DNA of 64,000 nt from Zygnema cylindricum (Eukaryota > Streptophyta > Zygnematophyceae > Zygnematales > Zygnemataceae): contig JBBHKE010000333.1 of NCBI GenBank assembly GCA_037447655.1, positions 62,001 through 126,000 on the forward strand. The letters run 5' to 3'. A model generated the notes under the pieces. The model saw only the letters and a program-made list of their open reading frames with translations. It was not told the origin of the DNA and did not search any database. The translations under genes and the position numbers were made by a program. Below, piece after piece: positions 1-64,000 of this stretch. How positions within the stretch are numbered: the first letter of the stretch is position 1; the number at the start of each line of letters is the position of its first letter.

Positions 1-73
1 AGGTAATTATTTCTCTCTCCACCTCTCTCTTTCGACGAAAAAACATCGATGGAGAACAAAATGGCAATCAAAA

Positions 74-200
74 GTTAATTTTTCGACTCATGTCTATTAA
101 AAAGTGTGGGTTTAGTTTTCAGTGAAAGCTCTTATTTCATTTAAGGTTAGTTTTCCGACTCAGGTTTATCGGAAGTATGGACTTAGTTTTATGTGAAAAG
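74..200. repeat. Imperfect tandem duplication, about 55 bp unit
   Basis: Positions 74-128 and 146-200 are diverged copies of one unit. Both share a core reading gttar-tttt-cgactca and end in gtgaaa. They are separated by 17 bp. No coding or transposon similarity was recognised. Confidence 0.6.
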
Positions 201-255
201 ATTAATCCAATGATCCAAATTTAAGTTGCTGATACTAGTGAGTTACTGATGATTA

Positions 256-420
256 GGGTATGCTTTTTTTTTTAAAAGAGAGCGCCGAGATGGGATGGGG
301 ATGAGGATGGGGATAGAGATGAGGGTATGCTTTTTTTTTTGAAGAAACAACGCCGAGATGGGATGGGGTGGGGGTGGAGATGGGGATGGGGATGGGGATG
401 GGGATGGAGAGGCAGTGTTT
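256..420. repeat. Tandem repeat and GATGGG-type low-complexity tract
   Basis: Two copies of a unit of about 65-75 bp start at 256 and 323 with gggtatgc followed by a T run and then cgccgagatgggatgggg. The second copy runs into a gatggg microsatellite to about 413. The apparent proline-isoleucine ORF on the other strand is only a translation of this tract. The rest of 1-480 holds nothing recognisable. Confidence 0.8.
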
Positions 421-688
421 TGAAGAGAAGCAGGGATCTTCGATTGTGAGAGTCACAGCAGTGATCGATTAGTGTAGTGTTAGATTGTGATTAAACAAGC
501 CAAAACTTTTTTGTCTTTTCTTTCTTTTATTTCTTTTGTGCCGTGGTGCACACAACTTTTTTGGACTCTGAGTAACTCTTGTGAGCCTTTGTTTGTCGCA
601 ACGCAATCACTCATCGTCTCCGGAAATACTCATCAGTTTCTTTTATTTGTTTCTTTGTTTTTTCAAGATGAATGTTTCTTATTAAATT

Positions 689-802
689 GTGTTAAACAAC
701 AACAAAGCCTATCACGATTGTGGCCAGTATGGACATTTGAAGCGTGATTGCTCTTCATTGGTATGCACCCCTTTAGCTAACATTTTTTATTTGAGGTTGT
801 TT
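689..802 (+). pseudogene. Possible CCHC zinc-knuckle fragment
   Basis: A short reading frame contains CGQYGHLKRDC (C at 719, last C at 749-751), the second half of a retroviral-type zinc knuckle. The expected first cysteine is a tyrosine. It runs in the same frame into the integrase-side sequence of element E1. Between about 762 and 808 the sequence looks like GT...AG intron-type DNA rather than retrotransposon coding sequence. It could be the gag end of another copia element joined by deletion, or chance. Upstream 480-688 has an ORF with no recognisable family. Confidence 0.25.
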
Positions 803-805
803 GTT

Positions 806-3526
806 CAGTTCGGAGAAAGTGAAAACCTAAGTGACTGTAGTGGGTGTGCTCAAATTAAAGCACACAAGTTACCCTTCCCAAAGGAAGCCCCTTATAAAGG
901 AGAAAAGGTTTTAGACTTGGTACACATTGATATTTAGGGCCCGTCCAAAGTGCCTTCACCGGGGGGAAAGAGGTTTATGATGACAATCACTGATGATTTG
1001 TCTCGGTATTCTAGAGTGTATTTTTTGAAAAATAAATCAGATGCCCCACAAACTTTTAAGGAATATAAAGCGTGGAGTGAGGAACTCCATGAAACTGCCA
1101 TAAAGAGAGTAAGGAGTGATAATAGGGGAGAACATACCTCCAATCAGTTTGAGGATTTCCTTAGAGAAGATGGAGTACAACACCAAAAGACAGTCCCTGA
1201 AAATCCTGAGCAGAATGGTATAGCCGAGAGGTTAAATAGGACACTAAGTGATAGTGCTAGGAGTATGTTGTCGGATAAGAAGATAGGAAAGAGATTATGG
1301 GTAGAAGCAATGAACTGTGCTAATTATCTCAAGAATAGAGTTGTTACCTCGGCAGTAAAAGGCTAAACTCCTTATGAGAGATGGACCAGCTGAAAACTAG
1401 ATGTATCACACTAAAAGGTTTTCGGTAGTCAAGTGTTTAGTCTAGTCACAGATCGGTCAAATTGGAAGTTCGACCCGAAAGGAAAACCTGGATATCAACT
1501 AGGATATGATGAAGATGTAAAAGGATGTAGAGTCTATGATCTTAAGAGAGAAGATATAATATTAGTGAAACATCTAGTGTTTATTGATGAAGGGAAATCT
1601 ATAGATCCCTTTAAGCATACAAAAACAGTCAAAATCAGATTTGAGTCAAAAAATTATGATGACTTTGAGCTTCCTCACTATCTAAGTTTTCAATAAGATG
1701 ATCATCTTGCAGGTACAAATCAGGCCAAGGAGGATTTAGTTGTAGAACCCCTAGTGCCAACTCCAACCGAAGCGTAAGACGTGGTGGAAATAGACCCGAA
1801 ATTGAGGGATAGGGGAGAAGTCAAAACTGTTCGAAAGAATCTACGAAAGCCATCCATTCCGAAATCAGAGTTTGAGAATGGAAGGAGAAGCAGCAAAAGA
1901 CTGCAAGAGAAACAAGTTAACAATAAGGTAACCAAACTGTCTCATCTCGAAGAACCCCAAACTTATGGTGAGGCGATGAACTGTCCAGAGAGGAACCGGT
2001 GGAAGACAACCATTAATGAGGAGATGGCTTCGATTATGGCAGCTGATACGTGGGAGTTGGTGGACAGTCCCCTTGACAATAAGCCAATCAGGTGTAAGTG
2101 GGTGTTGAAATTGAAACTCAACCCGGATAACACCATTGAGCGCTACAAGGCTCGATTAGTGGCAAAAAGATTTACTGAAAAAGAGGGAATTGACTACGAG
2201 GAGACATTTGCCCCAGTCGTAAAGTTCCCCTCCGACCACATACTTCTCAATATGGCAGCTGTAAAAGACATGGAAGTACATCGAATGGACATCAAGACAG
2301 CCTTCCGACATGGAGAGTTAGAGGAGGAGATATTTATGCGACAACCCGAAGGATTTGTGGAGCAAGGGGAGGAGAGCAAGGTTTGCCGATTGATCAAATC
2401 TTTATATGGGCTTAAACAAGCGCCACGGCAATGGAATAAGAAGCTCGATGAGTTTCTTACAGGTTTACGATACATCCCGATCAGCTCTGATCACTCAATT
2501 TATTTGTTTGAAGACGAGGAGGGAATTATATTTATTGCAACTAATGTTGATGATTTGCTTGTTTTAAGTAAATCTATGGATAAATTGATTAAGTTGAAAA
2601 CGAATCTAAAAGGTAGATTTTTGATGAAGGATATAGGAGAAGCAAGGTTTATTTTGGGATTTCAGGTAGAGAGAGACACAGATAGAAAGATAATCCGATT
2701 AACTCAGAAGGAGGCCATTGGAAACATGTTAGAAAGATTCCAAATGGACAAGGCTAATAGTTGTACCACTCCAATGGAACTAAAGAAGGGAAGTGAGGGG
2801 AGTGCGGAGGAGGGAGTCATTATCTTGGATGATGAGGTAGGCCCTGAAGTGAAAAGATTTATGCAGACAATACCTTATAGGCAAGTAGTGGGCAGCCTAA
2901 TATATTTTATGAATTATACCCAGCCTGACATAGCGGCAGCTGTAGGAGTACTAAGTAGGAGTCTTAATGCTCCCAATAAGAAAGATAGAGAGGTAGCTAA
3001 GAGAGTTCCGAGATATCTCATTGGGACTAGAGATCTATGGTTGCATTTGGGTGGGAACAATACTGACATCACCACTTGGAGTGATGCTAGCTATGGGGAT
3101 GCTCCTATGAGGAGATGCACGTCTGGGTATGTATTGTATGTGGGTGATGGGGCTTGCTGTTGGAACAACAAGCAACAAAAGGTCATTGCTCAGTCAATCA
3201 TGGAGGCTGAGTACATGTCCTCTTGGTTTGCTGTAAAAGAATAAATGTGGGTCAAGTCTTTGCTTAGTGAGCTTGGTCATCATAAGAGTGGTGTCCAAAA
3301 AGTGTTTTGTGATAATCAGACTGCCATTGCCATTTTTGCCAATCCTAAACACCACTTTAAAGCCAAACATATGGACATTAGACTTAGTTTTGTTAGGGAG
3401 AAGGTAGAAGACAAAATAATCAGTTTAGAGTATAGACCAGATAGTGAAATGGTAGCAGATACGATGACCAAACTTGTGCCTTCCCCTAAGTTAATTTTTT
3501 GCGAGAGAAGTGTGGTCTTAAATTGA
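806..3526 (+). pseudogene. pol: E1 pol remnant: integrase, reverse transcriptase, RNase H
   Basis: One reading frame covers 2.7 kb with no frameshift but at least seven in-frame stops (935, 1364, 1391, 1412, 1694, 1775, 3242). Domains in order are the end of the GAG-pre-integrase region (DCSGCAQ, about 830), integrase core with RSDNRGE and NGIAERLN (about 1105-1240), integrase C-terminal region (1433-1690), RVT_2 reverse transcriptase (about 2040-2720) and copia RNase H (about 3070-3500). The RT catalytic YVDD reads NVDD at about 2542-2553, so the enzyme would be dead even without the stops. It should act in the virus-like particle to copy and integrate element RNA. Protease and gag are missing. 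Confidence 0.9.
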
Positions 3527-3537
3527 AGAGTGAGTAG

Positions 3538-3550
3538 AAATTAAGGGGAG
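3538..3550 (+). other. Polypurine tract of E1
   Basis: The purine run aaattaaggggag ends immediately before the LTR start TGTAGAAATT. The same aaggggag end is found before every 3' LTR in the window and should prime plus-strand DNA synthesis. Confidence 0.8.
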
Positions 3551-3726
3551 TGTAGAAATTAAAGGTTCTCTTTATATTTTCTATGTTTTCTTGAAAAGAT
3601 GTAATCAATAATTCACTTCTCAATTTTAGTTAGACTCTATAGAGAGAGAGAGAGAGAGAATCAAAGATATGCCATGGCTGCCGCCTCATTTAGAATTGGC
3701 ATACTGCGGTAGAGGGTATTTTTATC

Positions 3727-3790
3727 AAAATGCTACTCTAGAACGGATTTGAACCTGATACCTACTGGCTACGTATAGCCGTACACATTA
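3727..3790 (-). promoter_or_regulatory. Antisense tRNA-like module of E1 LTR
   Basis: On the minus strand GGTTCAAATCC (3755-3745) is a perfect Pol III B-box/T-loop consensus. It is followed within about 15 nt by TTTT (3730-3727), a Pol III stop signal. A convincing A box was not seen in this copy. Confidence 0.55.
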
Positions 3791-3821
3791 ATTAAGGCGC
3801 TACAAAACGATACACGTATGA

Positions 3822-4820
3822 TGCAACTCTGAGACATCCATTGGTACTCAGAGTAGATAGCTTACCAGAAGCCTCTAGGATAGCCTCAATCCCTTAGTCT
3901 TTGTATGAGTATTGCTGACACCTTGACAAAATACAGACTGACCAAACTGCACCTATTGGAAGAGCTGACTCCCATGAGTCTGCCACAAAAAGAATCCTTT
4001 GAATTTGCTCCCCTGAGCAGTTAATTATCAATGGTCAAAGATGACATTTTATACATGAGCACTATGGGAGAGAAGCTGCTACCTATTGTTTCTAAGTCCT
4101 GAACCCCTCTCTTATCCCTCTACTACTGAAGTACAAGACAAATCAATTCAGTGTACAGTACAAAAAGGTACTTGGTCGGAGTACTTTCTGTACGGCCATT
4201 ATACGACATGGCCAAGAAGACGACGTCTGCCATATCCGCGTTCGCCATGGTATGTCCCGGAGATGCCGCCATCCAATGTCATGTTGCCACATGTCACGCG
4301 GCGTGGTTGTGACCGCAAACCGCCAAATCGTCCATTTCACGATGTCGGCTTCTTCCTCCGCCGTCCGATTGATATCGACCTTAAATTATAGCCGTTTAAA
4401 ATACAAGCAGTACTTTTTGATGTGATTCTTTCTAACTATGTCTATGTGATTATAGTGCATTTGTCAGTTAAATGAACTTTCCTATTTTCATGCCTTTAAG
4501 TAGCTATCGTACCCTATATAATTTGACACAGGTGTTAGGCTACATGGTATCGACCCTGGGCTACTTGGACGGACGGTAGGTACTAGGATCAAATCCCGGG
4601 TCCGTTAACCTTTTTGGTAAGTTTAACAAAGGGCTACCTCCAAACTCTAGGAGAATCATAGGCAGCCATGGCTCTAGCTTCTTCTTCAGCCTCCAGTGAC
4701 AACGACAAGTATGGAGGCTAGAGAGAGAAGTTAGAAACAGGCTGCCTTTGCTTTTCCTTCCTCATTTTATATTACTTAAGAAACCTAAAAAATATATAAG
4801 AAAACAATCTAATTTTAACA
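3822..4820 (-). repeat. D1 3' LTR
   Basis: On the + strand it reads tgcaactct...ttttaaca. An antisense (here plus-strand) B-box match ggatcaaatcc lies at 4586-4596 with T5 at 4611-4615. A perfect 8-bp hairpin lies at 4688-4719 (agcctcca / tggaggct) around the conserved LTR loop. It is followed toward the internal region by ctcccttatttt, the complement of the polypurine tract. Confidence 0.92.
4536..4615 (+). promoter_or_regulatory. Antisense tRNA-like module of D1 3' LTR
   Basis: Reading plus strand (antisense to D1): A-box-like TAGGCTACATGG (4536-4547), B box GGATCAAATCC (4586-4596) inside an outer stem ACGGAC/GTCCGT, then TTTTT (4611-4615). The same arrangement is in the 5' LTR, with its B box at 9781-9791 and T5 at 9806-9810. 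Confidence 0.55.
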
Positions 4821-4840
4821 CTCCCTTATTTTCTAGTCAC

Positions 4841-7699
4841 TTTTAAGTTTAAGTCCACACTTCTCTCTACAAAATATTAATTTAGCAGAAGGTACATGCT
4901 TTGTTATCATGTCTGCCACCATCTCATTGTCTTATCTATATTCTAGACTTATTATTTTGTTTTACACGTTTTCCCTAACAAAGCTAAGTCTGATATCCAT
5001 ATGCTTTGCTTTAAAGTGGTTTTTAGGAGTAGTAGCAATTACAATTGCGGCTTGATTGTCACAAAATATTTTTTGGATTCCACTCTTAAGATGCCCCAAT
5101 TCACCAAGCAAGGATTTGACCCACATCAATCCCTTCACAACACAGCAAGATGCCATATACTCAACCTCCATGGTGGACTGAGCAATGACCTTTTGCTATT
5201 TACTGCTCTAGCAACAAACACCATTCCCCACATACAACACATATCTAGATGTACATCTTTGTATCAGAGCATCCCCATAGCTAGCATCACTCCAAGTGGT
5301 GATGTCACTATTTTATCCACCCAAATATAGCCATAGATCCCTAGTTCCTATGAGATATCTGAGGACCCTCTTAACAGCTTCCCTATCCCTTTTGGTTAGG
5401 AGCATTCAGACTCCTACTTAGCACTCCTACAGCTGCTGCCAAATCTGGTCTGGTATAGTTCATAAAATAAATCAGACTGCCCACTACCTGTCTGTATGGG
5501 ATATTCTGCATAAACCTCTTCTCTTCTGGACCTAGTTCATCATCTAGAATTAGGATGTCTCCTTCCTCACTCCCCTCTCTTCCCTTGTTTAGATCCAAGG
5601 GAGTTGTACAACTGTTGGCTTTGTCTATCTGAAATTTTTCCAATATGTTTCCAATTGCCTCTTTTTGAGTTAGTCTAATTATTCTCTTTTCTCTATCTCT
5701 CTCTTCTTCTATTCCCAAAATATATCTTGCTTCCCCCATGTCCTTCATCTCAAACCTTCCCTTCAGATCTGTTTTTAGTTTTTTGATTTTCTTCATTGAC
5801 TTACTCAGAACAAGCAAATCATCAACGTAAATTGGAATAAAAATGACATCTTTTTCATCTTCAAAAACATAAATTGAATGACTTGAACTGATCGAAATGT
5901 ATCCCAGACCAGTAATGAACTCATCAAGTTTCTTGTTTCACTGTTGGGCGCCTGTTTCAAACCATAAAGAGATTTGATCAGCCGACATATCTTGCTTTCT
6001 TCTCCTTGTTCCACGAATCCTTCAGGCTGTTGCATGAAGATTTCCTCCTCGAGTTCTCCGTGCAAGAAGGCAGTTTTGATGTCCATCTGGTGTACTTCAA
6101 TGTCTTCTACAGCTGCCAGATTGAGAAGTATCTGGACCGAGGGAAATCTGACGACCGGAGTAAAGGTTTCTTCATAGTCTATTCCCTCTTTCTGAGTAAA
6201 ACCTTTGGCCACTAACCAGGCCTTGTACCGCTTAATAGTATTGTTAGGATTCAGTTTTTATTTGAAAACCCACTTACATCCAATTGGTTTGCGATTAGGT
6301 GGGCAGTCCACCAACTCCCATGTATGAGCCGCCATGATTGAAGCCATCTCTTCGTTGATGGCCGTCTTCCACCGGTTTCTCTCCGGGCAGTTCATTGCCT
6401 CTCCATATGGTTGAGGTTCATCCGGGTGAGAGAGTTCGATTACCTTGTTGTTAACTTGTTTCTTTTGAAGGCATTTGTTGCTTCTTCTTCCTCCCTCAAA
6501 ATATGTGGCCGGAATAGATGGTTCACGTGGATTCTTTCGAATCACCTCAACTTCTCCCCTGTCCCTCGGATCCATATCCGTTTCCACCACGTTTTCCGCT
6601 TCAAGTATAGGTGTCACCGGTGTTTCCAAGTCTTTCTCGGTCTGTTTTGAGCCTACAAGGATATCTTCTTCTTGGAGACCCGGATAGTTAGGAAGGTGAA
6701 AGTCACTAGAATTATCTGACTCAAATCAATTCTGACTGACTTTGAGGATTTGAAGGGATCTACCGACTTCCCTTCATCCATAGCTACCAGGTGCTTTACT
6801 AGAACTATATCTTCTCTTTTTAGATCATACACTCTATACCCTTTTACATCCTCATCATATCCTAACATGTATCCGGGTTTCCCTTTAGGATCTAGTTTCC
6901 AGTTAGATCTATGTGTATCTAAACTGAAGATTTTACTACCGAAAACCTTTAAGTGAGATAGATTTGGTTTTTGGCCGGTCCATCTCTCATATGGAGTTTG
7001 GTCTTTCACCGCCGAAGTAAGTACTCTATTTCTCAAATAATAAGCACAATTCATAGCTTCGGACCAAAATCTTTTTCCTATCCTTTTTTTTCTGACAACA
7101 TACTCTGTGCATTATCATTCAGTGTCCTATTCAATCTTTCGGCAACACCATTCTGTTTCGTGTTTTGCGGAACTGTCTTTTGATGTTGCACACCATCCTC
7201 TTTTAAGAACTCCTCAAACTGATTAGAGGTGTATTCCCCTCTATTGTCACTACTTCTTTATTGAAGTTTGGTGAAGCTTCACGGCCTATGCTTTATATTG
7301 TTTGAAATACTCCGGAGTTTCTGATTTGTTTTTTAGAAAGTATACCCGAGAGTACTGAGACCAATCATCGTTAATGGTTAGCATAAATCTTTTTCCTCCG
7401 GGTGATGGCACTCTTGCCGGTCCCCAAATGTCTGTGTGTACCAAATCAAAAACTTTTTCTCCTTTATAAGTAGCTTCCTTTGGAAATGGTAATCTGTGTG
7501 CATTACCTTGAGCACACCTACTGCAATCATTTAAATTCTCATTTTCCCCAAAACTTATCCCTTCAACTACTCCCATTTTTTTCATCCCTTTTAGCTTTTC
7601 TAGATTCACATGCCCAAGTCTCTTATGCCACAACTTAATATCATTGAAACTAGTATAGTAAAGTTTGAGTTTTTCATTACTTAAAGAAAGCCTGAACAT
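4841..7699 (-). pseudogene. pol: D1 pol remnant: integrase, RT, RNase H
   Basis: Reading the minus strand: HKRLGHVNLEKL and CSRCAQG (7620-7520) are the integrase zinc-binding region, then the integrase core with NGVAERLN (about 7150) across stops and a frameshift near 7255. The integrase C-terminal part is 7054-6653 and the RT runs from about 6350 to 5500. A 1-nt loss near 5942 breaks the QAPRQW block, but the catalytic YVDD is intact at about 5819-5833. RNase H is broken by stops between 5383 and 5171 and resumes in 5171-4962 (DNQAAI, HHFKAKHMDIR-type block). All domains are present, so this was once an autonomous element and is now dead. Confidence 0.88.
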
Positions 7700-7779
7700 T
7701 CATTGGCTACCTTTTTCAGCAGTGAAGTACACATTCTCCTCAAAGTTAGCTGTTAAAAATCCTTTTCCGATGCTAGTTT

Positions 7780-9035
7780 CAAAATCCTTTATCGTCTAAT
7801 ACAGATGTAGAGATAAGGTTTTTGTTTAACTCTGGAATAAACAATACATCGGAGAACGTAACTATTTAGGTTTTTCCCTCCAATACGACTTTTAGATCTA
7901 CCGATCCTACATTAGTAGTGGTTACTACCATCCCATCCCCATATTCAATCTCTACTATAGGGATCTTTCTTAGCTTAGTAAATAGATGCTTATCCTTGCA
8001 CATTTGCATGGATGCACCTGAATCCACAATCCAACCCCCTTCACCTTTCAGACCCCCGAAAGCACATTTCCGCTTCCGTGGAATTTCGACTTATGTCTTT
8101 GCTCCAATTAACGTTCGCCCTCTCATCGGATTCTCCTAGTACAGGAAAGCCTCTTACTGGACCCGGTTCCCTTTTATCCGAAGCTATCATTGGTATAATG
8201 TCCTATTTCAGAATTATAGCCCCTTTACCTTTGCTCGACTATCGATTACGCCCATTTTCCTATGGCCTCCAGGCTTCCTGACTTTCTCCACCGCCCCGCC
8301 AACGCTGTCCACTTCTCCGGATGATCGGTTTTTGACGAGATCATTCCAATATCAAATCATAACCCCTAGGTCCTTTATAATCACCCGGTTCACATTGCCC
8401 ATACTATCTCAGGTTTCAGAGGAAAACTTTTCCTTCGTTTATACTTTTTTCAAGATACCAACCCATGAAGAGTATACTACCATTGCGAAATCATTCTCTC
8501 CTCTGTGAAAGTATGCATTGATCCTTTGATCTACTAGCTTTTGTTCCTGAATAGTACCGCTCTAGTACATCTTTATAAGGGCATCCCACAGATTCGATGC
8601 CTTTTCCACCTGCAAATGAGGACATGCGAGTCCTTGTGTGAGATGACAGAGGACAAAATACTTGGCCGCCATGTTGTTGTAGTCATAGGTATCGATGTCA
8701 TCCTCCTCATTCCTCGGAATATGAGACATGAAAACAGATCCGGTTGCTATAGGTGTGGTTTTCTCTTTTTCTTTCCCCTTTTCTATCACGATGCTTTCTC
8801 TGTCTTCTGAGTCTTCTGATGGCGGTGGATGTGGCTTCCTACCAAATGTGCTTCCTCCAAACCCTGGAGGGATAGCAGGACTAGATGAGCGCTTTACTCG
8901 CCCACTCACTATTCCCCAAAATCTTTTCTCACATAGGGCTCCTATCATCATACTCTCCCAGTAGATGAACCATGTCCCATTAAATATGGGCACCCTAGAG
9001 GGTGGGCCCATAACCTGCAACTCTGAGACCTCCAT
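7780..9035 (-). pseudogene. gag: D1 gag and protease remnant
   Basis: The gag start is ATG at 9035-9033, inside the LTR end, reading MEVSELQVMGPPSRVP, which is shared with families A-C. The frame stays open to a stop at 8562. From about 8500 to 8140 the sequence no longer resembles the gag middle or the zinc knuckle of the other elements. Similarity returns at about 8100 with KCAFGGLK and the protease motif WIVDSGAS (DSG at 8013-8027, intact). Gag would form the particle and protease would cut the polyprotein. The odd middle segment is discussed in the findings. Confidence 0.8.
9001..9015 (-). other. Primer-binding site of D1 (half-tRNA-iMet type)
   Basis: Minus strand GGTTATGGGCCCACC directly abuts the 5' LTR. 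It is complementary to the anticodon arm of plant initiator tRNA-Met, not to a tRNA 3' CCA end. It is also read in frame as gag codons V-M-G-P. Confidence 0.8.
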
Positions 9036-10014
9036 TGGTACACAGAGTAGGCAGCTTACCAAAAGCCTCTAGGATAACCCCAATCCCTTAGTCTTTGTAT
9101 GAGTATTGCTGACACCTTGACAAAATACAGACTGACCAAATTGCAACCCTTAGAAGAGCTGACTCCCCTGAGTCTGCCATAAAAAGAATCCTTTGAATTT
9201 GCTCCCCTGAGCAATAAATTATCAATGGTCAATGATGACCTTTGATACAGGAGCACTCTGGGAGAGGAGCTGCTACCTATTATTTCTAAGTCCTGAACCC
9301 CTCTCTTATCCCTTCACTACTGAAGTACGGATCCAATCAATTCAATGTACAGTACTGAATGGTACTTGGTCCGGAGTACTTTCTGTACGGCCATTCTAGG
9401 ACATGGACAATAAGACGACGTCCGCCATATTCGGGTTCGCCATGGTATGTTCCGGAGATGCCGCCATCCAATGTCATATTGCCACGTGTCACCCAACGTG
9501 GTTGTGACCACAAACCGCCAAATCGTCCATTCCGCAATGTCGGCTTCTTTTTCTGCAGTTCGATTGATATCGACCTTAATTTATAGCCGTTTAAAATACA
9601 AACAGTACTTTTGGATGTGATTCTTTCTAACTATGTCTATGTGATTATGGTTCTTTTGTAAGTTAAATGAACTTTCCTATTTTCGCGTCTTTAAGTAGCT
9701 ATCGTACCGTATATACTTTGACGAAGGTGTTAGGCTACATGGTAACGACCTTGGGCTACTTGGAGGGACGGTAGGTACCCGGATCAAATCCTGGGTCCGT
9801 TAACCTTTTTGGTAAGTTTAACAAAGGGCTGCCTCCTGACTCTAGGAGAAGTATAGGCAGCAATGGCTGATGTTTTTCTTCAGCTTCTAGTGACTACGGC
9901 GAGTATGGAGGCTAGAGAGAGAAGTTAGAAGCATTCTGCCTCTGCTTTTCCTTCCTCATTTTAGATTACTTAAAAAACCTAAAAAATACATAAGAAAACC
10001 TTTTAATTTCAACA
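9016..10014 (-). repeat. D1 5' LTR
   Basis: This 999 bp repeat reads on the + strand tgcaactct...tttcaaca and is the partner of 3822-4820. B box at 9781-9791, T5 at 9806-9810. The gag ATG lies inside it at 9035-9033. Confidence 0.92.
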
Positions 10015-10682
10015 TATGAAGTTTGAATTGTACTTAAATTTTGGCACATTGGCTAAAATCATACCAAATTGACGAAAAGGCGCATATGAAACAATTCATC
10101 CATGAACGCGAATCCAAATTGTGTAAATTAATTTGATCCAACGGTCGTTGTTGCAGCTGCCACTTGGAATGAGTTTTTGGCGGCCTTTGGAGATAGCGTC
10201 ACGTGATGTTATGTGGCGCTACGTTTTTGGATGTCCTGGAAGATGGGAGAAGGAACCATGGCTCCCGATTTGATAGGTGTTAATTTGAAGGCCATGTCGT
10301 ACAATGGTTGTACAATAAGTACATCGGCCACTGTACTTTCTTGAACTATATGGTGTTCCTATTGGACTATGGTTTAGTAGTAGGTATACGTGAGTAGGTA
10401 GACCAAGAGTTAGGCAAATTTAGGTACCTCTCTCTAACAGAGCTTGTAAATATAAAGGTCAACTTTGACTTGGCATAACTTACTGCTCCGAGGAGCAAAT
10501 TCAAAGATTATTTTTGGAATAGACTCAAGGGAGTCTTTTCTTCATAGGGGTGAAGGCGGTTAGAGTATTTTGTCTTCCAGGGTGGCAGTTATTCTTGTCG
10601 AAATACATACGGGTCAGGGTTATCCTAAGGGCTTCGTGTGAGCTGCCCATTCTAAGGACATATGGAGGTCTCAGAATTCCAC

Positions 10683-11250
10683 CCTATCTACTGAAGTACG
10701 AACCAATCACATAACTTTATGGTACAGAAAGGTACGACGGCCGATGTACTTTGTGTTCGGCTTGTGTACATGAGGCCATCGAGTGGACACGTGTCCACTT
10801 TTAACTCGTTCTTCTGTTCTCCGGAATTCCCGCGACCGAATGTTATCTCTCCACGTTTTGCCAGGTCACGCCATGTCCACAAACCGCCAAGGTGACCATT
10901 CAGCGATTTCAGCAATGATATGTGCCGTCGGATTACAAACCGACATTCAATATTATCCATCGAAACAAATATCCGATTCATTTGTTTCGTGCGAGATAAT
11001 GTTTCGCACTATATAATACTTGGTTTTATGTTGTTTCATTTGTCATTCCATTAATCGGATATAGGGTCAAAACACAGTTTAAATAAATATCACACCTTAT
11101 GTATTTCAACAAAATTCTACGACTCATCGAATAGAGCTGACGGCTCCGCCTCGCTCTACCGGTCGGAGGTTTTATTTTTGCCTGACTCAACCTTTTCTTG
11201 AAGAGTGACATAATCACTCTTTAGTCGTGCTTGCTGAACTAGGACAGCCA
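10683..11250 (-). repeat. Partial family-B LTR, reversed
   Basis: It matches the reverse complement of family-B LTRs from the U3 block near ctactgaagtacg to the gacagccat block. Both ends are missing: the left abuts the E1 LTR end and the right abuts B1. Its B-box region (about 11155-11180) is mutated beyond recognition. Confidence 0.75.
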
Positions 11251-12279
11251 TGTTGAAATTATTAGTTATATTTCGTAATTTCTAGGTCTAAATTTAGTAC
11301 AAATAGGAAAAGAAAAAGGCGACAGCCTGCCTCCGCCTTCTCTCTATACCCACTATACTTGTCGTAGTCACTCAGGGATAGAGAGGGTGGCTGGGCCATG
11401 GATAGAGAGGGTGGTTGAGCCATGGCTGTCCTAGCTTAAGCAAGCAGGGCTAAAGAGTGACTTATGTCACTCTCAACAAAAGGTTGAGTCCGATAGGACT
11501 CGAACCTTTGACCGACAGAGCGCGGCGTAGCCGTTATCTCTAACGAGTCTGTCTTAGAAGTCCGTTAGGATACATTAGGTTTGATAATTATATAAACACA
11601 GTTGAAACCGTGATTCCGATTAACTCGTTGAAGAATGGAAGAACATAAAACTAATGATATAGAGTGCGAACATTATCTCGCACGAAAACAAATGAATCAG
11701 GCATTGATTTTGACGGCAGACATTTAATGGTGGATTTCATCTGACGGCGTGTATAACTGTCGAGATCGCGGAATGGTCACGTTGGCGTTTATGCATGTGG
11801 TATGACGTGGCGCCACGTGGAGGGATGACATTTGGTCGCAGGAATTCCGAGGAAGATAAAGACAAGTTAAAAGTGGACACGCGTCCACTCAATGGTGTTG
11901 CCGTACATAGGTCGTACAAAAAGTTCATCGGCAATAGTACTTTTCTGTAACCTACACTGATCTGATTGGTTCTTACCTCAATAGACAATGGTTGTGAGAG
12001 GGATTTAGGAATTAGAGAATTTGGTAGACAGGTACCTCTCTCCCTTTGAGAGCTTGTATAAAATTGGCATTTTTTGCCGGCACATAACTTATCGGCTGGT
12101 AGGCCGTTTTCAGTGATTCTTTTTACTACAAACTCAAGGGAGTTCAAGCTCCACAAGGGTGAAGTCAAACTGTTAGTTTGCCATCTTAGGCAGCAATGAC
12201 TGTGGCTTCAAGTGGGTTAGTTAAACATTATCTTGAGGCTTTCTGTATTCTGTCTTCCAATGGAGGACACAGAATTGCA
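11251..12279 (+). repeat. B1 5' LTR
   Basis: This 1029 bp repeat runs from tgttgaaatt to gaattgca. Hairpin arms lie at 11340-11346 and 11379-11385 around the conserved loop. An antisense B box is at 11506-11496 and T4 at 11481-11478. The palindrome gagtgacttatgtcactc is at 11455-11472. A TATA-like tgtataaaattgg is at 12056-12066 with an inverted repeat just downstream. Confidence 0.9.
11478..11542 (-). promoter_or_regulatory. Antisense tRNA-like module of B1 LTR
   Basis: Minus strand: A-box-like block TAGAGATAACGG (11542-11531), B box GGTTCGAGTCC (11506-11496), a perfect match to the Pol III/T-loop consensus, then TTTT (11481-11478). The T run sits in the loop of a 6-bp hairpin CTCAAC-CTTTT-GTTGAG (11488-11472). 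Confidence 0.6.
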
Positions 12280-13345
12280 TGTTATGGGCCCATCCTCTAG
12301 GGTGCCCACCTTCAATGGATCTGGGTTCATCTATTGGGAAGCCATGATGATGGGAGCTCTGTGCAAAAATCGATATTGGGGTATCGTCAATGGACAAGTG
12401 AAACGTCCTCCTTCGGGAACTCCACCAAGATTTGGAGCAGTAAGGTTTCGTGCAGCAACTGCTGCCTCAGCGAAGGAGGCAGATGATGGGGACAACAGTG
12501 TGTCCAAAAAGGGGAAAGGGAAGGAGACACCCCTCACTCCTATTGCCACAGTACCGAGAGCGGCGACCGTGAAGATCGCGGAGAACGATACTCAAATGTG
12601 GGAGGATGTAAACATGGCTGCCAAAAACTTCATTTTGAGGCACCTCACTCAAGCTTTGGCCACCCCTCATCTTTAAATTTACAAGGACAAGGAGTTGTGG
12701 GTGAGTTTGGTGGAGATTTATAGAGCTGGAACTATTCATGAGCTCCAGTTGGCTGAGCAAAAGCTAGTGAGTTACACTTACAAAGGAGGAAAGATGTTAT
12801 ATTACTGTAATGATCTTTCTTATTTGTATATGGAGATGGAGAGTGCCGCGTGGATAGGTACAATGAAAATGAAAGTTAACACCCTTATCATGAAGTTACC
12901 AGATGAGTACGAGAACATAGTGTACCGAGTACAGGAAATGCCTGATAGTTCATGGAAATGGAACACAGTGGTCAAAATGATACTTGTGCAAGAAAACACA
13001 ACGGAGATTATGAGAGGAGGAAAGAGCAATCAAGCTCTACCAGTAGGAGAGGTCCAATGGCGGAAGGACTCAAAGAAACCGTACAAGGGAAAGACATCAT
13101 TCTAGAGGACCGAGGCCCCCAAAGGGTCTTTGTCATTATTGCAAAAGGCCGAGACACTTCATCGCAGATTGTGTCAAGCTGTCGGAGCTGAGACTCCAAG
13201 AGAACCGTGGAGGGGGTCCTTCCGAAGAATAGAAAAAGACACTTGTGGTTTAAAGTGTCATTTGAAACCGAGGATGAGTCTTATAAGGAGGATGGGGAGC
13301 TTTTTCTCGACGAGAGTATGGAGGAGAAGGAAATGCCTCAAAGAT
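12260..13345 (+). pseudogene. gag: B1 gag remnant
   Basis: The start ATG at 12260 lies 20 nt inside the LTR end and reads MEDTELHVMGPSSRVPTFNG. The PBS (12280-12294, two differences from the common form) is part of this frame. The gag domain (UBN2-like) runs to a stop at 12674-12676, then continues in the same frame from 12695 to 13105 (LAEQKLVSYTYKGGKM, LIMKLPDEYENIVYRVQ). After that the frame shifts, and the knuckle region (near 13120-13170) has lost its cysteine pattern. It would have encoded the capsid/nucleocapsid protein. Confidence 0.85.
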
Positions 13346-13379
13346 AAAAGTGTGCCCTTGGAGCATTTCGGGAAGCTCC

Positions 13380-15216
13380 ATAGGAAGGATGGATCATCGA
13401 CTGAAAAGCAACCATGCATATGTGTCGTGATAAGGAACTCTTCACTAAGCTAAGAAAGATCCTACTATAGGGATAGAGTATGGGGATGGGAGAGTGGTTA
13501 CTATAGATCTAATGGGATTAGAAGATCTGAAAGTCTTAGTGGAGGGTATGACTTCTATACTTACATTCTCAGATGTACTCTACATTCCTCAGCTGAGTAA
13601 AAATCTTGTCTCTATGTCTGTGTTAGATGAAAAAGAGTTTGATACCTTCACTAGAAAGGGCGTCTTTTTTGCTAAGTATAGGAATAAAGTTTATTTCACG
13701 GCAGATAAGGGTAGCTAAGGAATGTTTAGGCTTTACCTGAGTAATGAAAAGAATAATGCTTACTATGTTGGTGTTCCAAAATTGATGATTTGGCATAAGC
13801 GGTTGGGACATGTGCATTTTGATAGGTTGAAGGAAATGAAAAAGCTTGGGGTATTAGAAGGCATTCAGTTTGGGGATAATGAAATGATGGATGATTGTAG
13901 TGGTTTTGCTCAAGGTACGGCTCACAGACTTCCCTTTCCTAAAGCCGCCACATATAGAGGTGAGAAAGTATTTTATTTGGTCCACACAGATATTTGGGGA
14001 CCTGCAAAAGTACCTTCGGTTAGAGGAAAGAGGTTTATGATGACAATAACTGATGACTGGTCTAGATAATCTAGAGTCTACTTTCTAAAAACAAAGTCTG
14101 AAGCATCGACTTACTTTAAAAAATATAAAGCCTAGAGGGAGAAGCTGCATGAAACCCCCATTAAGATGATAAGGAGTGATAATGGGGGGGGGATATACCT
14201 CTAACCAGTTTGAGGAATATCTGAGAGATGAGGGAGTGCAGCACCAAAAGACTGTACCATATAACCCCGAACAAAATGGGGTAGCTGAGAGGTTGAATCA
14301 AACACTAGGTGATAGTGAATGCAGTATGTTGGCCGACAAGAAAATAGGAAAGAGATTTTGGGCAAAAGCAATGATCTGTGCTAATTACATTAAGAATTGA
14401 GTCCTTACCTCAGCTTTAAAGGGAGTGACACCTTATGAGAGATGGGTTGGAAGAAAGCCAGATATCTCACACCTTCATGTTTTCGGTAGCCAAGTTTATA
14501 GTCTTGACACGGATAGGAAAATATGGAAACTACATGCTAAGGGAAACCTGGATACTTTGTGGGATATGATGAGGATGTCAAAGTATATAGACTCTATGAC
14601 TTAGCAAAGAAACATATCATTCTGGTCAAACACTTAGTTGTCATGGATGAAGGGAAGTCATTAGACCCCTTCAAATATAAAAGAAGATAAGAATCAGATT
14701 TGAGTCCAAAAGTGAGGAGAACTCAGTCGTTCTCGAAAGGGACATAAGTGAAACCGTGATTGCAGATTCAGGGGAGATCCGAGATACAGGAGACTCATTA
14801 GAAACCTCACATACCCCTATAGACTTCGAGGAGATAGAAGACGTGTGACCAGAACCGGCTTCTATGGACAGGGGAGCCGATGAGACAGTGAGGAGAAATC
14901 TAAGACTTCCATCCATTCCAGCTTCGGAGATTGAGGGAGGGAGAAGGAGCACCAAAAGGATACAAGAAAAACATGCCGCTCACAAGGTAACTAAGCTATC
15001 TCACCCAGATGAGCCTTAGTCTTACTCGGAGGTAGTGAATAGTCCAGAGAAAGAAAGATGGATTAGAGCCATAAATGATGAGATGGCCACTATCATGGAA
15101 GCAAATAATTGGGAACTAAGGGATTGTCCTCCAGACAAAACACCTATTGGGTGTAAATGGGTATTTAAACTAAAAATGAACCCAGATAATTCCATTGAGA
15201 GATATAAGGCTCAATT
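13380..15216 (+). pseudogene. pol: B1 protease, integrase and partial RT remnant
   Basis: The protease site WIIDSGAS reads with a stop after WIID and no DSG (about 13388-13410), so it is dead. Integrase zinc-binding region: WHKRLGHVHFDRL (about 13790), with CSGCAQG read as CSGFAQG. The core runs to about 14400 with a frameshift at a G-run near 14185 (SDNGGEYTS block) and NGVAERLN at about 14275. The linker 14690-15000 and RT start (WELRDCPPDKTPIGCKWVFK, about 15105-15165) follow, with stops such as the one at about 15019. It is cut off at about 15216 before the RT catalytic YVDD. Confidence 0.85.
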
Positions 15217-15414
15217 ACCTTTGCTCTAGCTGTTTGGTTCCCATCAATAAGAATTCTCCTCAGTCTGGAGGATAATCCGCTAGATCCCAAGTATTTGCTT
15301 CCATGATGGAGGCCATCTCATCATTTATGGCTCTAATCCATCTGTCTTTCTCCGGACTGTATACTTCCTCTGAGTAAGACTGAGGCTCATCTCGGTGAGA
15401 TAGCTTATGAGCGG
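15217..15414 (-). pseudogene. pol: B2 left fragment: RT N-terminal region
   Basis: From about 15270 to 15414, minus strand, this matches the start of the family-B RT and the linker before it (blocks equivalent to INDEMA-IMEAN-W). The stretch 15217-15270 is unassigned. It continues across A2 at 28289. Together with the end of B1 it forms an inverted duplication of the same pol segment. Confidence 0.75.
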
Positions 15415-16460
15415 TGTAGAAATTAATGGTTTTAAGTATTTTCTAGGTCTGAATAGAAACAAAGAAGCCGAGGCAGTCTACCTCTAACTTCTCTCTCCAA
15501 CTCTCAAACTTGTCGCAGTCACTGAGAAATTGGAGAGGAAGCTAGAGCAATGGCTACCTAGGCTATCCTCAGGTTTACGGGAAATTTATATTAGTCTAGG
15601 GATTAATTACTAAAAGTTATGTGCCGGCGGCAGGATTTCATCCTGGTACCTGCCGGCCGACAGATGGTAGATAGCCGGTAGCCTTAGCCGTTAAGTCTAG
15701 AGGTACTGTTCATAGCATATAGTACGATATTTATTTAAACATGTACACGTAGGATAAATCATTTAACTATAACTATTAACGGGATAAATAGATATGGTAT
15801 TGTAAAAGTACGAATTGCGGTACGGATAAGAAATCAATACCGCGCATTTATTCCGTAAGTGAAACGAATACCGCGCATGTATTTATTACGGCTACGATTA
15901 AATTAGATTCTAATCGGACGGTCGGAATTAGCGTCGAGATCGCGGAAGACGATTTCGGCGGTTTGTGGCCATCGCCACATCGGATGACGCGTGGCGCAAT
16001 TACATTGGATCGTGGAATCTCCGGAGATCATGACACCGAATCCGAATATGACATGTGTCGACATTTGGGCCATGTCGTACAATGTTCGTACATAAAGTAC
16101 ACCGGCAATTGTACTTTTGCGTACGGAACTTTATTCTGATTAGTTCCGTACATCAGTAGATATAGTCTGTGAGAGAGATAGGACTTAGAAAAATTAGGAG
16201 ATAGGACCCTCTCTCCCAGAGAGCTTCTGTACAAAAGGTCAACTTTGACCCTCCATAACTTACTGCTCAGGGGAGCAAATTCAGAGATTATTTTTGCTAT
16301 TGACTCAGGGGAGTCTTGCCTTCACAGAGGTGCAGGTGGTCAGAGTTTTTGTCTGCCAGGGTGGTAGTTTTTTTTGCTGAAACACAAAGGGGTCAGGATT
16401 ATCCTAGAGGCTTCTTGGAAGCTGTCCACTCTGAGGACTTATGGAGGTCTCAGAGTTTCA
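15415..16460 (+). repeat. A2 5' LTR
   Basis: This 1046 bp repeat runs from tgtagaaatt to gagtttca. The conserved loop acttgtcgcagtcact is at 15508-15523 in a hairpin. The antisense B box has one change (ggatttcatcc on +, 15633-15643), with a T4 run on the minus strand at 15615-15612. The inverted repeat ggtcaactttgacc is at 16237-16250 and the GACTC..GAGTC block at about 16300-16315. Confidence 0.92.
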
Positions 16461-17527
16461 GGTTATGGGCCCACCCTCTAGGTACCAATCTTTAATGGAA
16501 CTGGATTCATATACTGGGAAAGTATGATGATAGGAGCTCTATGCGAAAAAAGGTTTTGGGGGATAGTGAGTGGACGGTTGGGACGTCCATCAAGTCTTGG
16601 AATTCCTCCAGGGTTTGGAGGAAGCAGATTCACCAGGAAAGAGGATCCACCTTCAACGGAGGAAACAAAAGAAGGAGAGGTGGTGGACAAAGGAAAGGAG
16701 AAGGAGACGACCACACCAATAGCAACTGGTTCGGCATTCATGTCACCTATTCCGAGGAACGAGGAGAATGATACTGAAACCTGGGACTTCAACAATATGG
16801 CGGCAAAGCACTTCATCCTACGCCATCTCACTCAAGGACTTGCATGTCCTCATTTGCAGGTAGAAAGGGCATCCGATCTTTGGATGGCTCTCATAGAGAT
16901 GTACCGAAGTGGTACGATTCAGCAACAACAGTTGGCTGATCAGAAAGTTAAGGAGTATGTATACAAAGGGGGAAATATGTTGGATTTTTGCAATGAGCTT
17001 GCTACACTCTTCATGGAGCTAGAGAGTGCGGGAAAAGATTTTAGTGAAAAAGAAAAGGTTAACTGTTTACTGATGAAGTTACCTGATGAGTTCGTGAACA
17101 TAGTTTACCGTGTGCAGGACTTGCCTGACTCAAGGTGGATATGGAACTCAGTGGTAGGGATGAATCTCGTTCAAGAAAATACAATTGAGATCCGAAGGGG
17201 GGGAAAGAGTGGCCAAGCCTTGGCAACAGTGATTGATTTGAGGAACAGGGATTCCCGAAAACCGGTCGGAAACTATGGGGGTAGGAAGCTGAAAAAACAG
17301 GCCGACGAGTTCGAACCAAGGGCTCCCAAAGGTTTATGTCTTTTTTGTAAGAAACCGGGGCACTATATGGCAGTGTGCACTAAGCTAACCGAGCTTCTAC
17401 TAAAGGAGGGGCAGACCGGTGGTACCCCGAGAGGAAAAAAAAAGGCCCTTGTCACACAGGTACTTGAGGCGGAATCTGAGGACGAGGACGATGAGCTCCT
17501 TTTGGATGAGGAGTTGGAGGCGAAAAA
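16441..17527 (+). pseudogene. gag: A2 gag, near-intact with one early frameshift
   Basis: The start ATG at 16441 is in the LTR (MEVSEFQVMGPP). The PBS is 16461-16475 and is coding. A single base is missing near 16483 relative to A3, A4 and D1, so the open frame resumes at 16524 and runs for 341 codons up to A3. The UBN2-like gag domain (LRHLTQGLACPHLQVERASDLW, LLMKLPDEF) is followed by a basic region and an intact knuckle CX2CX4HX4C (17337-17378). The acidic tail SEDEDDELLLDEELE ends at the A3 insertion. The last six codons before the apparent stop come from the A3 LTR. Confidence 0.9.
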
Positions 17528-18585
17528 TGTAACTCTGAGACCTCCATAAGTCCTCAGAGTGGACAGCTTCCAAGAAGCCTCTAGGATAATCCTGACCCCT
17601 TTGTGTTTAAGCAAAAATAACTGCCACCCTGGCAGACAAAAACGCTGACCAACTTCACCCCTGTGAAGACAAGACTCCCCTGAGTCGATAGCAAAAAGAA
17701 TCTTGAATTTGCTCCCCTGAGCAGTAAGTTATGGAGGGTCAAAGTTGACCTTTTGTACAGAAGCTCTCTAGAAGAGAAGGTCCTATCTCCTAATTTTTCT
17801 AAGTCCTATCTTTCTCACAGACTCTATCTACTGATGTACATAACCAATCAGGTTACAGTTCCGTACGCAAAAGGACAGCTATCGGTGTTCTTTATGTAAG
17901 GACATTGTACGACATGGCCTAAATGTCGACACATGTCATATCCGGATTCGGTGTCATAATCTCCGGAGATTCCACTATCCAATGTAATTTCGCCACGTGT
18001 CATCTGATGTGGCGATGGCCACAAACAGCCGAATTCTTTTTCCGCGATCTCGGCGCTAATTCCGGCCGTCTTATTAAATTCGGATTTAATCGTAGCCGTA
18101 ATAAATACATGCGCGGTTTTCGTTTCACTTAAGAAATAAATGCGCGGTATTGATTTCTTGTCCGTACCGTAATCCGTACTTATACATTACCGGATCTATG
18201 TATCCCGTAAACAATTACAGTTAAATGATTTATCCTACGTATACATGTTTAAATAATTATCAAACTATATACTATGTAACACTAGTTCTTAGACTTAACG
18301 GCTAAGGCTACCGGCTATCCACTGTCTGCCGGCCGGTAGGTACAGGGATCAAATCCTGTGGCCGGCACATACCTTTTAGATAAAATAAACCCCTAACTAA
18401 TATAAATTTCCCGTAAACCTCTGGATAGCCTAGGTAGCCATGGCTCTAGCTCCCTCTCGAATTTCTCAGTGACTGCGACAAGTTTGAGAGTTGGAGAGAG
18501 AAGTTAGAGGTAGACTGCCTCGGCTTCTTTCTATATTTCTATTTAGACCTAGAAAACACTAAAAAATGGATCATTAATTTCTACA
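17528..18585 (-). repeat. A3 3' LTR
   Basis: 1058 bp, + strand tgtaactctg...tttctaca. Plus-strand B box ggatcaaatcc at 18346-18356 and T4 at 18374-18377. Followed at 18586 by ctccccttatttt, the polypurine tract complement. Confidence 0.92.
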
Positions 18586-18598
18586 CTCCCCTTATTTT

Positions 18599-20160
18599 CT
18601 AGTCAATCTTTAATTTCAGACCGCACTTCTCCCTGCAAAAAATTAGTTTAGGGGAAGGCACAGGTTTTGTCATCATATCTGCTACCATCTCACTATCTGG
18701 TTTGTACTCTAAACTGATTATTTTGATATCTACTTTCTCTCTAACAAAGCTGAGTCTGATGTCCATGTGTTTAGCTTTAAAATGATGTTTAGGATTGGCA
18801 GAAATAGCGATTGCAGCCTGATTATCACAAAAAAAATTCTGCACACCACTCTTAAGGTGACCAAGCTCACCAAGCAAAGACTTGACCCACATCAATTTTT
18901 TTACAACAGAGCAAGAGGCCATATACTCAGCCTCCATGGTGGACTGAGCAATAAATTTTTGTTGTTTGCTACTCCAACAGCAAGCCCCATCACCCACATA
19001 TAATACATATCCAGAAGTGCATCTCCTCATAGGAGCATCACCATAACTAGCATCGCTCCAAGTAGTGATGTCAGTAATCTCCCCACCCAAATGCACCCAT
19101 AGATCCCTAGTTCCTATCAAGTATCTAAAAACTCTCTTAGGTGCCTCCCAATCCTTCTTAGTGGGAGCATTTAGACTTCTACTCAGCACTCCTACAGCTG
19201 CAGCTAAATCCGGCCGGGTATAATTCATAAAATAGATTACACTTCCCACTACTTGCCTGTAAGGAATAGTCTGCATGAACTTCTGTTCTTCTGGAGATAA
19301 TTTCTCTTCTAAGACTATGACTCCTTCTTCCTCACTCCCCTCACTTCCCTTCTTCAACTCCATTGGAGTTGTACAACTATTAGCTTTATCCATTTGAAAT
19401 TTTTCAAGCATGTTCTATATTGCTTCCTTTTGAGTCAATCTTATAATTTTTCTTTTTCGGTCTCTCTCCCCTTGAATTCCCAAAATATATTTTGCTCCAC
19501 CCATATCCTTCATTTCAAATCTCCTCTTAAGATCAGTTTTCTGTTTATTATTTTTTTCCATTGATTTACTTAAAACAAGCAAATCATCAACATAAATTGC
19601 AATGAATATGATACCTTCCTCATCTTCAAAAACATAGATTGAGTGATCTGAGCTGATCCGGATATATCCCAGACCGGTAAGAAACTCATCAAGCTTCTTC
19701 TTCCATTGTCGAGGCGCCTGTTTCAAACCATAAAGTGATTTAATCAGCCGACATACCTTACTCTCCTCTCCTTCCTCCACAAATCCTTCGAGTTGTTGCA
19801 TGAAGATCTCCTCTTCCAATTCTCCGAGCAAAAAGGCTGTTTTGATGTCCATCTGGTGCACCTCCATGTCTTCCATTGCTGTCGGACTGAGAAGTATGCG
19901 GAGGGAGGGAAATTTGACGACCGGCGCAAAGGTTTCCTTGTAGTCGATATTCTCCTTTTGTGTAAATCCTTTTGCCACTAATCTGGCCTTGTAGCGCTCA
20001 ATTGTGTTATCTGGATTCGGTTTTAATTTGAAAACCCACTTACAACCGATTGGTTTTCGGTTAGGTGGACAATCCACTAGCTCGGAAGTATCGACTGCCA
20101 TAATTGAGGCCATCTCGTCATTTATTGCTGTATCTCACCGGTTCCTTTTTCGACAAGTCA
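18599..20160 (-). pseudogene. pol: A3 reverse transcriptase and RNase H
   Basis: One frame from about 20113 to 18599 is broken only by a stop at about 19412-19414. It has the RT blocks CKWVFKLKPNPDN, DIKTAFL, LYGLKQAP and intact YVDDLLVLSKS (about 19580), then RNase H (TTWSDASYGDAP at about 19075, CDNQAAI at about 18820, and the MTKPVPSPKLIF end). This is the second-best preserved RT in the window. A stop precedes it near 20114, in the linker. Confidence 0.88.
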
Positions 20161-20224
20161 TCGCCTCTCCATAAGTCCGAGGTTCATCTTGATGAGATAG
20201 TTTTGTTACCTTGTTATTAACTTG

Positions 20225-21467
20225 TTATTCTTGCAATCTTTTGCTACTTCTCATTCCCCCCTCAAAATCTGTGGCCGGAATAGATGGTTCTCGTGGGTTC
20301 TTTCGAACATTCTTGGCTTCTCCCTTATCCCTTGATTCTGAATCAATTTCCACCACGTCTTCCGCTTCAGGTAGAGTTGTCACTGGAGTTTCCGCAGCCA
20401 AGTCCTTTTCGGTATGATTTGTACCTGCAAGAATGTCATCTTCTCTAAAACCTGGATAGTTACGAAGCTCAAAGTCATCGGAATTTTCTGACTCAAATGT
20501 GATTTTTACTGACTTCGTATACTTGAAGGGATCCACAGACTTTCCTTCATCCATAACTACTAGATGTTTTACTATGATTATATCTTCCAATTTTAGATCA
20601 TAAACTCTAAATCCTTTAACATCCTTATTATATCCTAATAAATATCCTGGTTTTCCTTTAGGATCTAGCTTCCAATTAGACCGATCTGTATCTATACCGA
20701 ATACTTGACTGCCGAAAACCTTTAAGTGAGATATGTCTAGTTTCCGGCCAGTCCATCTCTCATAAGGTGTTTGATCATTTATAGCTGAATTAAGAACTCT
20801 ATTTTTGAGGTAATTAACACAATTCATTCCTTCTGCCCAAAATCTTTTTCCTATCTTCTTATCGGACAACATACTTCTAGCACTATCACTTAGTGTCCTA
20901 TTCAATCTTTCAGCTACCCCATTCTGTTCCGGGTTTTATGGAACTTTGTTAGACTCCATCTTCCCTCAGAAAATCCTCAAACTAGTTAGAAGTATACTCT
21001 CCACCATTGTCACTCCTTACTTTCTTGATTGGATTTTCATGGAGTTTTTCGCTCCATGCTTTATATTGACTAAAACATTCCTGAGCTTCTGACTTGTTTT
21101 TCAAAAAATACACCCGGGAATACCGAGACCAATCATCAGTTATAGTCATCATAAATCTCTTCCTCCCCGGTGAGGGCACTCTAGCCGGTCCCCAAACATA
21201 TGTGTGTACTAGATCTAGATTTTTTTCTCCCTTATAGGTGGCTGTTTTAGAAAAGGGTAATCTGTGTGATTTACCTTGAGCACATCCACTACAATCACTA
21301 ATATCATCATTCTCACTGAACTGAATCCCTTCCACCACTCCCATCTTTTTCATCTCTCTTAACTTATCTAGATTCACATGCCCAAGCCTCTTATGCCACA
21401 TCATAATATCATGAACACCAGTATAATAAAATTTCTTCTTTTCATTACTTAAGATCAGCCTAAACAT
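20225..21467 (-). pseudogene. pol: A3 integrase remnant
   Basis: WHKRLGHVNLDKLREM and CSGCAQG (about 21390-21280) form the HHCC region. The core VRSDNGGEYTSN is near 21000 and is followed by a frameshift around 20945 (a lost segment before the NGVAERLN block). The C-terminal region with KVFGSQVFGIDTDRSNWKL runs to 20225, where the linker meets a stop. Integrase would insert element DNA and make the 5-bp target duplications seen here. Confidence 0.87.
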
Positions 21468-21539
21468 CCCATGTCTACCTTTCTCAGCAATGAAATAGAC
21501 ATCCTCCTCAAAACTAGCAGTAAAGACTCCTTCCCTAAT

Positions 21540-22945
21540 GCTAGTGAAAAAACCCTTATCATCTTATAGAGATGTAGAGATAAGATTTTTGTTCAGCTCT
21601 GGAATAAACAATACATCGGAGAATGTTAATATGGATGTCTTTCATTCTACTAACACTTTCAAATCTACTGATCCCACAAGAGTAGTGGTGACTATCCTCC
21701 CATCTCCGTACTCTATCCCTACGTTGGTAATCTTTTTTATCTTAGTGAACAGGTGTCTATCCTTACACATGTGTATGGAGGCACCTGAATCTACAATCTA
21801 GCGTGCTTCACCTTTCAATCCACCGTAAGCACATTTCTGCATTCGTGGAATTTCGACCTCATTTTTCGCCTCCAACTCCTCAATCAAAAGGAGCTCATCG
21901 TCCTCGTCCTCGGATTCCGCCTCAAGTACCTCTGTGACAAGGGCCTTTTTCTTTCCTCTCAGGGTACCACCGATCTGCCCCTCCTTTAACCGAAGCTCGG
22001 TTAGCTTAGTGCACTCTGCCATATAGTGCCCCGGTTTCTTACAAAAATGACATAAACCTTTGGGAGCCCTAGGTTCGAACGCGTCGGCCTGTTTTTTCTG
22101 CTCCCTACCCCAATAGTTTCCGACCGGTTTTCGGGAATCCTTGTTCCTCCAATCAGTCGCTGTTGCCAAGGCTTGGCCACTCTTTCCTCCCCTTCGGATC
22201 TCAATTGTATTCTCTCGAACGAGAATCATCCCTACCACTGAGTTCCATATCCACCTTGAGTCCGGCAAGTCCTGCACACGGTTGACTATGTTCTCGAACT
22301 CATCAGGTAACTTCATCAGTAAACAGTTAACCTTTTCTTTTTCACTAAAATCTTTTCCCGCACTCTCTAGCTCCATGAAGAGTGTAGCAAGCTCATTGCA
22401 AAAATCCAACATATTTCCCCCTTTGTATACATACTCCTTAACTTTCTGATCAGCCAACTGTTGTTGCTGAATCGTACCACTTCAGTACATCTCTATGAGA
22501 GCCATCCAAAGATTGGATGCCCTTTCTACCTGCAAATGAGGACATGCAAGTCCTTGAGTGAGATGGCGTAGGATGAAGTACTTTGCCGCCATATTGTTGA
22601 AGTCTCAGGTTTCAGTATCATTCTCCTCGTTCCTCGGAATAGGTGACATGAATTTCGAACCAGTTGGTATTGGTGTGGTCGTCTCCTTCTCCTTTCTTTT
22701 GTCCACCACCACTCCTTCTTTTTCCTCCGTTGAAGATGGATCCTCTTTCCTGGTGAATCTGCTTCCTCCAAACCTGGAGGAATTCCAAGACTTGATGGAC
22801 GCCCCAACCGTCCACTCACTATTCCCCAAAACCTTTTTTCGCATAGAGCTCCTATCATCATACTTTCCAAGTATATGAATCCAGTTCCATTAAAAATTGG
22901 TACCCTAGAGGGTGGGCCCATAACCTGAATCTCTAAGACCTCCAT
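21540..22945 (-). pseudogene. gag: A3 gag and protease remnant
   Basis: ATG at 22945-22943 within the LTR. The first 139 codons end in a frameshift near 22790. The frame used from 22457 to 21798 (219 codons) has the LLMKLPDEF block and an intact knuckle CHFCKKPGHYMAEC (about 22060-22015). The tryptophan before the protease IVDSGAS is a stop (about 21800), but DSG itself is kept. Confidence 0.87.
22911..22925 (-). other. Primer-binding site of A3
   Basis: Minus-strand GGTTATGGGCCCACC directly next to the 5' LTR, an exact copy of the half-tRNA-iMet type. The equivalent A2 site is 16461-16475. Confidence 0.8.
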
Positions 22946-23966
22946 AAGTCCTCAGAGTGGACAGCTTCCAAGAAGCCTCTATGATAATCCTGACCCCTTT
23001 GTGAATAACTGCCACCCTGGCAGACAAAAACTTTGACCACCTGCATCCCTGTGAAGGCAAGACTCCCATGAGTTGATAGCAAAAAGAATCTATGAATGTG
23101 CTCCCCTGAGCAGTAAGTTATGGAGGGTCAAAGTTGACCTTTTGTACAGAAGCTCTCTGGGAGAGAGGGTCCTATCTCCTAATTTTTCTAAGTCATATCT
23201 CTCTCACATACTCTATTTACCGATATACGAAACCAATCAGAATACAGTTCCGTACGAAAAAGTACAGCTGTCAGTGTACTTTATGTACGGACATTGTACG
23301 TCATGGCCTAAATGTCGACACATGTCATATCCGGATTCGGTGCTATAATCTCTGGAGATTCCACGATCCAATGTAATTTCGCCACGCGTCATCTGACGTG
23401 GCGATGGCCACAAACCGCCGAAATCTTCTTCCGCGATCTCGGCGCTAATTCCGGCCGTCCGATTAGAATTGAATTTAATTGTAGCCGTAATAAATACATG
23501 CGCGGTATTCATTTCACTTAAGAAATAAATGCGCGGTATTGATTTCTTGCTCGTACCGTATTCCGTACTTATACATTACCGGATCTATGTATACCGTAAA
23601 CAATTACAATTAAATGATATCCTATGTTTACGTGTTTAAATAAATATCAAACAACATACTACGTAATGTTATTCCTAGAGTTAACGGCTAAGGCTACCGG
23701 CTATTTCCTGTCTGCCGGCCGGTAGGTACAAGGATCAAATCCTGCCGCCGGCACATTCCTTTTAAATAAATAAATAAACCCTAGTATAAAATTCCCGTAA
23801 ACCTCAGGATAGCCAAGGTAGCCATGGCTCTAGCTTCCTCTCCAACTTCTCAGTGACTGCGACAAGTTTGAGATTTGGAGAGAGAAGTTAGAGGTAGACT
23901 GCCTCGGCTTCTTTCTATATTTCTATTTAGACCTAGAAAATACTAATAAAACCATTAGTTTCTACA
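22926..23966 (-). repeat. A3 5' LTR
   Basis: 1041 bp, + strand tgaatctctaag...tttctaca. Plus-strand B box 23732-23742, T4 23760-23763. It has a small deletion near 23000 relative to the 3' copy. Confidence 0.92.
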
Positions 23967-23971
23967 AAAAA

Positions 23972-25425
23972 TGAGGTCGAAATTCCACGAAGGCGAAATG
24001 TGCTTACGGTGGATTGATAAGTGAAGAAGGCTGGATTGTAGATTCAGGTGCCTCCATGCACATGTGTAAGGATAGGCACTTGTTCACTAAGATAAGAAAT
24101 ATTCCCACCGTAGAGATAGTGTACGGGGATGGGAGGAAAGTCACCACTTCTCTTGTAGGATCGGTAGATCTGAAAGTGTTAGTAGAAGGAAAGACATCAA
24201 TAGTAACATTCGCCGATGTATTGTTTATTCCGGAGCTGAACAAAAACCTCATCTCTACATCTGTATTAGTGATAAGGATTTTATTTACTAGCACTAAGGA
24301 AGGAGTCTTTACTGCTAGTTTTGAGGAGGAAGTCTATTTCATTGTTGAGAAAGGTAGCCATGGGATGTTAAGGCTGATATTAAGTAATGAAATGAAGAAA
24401 CTTTATTATGCTGGTGTTCATGATATTATAATGTGGCATACGAGGCTTGGGCATGTAAATCTAGATAAGTTAAGGGAGATGAAAAAGATGGGAGTGGTGG
24501 AAGGGATTCAGTTCAGTGAGAGTGATAATATAAGTGATTATAGTTAGTGTGCTCAAGGTAAAGCACACAGATTACTCTTTACTAAAACAACCACCTATAA
24601 GGGAGAAAAAATTCTAGATCTAGTACACACAGATATTTGTGGACCGGCTAAAGTGCCCTCACCGGGGGGGAAGAGATTTATGATGACTATCACTGATGAT
24701 TGGTCTCGGTATTCCCGGGTGTATTTTTTGAAAAACAAGTCAGAAGCTCAGGATTGTTTTAGACAATATAAAGCATGGAGCGAAAAACTGCATGAAACTC
24801 CAATCAAGAGAGTAAGGAGTGACAATGGTGGAGAGTAGACTTCTAACCAGTTTGAGGATTTTCTGAGGGAAGATGGGGTTCAACACAAAAAGACAGTTCC
24901 AAAAAATCCGGAACAGAATGGGGTAGCTGAAAGGTTAAATAGAACACTAAGTGATAGTGCTAGAAGTATGTTTCAGATAAAAAGATAGGAAAAAGGTTTT
25001 GGGCAGAAGCAATGAACTATGCTAATTACCTCAAGAATAGAGTTCTTACTTCAACTATAAAAGATCAAACACCTTATGAGAGATGGACAGGCCGGAAACC
25101 AGACATATCTCACTTAAAGGTTTTTGGTAGTCAAGTATTTAGTCTAGATACAGACCGGTCTAATTGGAAGCTAGATCGTAAAAGAAAACTGGGATACTTA
25201 TTAGGATATAATGAGGATGTTAAAGGATATAGAGTTTATGATCTAAAAATGGAAAATATAATCTTAGTAAAGCATCTAGTAGTTATGGATGAAAGAAAGT
25301 CTCTAGATCCCTTCAAGTATACAAAGTCAGTAAAAATCAAAATTGAGTCAGAAAATTCCGATGACTTTGAACTTCCTAATTATCGAAGTTTTATAGAAAA
25401 TGACATTCTTACAGGTACAAATTAG
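23972..25425 (+). pseudogene. pol: A2 protease and integrase (right half)
   Basis: This resumes the A2 frame after A3. Protease WIVDSGAS at about 24030-24055 is intact. The zinc-binding region reads WHTRLGHVNLDKL, with CSGCAQG read as YS-stop-CAQG (stop at 24545-24547). Integrase core: the SDNGGEYTS block has a stop at 24836-24838, NGVAERLN is near 24925 and a 1-nt loss sits near 24968. The C-terminal part 25012-25425 is open and ends at a CAG-to-TAG change. Confidence 0.88.
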
Positions 25426-25455
25426 ACCGAAAAGGACTCAGCTACGGAAACTCCA

Positions 25456-27218
25456 GTGACAACTCTACCCGAAGCGAAAGACGTGGTGGAAACTGATTCG
25501 GAATACAGGGATAGGGGAGAAGCCGAGATTGTTCGAAAGAACCCATGGGAACAATCTATTTCGGCCACAGATTTTGAGAGGGAAAGGAGAAGTAACAAAA
25601 GATTACAAGAAAAACAGGTTAATACCAAGGTAACAAAGCTATCTCATCAAGATGAACCTCTAATTTCTGGAGAGGTGATGACCTGTCCATAAAGGAATCG
25701 GTGGAAGACAGCCATCAATGAGGAGATGGCCTCAATTATGGCAGCCGATACTTGGGATCTGGTGGATTGTCCTCCTAACCTAAAACCAATCCGTTGTAAG
25801 TGGGTTTTCAAATTAAAACTGAACCCAGATAACACGATTGAGGGCTACAAGAACGGATTAGTGGCAAAGGGATTTACACAAAAGGAGGGAATTGACTACG
25901 AGGAAACCTTTGTCCGGTCGTCAGATTTCCCTCCGTCCGCATATTTCTCAATCTGGCAGCATCGAAAGACATGGAGGTGCACCAGATGGACATCAAGATA
26001 GCCTTTTTGCATGAAGAATTGGAAGAGGAGATCTTCATGCGACAACCCGAAGGATTTGTGGAGGAAGGAGAGGAGAGTAGGGTATGCCGGCTGATTAAAT
26101 CTCTTTATGGTTTGAAACAGGCGCCTCGACAATGGAATAAGAAGCTTGATGAGTTTCTTACCGATCTGGGATATATTCGGATCAGCTCAGATCACTCAAT
26201 CTATGTTTTCGAAGATGAGGAAGGTTTTATATTTATTGCAATTTATGTTGATGATTTGCTTGTTTTAAGTAAATCAATGGAAAAAATTAATAAACTAAAA
26301 ACCGATCTTAAGGGGAGATTTGAAATGAAGGATATGGGAGAAGCAAGATATATTTTGGGAATTCAAGTAGAGAGAGACCGAAAAAGGAAAATTATAAGAC
26401 TGACTCAAAAAGAAGCAATAGGGAACATGCTTGAAAAATTTCAAATGGATAAAGCTAATAGTTGTACAACTCCAATGGAGTTGAAGAAGGGAAGTGAGGA
26501 AGAAGGAGTCATAGTCTTAGACGAGGAATTATTTCCTGAAGAATAGAAGTTCATGCAGACTATTCTTTACAGGCAAGTAGTGGGAAATCTAATCTATTTT
26601 ATGAATTGTACCCGGCCGGATTTAGCTGCAGCAGTAGGAGTGCTGAGTAGAAGTCTAAATGCTCCCACTAAGAAGGATTGGGAGGCAGCTAAGAGAGTCC
26701 TTAGATATTTGATAGGAACTAGGGATATATGGTTGCATTTGGGTGGGGAGAATACAGACATCACTACTTGGAGTGATGCCAGTTATGGTGATGCTCCGAT
26801 GAGGAGATGCACTTCTGGATATGTATTATATGTGGGTGATGGGGCTTGCTGTTGGAGTAGCAAACAGCAAAGAGTTATTGCTCAATCCACCATGGAGGCT
26901 GAGTATATGGCCTCTTGCTCGGCTGTAAAATAATTGATGTGGGTCAAGTCTTTGATTGATGAGCTTGGTCACCTTAAGAGTGGTGTGCAGAAAAGTTTTT
27001 ATGATAATCAGGCAGCAATTGCTATTTCTGCCAATCCTAAACATCATTTTAAAGCCAAACACATGGACATCAGACTCAACTTTGTTAGAGAAAAAGTAGA
27101 AAACAAAATAATCAGTTTAGAGTACAGGCCAGATAGTGAGATGGTAGCAGATATGATGACCAAACTTGTGCCTTCCCCTAAGCTAATTTTCTGCAGGGAG
27201 AAGTGTGGTCTGAAATAA
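25456..27218 (+). pseudogene. pol: A2 reverse transcriptase and RNase H
   Basis: The linker opens at 25456, with a stop at 25690-25692 and a 1-nt loss near 25912 (in the ETFAPVV block). RT continues from 25971 (DIKIAFLHEELEEE, YGLKQAPRQW, intact YVDDLLVLSKS at about 26245). A stop at 26544-26546 precedes RNase H (TTWSDASYGDAP about 26765, stop at 26931, DNQAAI about 27005). It ends with the conserved MTKLVPSPKLIF block. Polypurine tract aaaataaggggag at about 27231-27243. Confidence 0.88.
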
Positions 27219-27243
27219 AAGATTGACTAGAAAATAAGGGGAG

Positions 27244-28288
27244 TTAGAAATAATGGTTTTTAAGTATTTTCTAGGTCTGAATAGAAATAAAGAAGCCGAG
27301 GCAGTCTACCTCTAACTTCTCTCTCCAACTCTCAAACTTGTCGCAGTCACTGAGAAATTGGAGAGGAAGCTAGAGCCATGGCTACCTAGGCTATCCTCAG
27401 GTTTACGGGAAATTTATATTAGTCTAGGGATTAATTACTAAAAGATATGTGCCGGCGACAGGATTTGATCCTGGTACCTGCCGGCAGTCAGAGAGTACAT
27501 CCGGTAGCCTCAGCCGTTAAGTCTAGAAGTAGTATTACATAGTATATAGTACGATAATGATTTAAACATGTACACGTAAGATAAGTCATTTAACTATAAC
27601 TGTTAACGAGATACATAGATATGGTAGTGTAAAAGTACGAATTGCGGTACGGATAAGAAATCAATACCGCGCATTGATTTCGTAAGAGAAACAAATACCG
27701 CTCATGTATTTATTACGGCTACGATCAAATGCGAGTTTAATCGGACGGCCGGAATTAGCGCCGAGATCGCGGAAGGAGAATTCGGCGGTTTGTGGGCATT
27801 GCCACATCGGATAACACGTGGCGATGTAACATTGTAGCGTGGCATCTCAGAGGATTAAAGGAGCGAATCCGGATATTCCACGTGTGGACATTTAGGCCAT
27901 GTCGTACAATGTCTATACATAAAGTACACCGGCAGCTGTACTTTTGCGTACGGAAGTGTAATTTGATTGGTTCCGTACATCACTAGATAGAGTCAGGGAG
28001 AGAGATATGACTTAAAAAAATTAGAAGATAGGACCCTCTCTCCCCGAGAGCTTCTATACAAAAGGTCAACTTTGACCCTCTATAACTTACTACTCAGGGG
28101 AGCAAATTCAAAGATTATTTTTGCTATCGACTCACGGGAGTCTTGCCTTTACAGGGGTGAAGGTGGTCAGTGTTTTTGTCTGCCAGGGTGGCAGTTATTT
28201 TTTTCTTAAACACAAAGGGGTGAGGATTATCCTAGAGGCTTCTTGGAAGCTATCCACTCTGAGGACTTATGGAGGTCTCAGAGTTTCA
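27244..28288 (+). repeat. A2 3' LTR
   Basis: About 1045 bp. The terminal TG has been lost (starts ttagaaataatgg) and the end is gagtttca. Antisense B box at 27471-27461 with T4 at 27443-27440. Confidence 0.9.
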
Positions 28289-30415
28289 GCGGCCTGTTTT
28301 TCTTGTATCCTTTTGCTGCTCCTCCTTCCTCCCTCAAACTCCGAAGCTGGAATGGATGGAAGTCTTGGGTTTCTTCTCACTGTCTCATCGGCTCCCCTGT
28401 CCATGGAAGCCGGTTTTGTTCCCGCTTCTTCTATGTCCTCGAAATCCATAGGAGAGGTTTCCGGTGAGTCTCCCGTATCTCGTATCTCCCCTGAATCTGC
28501 AATCACGGTTTCACTCATGTCCCTTTCGGGAACGATCGAGTTCTCCTCACTTTCTGACTCAAATTTGATTCTTATCTTCTTTGTATATTTGAAGGGGTCA
28601 AATGACTTCCCTTCATCCATGACAACTAAGTGTTTGACTAGAATGATATCTTTCTTTGCTAAGTCATAGACTCTATATCCCTTAACATCATCATCATATC
28701 TCAAAAGGTATCCAGGTTTTCCCTTAGCATCTAGCTTCCACTTTTTCATATCCGTGTCAAGACTGTAAACTTGGCTACCGAAAACTTTAAGGTGTGAGAT
28801 ATCTGGTTTCTTTCCAACCCATCTCTCATAAGGTGTCACTCCCTAGGTAAGGACTCTATTCTTAATGTAGTTGGCATAGTTCATGGCTTAAGCCCAAAAT
28901 CTCTTTCCTATTTTCTTATCTGCCAACATACTGCATGCACTATTTCTTAGTGTTCGATTCAACCTCTCAGCTACCCCATTTTGTTCCGGGTTATATGGTA
29001 CAGTTTTCTGCTGCTGCACTCCCTCGTCTCTCATATATTCCTCAAACTGGTTAGAGGTATATTCCCCCCCATTATCACTCCTTATCCTCTGAATGGGGGT
29101 TTCATGCAACTTCTCACTCCAGGCTTTATATTCTTTGAAGTAAGTTGATGCTTTAGACTTTGTTTTCAAAAAGTAGACTCTAGAGTATCTAGACCAGTCA
29201 TCAGTTATTGTCATCATAAACCTCTTTCCTCCAACCGAAGGTACTTTTGCAGGTCCCCAAATATCTGTGTGGATCAAGTCTAACACTTTCTCACCTCTAT
29301 ATGTGGCGGCTTTGGGAAAGGGAAGTCTGTGAGCCTTACCTTGAGCACAACCACTACAATCATCCATCATTTTTTATCCCCGAACTGAATGCCTTCTACT
29401 ACCCCAAGCTTTTTCATTTCCTTCAACCTATCAAAATGCACATGTCCCAACCGCTTATGCCAAATAATCAATTTTGGAACACCAACATAGTAAGCATTAT
29501 TCTTTTCATTACTCAGGTTAAGCCTAAACATTCCTTGGCTACCCTTATCTGCCGTGAAATAGACTTCATCTTCATACTTAGCTGTAAAGACTCCCTTTCT
29601 AGTGAAGGTATCAAACTCTTTGTCATCTATCACAGACATAGATGCAAAATTTTTACTTAGCTGAAGAATGTAGAGTTCATTTGAGAATGTGAGTATAGAT
29701 GTCTTACCCTCCACTAAGACTTTCATATCAACAGACCCCACTAGAATTGTAGTAACCACTCTCCCATCCCTATACTTTATCTCTATAGTAGGGATCTTTC
29801 TTATCTTAGTAAAGAGGTGCTTATCACAGAACATATGCATGGAAGCACCTGAGTCGATGATCCATCCTCCCTGTGGAGCTTCCCAAATTGCTCTGAGAGC
29901 ACATTTCTGTTTCCAAGGGATCTCCTTCTCTTCCAAACTCTCGTCAAGAAGAAGCTCCCCATCCTCCTCCTCAGTGGACTTGTCCTCGGTCTCTCATTTC
30001 ACTTTTGTGACCTCAATTTCATTCTTCTTCCCTCCGGAAGAACCCCCTTCACGGTTTTCTTGGAGCCTGAACTTCGATAGCTTGACACAATCGGCTATGA
30101 AGTGTCCCGGCTTTTTCCAAAAATGATAAAGACCCTTTGGGGGCCTCAGTCCTCCAGACTCATCTTTCTCTCTTTTGAACGATTTCTTCGGGTCTTTCCT
30201 CCACCGGTTTGCTCTTGCAGCTAGAGCTTGGATGCTCTTTCCCCCTCTCCTAATCTCAATTGTGCCTTCCTGCACAAGTATCATCTGGACCACTCTGTTC
30301 CACTTCCCTGAACTGCCAGTCATTTCTTTTACTCGGTACACAATGTTTTCATACTGCTCGGGTAACTTCATGATGAGAGTGTTAACTTTCATCTTTATTG
30401 TACCTGTCCTCCCGC
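28289..30415 (-). pseudogene. pol: B2 gag C-terminus, protease, integrase, linker
   Basis: Continuation of B2 to the right of A2. Minus strand: gag C-terminal half 30392-29994 (LIMKLPEQYENIVYRV), with a damaged knuckle in which two cysteines are Y and W (LYHFWKKPGHFIADC). Protease WIIDSGASMHM (about 29870) is intact. Integrase HHCC region WHKRLGHVHFDRL, a frameshift near 29368, core with IRSDNGGEYTS and NGVAERLN (about 29070-28970), and a C-terminal region to about 28290 with a stop near 28842. The gag N-terminus, PBS and 5' LTR are missing, replaced by forward B LTR pieces. Confidence 0.85.
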
Positions 30416-31122
30416 TGTTGAATTTATTTGATTTATATGGTATTCTCTAGGTCTAAATAGATCAGTACAATATAAATTGAAAAGGGCAGGCAGCCTGCCT
30501 CCACCTCCTCTCTCTTTCCACCATTCTTGTTGTAGTCACTGAGGGATAGAGAGGGTGGTTGAGCCATGGCTGTCCTAATTCACGAGGCAAGACTCAAGAG
30601 TGACTTATGTCACTCTCAACAAAAGGTTCAGTCAAGCAGGACTCGAGCCTCCGATCGGCAGAGCGAGGCATAGCCGTCAGCTATAACCGGCCTGTCGTAG
30701 AAGTTCGTTGAATTACATTGGTTGTGATATTTATTTAAACTGTGTTTTGACCCTGAATCCGATTAATGGAATGACAAATGAAACAACATAGAACTAAGTA
30801 ATATATAGTGCAAAAAATTATCTCGCACGAAACAAATGAATCAGACATTTGTTTTGATGGCTATTATTGAATGTCGGTTTGTAATCCGACGGCACATATC
30901 GCTTCTAAAATCGCAGAATGGTCACCATGGCGGTTTGTGGACGTGGCATGACTAGGCAAAACGTGGAGAGATAACACTCGCTCGCGGGAATTTCGGAGAA
31001 CAAAAAGACGAGTTAAAAGTGGACACGTCCACTCAATGGCCTTGGTGTACACAAGCCGTACAGAAATTACATCAGCCGTAGTACCTTGTTGTACCATAGT
31101 GTTATGTGATTGGTTTGTACTT
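30416..31122 (+). repeat. Partial family-B LTR L1
   Basis: Starts tgttgaattta and follows family B to the ggtttgtactt block, where a second B LTR begins. The TATA, R and U5 parts are missing. Antisense B box GGCTCGAGTCC at 30649-30639, T4 at 30624-30621. Confidence 0.8.
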
Positions 31123-32083
31123 TGTTGAAATTAATAGATTTCTAGAGTATTTTCTAGGTATAAATATGTTAGTATAAAAAAGAAAAGAAAAGGGCGAACA
31201 GCTTGCCTCCACCTCCTCTCTCTAGCCACCATACTTGTAGTAGTCACTAAAGGATAGAGAGGGTGGTTGAGCCATGGCTGCCTTAGTTCAATAGGCACGA
31301 CTAAAGAGTGACTTATGTCACTCTCAACAAAAGGTTGATTCTGGTAGGATTCAAACCTCCGAGCAGTAGAGTACGGCGTAGCCGTTAGCTCTAACTAGTC
31401 TGTCGTAGAAGTCTGTTAACATACATTGGATTTGAAACGTATTTAACTCAAATGTGAACAAAGGAACATAGAAGTAGTTAAAGTTTCAGTGGGAACGTTA
31501 TTTAACACGAAACAAATGAATCAGACATTTGTTTCGACGACCGTCATTTAATGTCGGATTTAATCCGAAGGCATACAAAACTCCCGAGATCGCGGAATGG
31601 TCACTTATGCGTTTATAGACGTGGCATGACCTGGCGCCACGTGGAAGGATAACATTTGGTCGCAAGAATTATGGGGAACATCCAAACGAGTGGAAGAGTG
31701 ACACGCGTCCACTCAGTACCTTTGTCGTACACAGGGCGTACAGAAAGAACATCGGCCGTAGTACCTTTCTGTACTTTAGAGTCATGTGATTGGTTCGTAC
31801 TTTAGTAGATTGGGGTTGTGAGAGGGGTTTAAGACTTAGGAAAATTTAGTAGGTAGTCACCTCTCTCTAAGAGAGCTTTTGTATAAGATTGGCAGATTTG
31901 CTGGCTCATATTTTATTGAATGGTTGGCCGTTTTTATGGATTCTTTTTGCTACGGACTCAAGGGAGTCCATGCGGCACAGGGGTGCAGTCAGACTGGCAG
32001 TTTGCTCTCTTAGGCAGTAGCGGTTATGGCTTGAAGTGGGTTAGTTAAAATCTATCTAGAGGCTTTTTAAATTTTGTAGTCCA
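31123..32083 (+). repeat. Nearly full family-B LTR L2
   Basis: Runs from tgttgaaatt to the tagtcca block, lacking only the last 20 or so bases that carry the gag start. Antisense B box at 31357-31347 and T4 at 31332-31329. No target duplication was found. It abuts B4 pol in the opposite orientation. Confidence 0.8.
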
Positions 32084-33664
32084 TGATTTCTCCTTATTGT
32101 CTCATCGGCTCCCCTATCTTTGGAAGCCAGTTCTGGTTCCTACTCTTTTGTCTCCTCGAAGTCAATAAATATATATGAGGTTTTCGGTGGATCTTGTGTG
32201 TCTTAGATCTCCCCAAAATTTGCAATCCCTGTTTCACTCATGTCCATTTCGAGAAGGACGGACTCCTCCTCACCTCTGGACTCAAATCTGATTCTTTTCT
32301 TCTTCAAATATTTAAAAGGGTCAAATGACTTCCCTTTATCCATGACAACTAGGTGCTTGACCAAAATGATATCTATCTTTGCTAAGTCATAGACTGTATA
32401 TCCCTTAATATCCTCATCATATCCTTCAAAATATTCAGGTTTTTCCTTAGCATCTAGTTTCTAGTTATTCTTATCCGTGTCAAGATTGTAAACTTGGCTA
32501 ACGATACTTTAAGTTGAGAGATATCTTGTTTCCTTCCAACCCATCACTCATAAGGTGAGGTAAAGACTCTATTCTTAATGTAGTTGGCACAGTTTATGGC
32601 CTCTACCAAATATCTCTTTCATATTTTCTTGTCGACCAACATACTGCATGCACTATCTCCTAGTGTTCGATTCAACCTCTCAACTACCCCATTTTGTTCC
32701 ACGTTATATGGTACACGTTTTTGGTGCTGAATTCCCTCATCTCTCAGGTATTCCTCAAATTGGTAAGAGGTATATTCTCCCCCATTATATTTCCTTGTCT
32801 CTTAATAGGGGTTCGATGCAACTTCTCACTCCAAGCTTGATATTCTTTGAAGTAAGTTGGTGTTTCAGACTTTGTTTTTAGTTAGAAGACTTTAGAGTAC
32901 CTAGACCAGTCATCAATTATTGTTAACATAAACCTCTTCCCTCCAATCGAAGGTACTCTTGCAAGTCCCCAGATATCTGCGTGGACTAGATCTAGCTCCT
33001 TTTCCCCCCTATATGTGAAAGCTTTGGGAAAAAAAAGTCTGTGAGCTTTTCCTTTAGCACATCCACTACAATCATCCACCATTTCATTATCACCAAGCTG
33101 AATGCCCTCTACTACAACAAGATTTCTCATTTCCCTCAACCTATCAAAATGCACATCCCCCAACCAATTATGCCAAATCTTTAGTTTTGGAACACTAACA
33201 TAGCAAGCATTATTCTTTCCATTACTCAATTTAAGCTTAAACATTCCTTAGCTACCCTTATCAGACGTGAAGTAGACTTTATCCCCATACTTAGCTATGA
33301 AGACTCCCTTTTTAGTGAAGGTATCGAACTCTTTGTCATCTAACACCGATGTAGAGAGAAGATTTTTACTCAGTTGAGGAATGTAAGTACATCTGAGAAT
33401 TTGAGTATAGAAGTCTTACCCTCCACTAAGACTTTCAAATCTACTTACCCCACTAGATCTGTAGTAACCACTCTCCCATCCCCAAACTGTATCTCAACAG
33501 TAGGGATCTTTCATAGCTTAGTGAAGAGTTGCTTATCACGACACATATGCATGGATTCACCTGAGTCGATGATCCATCCTTCTTGTTGAGCTTCCTGAAT
33601 TGCTCTAAAGGCACACCTCTGTCTCAGAGGGATATCCTTCTCCTCCAGACTCTCGTCAAGAATA
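32084..33664 (-). pseudogene. pol: B4 left part: protease, integrase, linker
   Basis: Heavily decayed family-B pol on the minus strand. The protease block WIIDSGES is at about 33565. The GAG-pre-integrase and early core are in the open stretch 33244-32882 (CSGCAKGKAH, FMLTIIDDWSRYSKVF). NGVVERLN-type sequence lies near 32690 and the integrase C-terminus and linker run to 32084. RT, RNase H and the 3' LTR are absent. Its gag lies at 40857-41878 beyond B3. Confidence 0.8.
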
Positions 33665-35845
33665 TGTTGATATTATTAGATTTTTATGGTTTTTTCTAGG
33701 TCTAAATAGTTCAGTACAAATAAGAAAAGAAAAAAGCAGACAACCTGCCTCAACCTCCTCTCTCTAACCTCCATACTTGTTGTAGTCACTAAGGTATAAA
33801 GAGGATGGTTGAGCCATGGCTGTCATAGCTCAGCATATAGGACTAAAGAGGGACTTATGTAACTCTCAAAAAAAGGTTGAGTTTGGCGAGACTCAAACCT
33901 CTGACCGGCAGAGCGCGGCGTAGCCGTCAGCTCAATCTAGTCTATCGTAGAAGTCCGTTAGGATACATTAGATTTGATAAATATTTAAACAGTGTTAAGA
34001 CCATGAATTCGATTAACGGAATGACCAACGAAAAGACATAGAACCAAGTGTATAAAGTGCGAACATTATCTTGCACAAACAAATGAATAGGACATTTGTT
34101 TCGACGGTTGATATTTAATTTCAGATTTAGTCCGACGGCATATTTCACTGTCGAGATCGTGTAATGGTCGTTTTGGCTTTTATGGACGTGGGTGTTGATA
34201 TTTGAGTATTTTCTAGGTCTTTATAGAAAAAGAGCAAAGGCAGTCTGTCCCTGACTCCCTTCTCCAAGCCCCCACACTTCTTGTAGTCACCGAAGGCTTA
34301 AAAGGGAGCTAGAGCCATGACTGCCTAATCTCACTAGAGAAGACAGGGGGTGGATTAGGTAGATTTATCAAAAGGTACTTGACGGACCCAGGAATTGATC
34401 CTGGTACCTGCCGTCCGTCAAGTTTCCGTAGCCATTAGCTTTAACCGTTAAGTCTAGGACTAATATTACATTATATTGGGTTTGATAAATATATAAATTC
34501 TTAAATGTAGATTAATTCGTTTAACGGAGAATAGATACTTAGTGCATAGATACAGTTTGATTTAGTACGGAGTACGGTATGGGGACGGAACGGATACCGA
34601 GCATTTGTTTTGACAGCGAAACAAATACCGCGCGTCGAGTTTCAGCGGCTTGGATTATAGCCGGTTTTTATCGGACGGCCGCGATAGGCGCCGCGATCAC
34701 GGAAGAAGTACTTTTGGCATTTTACTATATTTGCCACGTCAAATGACACGTGGCGTGATAACATTGGATTACGAGAACTCCAGAGATTACGAAACAAATC
34801 TTGATTTGACACGTGTCGACATTTTGGCCATATTGTACAATGGTCGTACATAAAGTACACCGGCACCTGTACTTCTCTGTACGACACAATAATTTGATTG
34901 GTGCCATACTTCATTAGATAGAGTTTTAGAGGGAAAAAACGACTTAGAAAGTTTTGGGTAGGTAGCTGCCTCTCCTAGAGAGCACCTTGTATAAATGGCA
35001 AACTTTGGCCAGCCATAACTATCGATTTACTTGACCATTTTCAGTGATTTTTTTTTGCTGCGAACTCAGGGGAGTCCAAGCTACACAAGGGTGTAGCCGG
35101 TCAGAGTTTCTACTTGCCACGGTGGCTGCATTTCTAAGGGAAAGTCAAAGTGGGTGAATGTGTCCAAACCTCATATTCTTACTTTGCATTCTGTGGTGGA
35201 ACTGAGCACAGAGAAAGTCTTATTTCACAGGGGTGAAACAATAATGGGTCTTTGATTGTCAAGGGGTCAGTCATTTGGGTTTATATCAACTTGGAGTCGG
35301 CACTATCTAGATAAGTTTCTTTTGGATCTGCGATTTCTGTGGGCAATGGAGCACACAGAGTTTCAGTGGCATGACGTGGCGCCACGCGGAGGGATAACAT
35401 TTGGTCAAAGGATTTCTAGAGAATATAAGGATGAGTTAAAAGTGGACACGCGTCCACTCAATGGCCTTGCCGTACACAAGCTGTACAGAAAGTACATTGG
35501 TCATAGTAACTTTCGGTACCCTACAGTTATTTGATTGGTTCGTACTTCAATAGATAGGGGTTGTGAGAGGGGTTTAGGTCTTAGAGAATTTGGTAGGTAG
35601 TGATCTATCTCCCTTTGAGAGTTTGAATAAACTTGGTATCTTTCCCACATCATATCTTATCGGTCGGTTAGGTGTTTCAGTGATTCTTTTTGCTATGGAC
35701 TCAGGGGAGTCCAAGCTGCAAAGGGAGGCAATCTGACTGTCAGTTTGCCTCTTAGGGCTGCAGTTGTTGTGGCTTGAAGTAGGTTAGTTAAAAACTATTT
35801 AGGGGCTTCCTGAATTTTGTAGTCAATGGAGGACACATATTTGCA
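33665..35845 (+). repeat. B3 5' LTR, interrupted by S1
   Basis: LTR parts 33665-34192 and 35371-35845, about 1003 bp together, ending atatttgca. Antisense B box GGTTTGAGTCT at 33899-33889. The conserved hairpin near 33765-33805 is partly decayed. Confidence 0.85.
34193..35365 (+). repeat. Solo family-C LTR S1 (TSD gtggg/gtggc)
   Basis: An 1173 bp LTR runs from tgttgatatt to gagtttca with no internal region. It sits inside the B3 5' LTR and is flanked by gtggg (34188-34192) and gtggc (35366-35370). U5 is clearly shared with C1. Antisense B box GGATCAATTCC at 34401-34391, T4 at 34373-34370. TATA-like tataaatgg near 34990. Confidence 0.88.
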
Positions 35846-36960
35846 GGATAGGGGCCCACCCTCTGGGGTGCCCACCTTCAATGGATCTGGGTTCATCTGT
35901 TGGGAAGCCATGATGATGGGGGCTTTGTGCGAAAAATGATACTAGGGTATCGTTAGTGGCAAGTGAAAGGACCACCATCGGGAACTTCACCAGGATTTGG
36001 AGGAGTAAGGTTTTTCTGCAGCAGCAACTGCTTCAACGGAGGAGGCAGATGATGGGGACAACAGTTTGTCCCAATAAGGGAAAGAGAACGAGACACCCCT
36101 CACTCCTATTGCCACGGTATTGGAAACTGCGGTTGTGAAGACCGTGGAAAACGATACTCAAAAATGGGAAGACATAAACATGGCTGTTAAGAACTTCATT
36201 CTAAGGCACCTCACTCAAGCCTTGGCCACCACTCATCTTCACATTTACAAACCGAGGAGTTGTGGGTGAGTTTGGTGAAGATCCATAGAGCTGGTACTAT
36301 TCACGAGCTCTAGTTGGCTGAGCAAAAGCTAGTGAGTTACACTTACAAAGGAGGAAAGATGTTAGATTACTGTAATGATCTTTCTTGTTTGTATATGGAG
36401 ATAAAAAGTGTCGGGTGGACAGGTGCTATGAAGACGAAAGTTAATACTCTCATCATGAAGTTACCAGACGAGTACGAGAACATAGTGTACTGAACACAAG
36501 CTATGATTGACCGTTTATGGAAGGGGAATACAGTGGTGCGGATGATACTTGTGCAAGAAAACACCATGGAGATTAAGACAGGAGGAAAGAGCATTCAAGC
36601 TGTAGCTGCATGAGGGGACCGATGGGGGAAGGATCCAAAGAAATTGTACAAAGGGGAAAGAGATCACTCTAGAGGACGGAGGCCCCCAAAGGGCCTTTGT
36701 CATTTTTGCAAAAAACCAGGACACTCTATCACGAATAATGTGAAGCTGTTGCAGTTGAGGCGCCAAGAAAACCGTGGAGGGGGTTCTTTTGGAGGGAAGA
36801 AAAAGTCACTTGTGGTCACAAAGGTGACAAGAGAAACCGAGGACGAGTTCTCTAAGAAGGATGGGGAGTTTCTTCTTGACGAGAGTCTGGAGGAGAATGA
36901 GATCCCTCGAAGACAAAAATGTGCCTTTGGAGCAATTCGAGAAGCTCCACAGGAAGGATG
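35826..36960 (+). pseudogene. gag: B3 gag remnant
   Basis: The ATG at 35826 inside the LTR end reads MEDTYLQDRGPPSGVPTFNG. The PBS at 35846-35860 carries mutations that change VMGPP to DRGPP. The gag domain is scattered over frames with stops to about 36610. The knuckle reads CHFCKKPGHSITNN with the last cysteine lost (about 36697-36740). An acidic tail (LLDESLEENEIPRRQKCAFG) joins protease in an open frame from 36644. Confidence 0.82.
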
Positions 36961-39004
36961 GATCATTGACTCACGTGCATCCATGCATATGTGTCGTGAC
37001 AAGGACCTCTTCACTAAGCTAAGGAAAATCCTTACTGCAGAAATAGAGTATGGGGATGGGAGAGTGGTTACAACAGATCTAGTGGGATCAGTAGATATGA
37101 AAGTCTTAGTGGAGGGTAAGACTTTGATACTCACTTTCTCAGATGTGCTCTATATTCCTCAGCTGATTAAAAATCTTGTCTCCACATCTGTGTTAGATGA
37201 CAAAGAGTTTGATACCTTCACTAGAAAGGGAGTCTTCACAGCTAAGTATGGGGATGAAGTTTACTTCATTGCTGATAAGGGAAGTCAAGGAATATTTAAA
37301 GTTAACATGAGTGATGAAAAGAAGAATGCTTACTATATAGGGGTCCCAAAATTGATGATTTGGCATAAGCGGTTGGGGCATGTGCATTTTGATAGGTTGA
37401 ATTAATAAAAAAAATTGGTATAGTAGAAGGAATTCAGTTTAGTGATAATGAAATGGTGAATGCGTGTAGTGGTTGTGCCCAAGGTAAAGCTAACATACTT
37501 CCTTTCCCTAAAGCCGCCACATAGAGGGGATAAAAGGTACTAGATTTTATCCACACAGACATTTGGGGACCAACATGGGTACCCTCAGTTGGAGGGAAGA
37601 GGTATATGTTGACAATTAAACTAAAACTGAACCCACATAATACCATTGATAGATACAAGGCTCGTTTGGTTGCAAAGGGGTTCACCCAAAAGGAGGGGAT
37701 TGGCTATGAGGAGATGTTTGCTCCAGTTGTTCGATTCTCCTTAGCTTGGCAACAATCGAAGACATGGAAATACATCAGATGAACATTAAGACCGCCTTCC
37801 TCAATGGTGAGTAAGAGGAAAAAACCTTCATGCGGCAACCTGAAGGGTTTGTGGAGAATGGGGAAGAAAACAAAGTTTGCAGGCTCATAAAGTCATTATA
37901 TTGACTTAAGCAGGCTCCCGATAGTGGAATAAAAAACAAGATGAGTTTCATACAAGTCTGGGATATATTCAGATCTGCTCTGACCATTCTATCTCTATGT
38001 TTGAAGATGAGGATGGCGTGATTTTTATTGCAATTTATGTGGATGATCTACTGGTGTTAAGTAAGTCTTTGGAAAAGATCAATAAGTTGAAGAAAGATCT
38101 TAGAAATTGATTTAGCATGAAGGATTTAGGGGAGGCAAAATATATTTTTGAAGTTCAAATGCAAAGAGATAGGGGGAAAAGGATCATTTGACTCACGTAG
38201 AAAGAAGCAATAACAAATATGCTTGAGAAATTCCAAATGGAAAATGCTAACAGTTGTACCACTCCCATGGACTTGAAAAAAGTAAGTGATGGGAGTGTAG
38301 AAGGAGGAGTGATGATCTTAGATGATCAAATGAGTACAGAAGAGAGAGAGTTTATGAAGACTATTCTTTATCGACAGGTCGTAGGAAGTTTAATCTATTT
38401 TATGAATTGTACCCGGCCGGACATAGCGGCAGCAATTGGAGTACTCAGTAGGAAGCTTAATGATCCTAGAAAGAGGGATAGGGAGGCAGCTAAAAGAGTT
38501 ATGAGATATCTGGTAGGAACAAGAGAGTTATCGTTGCATTTGGGAGGGGAGCACACTCACATCACTACTTGGAGTGATGCCAGTTATGAGGACGCACCTA
38601 TGAGAAGATGCACTTCTAGTTATGTGTTGTATGTTGGGGAAGGGGCTTGCAGTTGGAGCAATAAGCAACAAAAGGTTGTTGCTCAGTCTACTATGGAGGC
38701 TGAGTACATGGCCTTTTGTTCTGCTGTGAAAGAGTTGATGTGGGTCAAGTTTTTGCTGCAAGAACTGGGGTATATGAAAATGGGGGTGCATAAAGTGTTT
38801 TGTGTTAATCAAGCTGCCATTGCAATTGCAACAAATCCAAAACATCATTTTAAAGCTAAGCATATGGACATAAGGTTGAGTTTTGTCAGAGAAAAGTTGA
38901 GAATATGATTGTGAATCTTGTATATAAATCAGACGAGGAAATGGTAGCTGATATGATGACTAAACCATGCCTTTTCCCAAGTTAAAATATTGTAGAGAAA
39001 AGTG
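36961..39004 (+). pseudogene. pol: B3 protease, integrase start, RT and RNase H, with deletion
   Basis: The protease site reads WIIDSRAS, so the catalytic DSG is lost (about 36960-36985). The frame is open through WHKRLGHVHFDRL to 37405. Integrase stops abruptly at about 37611 (gacaatt|aaactaaaactgaac), where sequence jumps into RT at [10 protein letters not shown], a deletion of more than 1 kb. RT has stops and a changed LYGLKQAP block but keeps YVDDLLVLSKS (about 38040). The 38219-38908 stretch, with the end of RT and RNase H, is open for 229 codons (TTWSDASYEDAP; the DNQAAI block reads VNQAAI). Confidence 0.85.
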
Positions 39005-39017
39005 TGGACTAAAGTTA

Positions 39018-39824
39018 AAGTTGTTATTCTGAGACAATTACTGGCACTGAAGATGAAGAAGATTCAGCACAGAAGATGAAGAAGATGCAGCAGTAGTCAT
39101 AGTAGAACAAATCAAGAGAGGAAGCTTCCATAAATACCAATGGCTGAACAGAATATTTGACAGACTATAACTTTCAGAAAAAGGCTCCAATGGTCTTGAA
39201 AATTTACCATAGTGTAGATAATAGACAAAGAAATACACAAATAAAATTTCAATCCATTCCGCTGACAGATGTGTGAGATATTTTGAAATGAAATTACATA
39301 AAACTGGGTGTACAGTTTTCATATCATTTGTTCCTAAAAATCAAATTCACTAAGTCCTACTTCTATACACCGAAACTACACTAAACTATACGGAGGTATT
39401 CCAGCCGTACATCTAGCATTCTATCACAACAAATAATTCACTATGAACAAAGTTCTATTCTACCAAATATTTACACCGAAGTTCAGACAACGTAAAGTGA
39501 TAATGATCTAGTCACGCCTCGTCACTATTTTTTGGCGGCGGCTGTCAGCGGTCTGATTAGAGGATTTGGCACCTTAGTACTGACTTCACGAAGTCCCGTG
39601 GTCTTGCCGAATTTCCGTACGTCCACGGAGGACATACACACGCATTCCCTCAAGTAACGACGCGTGTCCTAAGTGTGAATGAACCGTGAACTCCCAACTT
39701 TACTGTCACACTAATTTTGGTAAGTAATGAACCGAACTCAACCAAAAAAAACTTAAGTCCTGAACAGCTCTCTCTCCCTCACAGCTGAGGCATAGAGAGG
39801 ACTAAAGCTTTCTAAAAACAACAG
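39018..39824. other. Unexplained 0.8 kb insert in B3 before the polypurine tract
   Basis: In B6 the RNase H end is followed within about 40 bp by the polypurine tract. In B3 the same two blocks are separated by about 807 bp of unrelated sequence, possibly bordered by aagtta. It contains a short duplicated agcacagaagatgaagaagat motif near 39066-39090. No ORF, LTR or clear terminal inverted repeat was recognised. Confidence 0.6.
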
Positions 39825-39849
39825 AAGTTAGACTAGAAAAAAAGGGGAG

Positions 39850-40856
39850 TGTTGAAATTATTAGATTTTTATGGTATTTTTTAGGTCTATATAGTTCAAT
39901 AAAAATACGAAAGGAAAAAGCAGACAGCCTGCCTCCACCTCCTCTCTCTACCCACCATACTTGTTGTAGTCTCTGAGGGATAGAGAGGGTGGTTGAGCCA
40001 TTGTTGTCCTACCTTAGCAGGCAGGACTAAAGAGTAACTTTTGTCACACTCAACAAAAGGTTGAGTCTGGCAGGACTCGAACCTCTGACCGGCAGAACGC
40101 GGCGTACCCGTTAGCTCTATCGAGTCTGTCATAGAAGTTTGTTAGGATACATTAGGTTTGATAAATATTTAAACAATGTTAAGACCATGAATTTTTTTTA
40201 ACGGAGTGACTAACGAAAAGACATAGAACAAAGTGTTATATAGTGCGAACATTTTCTCGCACGAAACAAATGAATCGGACATTTGTTTCGACGACCGACA
40301 TTTAATCTCGGATTTTATCCGACCGTGTATATCACTCCCAAGATCTTGTAATGGTCACTTTCGCGTTTATGGACGTGGCGTGACGTGGCGCCACGCGGAG
40401 GGATAACATTTGGTCAAAGGAATTCTAGAGAATATAAGGATGAGTTACAAGTGGACATGCGTCCACTCAATGTCCTTGCCGTATACAGGTGGTACAGAAA
40501 GTACATCGGCTGTAGTACCTTTCTGTACCCTACAGTTATTTGATTGGTTCATACTTCAGTAGATAGGGGTTCTGAGAGGGGTTTACGGCTTAGAGAATTT
40601 GGTAGGTAGTGATCTCTCTCCCTTTGAGAGTTTGTATAAACTTGGCATCTTTGCCACATCATATCTTATCGGCTGGTTGGCCGTTTCCAGTGACTCTTTT
40701 TGCTATGGACTCAAAGGAGTCCACGGTGCACAGGGGTGCTGTCAGACTATCAGTTTGCATCCTTGGGGAGTAATTGTTGTGGCTTGAATTGGGTTAGTTA
40801 AAAACTATCGAGAGGCTTCCTGAATTTTGTAGTCCAATGGTGGACATATAATTGCA
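39850..40856 (+). repeat. B3 3' LTR
   Basis: 1007 bp from tgttgaaatt to ataattgca, after polypurine tract aaaaaaaggggag. Antisense B box GGTTCGAGTCC at 40083-40073, T4 at 40058-40055. TATA-like tgtataaac near 40632. Confidence 0.9.
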
Positions 40857-41878
40857 GAAGAAGCTCCCATCCTCCTCAAAGGACTCGTCCTCGGTTTCTC
40901 TTGTCACTTTTGTGACCACAAGTGCATTTTTCTTCCCTCCGAAAAAACCACCTCCACAGTTCTTTTGGAGCCTCAGCTCTGACAGCTTGACACAATCCAC
41001 GATAAAGTGTACCGACTTTTTGCAAAAATGACAAATGCCTTTTGGGGGCCTTGGTCCTCCAGGCTGATCTCTCTCTCCTTTGAATGGTTTCTTCGGATCT
41101 TTCTTCTATCGGTTTCCTCTTGCAGCTAGAGTTTGGATGCTCTTCCCCCCCCTCCTAATCTCAATTGTTTTCTTCTGCACAAGTATCATCGGCACCACTC
41201 TGTTCCACTCTCAGGAACAGTCAGTCATTTCCTATACTCGGTACACTATGTTTTCATACTCGTCCGGTAACTTCATGATGAGAGTGTTAGCTTTCATCTT
41301 CATTGTACCTATCTTCCTGACACTCTTAATCTCCATATAAAAACAAAAGAGTTCATTACAATAGTCTAACATCTTTCCCCCTTTGTAAGAATAATTCCCC
41401 AACTTTTGTTCGCCCAACTAGAGCTCATGAATAGTACCAGCTCTATAGATTTCCACCAAACTTACCCACAACTCCTCGGCCTTGTAAATGTGAAAATGGG
41501 GGGTTGCCAAAGCTTGTGTGAGGTGTCTTAGAATGAAGTTTTTGGCAGCCATGTTGATGTCCTCCCACGTTTGGGTGTCGTTTTCCGCGGTTTTTAAGGT
41601 CGTTGCTCCGGGTGTTCTCGTAATAAGAGCATTTGGAGTAAGAGAGTCTCCTTCTCCTTCCCCTTTTAGGACACACTACTGTCCCTATCATCTGTCCCTC
41701 TGCTGCAGCAGAGGTTGGTTCATCAAACCTTAGTCCACCAAACCCAGGTGGCGTTCCCTGAGGTGGACATTTCACTTGTCCACTAACAATACCCCAGTAT
41801 CATTTTTTGCACAAAGCCCCCATCATCATGGCTTCCCAATAGATGAACCTTGATCCATTAAAGGTGGGTACCCTAGAG
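40857..41878 (-). pseudogene. gag: B4 gag remnant
   Basis: Minus strand from the SRVPTF block at the right end to the knuckle (CHFCKKSVHFIVDC, about 41030-40990) and acidic tail at 40860. Blocks include LIMKLPDEYENIVYRV and EQKLGNYSYKGGKM. There are stops near 41420 and frameshifts. The N-terminus was cut off from its PBS (46311-46325) and LTR by C1. Confidence 0.82.
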
Positions 41879-41883
41879 GGTGG

Positions 41884-43076
41884 TGTTGAAATTTAAGAAT
41901 TTTCTAGGTTTAGAGATTGTAAAATAAAAAGGCAAAAAGGGGACACTGACAACCTACCTCTAACTCTTCACTCAAGTCCCCACACTTGTCGCAGTCACTA
42001 AAGACTTGAAGAGGAGTTAGATCCATGGCTGCCTAGGCTGTCCAAAGTGGACAGGAAGGCAATTCTTAATAGAGTTATCTAAAAGGTATGACGGATTCAG
42101 GATTTGATCTTGGTACCTGTCGTCCGTCAAACTAGCCGTTGGCTTTAACCAACAAGTCTAAATACGGTGCTAGAGTACAATAGGTTTGACAAATATTTAT
42201 ATTTGTACACGTAGACTATTTCGTCTAACGCAAATAGATACGTAATGCATAGATACAGTTTTGTATAGTACGAAGTACGATTTAATGTATTTTATGAAAC
42301 GTATACCGCGCATTTGTTTCGAACGCGAAACAAATATCGCACGTATATTTTCAACGGCTACAATTGTATCCGATTTGATCGGATGGCCACGATAGGCGCC
42401 GCGATCACGGATAATGTACTTTTGGCGTTTTTTAGTCATCGCCACGTCATGGGACACGTGGCGCAACAATGTTGGATTGCGGCGACTCCGGAGATTGCGG
42501 TAACAAATCCGGCTATGACACGTGTCGACATTTTGGCCATGTTGTACAATGGTCGTATAGAAAGTACACCGGCACCTGTACTATTCTGTACGACACACTA
42601 ATTTGATTGGTGCCGTACTTCAGTAGATATAGTTTTAGAGAAGGAATAGGACTTAGAAAATTTTGGGTAAGTAGCTGCCTCTCCCAGAAAGCACCTTGTA
42701 TAAATGGCAAAATTTGGCCAGCCATAACTTTCAATTTACTTGACCATTTTCAGTGATTCTTTTTGCTACGGACTCAAGGGAGTCCAGGCTACACAGGGGA
42801 GTATTCGGTCAGAGTTTTTTTTTTGCCAAGGTGGCGGTATTTCTAAGGGAAAGTCAAAGTAGGTGAATGTGTCCAAATCTCATATTCTAACTTTGCATTC
42901 TGTGGTGGAACTCACCACACAGAAAGTGTTATTTCACAAGGGTGAATCTATATTTGGGTTTTGATTGTCAAGGGGTCAGTCATTTGGGTTTATATCAACT
43001 TGGAGTCGGCACTTTCTAGATAAGCTTCTTTTTGGATATGCTTACTCTGAGGGCCAATGGAGGTCTTAGAGTTTCA
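41884..43076 (+). repeat. C1 5' LTR
   Basis: 1193 bp, tgttgaaatt to gagtttca. Hairpin 41964-42017 around the conserved loop. Antisense module 42160-42081 (A-box-like TAGACTTGTTGG, B box AGATCAAATCC with one change, T4). TATA-like tgtataaatgg near 42698 followed by the inverted repeat tggcaaaatttggcca at 42705-42720. Confidence 0.93.
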
Positions 43077-44070
43077 AGTTATGGGCCCACCATCTAGGGT
43101 GCCTATGTTTGATGGAACAGGCTTCACTTATTGGGCGTTTAAAATGGAGGGATTGCTTTTCGAGAAGCACTTATGGGGAATTTTTGCGGGACAAGTGAGA
43201 TGTCTGCCACCTGGCTTTGGAGGAGCTTACTATGGAGATTCATCTGAGGATGCCCAGAATATCAATCGGAGTTCAGATGCAACGGAAGGTGAAGGGAAAA
43301 ATCTTTCCGTGGATGGGGAAATATGGGAGAAGGAAAAAGAGACACATATGGTGAGAGGAGCTAGGCTCTCAGCTATGGTACCACATGTAGGGATTAAAAC
43401 TGAAGAAAATGACAGAAAAATATGGGAATACAAAAACACTATAGCAAAACATCTCATACTTAGATATGTGTCTAAGTCGATAGATATCACTCTTTTAAGT
43501 CTAACCAAGTCCTCAAAGATACGGGAAGCACTAATTCAGATTTATAAGAGTGAGACTATTCAGAGGCAGCAATTAGTAAAACAAGAAATAGAGGCCTACG
43601 TTTATAATGGCGGTAGCATGATAGAGTTTTGCAATGATATTGTTGCGTTATATGTTGAGCTAGCTAGTGCGGGATATGTAGAATCTGAGGAGAGTAAGAT
43701 TAATACTCTACTTATGAAACTCCCAAGTGAGTACGAAAACATCATTTGTCGTATGCAGGCAATGGATGGCTCCTCATGGACTTGGAGCTTTACCATGGGG
43801 ATAATTCTTGTAAGGGAAAGCATTTTGGAGCTTCGTAGGGGAAAGGACAGGGTCATTGCATTTTCAGCTGGTGGTGATTGGCGGAAGCGTGATGAGAGGA
43901 ACGGCGGTGACGAGCGGAAGCGTGATGAGAGGAACGGTGGTGACGAGCAGAAGCGTGATGAGAGGAACGGTGGTGACGAGCGGAAGCGTGATGAGAGGAA
44001 AAAAGACAAAGGTAAACCTTATCGGAACTTTGGTGGAAAAAGAGGGAGAGGAAAAGACACGAGGCTTTGA
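43057..44070 (+). CDS. gag: C1 gag, intact 337-codon ORF
   Basis: The start ATG at 43057 lies 20 nt inside the LTR. The frame passes through the PBS (43077-43091, agttatgggcccacc) and reads MEVLEFQVMGPPSRVPMFDG, like families A and B. It has the UBN2-like gag domain (SETIQRQQLVKQEIEAYVYNGGS, LLMKLPSEYENIICRMQ) and then a very charged tail of four 11-residue repeats of the KRDERNGGDE type (about residues 274-315), a likely RNA-binding region. The stop at 44068-44070 comes just before the zinc knuckle, which lies in the -1 frame. This is the only gag in the window with a fully open frame from the LTR start. It should assemble particles and bind element RNA. Confidence 0.85.
   Translation: MEVLEFQVMGPPSRVPMFDGTGFTYWAFKMEGLLFEKHLWGIFAGQVRCLPPGFGGAYYGDSSEDAQNINRSSDATEGEGKNLSVDGEIWEKEKETHMVRGARLSAMVPHVGIKTEENDRKIWEYKNTIAKHLILRYVSKSIDITLLSLTKSSKIREALIQIYKSETIQRQQLVKQEIEAYVYNGGSMIEFCNDIVALYVELASAGYVESEESKINTLLMKLPSEYENIICRMQAMDGSSWTWSFTMGIILVRESILELRRGKDRVIAFSAGGDWRKRDERNGGDERKRDERNGGDEQKRDERNGGDERKRDERKKDKGKPYRNFGGKRGRGKDTRL
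43876..44006 (+). repeat. 33-bp coding tandem repeat in C1 gag
   Basis: About four units of a 33 bp sequence containing gatgagaggaacggyggtga, encoding KRDERNGGDER-type repeats. The units are nearly identical, which suggests recent expansion. They are absent from the gag of families A, B and D. Confidence 0.9.
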
Positions 44071-45098
44071 AAAAAGGGGTTTGCTTCTTTTGTAGGGAAC
44101 CGGGTCATTATATGGAGGAATGCCCTTGTTTGGAAAAACTTAGAAGTTGGAATGTGGATGAGGAGGACGAAGAGGAAGAGGAGAAAGAGGATGAAGAAAA
44201 ATTGGAGCTTCTTCACATCGGTAGAATGGGGAAGAGAGAAAAGTACACAAAAATTGCTTGAAGGCAACTGTGTGCTTTTGGAGGTATAAGGGAAGTAAAG
44301 AGAGAAGAGGTACTTGAGGATGTCGAGGAGTGTAGAGTGTATGATTTAGAAATGAGAAAGTCAGATTTAGGATCCATAAGTGAAAACGGGAAAGAAAAAA
44401 TTAATGAGGATAGTTTTATAGACAATAGGGAAACAAAAAACTGGTCGGAAAGGGAGACTTCAACGGATTCCGAGGAAAGGGGAGAAGTGAAACTCGAAGA
44501 GGTTTTAAAGGATAGGGGAGAAAAGAAATATTTGATTAAAGGTTTAGGGGAGAAGAAATATAAATTGGGAATTAAAATAGAAAGTGATAGTGGAAAGAAT
44601 TCCATGGGAGAGATTGAGGGAAGTTCAGAAAATGGGGTAATTATCATGGATAAAAATATGAGTACGGAAGATGTAGATCTTATGAGGAACTTAGTGGGGA
44701 CTAGTGTTTGTTGGGAATATTTGGTGGTGGATGGATTTGACATCACTACTTGGTGTGATGTCGCTTGTGAAGATGTGCCTGTAAAAGGGTTATCATCCGG
44801 GTGTGTGTTGCCGGTTGGGGATGGGGCTGGTTGTTTGAATTACAAGAGGGAAAGTGGATTTAACGTGGATGAAAAAGAAAGGAGGTGGATAAAATCTTTG
44901 CTTGGATTTATGAAAAGTGGCATGCAAAATAAAATGTATGATCAACAAGATGAAATTATTTTTGGTCATCTAATACACTTTCTTAAATATAAAAGTATTC
45001 GCTTGAAGCTTCATGAAGGAAAAATGAAAAATGAAAGGAAAATATATATATATATATATATATATGTATTTGTTGTTTTTGATGGGAGTTCAAAGTAA
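44067..45098 (+). CDS. C1 ORF2: zinc knuckle plus condensed pol pieces
   Basis: One frame, interrupted only by a TGA at 44259-44261, covers a knuckle CFFCREPGHYMEEC, an acidic stretch and LCAFGG (normally just before protease). It then jumps to CRVYDLEM (integrase C-terminus), SERETSTDSEERGE (linker), GLGEKKYKLGIKIESD (after the RT active site), GVIIMDKNMSTED, DITTWCDVACEDVP and VGDGAG (RNase H), RWIKSLLGFMKSGMQ and SIRLKLHEGKM (RNase H end). The 44337-45098 part is open for 253 codons. No protease DSG, integrase triad or RT YVDD remains, so no enzyme is expected. A TA microsatellite at 45043-45064 adds an IYIYIY tail. It may make a gag-associated protein, or may only act as a spacer. Confidence 0.7.
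45043..45064. repeat. TA microsatellite
   Basis: About eleven TA units near the end of C1 ORF2, encoding alternating I and Y. Confidence 0.95.
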
Positions 45099-45107
45099 GT
45101 AGACGAG

Positions 45108-45120
45108 AAAATAAGGGGAG
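45108..45120 (+). other. Polypurine tract of C1
   Basis: aaaataaggggag directly before the 3' LTR TG, the same form as in A2. Confidence 0.85.
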
Positions 45121-46310
45121 TGTTGAAATTTAAGTTTTTTCTAGGTCTAGAGATTGTAAAATAAAAAGGCAAAAAGGGGACACTAACAACCTACCTCTAA
45201 CTCTTCACTCAAGTCCCCACACTTGTCCCAGTCACTAAAGACTTGAAGAGGAGTTAGATCCTGGCTGCCTAGGCTGTCCAAAGTGGACAGAAAGGCAATT
45301 CTTAATAGAGTTATCTAAAAGGTGTGACGGATCCAGGATTTGATCCTGGTACCTGTCGTCCGTCAAACTAGCCGTTCGCTTTAACCAACAAGTCTAAATA
45401 CAGTGCTAGAGTACAATAGGTTTGACAAATATTTATATTTGTACACGTAGACTATTTCGTCTAACAGAAATAGATACGTAATGCATAGATACAGTTTTGT
45501 ATAGTACGAAGTACGATTTAATGTATTTTATGAAACGTATACCGCGCATTTGTTTCGAACGCGAAACAAATATCGCACGTATATTTTCAACGGCTACAAT
45601 TGTATCCGATTTGATCGGACGGCCACGATAGGCGCCGCGATCACGGATTATGTACTTTTGGCGTTTTTTAGTCATCGCCACGTCATGTGACACGTGGCGC
45701 AACAATGTTGGATTGCGGCGACTCCGGAGATTGCGGTAACAAATCCGGCTATGACACGTGTCGACATTTTGGCCATGTTGTACAATGGTCGTACAGAAAG
45801 TACATCGGCACCTGTACTTTTCTGTACGACACACTAATTTGATTGGTGCCGTACTTCAGTAGATATAGTTTTAGAGAAGGAATAGGACTTAGAAAATTTT
45901 GGGTAAGTAGCTGCCTCTCCCAGAGAGCACCTTGTATAAATGGCAAACTTTGGCCAGCCATAACTATCAATTTACTTGACCATTTTCAGTGATTCTTTTT
46001 GCTGCGCACTCAGGGGAGTCCAGTCTACGCGCGGTGTATTCGCTCAGAGTTTTTTTTTGCCAGGGTGGCAGTATTTCTAAGGGAAAGTCAAAGTGGGTGA
46101 ATGTGTCCAAATCTCATATTCTAAATTTGCATTCTGTGGTGGAACTGACCACACAGAAAGTGTTATTTCACAGGGGTGAATCTATATTTGGGTTCTGATT
46201 GTCAAGGGGTCACTCATTTGGGTTTATATCAACTTGGAGTCGGCACTATCTAGATAAGCTTCTTTTTGGATATGCTTACTCTGAGGGCCAATGGAGGTAT
46301 CAGAGTTTCA
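45121..46310 (+). repeat. C1 3' LTR
   Basis: 1190 bp, nearly identical by eye to 41884-43076. Antisense module 45396-45317. Ends caatggaggtatcagagtttca, so it also carries a gag start codon. Confidence 0.93.
45317..45396 (-). promoter_or_regulatory. Antisense tRNA-like module of C1 3' LTR (best copy)
   Basis: Minus strand: A-box-like TAGACTTGTTGG followed by TTAAAGC (45396 down), close to a tRNA D arm. Then an outer 7-bp stem TGACGGA/TCCGTCA encloses the T-arm-like hairpin CCAGG-ATCAAAT-CCTGG with B box GGATCAAATCC (45346-45336). TTTT follows at 45320-45317. A true acceptor stem at the 5' end was not found, so this is tRNA-like and not a tRNA gene. Confidence 0.6.
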
Positions 46311-47325
46311 GGTGGGCCCATAACCTGCAATTCTGTGTCCTCCATTAGACTACAGAATTCAAGATGCCTCTAGATAGCTTTTAACAAACCCACTTCAAGT
46401 CACAACCAATAGAGATCAAGAAAGCAAACTGACAGGCTGATTGCACCCTTGTGCATCTTGGACTCCCCTGAGTCCGTAGCAAAAAGAATCACTGAAAATG
46501 GTGAACTAGCTGATAAGGTATGTGGTGGCAAAGATGCCTATTTTATACAAATGCTCAAGGGGAGAGGTGACTGTTTTACCAAAATTCACTAAGTCATAAT
46601 TCTCTCTAATAACTCTTATCTACTTAATTACACACCAATCATATTACTGTACTGTACCAAAAAGTACTACTGCCAGTGTACCTTTTGTACGACCAATGTA
46701 TGACAGGGATATTACGTGGATGCGTGCTCTCTTTTTACTCATTAGTAGGTTCCTTGGAATTTTAGCTACCAAATGTTATCTCTCCACGTGTTGCGAAGTC
46801 ATGCCACATCACAAAATGGCCAAAGTGACCACTCCGAGATCACGGCGCTGTATGCGCCGTTGGATAAAAACCAAAATGTAATCTCAACTGTCCAAACAAA
46901 TGTCTGATTCAATTTTTTCGTGCCAATCATGTTTGCACCAAATTTTATTAGTTCTATGTCCTTATATTAACATTTTCGTTAATCGGTTTAGAGGACCGAA
47001 CACAATTTAAGTAGAAATCACACCTTATGTATTCTAGCAAACTTCTACGAGAGACTGGTTAGAGCGGACGGCTACGCCACGCTCTGCCAGTCGGAGGTTA
47101 GAGTCTTGCCGGACTCAACCTTTTGTCGAGAGTGACTTAAAGTCACTCTTTAGTTCTACCTAATAAAGCAAAGGCAGCCATGGCTCCACTACTCTCTCTC
47201 TCTCTTTCAAGGACTACAACAAATATGGGGGATAGAGAGAGGGGTCGACGCAGACTACTTGCGCTTTCCTTTTTGTTTTTCAACTCAACAATTCACACTT
47301 AGAAAATACTTCACAAATTTCAACA
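46311..47325 (-). repeat. B4 primer-binding site and 5' LTR
   Basis: PBS 46311-46325 (exact half-tRNA-iMet type) followed by a family-B LTR at 46326-47325, 1000 bp, + strand tgcaattctg...tttcaaca. The gag ATG is inside, on the minus strand at 46345-46343. The B box is degraded (ggttagagtct, 47097-47107), but T4 at 47122-47125 and the 8-bp palindromic block remain. It is cut off from B4 gag by C1. Confidence 0.88.
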
Positions 47326-47665
47326 AATTTCTTCTCCTTCCTCTATAAATCCTTGTGGTTGTCTCATAAATATTTTTTACTCTAGTTCACTGTTGAAGAA
47401 AGCGGTCTTGATATCCATCTGGTGAATTTCCATGTCTTCAGCTTCTGTTAGACTAAGGAGAATCTTTACAGATGAGAACCGAACTACTAAAGCAAAAGTC
47501 TCCTCATAATCTATCCCTTCTTTTTGAGTGAACCCCTTTGCTACCAACCGAGCCTTATACCTTTCAATTGTATTATCTGGGTTCAGTTTAAGTTTAAACT
47601 CCCATTTGCACCCGATCGGTCTTCAGTTCGGAGGGCAGTCCACTAGTTCCCAAGTATTTGCTTCC
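47326..47665 (-). pseudogene. pol: B5 left fragment: RT
   Basis: Minus-strand RT from the [33 protein letters not shown] region through ETFALVVRF and DIKTAF to a QPQGF-EEGEE block at 47326, where the B4 LTR begins. Stops occur (for example in the ELEEE block). It continues on the other side of A4 at 54113. The 3' part, with YVDD and RNase H, is lost. Confidence 0.82.
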
Positions 47666-48710
47666 TGCAACTCTGAGACCTCCATAAGTCCTCAGAGTAA
47701 ACAGCTTCCAAGAAGCCTCTAGGATAATCCTGACCCCTTTGTGTTTCAGCAAAAATAACTGCCACCCTGGCAAACAAAAACCCTGACCACCTGCACCCTT
47801 GTGAAGGCAGACTCCCCTGAGTCGATAGCAAAAAGAATCTCTGAATTTGCTCCCCTGAGCAGTAAGTTATGGAGGTTCAAAGTTGACCTTTTGTACAGAA
47901 GCTCTCTAGGAGAGGGGGTCCTATCTTCTAATTTTTCTAAGTCCTATCTCTCTCACAGACTCTATTTATTGATGTACGGAACCAATCAGAATTGAGTTCC
48001 GTACGCAAAAGTACAGCTGCCGGTGTACTTTATGTACGGACATTGTACGACATGGCCAAAATGTCGACACATGTCAAATCCGGATTCGGTGCCATAATCT
48101 CCGGAGATTCCACAATCCAACGAAATTTTGCCACGCGTCATCCGATGTGGCGATGGCCACAAACCGCCGAAATCTTCCTCCGTGATCTCGGCGCTAATCC
48201 CGACCGTCCGATTAAATTCGGATTTAATCGTAGCCGTAATAAATACATGCGCGGTATTTGTTTCACTTACAAAACAAATGCGCGGTATTGATTTTCGTCC
48301 GTACCGTAATTCGTACATTATATATTACTGGATCTATGTATCCCGTAATCCATTTGAGTTAAATGATTTATCGCACGTCTAATCATTTAAATAAATATCA
48401 AACTACATGTTACGTAATATTACGGCTAGACTTAACGGCTAAGGCTACTGGCTATATCCTGTCTGCCGGCCGGTAGGTACAAGGATCAAATCCTGCCGCC
48501 GGGACATTCTTTTTAAATAAATAAACCCTAATATAAAATTCCCGTAAACCTCAGGATAGCCAAGGTAGCCATGGCTCTAGCTTTCTCTCCAATTTCTCAG
48601 TGACTGCGACAAGTTTGAGAGTTGGAGAGAGAAGTTAGAGATAGATTGCCTCGGCTTCTATATTTCTTTTCAGATCTAGAAAATACTAATAAAAACCATT
48701 AGTTTCTACA
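47666..48710 (-). repeat. A4 3' LTR
   Basis: 1045 bp, + strand tgcaactctg...tttctaca. Plus-strand B box 48483-48493, T5 48510-48514. The polypurine tract complement ctccccttatttt follows at 48711-48723. Confidence 0.95.
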
Positions 48711-50361
48711 CTCCCCTTATTTTTTTGTCAATCTTTATTTTCAGACCACACTTCTCCCAACAGAAAATTAGCTTAGGGGAAGGCACAGGTTTGGTCATCA
48801 TATCTGCTACCATCTCACTATCTAGTCGGTACTCTAAACTGATTATTTTGTTTTCGACTTTTTCTCTAACAAAGCTGAGTCTGATGTCCATGTGTTTGGC
48901 TTTAAAATGATGTTTAGGATTGGCAGAAATAGCGATTGCTGCCTGATTATCACAAAATATTTTCTGCACACCACTCTTAAGGTAGCCAAGCTCACCAAGT
49001 AAAGACTTGACCCACATCAATTCTTTTACAGCAGAACAAGAGGCCATATACTCAGCCTCCATGGTGGACTGAGCAATAACCCTTTGCTGTTTACTACTCC
49101 AACAGCAAGCCCCATCACCCACATATAATACATATCTTGAAGTGCATCTCCTCATCGGAGCATCACCATAACTGGCATCACTCCAAGTAGTGATGTCAGT
49201 ATTCTCCCCACCCAAATGCAACCATAGATCCCTAGTTCCTACCAAATATCTAAGGACTCTCTTAGCTGCCTCCGAATCCTTCTTAGTGGGAGCATTTAGA
49301 CTTCTACTCAGCACTCCTACAGCTGCAGCTAAATCCGGCCGGGTACAATTCATAAAATAGATTAGACTTCCCACTACTTGCCTGTAAAGAATAGTCTGCA
49401 TGAACTTCTGTTCATCAGGAGATAATTCCTCGTCTAAGACTATGACTCCTTCTTCCTCACTCCCCTCACTTCCTTTCTTCAACTCCATTGGAGTTGTACA
49501 ATTATTAGCTTTATCTATTTGAAATTTTTCAAGCATGTTCCCTATTGCTTCCTTTTGAGTCAGTCTTATAATTTTCCTTTTTCGGTCTCTCTCTACTTGA
49601 ATTCCCAAAATATATCTTGCTTCTCCCATATCCTTCATTTCAAATCTCCCCTTAAGATCGGTTTTCAGTTTGTTAATTTTTTCCATTGATTTACTTAAAA
49701 GAAGCAAATCATCAACATAAATTGCGATAAATATTAAACCTTCCTCATCTTCGAAAACATAGATTGAGTGATCTGAGCTGATCCGAATATATCCCAGACC
49801 GGTAAGAAACTCATCAAGCTTCATATTCCATTGTCGAGGTGCCTGTTTCAAACCATAAAGAGATTTAATCAGCCGGCATACCTTACTCTCCTCTCCTTCC
49901 TCCACAAAACCTTCGGGTTGTCGCATGAAGATCTCCTCTTCCAATTCACCATGCAAAAAGGCTGTTTTGATGTCCATCTGATGCACTTCCATGTCTTCCG
50001 CCGCTGCTAAACTGAGAAGTATGCGGACGGAGGGAAATCTGACCACCGGGGCAAAGGTTTCCTCGTAGTCAATTCCCTCCTTTTGTGTAAATCCCTTTGC
50101 CACTAATCTGGCCTTGTAGCGCTCGATTGTGTTATCTGGATTTAGTTTTAATTTGAAAACCCACTTACAACCGATTGGTTTTCGGTTAGGTGGACAGTCC
50201 ACCAGCTCCCAAGTATCGGATGCCATGATTGAAGCCATCTCCTCATTGATAGCTGTCTTCCACCGGTTTCTTTCTGGACAAGTCATCGCCTCTCCATAAG
50301 TTTGAGGTTCATCTTGATGAGATAGTTTAGTTACCTTGTTATTAACCTGTTTTTCTTGCAT
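48706..50361 (-). CDS. pol: A4 reverse transcriptase and RNase H, intact 551-codon ORF
   Basis: This ORF starts in the linker (MQEKQVNNKVTKL), so it is the 3' part of a normally longer Gag-Pol frame and the listed start is only the first Met after a stop. RVT_2 blocks: [59 protein letters not shown] and the catalytic YVDD at 49708-49719. RNase H: TTWSDASYGDAP (first Asp), STMEAEY (Glu), CDNQAAI (Asp), then HHFKAKHMDIRLSFVREKV and the MTKPVPSPKLIF end. No catalytic residue is visibly lost. The ORF runs past the polypurine tract into the LTR. It would copy element RNA inside particles, but it is not translated in frame with a functional gag because of upstream lesions. Confidence 0.9.
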   Translation of the reverse strand: MQEKQVNNKVTKLSHQDEPQTYGEAMTCPERNRWKTAINEEMASIMASDTWELVDCPPNRKPIGCKWVFKLKLNPDNTIERYKARLVAKGFTQKEGIDYEETFAPVVRFPSVRILLSLAAAEDMEVHQMDIKTAFLHGELEEEIFMRQPEGFVEEGEESKVCRLIKSLYGLKQAPRQWNMKLDEFLTGLGYIRISSDHSIYVFEDEEGLIFIAIYVDDLLLLSKSMEKINKLKTDLKGRFEMKDMGEARYILGIQVERDRKRKIIRLTQKEAIGNMLEKFQIDKANNCTTPMELKKGSEGSEEEGVIVLDEELSPDEQKFMQTILYRQVVGSLIYFMNCTRPDLAAAVGVLSRSLNAPTKKDSEAAKRVLRYLVGTRDLWLHLGGENTDITTWSDASYGDAPMRRCTSRYVLYVGDGACCWSSKQQRVIAQSTMEAEYMASCSAVKELMWVKSLLGELGYLKSGVQKIFCDNQAAIAISANPKHHFKAKHMDIRLSFVREKVENKIISLEYRLDSEMVADMMTKPVPSPKLIFCWEKCGLKIKIDKKIRGV

Positions 50362-50389
50362 TCTTTTGCTACTTCTCCTCCCCCCCTCA

Positions 50390-51600
50390 AAATCTGAGGC
50401 CAGAATAGATGGTTCTCGTGGATTCTTTCGATCAAACTCGGCTTCTCCCCTATCCCTTTATTCCGAATCAATTTCCACCACGTCTTCCGCTTCGAGTAGA
50501 GTTGTCACTGGAGTTTCCACAGCCGAGTCCTTTTCGGTCTGATTTGTTCCTGCAAGAATGTCATCTTCTCTAAAACCTGGATAGTTAGGAAGCTCAAAGT
50601 CATCGGAATTTTCTGACTCAAATCTGATTTTACTTACTTCGTATATTTGATGGAATCCACAGACTTTCCTTCATCCATAACTACTAGAAGCTTTACTAAG
50701 ATTATATCTTCCCTTTTTAGATCATAAACTCTATATCCTTTAACATCTTCATCATATCCTAATAAGTATCCCGGTTTTCCTTTAGGATCTAGCTTATGAT
50801 TGGACCGATCAGTATCTAGACTGAACACTTGACTGTCGAAAACCTTTAAGTGAGATATGTCTGGTTTCCGGCCTGTCCATCTCTCATAAGGTGTTTGATC
50901 TTTTATAGCTGAAGTAAGAACTCTATTCTTGAGGTAATTAGCACAGTTCATTGCTTCTACCCAAAACCTTTTTCCTATCTTTTTATCTCACAACATGCTT
51001 CTAGCACTATCACTTAGTGTTCTTTTTAACCTTTCAGTTACCCCATTCTGTTCCGGATTTTCTGGAACTGTCTTTTGATGTTGAGCCCCATCTTCCCTCA
51101 GAAAATTCTCAAACTGGTTAGAAGTATACTCTCCACCATTATCACTCTTTACTCTCTTGATTTGGAGTTTCATGGAGTTTTTCGCTCCATGCTTTATATT
51201 GTCTAAAACAATCCTCAGCTTCGGACTTGTTTTTCAAGAAATATACCCGGGAATACCGAGACCAATCATCAGTTATAGTCATCATAAATCTCTTCCCCCC
51301 CGGTGAGGGCACTTTAGCTGGTCCCCAAATATCTGTGTGTACTAGATCTAGAATTTTTTCTCCCTTATAGGTGGCTGATTTAGGAAAGGGTAATCTGTGT
51401 GCTTTACCTTGAGCACATCCACTACAATCACTTATATCATCACTTTCACTGAACTGAATCCCTTCCACCACTCCCATCTTTTTCATCTCTCTTAACTTAT
51501 CTAGATTCACATGCCCAAGCCTCTTATGCCACATCATAATATCATGAACACCAGCATAATAAAGTTTCTTCTTTTCATTACTTAAAACGAGCCTAAACAT
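50390..51600 (-). pseudogene. pol: A4 integrase and linker
   Basis: The HHCC region WHKRLGHVNLDKLREM and CSGCAQGKAHRLP (51530-51400) and the first core Asp region DLVHTDIWGPAK (about 51340) are open from 51600 to about 51165, where one extra base shifts the frame. The core resumes as VKSDNGGEYTSN and a NGVTERLKR block (about 51150-51030), with a stop near 50988. The C-terminal region 50951-50634 is open. The linker has a stop near 50460. Three or four lesions inactivate it. Confidence 0.87.
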
Positions 51601-51689
51601 CCCATGGCTACCATTCTCAGCAATGAAATAGACATCCTCCTCAAAACTAGCAGTAAAGACTCCTTCCCTAGTGCTAGTGAAAAAACCCT

Positions 51690-53081
51690 TATCATCTCAT
51701 ACTGATGTAGAGATAAGATTTTTGTTCAGCTCCGGAATAAACAATACATCGGAGAATATTAATATAGATGTCTTTCCTTCTACTAACACTTTCAAATCTA
51801 CCGATCCTACAAGAGTAGTGGTGACTATCCTCCCATCCCCATACTCTATCTCTACGGTGGGAATCTTTCTTATCTTAGTGAATAGGTGTCTATCCTTACA
51901 CATGTGCATGGAGGCACCTGCATCTACAATCCAGCCTGCTTCACCTTTCAGTCCACCGTAAGCACATTTCTGCCTTCGTGGAATTTTGACCTCATTTTTC
52001 GCCTCCAACTCCTCATCCAAAAGGAGCTCATCGTCCTCGTCCTCGGATTCCGCCTTGAGTACCTGGTTGACAAGGGCCTTTTTCTTTCCTCTCGGGGTAC
52101 CACCGGTCTGCCCCTCCTTTAACCTCAGCTCGGTTAGCTTAGTGCACTCTGCCATATAGTGCCCCGATTTCTTACAAAAATGACATAAACCTTTGGGAGC
52201 CCTTGTTTCGAACTCGTCGGACTGTTTTTTCTGCTCTTTACCCCATAGTTTCCGACCGGTTTTCGGGAATCCTTGTTCCTCCAATTAGTCGCTGTTGCCA
52301 AGGCTTGGCCACTCTTTCCTCCCATTCGGATCTCAATTGTATTCTCTTGAACGAGAATCATCCCTACCACTGAGTTCCATATCCACCTTGAGTCAGGCAA
52401 GTCCTGCACACGGTAAACTATGTTCACGAACTCATCAGGTAACTTCATCAGTAAACAGTTAACCTTTTCTTTTTCACTAAAATCTTTTCCCGCACTCTGT
52501 AGCTCCATGAAGAGTGTAGCAAGCTCATTGCAAAAATCCAACATATTTCCCCTTTTGTATACATACTCCTTAACTTTCTGATCAGCCAACTGTTGTTGCT
52601 GAATCGTACCACTTCGGTACATCTCTCAGAGAGCCATCCAAAGATCGGATGCTCTTTCTACCTGCAAATGAGGACATGCAAGTCCTTGAGTGAGATGGCG
52701 TAGGATGAAGTGCTTTGCCGCCATATTGTTGAAGTCCCAGGTTTCAGTATCATTCTCCTCATTCCTCGGAAAAGGCGACATGAATGTCGAACCAGTTGCT
52801 ATTGGTGTGGTCGTCTCCTTCTCCTTTCCTTTGTCCACCACCTCTCCTTCTTTTGTTTCCTCCGTTGAAGATGGATCCTCTTTCCTAGTGAATCTGGTTC
52901 CTCCAAATCCTGGAGTAATTCTAAGACTTGATGGACGCCCCAACCGTCCACTCACTATCCCCCAAAACCTTTTTTCACATAGAGCTCCTATCATCATACT
53001 TTCCCAGAATATGAAGCCGGTTCCATTAAAGATTGGTACCTTAGAGGGTGGGCCCATAACCTGCAACTCTGAGACCTCCAT
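51690..53081 (-). pseudogene. gag: A4 gag and protease
   Basis: ATG at 53081-53079 inside the LTR, PBS 53047-53061. The gag domain is open except for a TGA at about 52623-52625 (WMAL-stop-EMYR). The same frame continues to 52134. A lost G near 52244 moves the knuckle (CHFCKKSGHYMAEC) and protease into another frame, 52284-51697. The protease motif reads WIVDAGAS, with the Ser of DSG changed to Ala (51913-51927). The catalytic Asp is kept, so the effect is uncertain. The acidic tail SEDEDDELLLDEELE matches A2. Confidence 0.88.
53047..53061 (-). other. Primer-binding site of A4
   Basis: Exact GGTTATGGGCCCACC on the minus strand directly next to the 5' LTR, overlapping gag codons 7-11. Confidence 0.82.
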
Positions 53082-54107
53082 AAGTCCTCAGAGTAAACAG
53101 CTTCCAAGAAGCCTCTAGGATAATCCTGACCCCTTTGTGTTTCAGCAAAAAAAACTGCCACCATGGCAGACAAAAACCCTGACCACCTGCACCCTTGTGA
53201 AGGCAAGACTCCCTTGAGTCGATAGCAAAAAGAATCTCTGAATTTGCTCCCCTGAGCAGTAAGTTATGGAGGGTCAAAGTTGACCTTTTGTACAGAAGCT
53301 CTCTAGGAGAGGGGGTCCTATCTTCTAATTTTTCTAAGTCCTATCTCTCTCACAGACTCTATTTACTAATGTACGGAACCAATCAGCATTGAGTTCCGTA
53401 CGCAAAAGTACAGCTGCCGGTGTACTTTATGTACGGACATTGTACGACATGGCCAAAATGTCGACACATGTCAAATCCGGATTCGGTGCCATAATCTCCG
53501 GAGATTCCACAATCCAACGAAATTTCGCCACCCGTCATCCGATGTGGCGATGGCCACAAACCGCCGAAATCTTCCTCCGCGATCTCGGCGCTAATCCCGG
53601 CCGTCCGATTAAATTCGGATTTAATCGTAGCCGTAATAAATACATGCACGGTATTTGTTTCACTTACGAAACAAATGCGCGGTATTGATTTTTGTCCGTA
53701 CCGTAATTCGTACATTATATATTACTGGATCTATGTATCCCGTAATCCATTTCAGTTAAATGATTTATCGCACGTCTAATCATTTAAATAAATATCAAAC
53801 TACATGTTACGTAATATTACGGCTAGACTTAACGGCTAAGGCTACTGGCTATATCCTGTCTGCCGGCCGGTAGGTACAAGGATCAAATCCTGCCGCCGGC
53901 ACATTCTTTTTAAATAAATAAACCCTAATACAAAATTCCCGTAAACCTCAGGATAGCCAAGGTAGCCATGGCTCTAGCTTCCTCTCCAATTTCTCAGTGA
54001 CTGCGACAAGTTTGAGAGTTGGAGAGAGAAGTTAGAGATAGACTGCCTCGGCTTCTATATTTCTTTTCAAACCTAGAAAATACTAATAAAAACCATTAGT
54101 TTCTACA
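53062..54107 (-). repeat. A4 5' LTR
   Basis: 1046 bp. Plus-strand module 53824-53911: A-box-like tagacttaacgg at 53824-53835, B box 53880-53890, outer stem tgccggc/gccggca, T5 53907-53911. Confidence 0.95.
53824..53911 (+). promoter_or_regulatory. Antisense tRNA-like module of A4 5' LTR
   Basis: Same layout as in C1 with a different outer stem (TGCCGGC/GCCGGCA instead of TGACGGA/TCCGTCA), the same B box GGATCAAATCC and the same T run. Repeated in the 3' LTR at about 48427-48514. Confidence 0.58.
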
Positions 54108-54112
54108 CTTCC

Positions 54113-55860
54113 ATGATGGATGCCATCTCATCTCTAACCCATCTTACCTTATTCGCACAGTCCATTGCCTCTAAGTATGACTAAGGCTCATCAAGGTGAG
54201 ACAGCTTAGTTACCTTGTGAGCGGCTTGTCTTTCTTGCAGCCATTTGCTGATCCTTCGTCCTCTTTCAAAGTCCGAAGCTGGGATGGAGGGAAGTCTCGA
54301 GCTCATCCTCACTGTCTCATCGTCTCCCCTATCCATGGAAGCCAGTTCCATCTCCTCCTCTTTTGTCTCCTCGAAGTGTTTAGGGATATGGGCAGATTCC
54401 GGTTAATCTTCTTCATCCTGGATCTCCCTTGAATCCGCAATCATTTTTTCACTCATGTCTCTTTTGGGAAGATCCGAGTCTTCCTCACCCTCGGACTCAA
54501 AGCTGATTTTTATCTTCTTAGTGTATTTGAAATCGTCAAATGACTTCCATTCATCCATGACAAATAGATGCTTTACCAGAATGATATCTTGTTTACCTAA
54601 GTCATAGACTTTATATCCCTTGACATCCTCATCATATCCCACAAAATATCTTGATTTCCATTTAGCATCTAATATCCAGTTCTTCCTATTTGTATCAAGA
54701 CTGTAAACTTGACTACCGAATACTTTCAGGTGAGAAATATTTGGTTTCCTTCCAGCCTATCTCTCATAATATGCCACTCTCTTCACAGCTGAGGTAAGAA
54801 CTCTGTTCTTGATGTAGTTTGCACAGTTCATGGCCTAAGCCATAATCCTTTTACCTATCCTTTTGTCGGCTAACATACTACATACACTATCTCCTAGAGT
54901 CCAATTCAACCTCTCAGCTACCCCATTTTATTCTGGATTATAAGGTACATTTTTTTGATGCTAAACTCCCTCCTCCCTCACATATTCCTTAAACCGGTAA
55001 GAGGTATATTCTCCCCCATTGTCACTTCTTGTTCTCTTAATAGGGGTTCCGTGCAACTTCTCACTCTAGGCTTTATATTCTTTGAAGTAAGTTGGTGCTT
55101 TAGACTTTGTTTTTAGGAAGTAAACTATAAATTATTTGGTCCATTCATCAGTAATTGTCATGATGAACCTCTTACCTCCTACCGAAGGTACTTTTGCTGG
55201 TCCCCAGATATCTGTGTGGACCAGATTTAGTACTTTTTCACCTTTGTATGTGGCAGTAAATGGAAATACCAGTCTGTGAGCCTTACCTTGGGCACAGCCA
55301 CTACAATCATCCACCATTTCATTATCCCCAAGTTGAATGCCTTCTACTACACCAAACTTCTTTACTTCCCTTAGCCTATCAAAGTGCACATACCCCAACC
55401 ACTTATGCTAAATAATCAAGTTTGGGACACCAACATAGTAAGCATATTTCTTTTCATTACTCAGGTTAAGCCTAATTATTCCTTTGCTACCTTTATTTGC
55501 AGTGAAGTAGACATCATCCCTATACTTAGTTGTAAAGACTCCCTTTCTAGTGAAGGTATCAAACTCCTTATCATCTAATAAAGAAGTAGAGACAAGATTC
55601 TTGTTCTGCTGAGGGTTATAAAGTACATTTGAGAAAGGGAGTATGGAAGTCTTACCCTTTACTAAGACTTTCATATCTACTGATCTAGCTAGATCTGTAG
55701 TAACTACCCTCCCATCTCCGTACTCTACCTCTACAATGGGGATCTTTTTTAGCTTGGTAAAGAGTTTCATGTCACGACACATATGCATGGATGCACCTGA
55801 ATCGATGATCCATCTTTCTTGTGGAGGTTCTCGAATGGCTCTGAGAGCACACTTCTTTTT
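54113..55860 (-). pseudogene. pol: B5 protease, integrase and RT start
   Basis: Minus strand: protease WIIDSGASMHMCRD is intact (about 55800). An open stretch 55788-55408 runs to the integrase HHCC region, with a stop near 55406 (cta, W to stop). CSGCAQGKAH and HTDIWGPAKVP lie in 55398-55132, and a decayed core holds SDNGGEYTS near 55020 and NGVAERLN near 54915. The C-terminus is 54642-54403 (GYDEDVKGYKVYDL) and the linker runs to 54113, where A4 sits. Multiple stops. Confidence 0.85.
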
Positions 55861-55943
55861 TTGAGGAATCTCCTTCTACTCCAAATTCTCGGCAAGAGAA
55901 GCTCTCCATCCTCCTCCTCAGAGGACTTATCCTCCTCAGTCTG

Positions 55944-56960
55944 TTATTTCACTTGTGTGACCACAAGTTCCTTCTTCTTTCCCCCAGAAGAACCTCCTCC
56001 ACGGGTTTCTTGAAGCCTCGACTTTGACAGCTTGGTGAAATCGACTATGAAGTGTCCCGGCTTTTTGCGGAAATGACAAAGGCCCTTTGGAGGCCTCGGT
56101 CCTCCAATCTGATCTTTCTCTCCCTTGAAGTTGATGTATGGCTTCCTCGAATCCTTCCCCCACCGGTACGTTCCTACAGCTAGAGCTTGAACGCTCTTTC
56201 CTCCTCTCCGAATCTCGATAGTGTTTTCTTGCACAAGTATCATCCGGACGACTGTGTTCCACTTCCACAAACTGTCATCCATTTCTTGCACCCGGTACAC
56301 TATGTTATCAAACTCATTGAGCAGCTTCATGATGAGGGTGTTGACTTTCATCCTCATTATACCGGCGAACTCAACACTCTCCATCTTCATATACAAACAA
56401 GAGAGGTCATTACAACATTCTAACATTTTTCCCCCTTTGTAAGTATATTCCCCTAACCGTTGCTCGGCCAACTAGAGCTCTTGAATGGTAACTGCTCTAT
56501 AGATCTCCACTAAGGTCTTCCAAAAATCCTCGGCCTTAAATATGTGGAGATTGGAGGTTGCCAAAGCTTGAGTAAGATGCCTCAGAATAAAGTGCCTAGC
56601 AGCCATATTTGTGTATTCCCACATTTGAATATCGTTTTTTTCTGTCTTTAAGGCCGTTGCTTCGGGTGTCGCGGCAATAGGAGTATGAGGTGTCTCTTTC
56701 CCTTTCCCCTTTACGTACACACTAATGTCCTCGCTGTCTGCCTCCTCCGTTGGAGCAGATACTGCTACAAAAAACCTCACTCCATTAAACCGTGGTAGCA
56801 TTCCTTGAGATTGACGTTTCACTTGTCCACAGACGATACCCCAATATCTTTTTTCACACAAATCCCCTACCTTCATGAATTCCAAATTAATAAACCGAGA
56901 TCCATTAAAGATGGGCACCCAAGAGGGTGGGCCCATTACCTGCAATTCTGTGTCCCCCAT
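55944..56960 (-). pseudogene. gag: B5 gag
   Basis: ATG at 56960-56958 in the LTR end (MGDTELQVMGPPSWVPIFNG). One stop at 56469-56471, otherwise a single frame of 162 plus 175 codons: LRHLTQALATSNLH, LAEQRLGEYTYKGGKM, LIMKLLNEFDNIVYRVQ. The knuckle is damaged (CHFRKKPGHFIVDF, two cysteines lost). PBS 56926-56940 has one mismatch. Confidence 0.87.
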
Positions 56961-57948
56961 TAGACTATAGAATTCAAGAAACCTCTTGATAGTTTTTGAC
57001 TATTCCTTCTTTAGCTAGAATCATAGATACCTAAGTAGGCAAACAAGCAATATGAATACACCCCTGTGCAGTCTAGACTTTTTTGAGTCTGCAGCAAAAG
57101 AAATCACTCAAAAAGCCCAACCAGGCAATTAGTTATCAAGTGGCAAAGATGACAAAATATATCCAAGCTCATTCGGAGAGAGGCGGCTACCTCCTAAATC
57201 TCCTAAGTCCTAAACCCCTCTCACAACCCCTATCTGATGATGTACGAATCAATCAGAGAATTGTAAAGTACAGAAAGGTACCCGGGCCGGTATACTTTCG
57301 GTAGGATCTGTGTACGACTTGGCCATTGAGTGGACGCCTGTCTCTTCCGGATTAACCCTCATTCTCTCCGGGATTCTCGCTTCCCAATGTTTTCTTGCCA
57401 CGTTCCGCCAGGTCATGTCATGCCCAAAAACCGCCAAAGCGACCATTTCGGGATCTCGGTGATGATGCGCGCCGTCCGATTCAAAATGGCTTTGAATGTT
57501 AGCCGTTGAAAATCGATGTCCGGTAAATCCGTTTCGTGCAGTTTCACGTTCGCACTATAATCCGATTTGTTTCTATATTACTTATCCGTAATTCCGTAAA
57601 TCGGATGAGTGAACTCTGACATATTTAAACACTTATCATACCCCATGTAATCTAACGGACTTCAACAACAGACCGGCTAAGGCTAACAGCTACGCCTCGC
57701 TTTGGCGGTCGGAGGTTTGAGTCTTGCTTGACTCAACCTTTTTGTTATAAGTGACTTATGTCACTTCTTCTGACCTGCCTAAGGAGCCAAGGCAGCCATG
57801 GCTCCACCACCCTCTCTTTCCTTCAGTGACTACAACAAGTATGGGGGATAGAGGGGAGAGGTAGAGGCAGACTGCCTACGCTTTTCTTTTCTATTTTCAC
57901 CAAGCTATTGAGACCTACAAAATACTTTATAACTCTAATAATTCAACA
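56941..57948 (-). repeat. B5 5' LTR
   Basis: 1008 bp, + strand tgcaattctg...attcaaca. B box ggtttgagtct at 57714-57724, T5 57739-57743. Confidence 0.9.
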
Positions 57949-58711
57949 TGTACCACTCTTATGGACTTGAAAAAAGTAAGTGGTGGAAGTGTAGAAGGAG
58001 AAGTGATAAATTTTGATGATCAAACTAGCCTAGAAGAGAGAGAGTTTAATAAGTCTATTCCTTGCAGGCAGGTTGTAAGAAGTCTAATATACTCTTTAGT
58101 CCTTCCTATGGAGTTGAGGCAGCCATGGCTCCATTGCTCTCTCTCTCTCTCTCCTTCAGTGACTACAACAAGTATGGGGCGAGAGAGAGAGAGAAGAGAT
58201 AGAGGCAGGCTGCCTACATTTTCTTTTCTAATAAATTTAGACCTAGAAAATATATTAAAAACTACTTATTTCAACACACACTAACATCACTACTTGGAGT
58301 GATGCCAGTTATGGGGACGCACCTATGAGAAGATGCACTTCTGGGAATGTGTTGTATGTGGGGGAAGGTGCTTGCTGTTGGAGCAGGAAGCAACAAAAGG
58401 TGGTTGCTCAGTCTACAATAGAGGCTGAGTACATGGCCTCTTGTTCTGCTGTAAAAGAGTTGATGTGGGTTAAGTCCTTGTTGCAAGCTATAGGGTATAT
58501 GAAGGAGGGAGTGCATAAAGTGTTTTTTGATAATCAAGCTGCCATTGCAATTGCAGCTAATCCAAATCATCATTTCAAAGTTACGCATATGGACATAAGA
58601 TTGAGTTTTGTGAGAGAAAAAGTTGAGAATAATATTGTGAATCTTGTATATAGATCTGATGAGCAAATGGTGGTTGATATGATGACAAAACTACTACTTT
58701 CTCCCAAGTGA
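57949..58711 (+). pseudogene. pol: B6 RT end and RNase H
   Basis: 57949-58091 encodes CTT-MDLKKVSGGS-EGE and RQVV-SLIY, the stretch between RT and RNase H. The next expected block, FMN-TRPD through the start of RNase H, is missing and replaced by an LTR end fragment. 58277-58711 resumes at TNITTWSDASYGDAPMRRCTSG and is open to the end (EAEYMASCSAVKELMWVKSLL, FDNQAAIAIAANPNHHFK, MTKLLLSPK). RNase H catalytic acids are retained, but there is no RT. Confidence 0.83.
58092..58276 (-). repeat. 185 bp family-B LTR end fragment
   Basis: Reverse complement of the first part of a family-B LTR (tctttagtcc...ttcaaca), including the conserved hairpin and a CT microsatellite at about 58137-58161. It sits exactly where about 240 bp of pol are missing. 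Confidence 0.8.
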
Positions 58712-58775
58712 AAAAATTGCAAAGAAAAGTGTGGACTAAAATTGAAGTTAAAGGTAGACTAAAAAATAAGGGGAA

Positions 58776-59761
58776 GGTTGAAATTACTATATTTATAGGG
58801 TATTTTTAAGGTCTAATTAGATCAGTAAAATGGAAAGGAAAAGGGGAGACAGCCTACCTCCACCTCCTCTTTCTAGCCACCATACTTGTTATAGTCACTG
58901 AAGGATAGAGAGGGTATTTGAGCCATGGTTTCCTTGGCTCCATAGGCAAGACTAAAGAGTGACATAAGTCACTCTCAACAAAAGGTTGAATCCGGCAGGA
59001 CTCGGACCTCTGACCCGCAGAGCAAGGCGTAGCCGTTATCTTTAACTTGCATGTCGTAGAAGTTCGTTAAGTTATATAGGGTTTGATAAATACTTAAACT
59101 GTGTGAGGATCTTGAAACCAATTAACTGAATTATAAATGAAGGAACATAGAACTAGTTAATATACCGTGCGAACATGATCCCGTACAAAATAAATGAATC
59201 GGACATTTATTTCGACGACAAACATTTAATGTCGGATTTAATCCAACGGCATATGTTGGTGCCGAGATCTCGGAATGGTCACTTTGGCGTTTTCAGACGT
59301 GGCATGACCTGGCGGTACGTGGAGGGAAAACATTTGGTCGCGAGGATTCCGAGGAACATACAAACAAGTGGAATATTTACACGTGTCCACTAAGTGGCCT
59401 TGTCATACAAAGGCCATACAGAAAGGACATCGGCCGTAGTACTTTCTCTACGATACAGTTATTTGATTGGTTCGTACTTCAGTAGATAGGGATTGTGAGA
59501 GGGGTTAGGACTTAGCATATTTTTGGTAGCCACCTCTCTCTTTAAGAGTTTGTATAAATTGGCAATTTTGCCACCTCATAACTTATCAGCTTGTTGGACG
59601 TTTTCAGTGATTCTTTGTGCTACAGACTCAAAGGAGTCCACATTGCACAAGGGTGCAATCACATTGTCAATTTGTTTGTTTGGGAAGCTGAAAGTGGGTT
59701 AGTTAAAAACAACCTAGAGGCTACCTGAATTCTGTAGTCCAATGGAAGACACAAAATTGCA
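58776..59761 (+). repeat. B6 3' LTR
   Basis: 986 bp. The terminal T of TG is changed (ggttgaaatt) and the end is aaaattgca. Antisense B box GGTCCGAGTCC at 59008-58998, T4 58983-58980. TATA-like tgtataaattgg at about 59551-59562 with the inverted repeat tggcaattttgcca at 59560-59573. Confidence 0.9.
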
Positions 59762-59787
59762 TAGTGTGGGGAGTAGAGTAGGGAGAA

Positions 59788-60826
59788 TGAAACTCTGAGA
59801 CCTCCATAAGTCCTCAGAGTGGACAACTTCCAAGAAGCTTCTAGGATAACCTTGACCCCTTTGTGTTTTGGTAGACAAAAAATATGACCAACTTCACCCC
59901 TATGAAGGCAAGACTCCCCTGAGTCGATAGCAAAAAGAATCTCTGAATTTGCTCCCCTGAGCAGTAAGTTATGGAGGGTCAAAGTTGACATTTTGTATAG
60001 AAGCTCTTTGGTAAAGAGGGTCCTATCTCCTAATTTTTCTAAGTCCTATCTCTCTCACAAACTCTATCTACTGAAGTACGGAACCAATCACAATACTCCT
60101 CCGTACATAAAAGTACAGCTGCCAGTGTACTTTCTGTACGGACATTGTACGACATGCATAAATGTCGACACGTGGTATCTCCGGATTCGCTCTCTTAATC
60201 CTCGGAGATGCCGCGATCCAATGTCATTCCGCCACGTGTCATCCGATGTGGCGATGATCAAAAACCGCCAAAATTCTCTTCCGCGATCTCGGCGTTTAAT
60301 TTCGGCCGTCCGATTAAATTTACATTTAATCGTAGCCGTAATAAATACATGCGCGGTATTCGTTTCGGTAAATAAATAAATGCGCGGTATTCGTTTCTTA
60401 TACGTACCGTAATCCGTACTATTACTAGATCTATGTCTCCCGTAAAACTATTCCAGTTAAATGAACTATCCTACGTATTAAAGTTTAATTAATTATCAAT
60501 CCCTACAATACGTAACACTATCTCTAGACTTAACGGTTAGAACTACCGGCTGCCGGCTGATTACCGGCCGGCAGGTTCCAGGATCAAATCCTGGAGGCGG
60601 CACATATATTTTAGTAAATATATTCTAAATTATAAATAAACTAATATTTATATCCCGTAAACCTCTGGATAGCCTAGGTAGCCATGGCTCTAGCTTCCTC
60701 TCCAATTTCTCAGTGACTGCGACAAGTTTGAGAGTTGGAGAGAGAAGTTAGAGGTAGACTGCCTCGGCTTCTTTTTTATTTCTATGCAGACCTAGAAAAT
60801 ACTTAAAAATACCATTAATTTCTACA
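59788..60826 (-). repeat. Solo family-A LTR S2 (TSD gagaa)
   Basis: 1039 bp, + strand tgaaactctg...tttctaca, with perfect duplication gagaa (59783-59787 and 60827-60831) and no internal sequence. Left by LTR-LTR recombination. It carries the cleanest T-arm of the window (60525-60612). Confidence 0.93.
60525..60612 (+). promoter_or_regulatory. Antisense tRNA-like module of S2
   Basis: A-box-like TAGACTTAACGG with GTTAGAAC after it (60525 on), T-arm CCAGG-ATCAAAT-CCTGG with all five pairs and B box GGATCAAATCC (60581-60591), then TTTT at 60609-60612. Reads opposite to the LTR sense strand. Confidence 0.6.
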
Positions 60827-60846
60827 GAGAAGAGAAGGGAGTAAAG

Positions 60847-61089
60847 TGTCGAGCGTGCTAGAAAATATAAGGTGAGGCCCACAGCCCACCTTAGTTGGTG
60901 TGGGAGTCTTGCAAATGCCCCCCCGATGCGCGTGCTTCCCATGATAGTGACCATGCCCATTTGTGCCACCGGATCCTCCAGGGAAATACATGCAAAACAA
61001 AAGAGGCAATGGAGCCCACATAGGGAATGAAATTGTGGGGAGGTGGAAAAGATACCCTAAACCCCCCTCTAGGGCTGATATCCCAATTT
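60847..61089. repeat. Direct repeat copy R1
   Basis: About 240 bp matching 62272-62501 with scattered substitutions and one 18 bp length difference near 60892. Starts tgtcgagcgtgct and ends gatatcccaattt. Family unknown. Confidence 0.85.
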
Positions 61090-62271
61090 GCTGCTCCGCT
61101 GGAAGTCTAACAAATACTCCCTTAAAACCCACAGTTCTGGTCTAAAAGATTTTGGTGGTTAACCCCGGCTGAAACGCAACCGAAGCACCAAAATAACTAC
61201 CAAAGAGAGAACAAAGAATCTCCCACGCAGAATAACGGAAAAATAAAAGAATAATAAGTTGTTTCAGAATTAACAACATCTCCTTGCCTTAGAAAACTAG
61301 AGATAATGATAGGATTCAGAATAATAGCAAGCGAGCTCAACCTACCCCCAAAAGAAACGCTGACAACAAGAGGAGACGAAATCTCTATCGAAGACACTGA
61401 AATAGGTAATGTCCTCCTTAAATTCTCGGTTTCCGCAACCCGGAACCGGCAAGACCACTCTCGGTATCAAACAGCCACAAGTCCCAAATCGCCCAAAAAG
61501 GAAAGATAGTGCCAACTACCCAACCGAACTACGATTTCCACAAAGGACAAAGGTAAACCAAAATGGCAATAGTATCACAATCACATAACAAACAAAGGTT
61601 CTCCAAAAGAAGATTTATTGGAATTTCTAAGGTTTTTACCAAGAGACAGTACTGAAAAGCAACCTGTCTCCTTCAGCCCCAAGTGCCTTATTCATCACAG
61701 TTTGTCTTACTGCAGGGGCCAAAGTCAAAGCAATGCCAAAAGCCAATCAGCGGCCAGCAATTGTTATCGTACTATCATAAGACAAAACAGTATGTAGTAC
61801 ACTTAGGGCAAAAAGTTAGGTGACCGGCTCCGACTGGATTTGCAGCAAAAGGTCCTCCTATGGTACACTAATTGGCAACAAAGTCTTGAATTGAAGTGAA
61901 ATTGCCAAACTTTGACCCAAAGTAATAAATGCTCTACCCGTCTGTTGGGCCTGAACTAACATCCTACTGATGGCTAACAGCAAGATCTACAAGAAAATCC
62001 TAAAGGTTACGTGTCTTTCCACAATTTACCCCTCGGCTAGTGCTACATAGAACAGATGCCATGCCATGGAGCCGCCACCGTCGCAACGGACTAACTCGGC
62101 CGTTCGACCTCCGTTTGAAGTGAACTAAATTGCGTTGTGCTCCTAGGTGAGAATAAAAAGATTTGATACAGTTGGTTGTCCTCCCCTACGCTGGGGTCCG
62201 CACAGAATGGATTAAGGCCCCGGAAATTGAGGTTGTAGAAATGTGCAGAGAATGCACACGAGCTTGACAGC
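61090..62271. other. Unassigned stretch between R1 and R2
   Basis: No ORF, repeat or motif that I recognise. Short ORFs on both strands look like chance. Confidence 0.5.
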
Positions 62272-62501
62272 TGTCGAGCGTGCTTGGGAAATATATGGTG
62301 AGGCCCAAAACCCACCTTTCCTGCAAATGCCCCCCTGATGCCCGTGCTTCCTATGATAGTGACCATCCCCATTTGTGCCACTAGATCCCCTGGGGAAATG
62401 CATGCAAAACAAAAGAGGCAATGGAGCCCGCATAGGGAATGAAAGCGTGGGGAGGTGGAAAAGATACCCTAAACCCCCCTCTAGGGTTGATATCCCAATT
62501 T
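62272..62501. repeat. Direct repeat copy R2
   Basis: Partner of R1, same orientation, about 1.4 kb further on. The pair could be the ends of an old element of unknown type or a local duplication. Confidence 0.85.
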
Positions 62502-63099
62502 CCCCCCCTCTTTGTCCACCTTGAGTAAGATATGTTTTCACTAGCCCAATTCACAGTTCCCACAGAACCAAGGACCTTGAGGTTGGGTGTGTGGTTCCCA
62601 AGAGGAAGGGATAAATGCTGCATGCTAACATTGGCACCATCTGTCACAGACCAAGATAGGGCCCGGTGAGGATGACGGCGTGCAATCCGAGGAGCAAGAA
62701 GGAGGGTCAGCAAAGTAAGTTAGATGGAAAGTGGGTTCGTCTTCCAAACCTCAAAGGTGACAAGGGGCCACATTGATCTGATTCTCCTTGATTCTCCGGC
62801 CATCATTTCCTTCCAAGGTAAGGACCCCTTTATTGGAAACCTCCACCACTTTTAAAATCACTCGCCAGACAGAAATATCCAACATGTCCTTTTTTCTGCA
62901 TCCAAATACACAAAGTATTCTCGGCATGAATCGACGTTGTCGAGGTACATAGTTCCCGCTCTTGCGTTGAGAATACCATAACTGATCTCGGTGCTGCGTT
63001 GCCTATAAATTCCCTATGGCGAGGGGCATCTCTCGGTGGAACACTTTGGCTCTATCAGCGTTCAGTTTCTTGATTGTTCCATTATTATCCATTTCCAGG
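62502..63099. other. Unassigned stretch before the gypsy remnant
   Basis: No recognisable family. It may be the decayed downstream part of the gypsy element on the minus strand. Confidence 0.4.
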
Positions 63100-63934
63100 A
63101 GGAGCACTGCTTGGGCTGAAGCAGCGGCGATGGATGGGATGTCGTCCAAATAAAATGAAGTAAAGGCTATAGAAATGGAGAGAGGCTTGTCGGCTGAACC
63201 TTTATCCCATGGCGATCCACGGCACCTGCCTGTCCCACTCCCCCAAATCTTCTTCAACTGCATATTTCCGTAGTTACCGCTTCACTGTTTGTACGCACCT
63301 TTCGGCCAAATCGTCGGCTTGGGGGTGGTCGCAACCGGTAAGTCGATGGTCAATGGGACATTTCTCAAAAAAGGTTAAGAATTATCCGGCAAATTCAGAT
63401 CCTTGATCTTTCACAACCTTTGCAGGCGCTCTAAATAGTGACAACACTTTGTGAAAGAAGACATATGCAATAGCTTTGGACTCCTTCCGTGCAAAACTGC
63501 CAACTCTATCTATTTAGATAAATGTTCGATCATGACCAACACAAAGCAATTCCCCCATCTGCTGGTCGGAAGAGGCCCCAAAAGATCCAAAGACCATCTA
63601 TAAAACATTCCCCCGATGGGAAGAGAATGAAGCTCGGTCTCTCCATTTTTGTCAAAAGCCGCTTTAACCCGATCGCAGGGAGAGCAGGTTTGCACAATTC
63701 GATTGACTTTGGTCCGCAACCCGTGCCACCAATAAGATCCTGTGACTATAAAAGTGGTCCTTTTCTACCCAAAGTGCTGCATTGCTGATGGAGACAGGTG
63801 ATCACAGTTTCCCGATTTGCAGAAGGAGGAACCACTTTCCTCGTTTTGTCAGTCTTTTTCCGGAGGAGAATACCTCGGTCCCAGTCATACGCTGCCATCA
63901 AGGTTTCCACACGGGGCAATTGAACTCCAGCCAA
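63100..63934 (-). pseudogene. pol: Ty3/gypsy integrase remnant
   Basis: Minus strand: an H2C2 zinc-binding region (CLHQQCSTLGR, then after a frameshift TGSYWWHGLRTKV and TCSPCDRVK, about 63800-63665). Next is the rve core with SLDLLGPLP (first Asp, about 63600), KDQGSEFAG (second Asp, about 63400) and DDLAERCVQTVKR (Glu, about 63310), then EWDRQVPWIAMG-RFSRQASL (about 63230-63180). At least four in-frame stops interrupt it (after EHLSK, after SEFAG, after QTVKR, after WIAMG). All three catalytic acids are still readable. RT and RNase H would lie to the right of the window. Confidence 0.87.
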
Positions 63935-64000
63935 GTGGGAAAGAGGAGATCCCTACTGGATGGATTGTAAAGAATCGGGATCATTCTAGATATCTTTCCG

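Follow-up and report, generated by a model that had tools for sequence, protein, structure and literature searches.

Does the U3 region of a group of related long terminal repeats (LTRs) carry, on its antisense strand, a transcription unit of the kind read by RNA polymerase III (Pol III)? The question is raised by a family C LTR, where a reading of the sequence alone had proposed a tRNA-like Pol III-type module lying antisense in the U3 of every LTR family in the window. The window, meaning the whole 64-kb stretch analysed here (42% GC), belongs to a 352.8-Mb assembly and is a nest of copia-type elements. It contains 11 open reading frames (ORFs) of at least 200 amino acids; Pfam, run on eight of them, found matches in six and none in two, comprising RVT_2 (two), copia gag (two), SH3-like (one) and Pol_BBD (one, with a gag-pre-integrase match below the cut-off). 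Self-comparison combined with LTR ends delimited 22 LTR copies, distributed among family A (7), B (2), C (3), D (9) and E (1 fragment), with those possessing both ends measuring 985-1193 bp by our own trimming. Gag or pol ORFs are present in elements of families A, C, D and E, and orientation was derived from gag and RT ORFs, primer-binding sites (PBS), PPT-like tracts and target-site duplications. The family E fragment is a 3' LTR extending from 3552 to ~3821, where it is cut by a family B LTR, with an RT ORF (1781-3244) directly before it. The LTR groups A-E are related, so a single ancestral event suffices to explain a module common to all of them.

The family C LTR in question closes an element at 41884-46310, in which the inter-LTR distance is only ~2 kb and which holds a gag-type ORF, with no RT match in the two ORFs scanned. 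Four further family C hit pairs are spaced ~3.0-3.2 kb apart and, given this spacing, family C may be a uniform gag-only family. The element is inserted at the PBS of a minus-strand family D element (46311-46325), its target-site duplication forming part of the D PBS. A family A element (47665-54107) has LTRs that are 97.7% alike, GGAAG flanking both sides and an RT ORF on the minus strand (48706-50361). Scans of IMG/VR and GTDB returned no RT relatives, and scans of IMG/VR returned no relatives of the PBS and module patterns. Matches to miRNAs at 58119-58213 were weak, lie in CT/GA-rich sequence and were set aside. The features of the family C element on which the argument rests are as follows.

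45121..46310, plus strand: family C 3' LTR carrying the unit; target-site duplication GGTGG at 41879-41883 and 46311-46315
41884..43076, plus strand: family C 5' LTR; module B box at 42100-42110
45316..45442, minus strand: whole antisense unit, from the T run to the upstream AT block; mean conservation 0.75
45317..45320, minus strand: terminator-like T4 run, starting 15 nt past the B box, read from the sequence
45325..45331: one arm of an acceptor-like 7-bp stem of families A, B and C; both partners changed in some copies, chiefly at two of the seven pairs
45359..45365: its partner arm, pairing with 45325..45331
45333..45349, minus strand: T-arm-like hairpin CCAGG-ATCAAAT-CCTGG, read from the sequence
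45336..45346, minus strand: B box GGATCAAATCC with T-loop ATCAAAT, read from the sequence
45378..45396, minus strand: D-arm/A-box-like TAGACTTGTTGGTTAAAGC, with the A-box-like part at 45385-45396
45420..45439, minus strand: upstream AT-rich block containing TATTTGTCAAAC (a TATTTATCAAAC-like sequence in other families), defined by alignment
45933..45943, plus strand: sense TATA-box-like TGTATAAATGG; conservation 0.86, fifteenth of the best separate 11-nt blocks

Alignment of the LTRs places the antisense block at the homologous U3 position in 22 of 22 copies. All 21 places named in the sequence-only reading lie antisense in this one homologous block of related copia LTRs, and the statement that every LTR family in the window carries the module holds for the 22 copies delimited. 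One named copy, given as starting at 47097, is a real site whose true position is 47096-47106; a 22nd copy, absent from the earlier list, lies in family D at 11168-11178 and has a decayed B box. Outside the family C element, the B-box places are the following.

15633..15643, minus strand: module B-box place, family A; strict 9-mer in 6 of 7 A copies
18346-18356, plus; 23732-23742, plus; 27461-27471, minus; 48483-48493, plus; 53880-53890, plus; 60581-60591, plus: other family A B-box places
4586..4596, plus, and 9781-9791, plus: module B box, family B
34391..34401, minus strand: module B box, family C relative C34191
11496..11506, minus strand: module B-box place, family D; strict 9-mer in 2 of 9 D copies (11496 and 40073)
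30639-30649, minus; 31347-31357, minus; 33889-33899, minus; 40073-40083, minus: other family D places
47096-47106, plus; 57714-57724, plus; 58998-59008, minus; 11168-11178, plus (decayed): further family D places
3745..3755, minus strand: module B box GGTTCAAATCC, family E 3' LTR fragment

Pol III promoters of the tRNA type have consensus forms of the A box and the B box, the latter being GWTCRANNC as a 9-mer and GGWTCRANNCC as a strict 11-mer. The three B-box strings first proposed for the module occur exactly at 12 of the 21 sites and differ at the other 9. The strict 11-mer occurs 13 times on the two strands of the window, 13/13 inside modules at listed sites, against a Markov expectation of 1.9 and a maximum of 6 over 200 simulations. 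Combined with a T4 run 10-20 nt further on, it is found 13 times (0.085 simulated), and with the addition of an A-box-like match of at most two mismatches 12 times (0.065 simulated); it was these features that had drawn the reader's eye, so the enrichment figures are no independent test. The 9-mer is not enriched window-wide, with 33 occurrences against 30 expected and 14 of them at listed sites, which agrees with the suspicion that chance B boxes in LTRs were merely selected by eye. That account is nevertheless very improbable: the strict 11-mers all fall in one homologous block in which the T run is fixed, and further copies outside the window agree with them, though the search profile included those columns. 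Within the window, the strict 9-mer is present in 14 of 22 copies, and seven of the eight misses belong to family D, in whose nine window copies the core C of the B box is C in four, T in four and A in one. A profile constructed from 19 modules recovers 22/22 copies and nothing further in the window at E<=10.

The second fixed feature is a T run downstream of the B box. The sequence-only reading had placed a T4-T5 run at 10-25 nt, and such a run is indeed present: a tract of T4-T7 starts 14-17 nt past the B box in all 22 window copies, an arrangement (T4 or longer at 14-17 nt) that holds for 2.1% of antisense LTR positions in general. Over the first 420 nt of the LTR, the T run corresponds to the sole A4 run on the sense strand common to at least 16 of 22 copies, and one T4 run near the LTR start is common to 19 of 22. 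The letters just preceding the T run vary in several A copies, the run itself staying in place.

Further loci, taken from the neighbourhood of other family C copies or from sequence adjoining the window, extend the sample with homologues drawn from the same single genome. The profile identified 11 more distinct modules, ten in 14 loci (55.5 kb) and one in L010, with the identical L011 module excluded; by eye they comprise one of type A, three of B, four of C or C-like, two of D and one of E. GWTCRANNC is present in 10 of these 11 and the T run at 14-17 nt in 11 of 11, counts that must be read with the profile in mind, as it contains the B-box and T-run columns and copies without them were less likely to be found. 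The new B-box variants GATCGAATC and GTTCAAAAC still fit the consensus. Across the resulting 33 copies, which omit seven near-identical family C copies (L009-L015) and the duplicate module of L011 and retain L057 (also family C, probably the partner LTR of another listed family C place), GWTCRANNC is exact in 24 (window 14/22, further copies 10/11) and the T run is kept in 33 of 33 while neighbouring letters vary. The second G is invariant (33), and W, T, R, A and the tenth-place C are each kept in 32; the first G is kept in 30, the core C in 27 and the last flanking C in 23. W is divided between A (19) and T (13) and R between A (20) and G (12), a variation lying mainly between families and thus representing few events. 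At the ninth place, where the consensus allows any base, 32/33 copies have T; together with the losses at the core C and the last C, this indicates a pattern of change that is mostly, but not purely, B-box-like. Among the omitted family C copies, L014 has a broken B box GGATTAAATCC, the B box of L013 ends in T and that of L012 is intact by eye. At L058, an E-type module (2605-2684) has the B box GGTTCAAATCT and a T run; its upstream part, TAGCGCCTTAATGGTTAAGG, appears by eye more D-arm-like than that of the window E copy and has no Rfam tRNA match.

Comparison along the LTR indicates how far the block stands out. Family-weighted conservation over 21 LTR copies is 0.75 for the unit versus 0.60 at 45276-45315 and 0.63 at 45443-45570; a wider left flank (45240-45315) reaches 0.69, and the LTR mean is 0.69. 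The 11-nt window at the B box ranks 29 of 1179, with nine other separate 11-nt blocks above it. The expected excess over flanking U3 was thus borne out against the immediate flanks, but other LTR blocks are equally conserved, and the LTR has several constrained parts, of which the module is one. The sense-strand TGTATAAATGG would be the Pol II TATA-like box of the LTR.

These other blocks, conserved equally or more, fit a possible though not probable account in which the module is a neutral or repurposed relic: a tRNA or tRNA-headed SINE captured backwards by an ancestral LTR and devoid of Pol III activity, the remainder being kept by descent or its sense strand acting as a conventional Pol II enhancer or as a hairpin element. 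The T run is at odds with such a relic, persisting in every one of the 33 copies despite its changing neighbours, and no SINE body or tail was noticed by eye.

Upstream of the B box, the resemblance to a tRNA gene is less even. The string TAGACTTRWYGG, with two mismatches to the A-box consensus, is present in A (one copy reading TAGAGTTAACGG) and C, and A-box-like matches with one or two mismatches occur in A and B copies; at the homologous place in D or E, the alignment revealed no recognisable A box of this type. The A-box-like match that had been claimed for A and C is therefore present in both but convincing only in C. Scored against 3000 background segments, the D-arm of the copy at 45121..46310 and that of C41882, also of family C, were equalled by none (0/3000), while the other 20 copies yielded p values of 0.006-0.60, with the reverse strand scoring higher in 4 of 22 and the best match in B and E lying away from the homologous place. 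Taken together, the D-arm and T-arm results show a T-arm/B-box end that is well kept and an A-box end that mostly is not. Further upstream, the AT-rich block lies ~25-35 nt before a tRNA-style start (family E being cut before it) and may play a TATA-like role. Plant tRNA genes are described as having AT-rich upstream DNA, often with a CAA or TATA motif, and a downstream T run in ~67-73% of cases (PMC11700998).

A covariance model built from 17 E. coli tRNAs and run unfiltered on the window returned 28 matches at E<=10, of which 10 are modules, all antisense, including 5 of the top 6. It thus matched 10 of the 22 window modules, with best scores of ~12 bits, and in eight loci outside (32 kb, 10 modules) 20 matches included five modules, among them the top two; the model leans on the T-arm, the same feature that flagged the module. 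Plain alignment to tRNAs divides the copies: no D copy (0/9) exceeds the shuffles, nor do A47664 and B3822, A22931 ties with them, and the remaining A-C copies and E exceed them. ARAGORN identified no tRNA genes in the window, and Rfam at its cut-off gave no tRNA match in the window or in the single D-, C- and E-type copies scanned. The best Rfam tRNA score, antisense at 45325-45394 in family C, is 14.5 bits (E 1.5) against a gathering cut-off of 29, so a complete tRNA fold is not borne out, and a true tRNA gene was set aside. Recent capture of a tRNA was likewise rejected, as the module profile matches nothing in 30 tRNA-gene loci of the genome (E<=10). The poor A box of most families and the missing complete fold are compatible with the backward-captured relic.

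Families A, B and C share an outer 7-bp stem, described at the outset as variable in sequence yet paired. In 20 copies of A-C type, 82% of its cells pair and 15 cells are doubly changed, with pairing, doubly changed cells and covariation score all above 500 of 500 shuffles and above all slid controls. Two counts on which relatedness has less effect did not rise above the shuffles: pairs with changes on both sides numbered 3 (shuffled mean 3.1) and further pair types 10 (mean 8.8). A count over 12 copies gave a similar picture; there, a single shuffle in 500 attained as many doubly changed cells. Most double changes fall at two pairs by which family A is set apart from the other copies; in alignment A5, the outer stem of L051b is out of register. 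Double changes do occur in the stem of A-C, but the stricter measures remain within the shuffles, so the stem covariation is suggestive only and our odds do not rest on it. The inner T-arm-like hairpin pairs in 77% of cells in the same 20 copies, and no pair has changed on both sides. Six single folds gave z values of -1.7 to -3.7 in four, -1.3 in one and +0.85 in one; of the four A-C copies folded, only C34191 had the drawn stem and T-arm as its minimum-energy structure.

The outer stem is absent from the D and E sequences in the alignment. In family D (11496-11506, 40073-40083 and others), the B box GGTTCGAGTC can pair with the following bases GACTCAACC, producing in folds a hairpin that differs from that of A-C. 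A relic maintained on the sense strand would be in keeping with the palindrome or hairpin carried by A-C and with the loss of the strict box in 7 of 9 window D copies; it is less easily reconciled with family E, two of the nine window D copies and three D- or E-type copies outside the window, which hold strict boxes without the A-C hairpin.

The likeness to a tRNA admits a further explanation, in which the sense U3 RNA is a second primer-binding segment that pairs with the 3' half of tRNA-iMet and links the two ends of the RNA, in the manner of the bipartite Ty3 PBS in yeast. The sequence GGTTATGGGCCCACC or a near variant lies directly past eight LTR copies of families A, B, C and D; we take it to match the anticodon arm of initiator tRNA-Met, that is, a half-tRNA primer. 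This half-iMet PBS, with the tRNA and element types, is the ground for regarding the sequence as plant. Against a general plant iMet sequence, GGTTATGGGCCCACC fits positions 25-39 and U3 fits ~41-67. For family C, a duplex of up to -47 kcal/mol is predicted, and all three copies place iMet at the top of a set of 25 tRNAs; by alignment, iMet is the nearest of nine tRNAs (eight types from this genome and the general plant iMet) for 11 of the 12 A-C copies. The agreement does not extend to the other families, since among the 13 of 22 copies tested, iMet ranks 3, 3, 9 and 15 in four A copies, comes second and third in the two B copies, and falls to 13-24 in E and three D copies. Moreover, each of the 12 A-C copies departs from iMet at the same three positions, of which one could pair as G-U, and family D has the same PBS without U3 complementarity, making a primer-binding role unlikely. 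Two D copies also have a site resembling iMet at about LTR position 130; it was discarded, being within a GAGCCATGGCTGCC-like block common to many copies. The LTR may have absorbed an older PBS upon a switch of priming to a half tRNA.

Several described systems resemble parts of this arrangement. Helenus (TRIMp3), reported by Kojima, comprises TRIMs whose LTRs include conserved boxes A and B as part of a tRNA-like sequence; these elements measure 311-1263 bp, and the sole plant Helenus listed there has a 120-bp LTR (PMC10886601). The same account notes that "not a few LTRs" in Repbase resemble part of a tRNA and kept TRIMs only (PMC10886601). As here, tRNA-like boxes lie in the LTR, conservation centres on the boxes and not on a working tRNA, target-site duplications are 5 bp in the plant and fungal cases, and most fungal families use anticodon-loop primers, comparable with the half-iMet PBS of the present elements (PMC10886601). 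By the Helenus standard, the B box of the present LTRs is mostly matched and the A box is weak. Helenus elements are short and non-autonomous, whereas the present LTRs span ~1.0-1.2 kb in elements with coding sequence; the tRNA-like part of Helenus is taken as its own promoter (PMC10886601), whereas the present elements possess a separate sense TATA-like box. The unit is also antisense in 22/22 copies here, whereas the sense orientation of Helenus is deduced from the promoter model of that paper (PMC10886601).

Cassandra, a plant TRIM, similarly has a Pol III control region within its LTR, but one derived from 5S (PMC10853983), and Rfam found no 5S rRNA match in the window. The Ty3 bipartite PBS includes a U3 segment complementary to tRNA-iMet arms (PMC5371799); the present elements differ in being copia-type, in that only family C fits iMet best and in the conservation of the non-iMet positions. 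Half-molecule tRNA-Met PBSs are documented for Osser, Bryco and part of Gymco-II (PMC6317226), to which the present elements are likened by PBS type and not by lineage placement; the term "polymerase iii" has no occurrence in the main text of that article. The sequence-only reading knew of no precedent, which is too broad, as tRNA-derived Pol III boxes in LTRs are described in TRIMs as Helenus (PMC10886601); within the literature searched, no antisense copy in coding copia LTRs was recognised. Pol III boxes of tRNA type are already known from LTRs; the novelty lies in finding them antisense, in the long LTRs of copia elements that have coding sequence.

The block is thus real and conserved: an antisense T-arm/B-box module whose T run is fixed, and for which a diverged Pol III-type unit is the best reading. 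The original proposal of an antisense Pol III-like module common to several copia families is partly supported at the sequence level: the B boxes are confined to the module, the T run is fixed, the tRNA model ranks modules first and conservation exceeds that of the immediate flanks, but neither a complete tRNA fold nor a general A box is supported. Our preferred reading, held tentatively and at slightly short of even confidence, is that the block is a diverged tRNA-gene-type Pol III unit, antisense in U3, inherited from a common copia ancestor and kept at least as a TFIIIC-type B box with a T run. Its layout matches that of plant tRNA genes, with an AT-rich TATTTATCAAAC-like block first, then the A-box-like stretch, next the B box and finally the T run. 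TFIIIC would bind the B box, and Pol III may initiate before the A-box-like segment and terminate at the T run, generating a putative antisense RNA of ~80-95 nt. Bound factors may in addition hold the U3 chromatin open near the Pol II promoter ~500 bp away. The B-box place and the T run are all that the five families share, so factor recruitment is a likelier kept function than a tRNA-like fold.

A wider proposition, more doubtful, is that a coding copia lineage keeps an antisense tRNA-type Pol III unit, pairing a sense Pol II promoter with a divergent TFIIIC-recruiting unit whose short antisense RNA would serve open chromatin or the element's own 3' U3 RNA. If active, the unit would be the first case known to us of coding LTR retrotransposons with a Pol III unit directed away from the Pol II promoter. 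It would then tie LTR chromatin, antisense RNA and TFIIIC together in plants, and small-RNA boxes in LTRs would be not merely the promoters of tiny non-autonomous elements.
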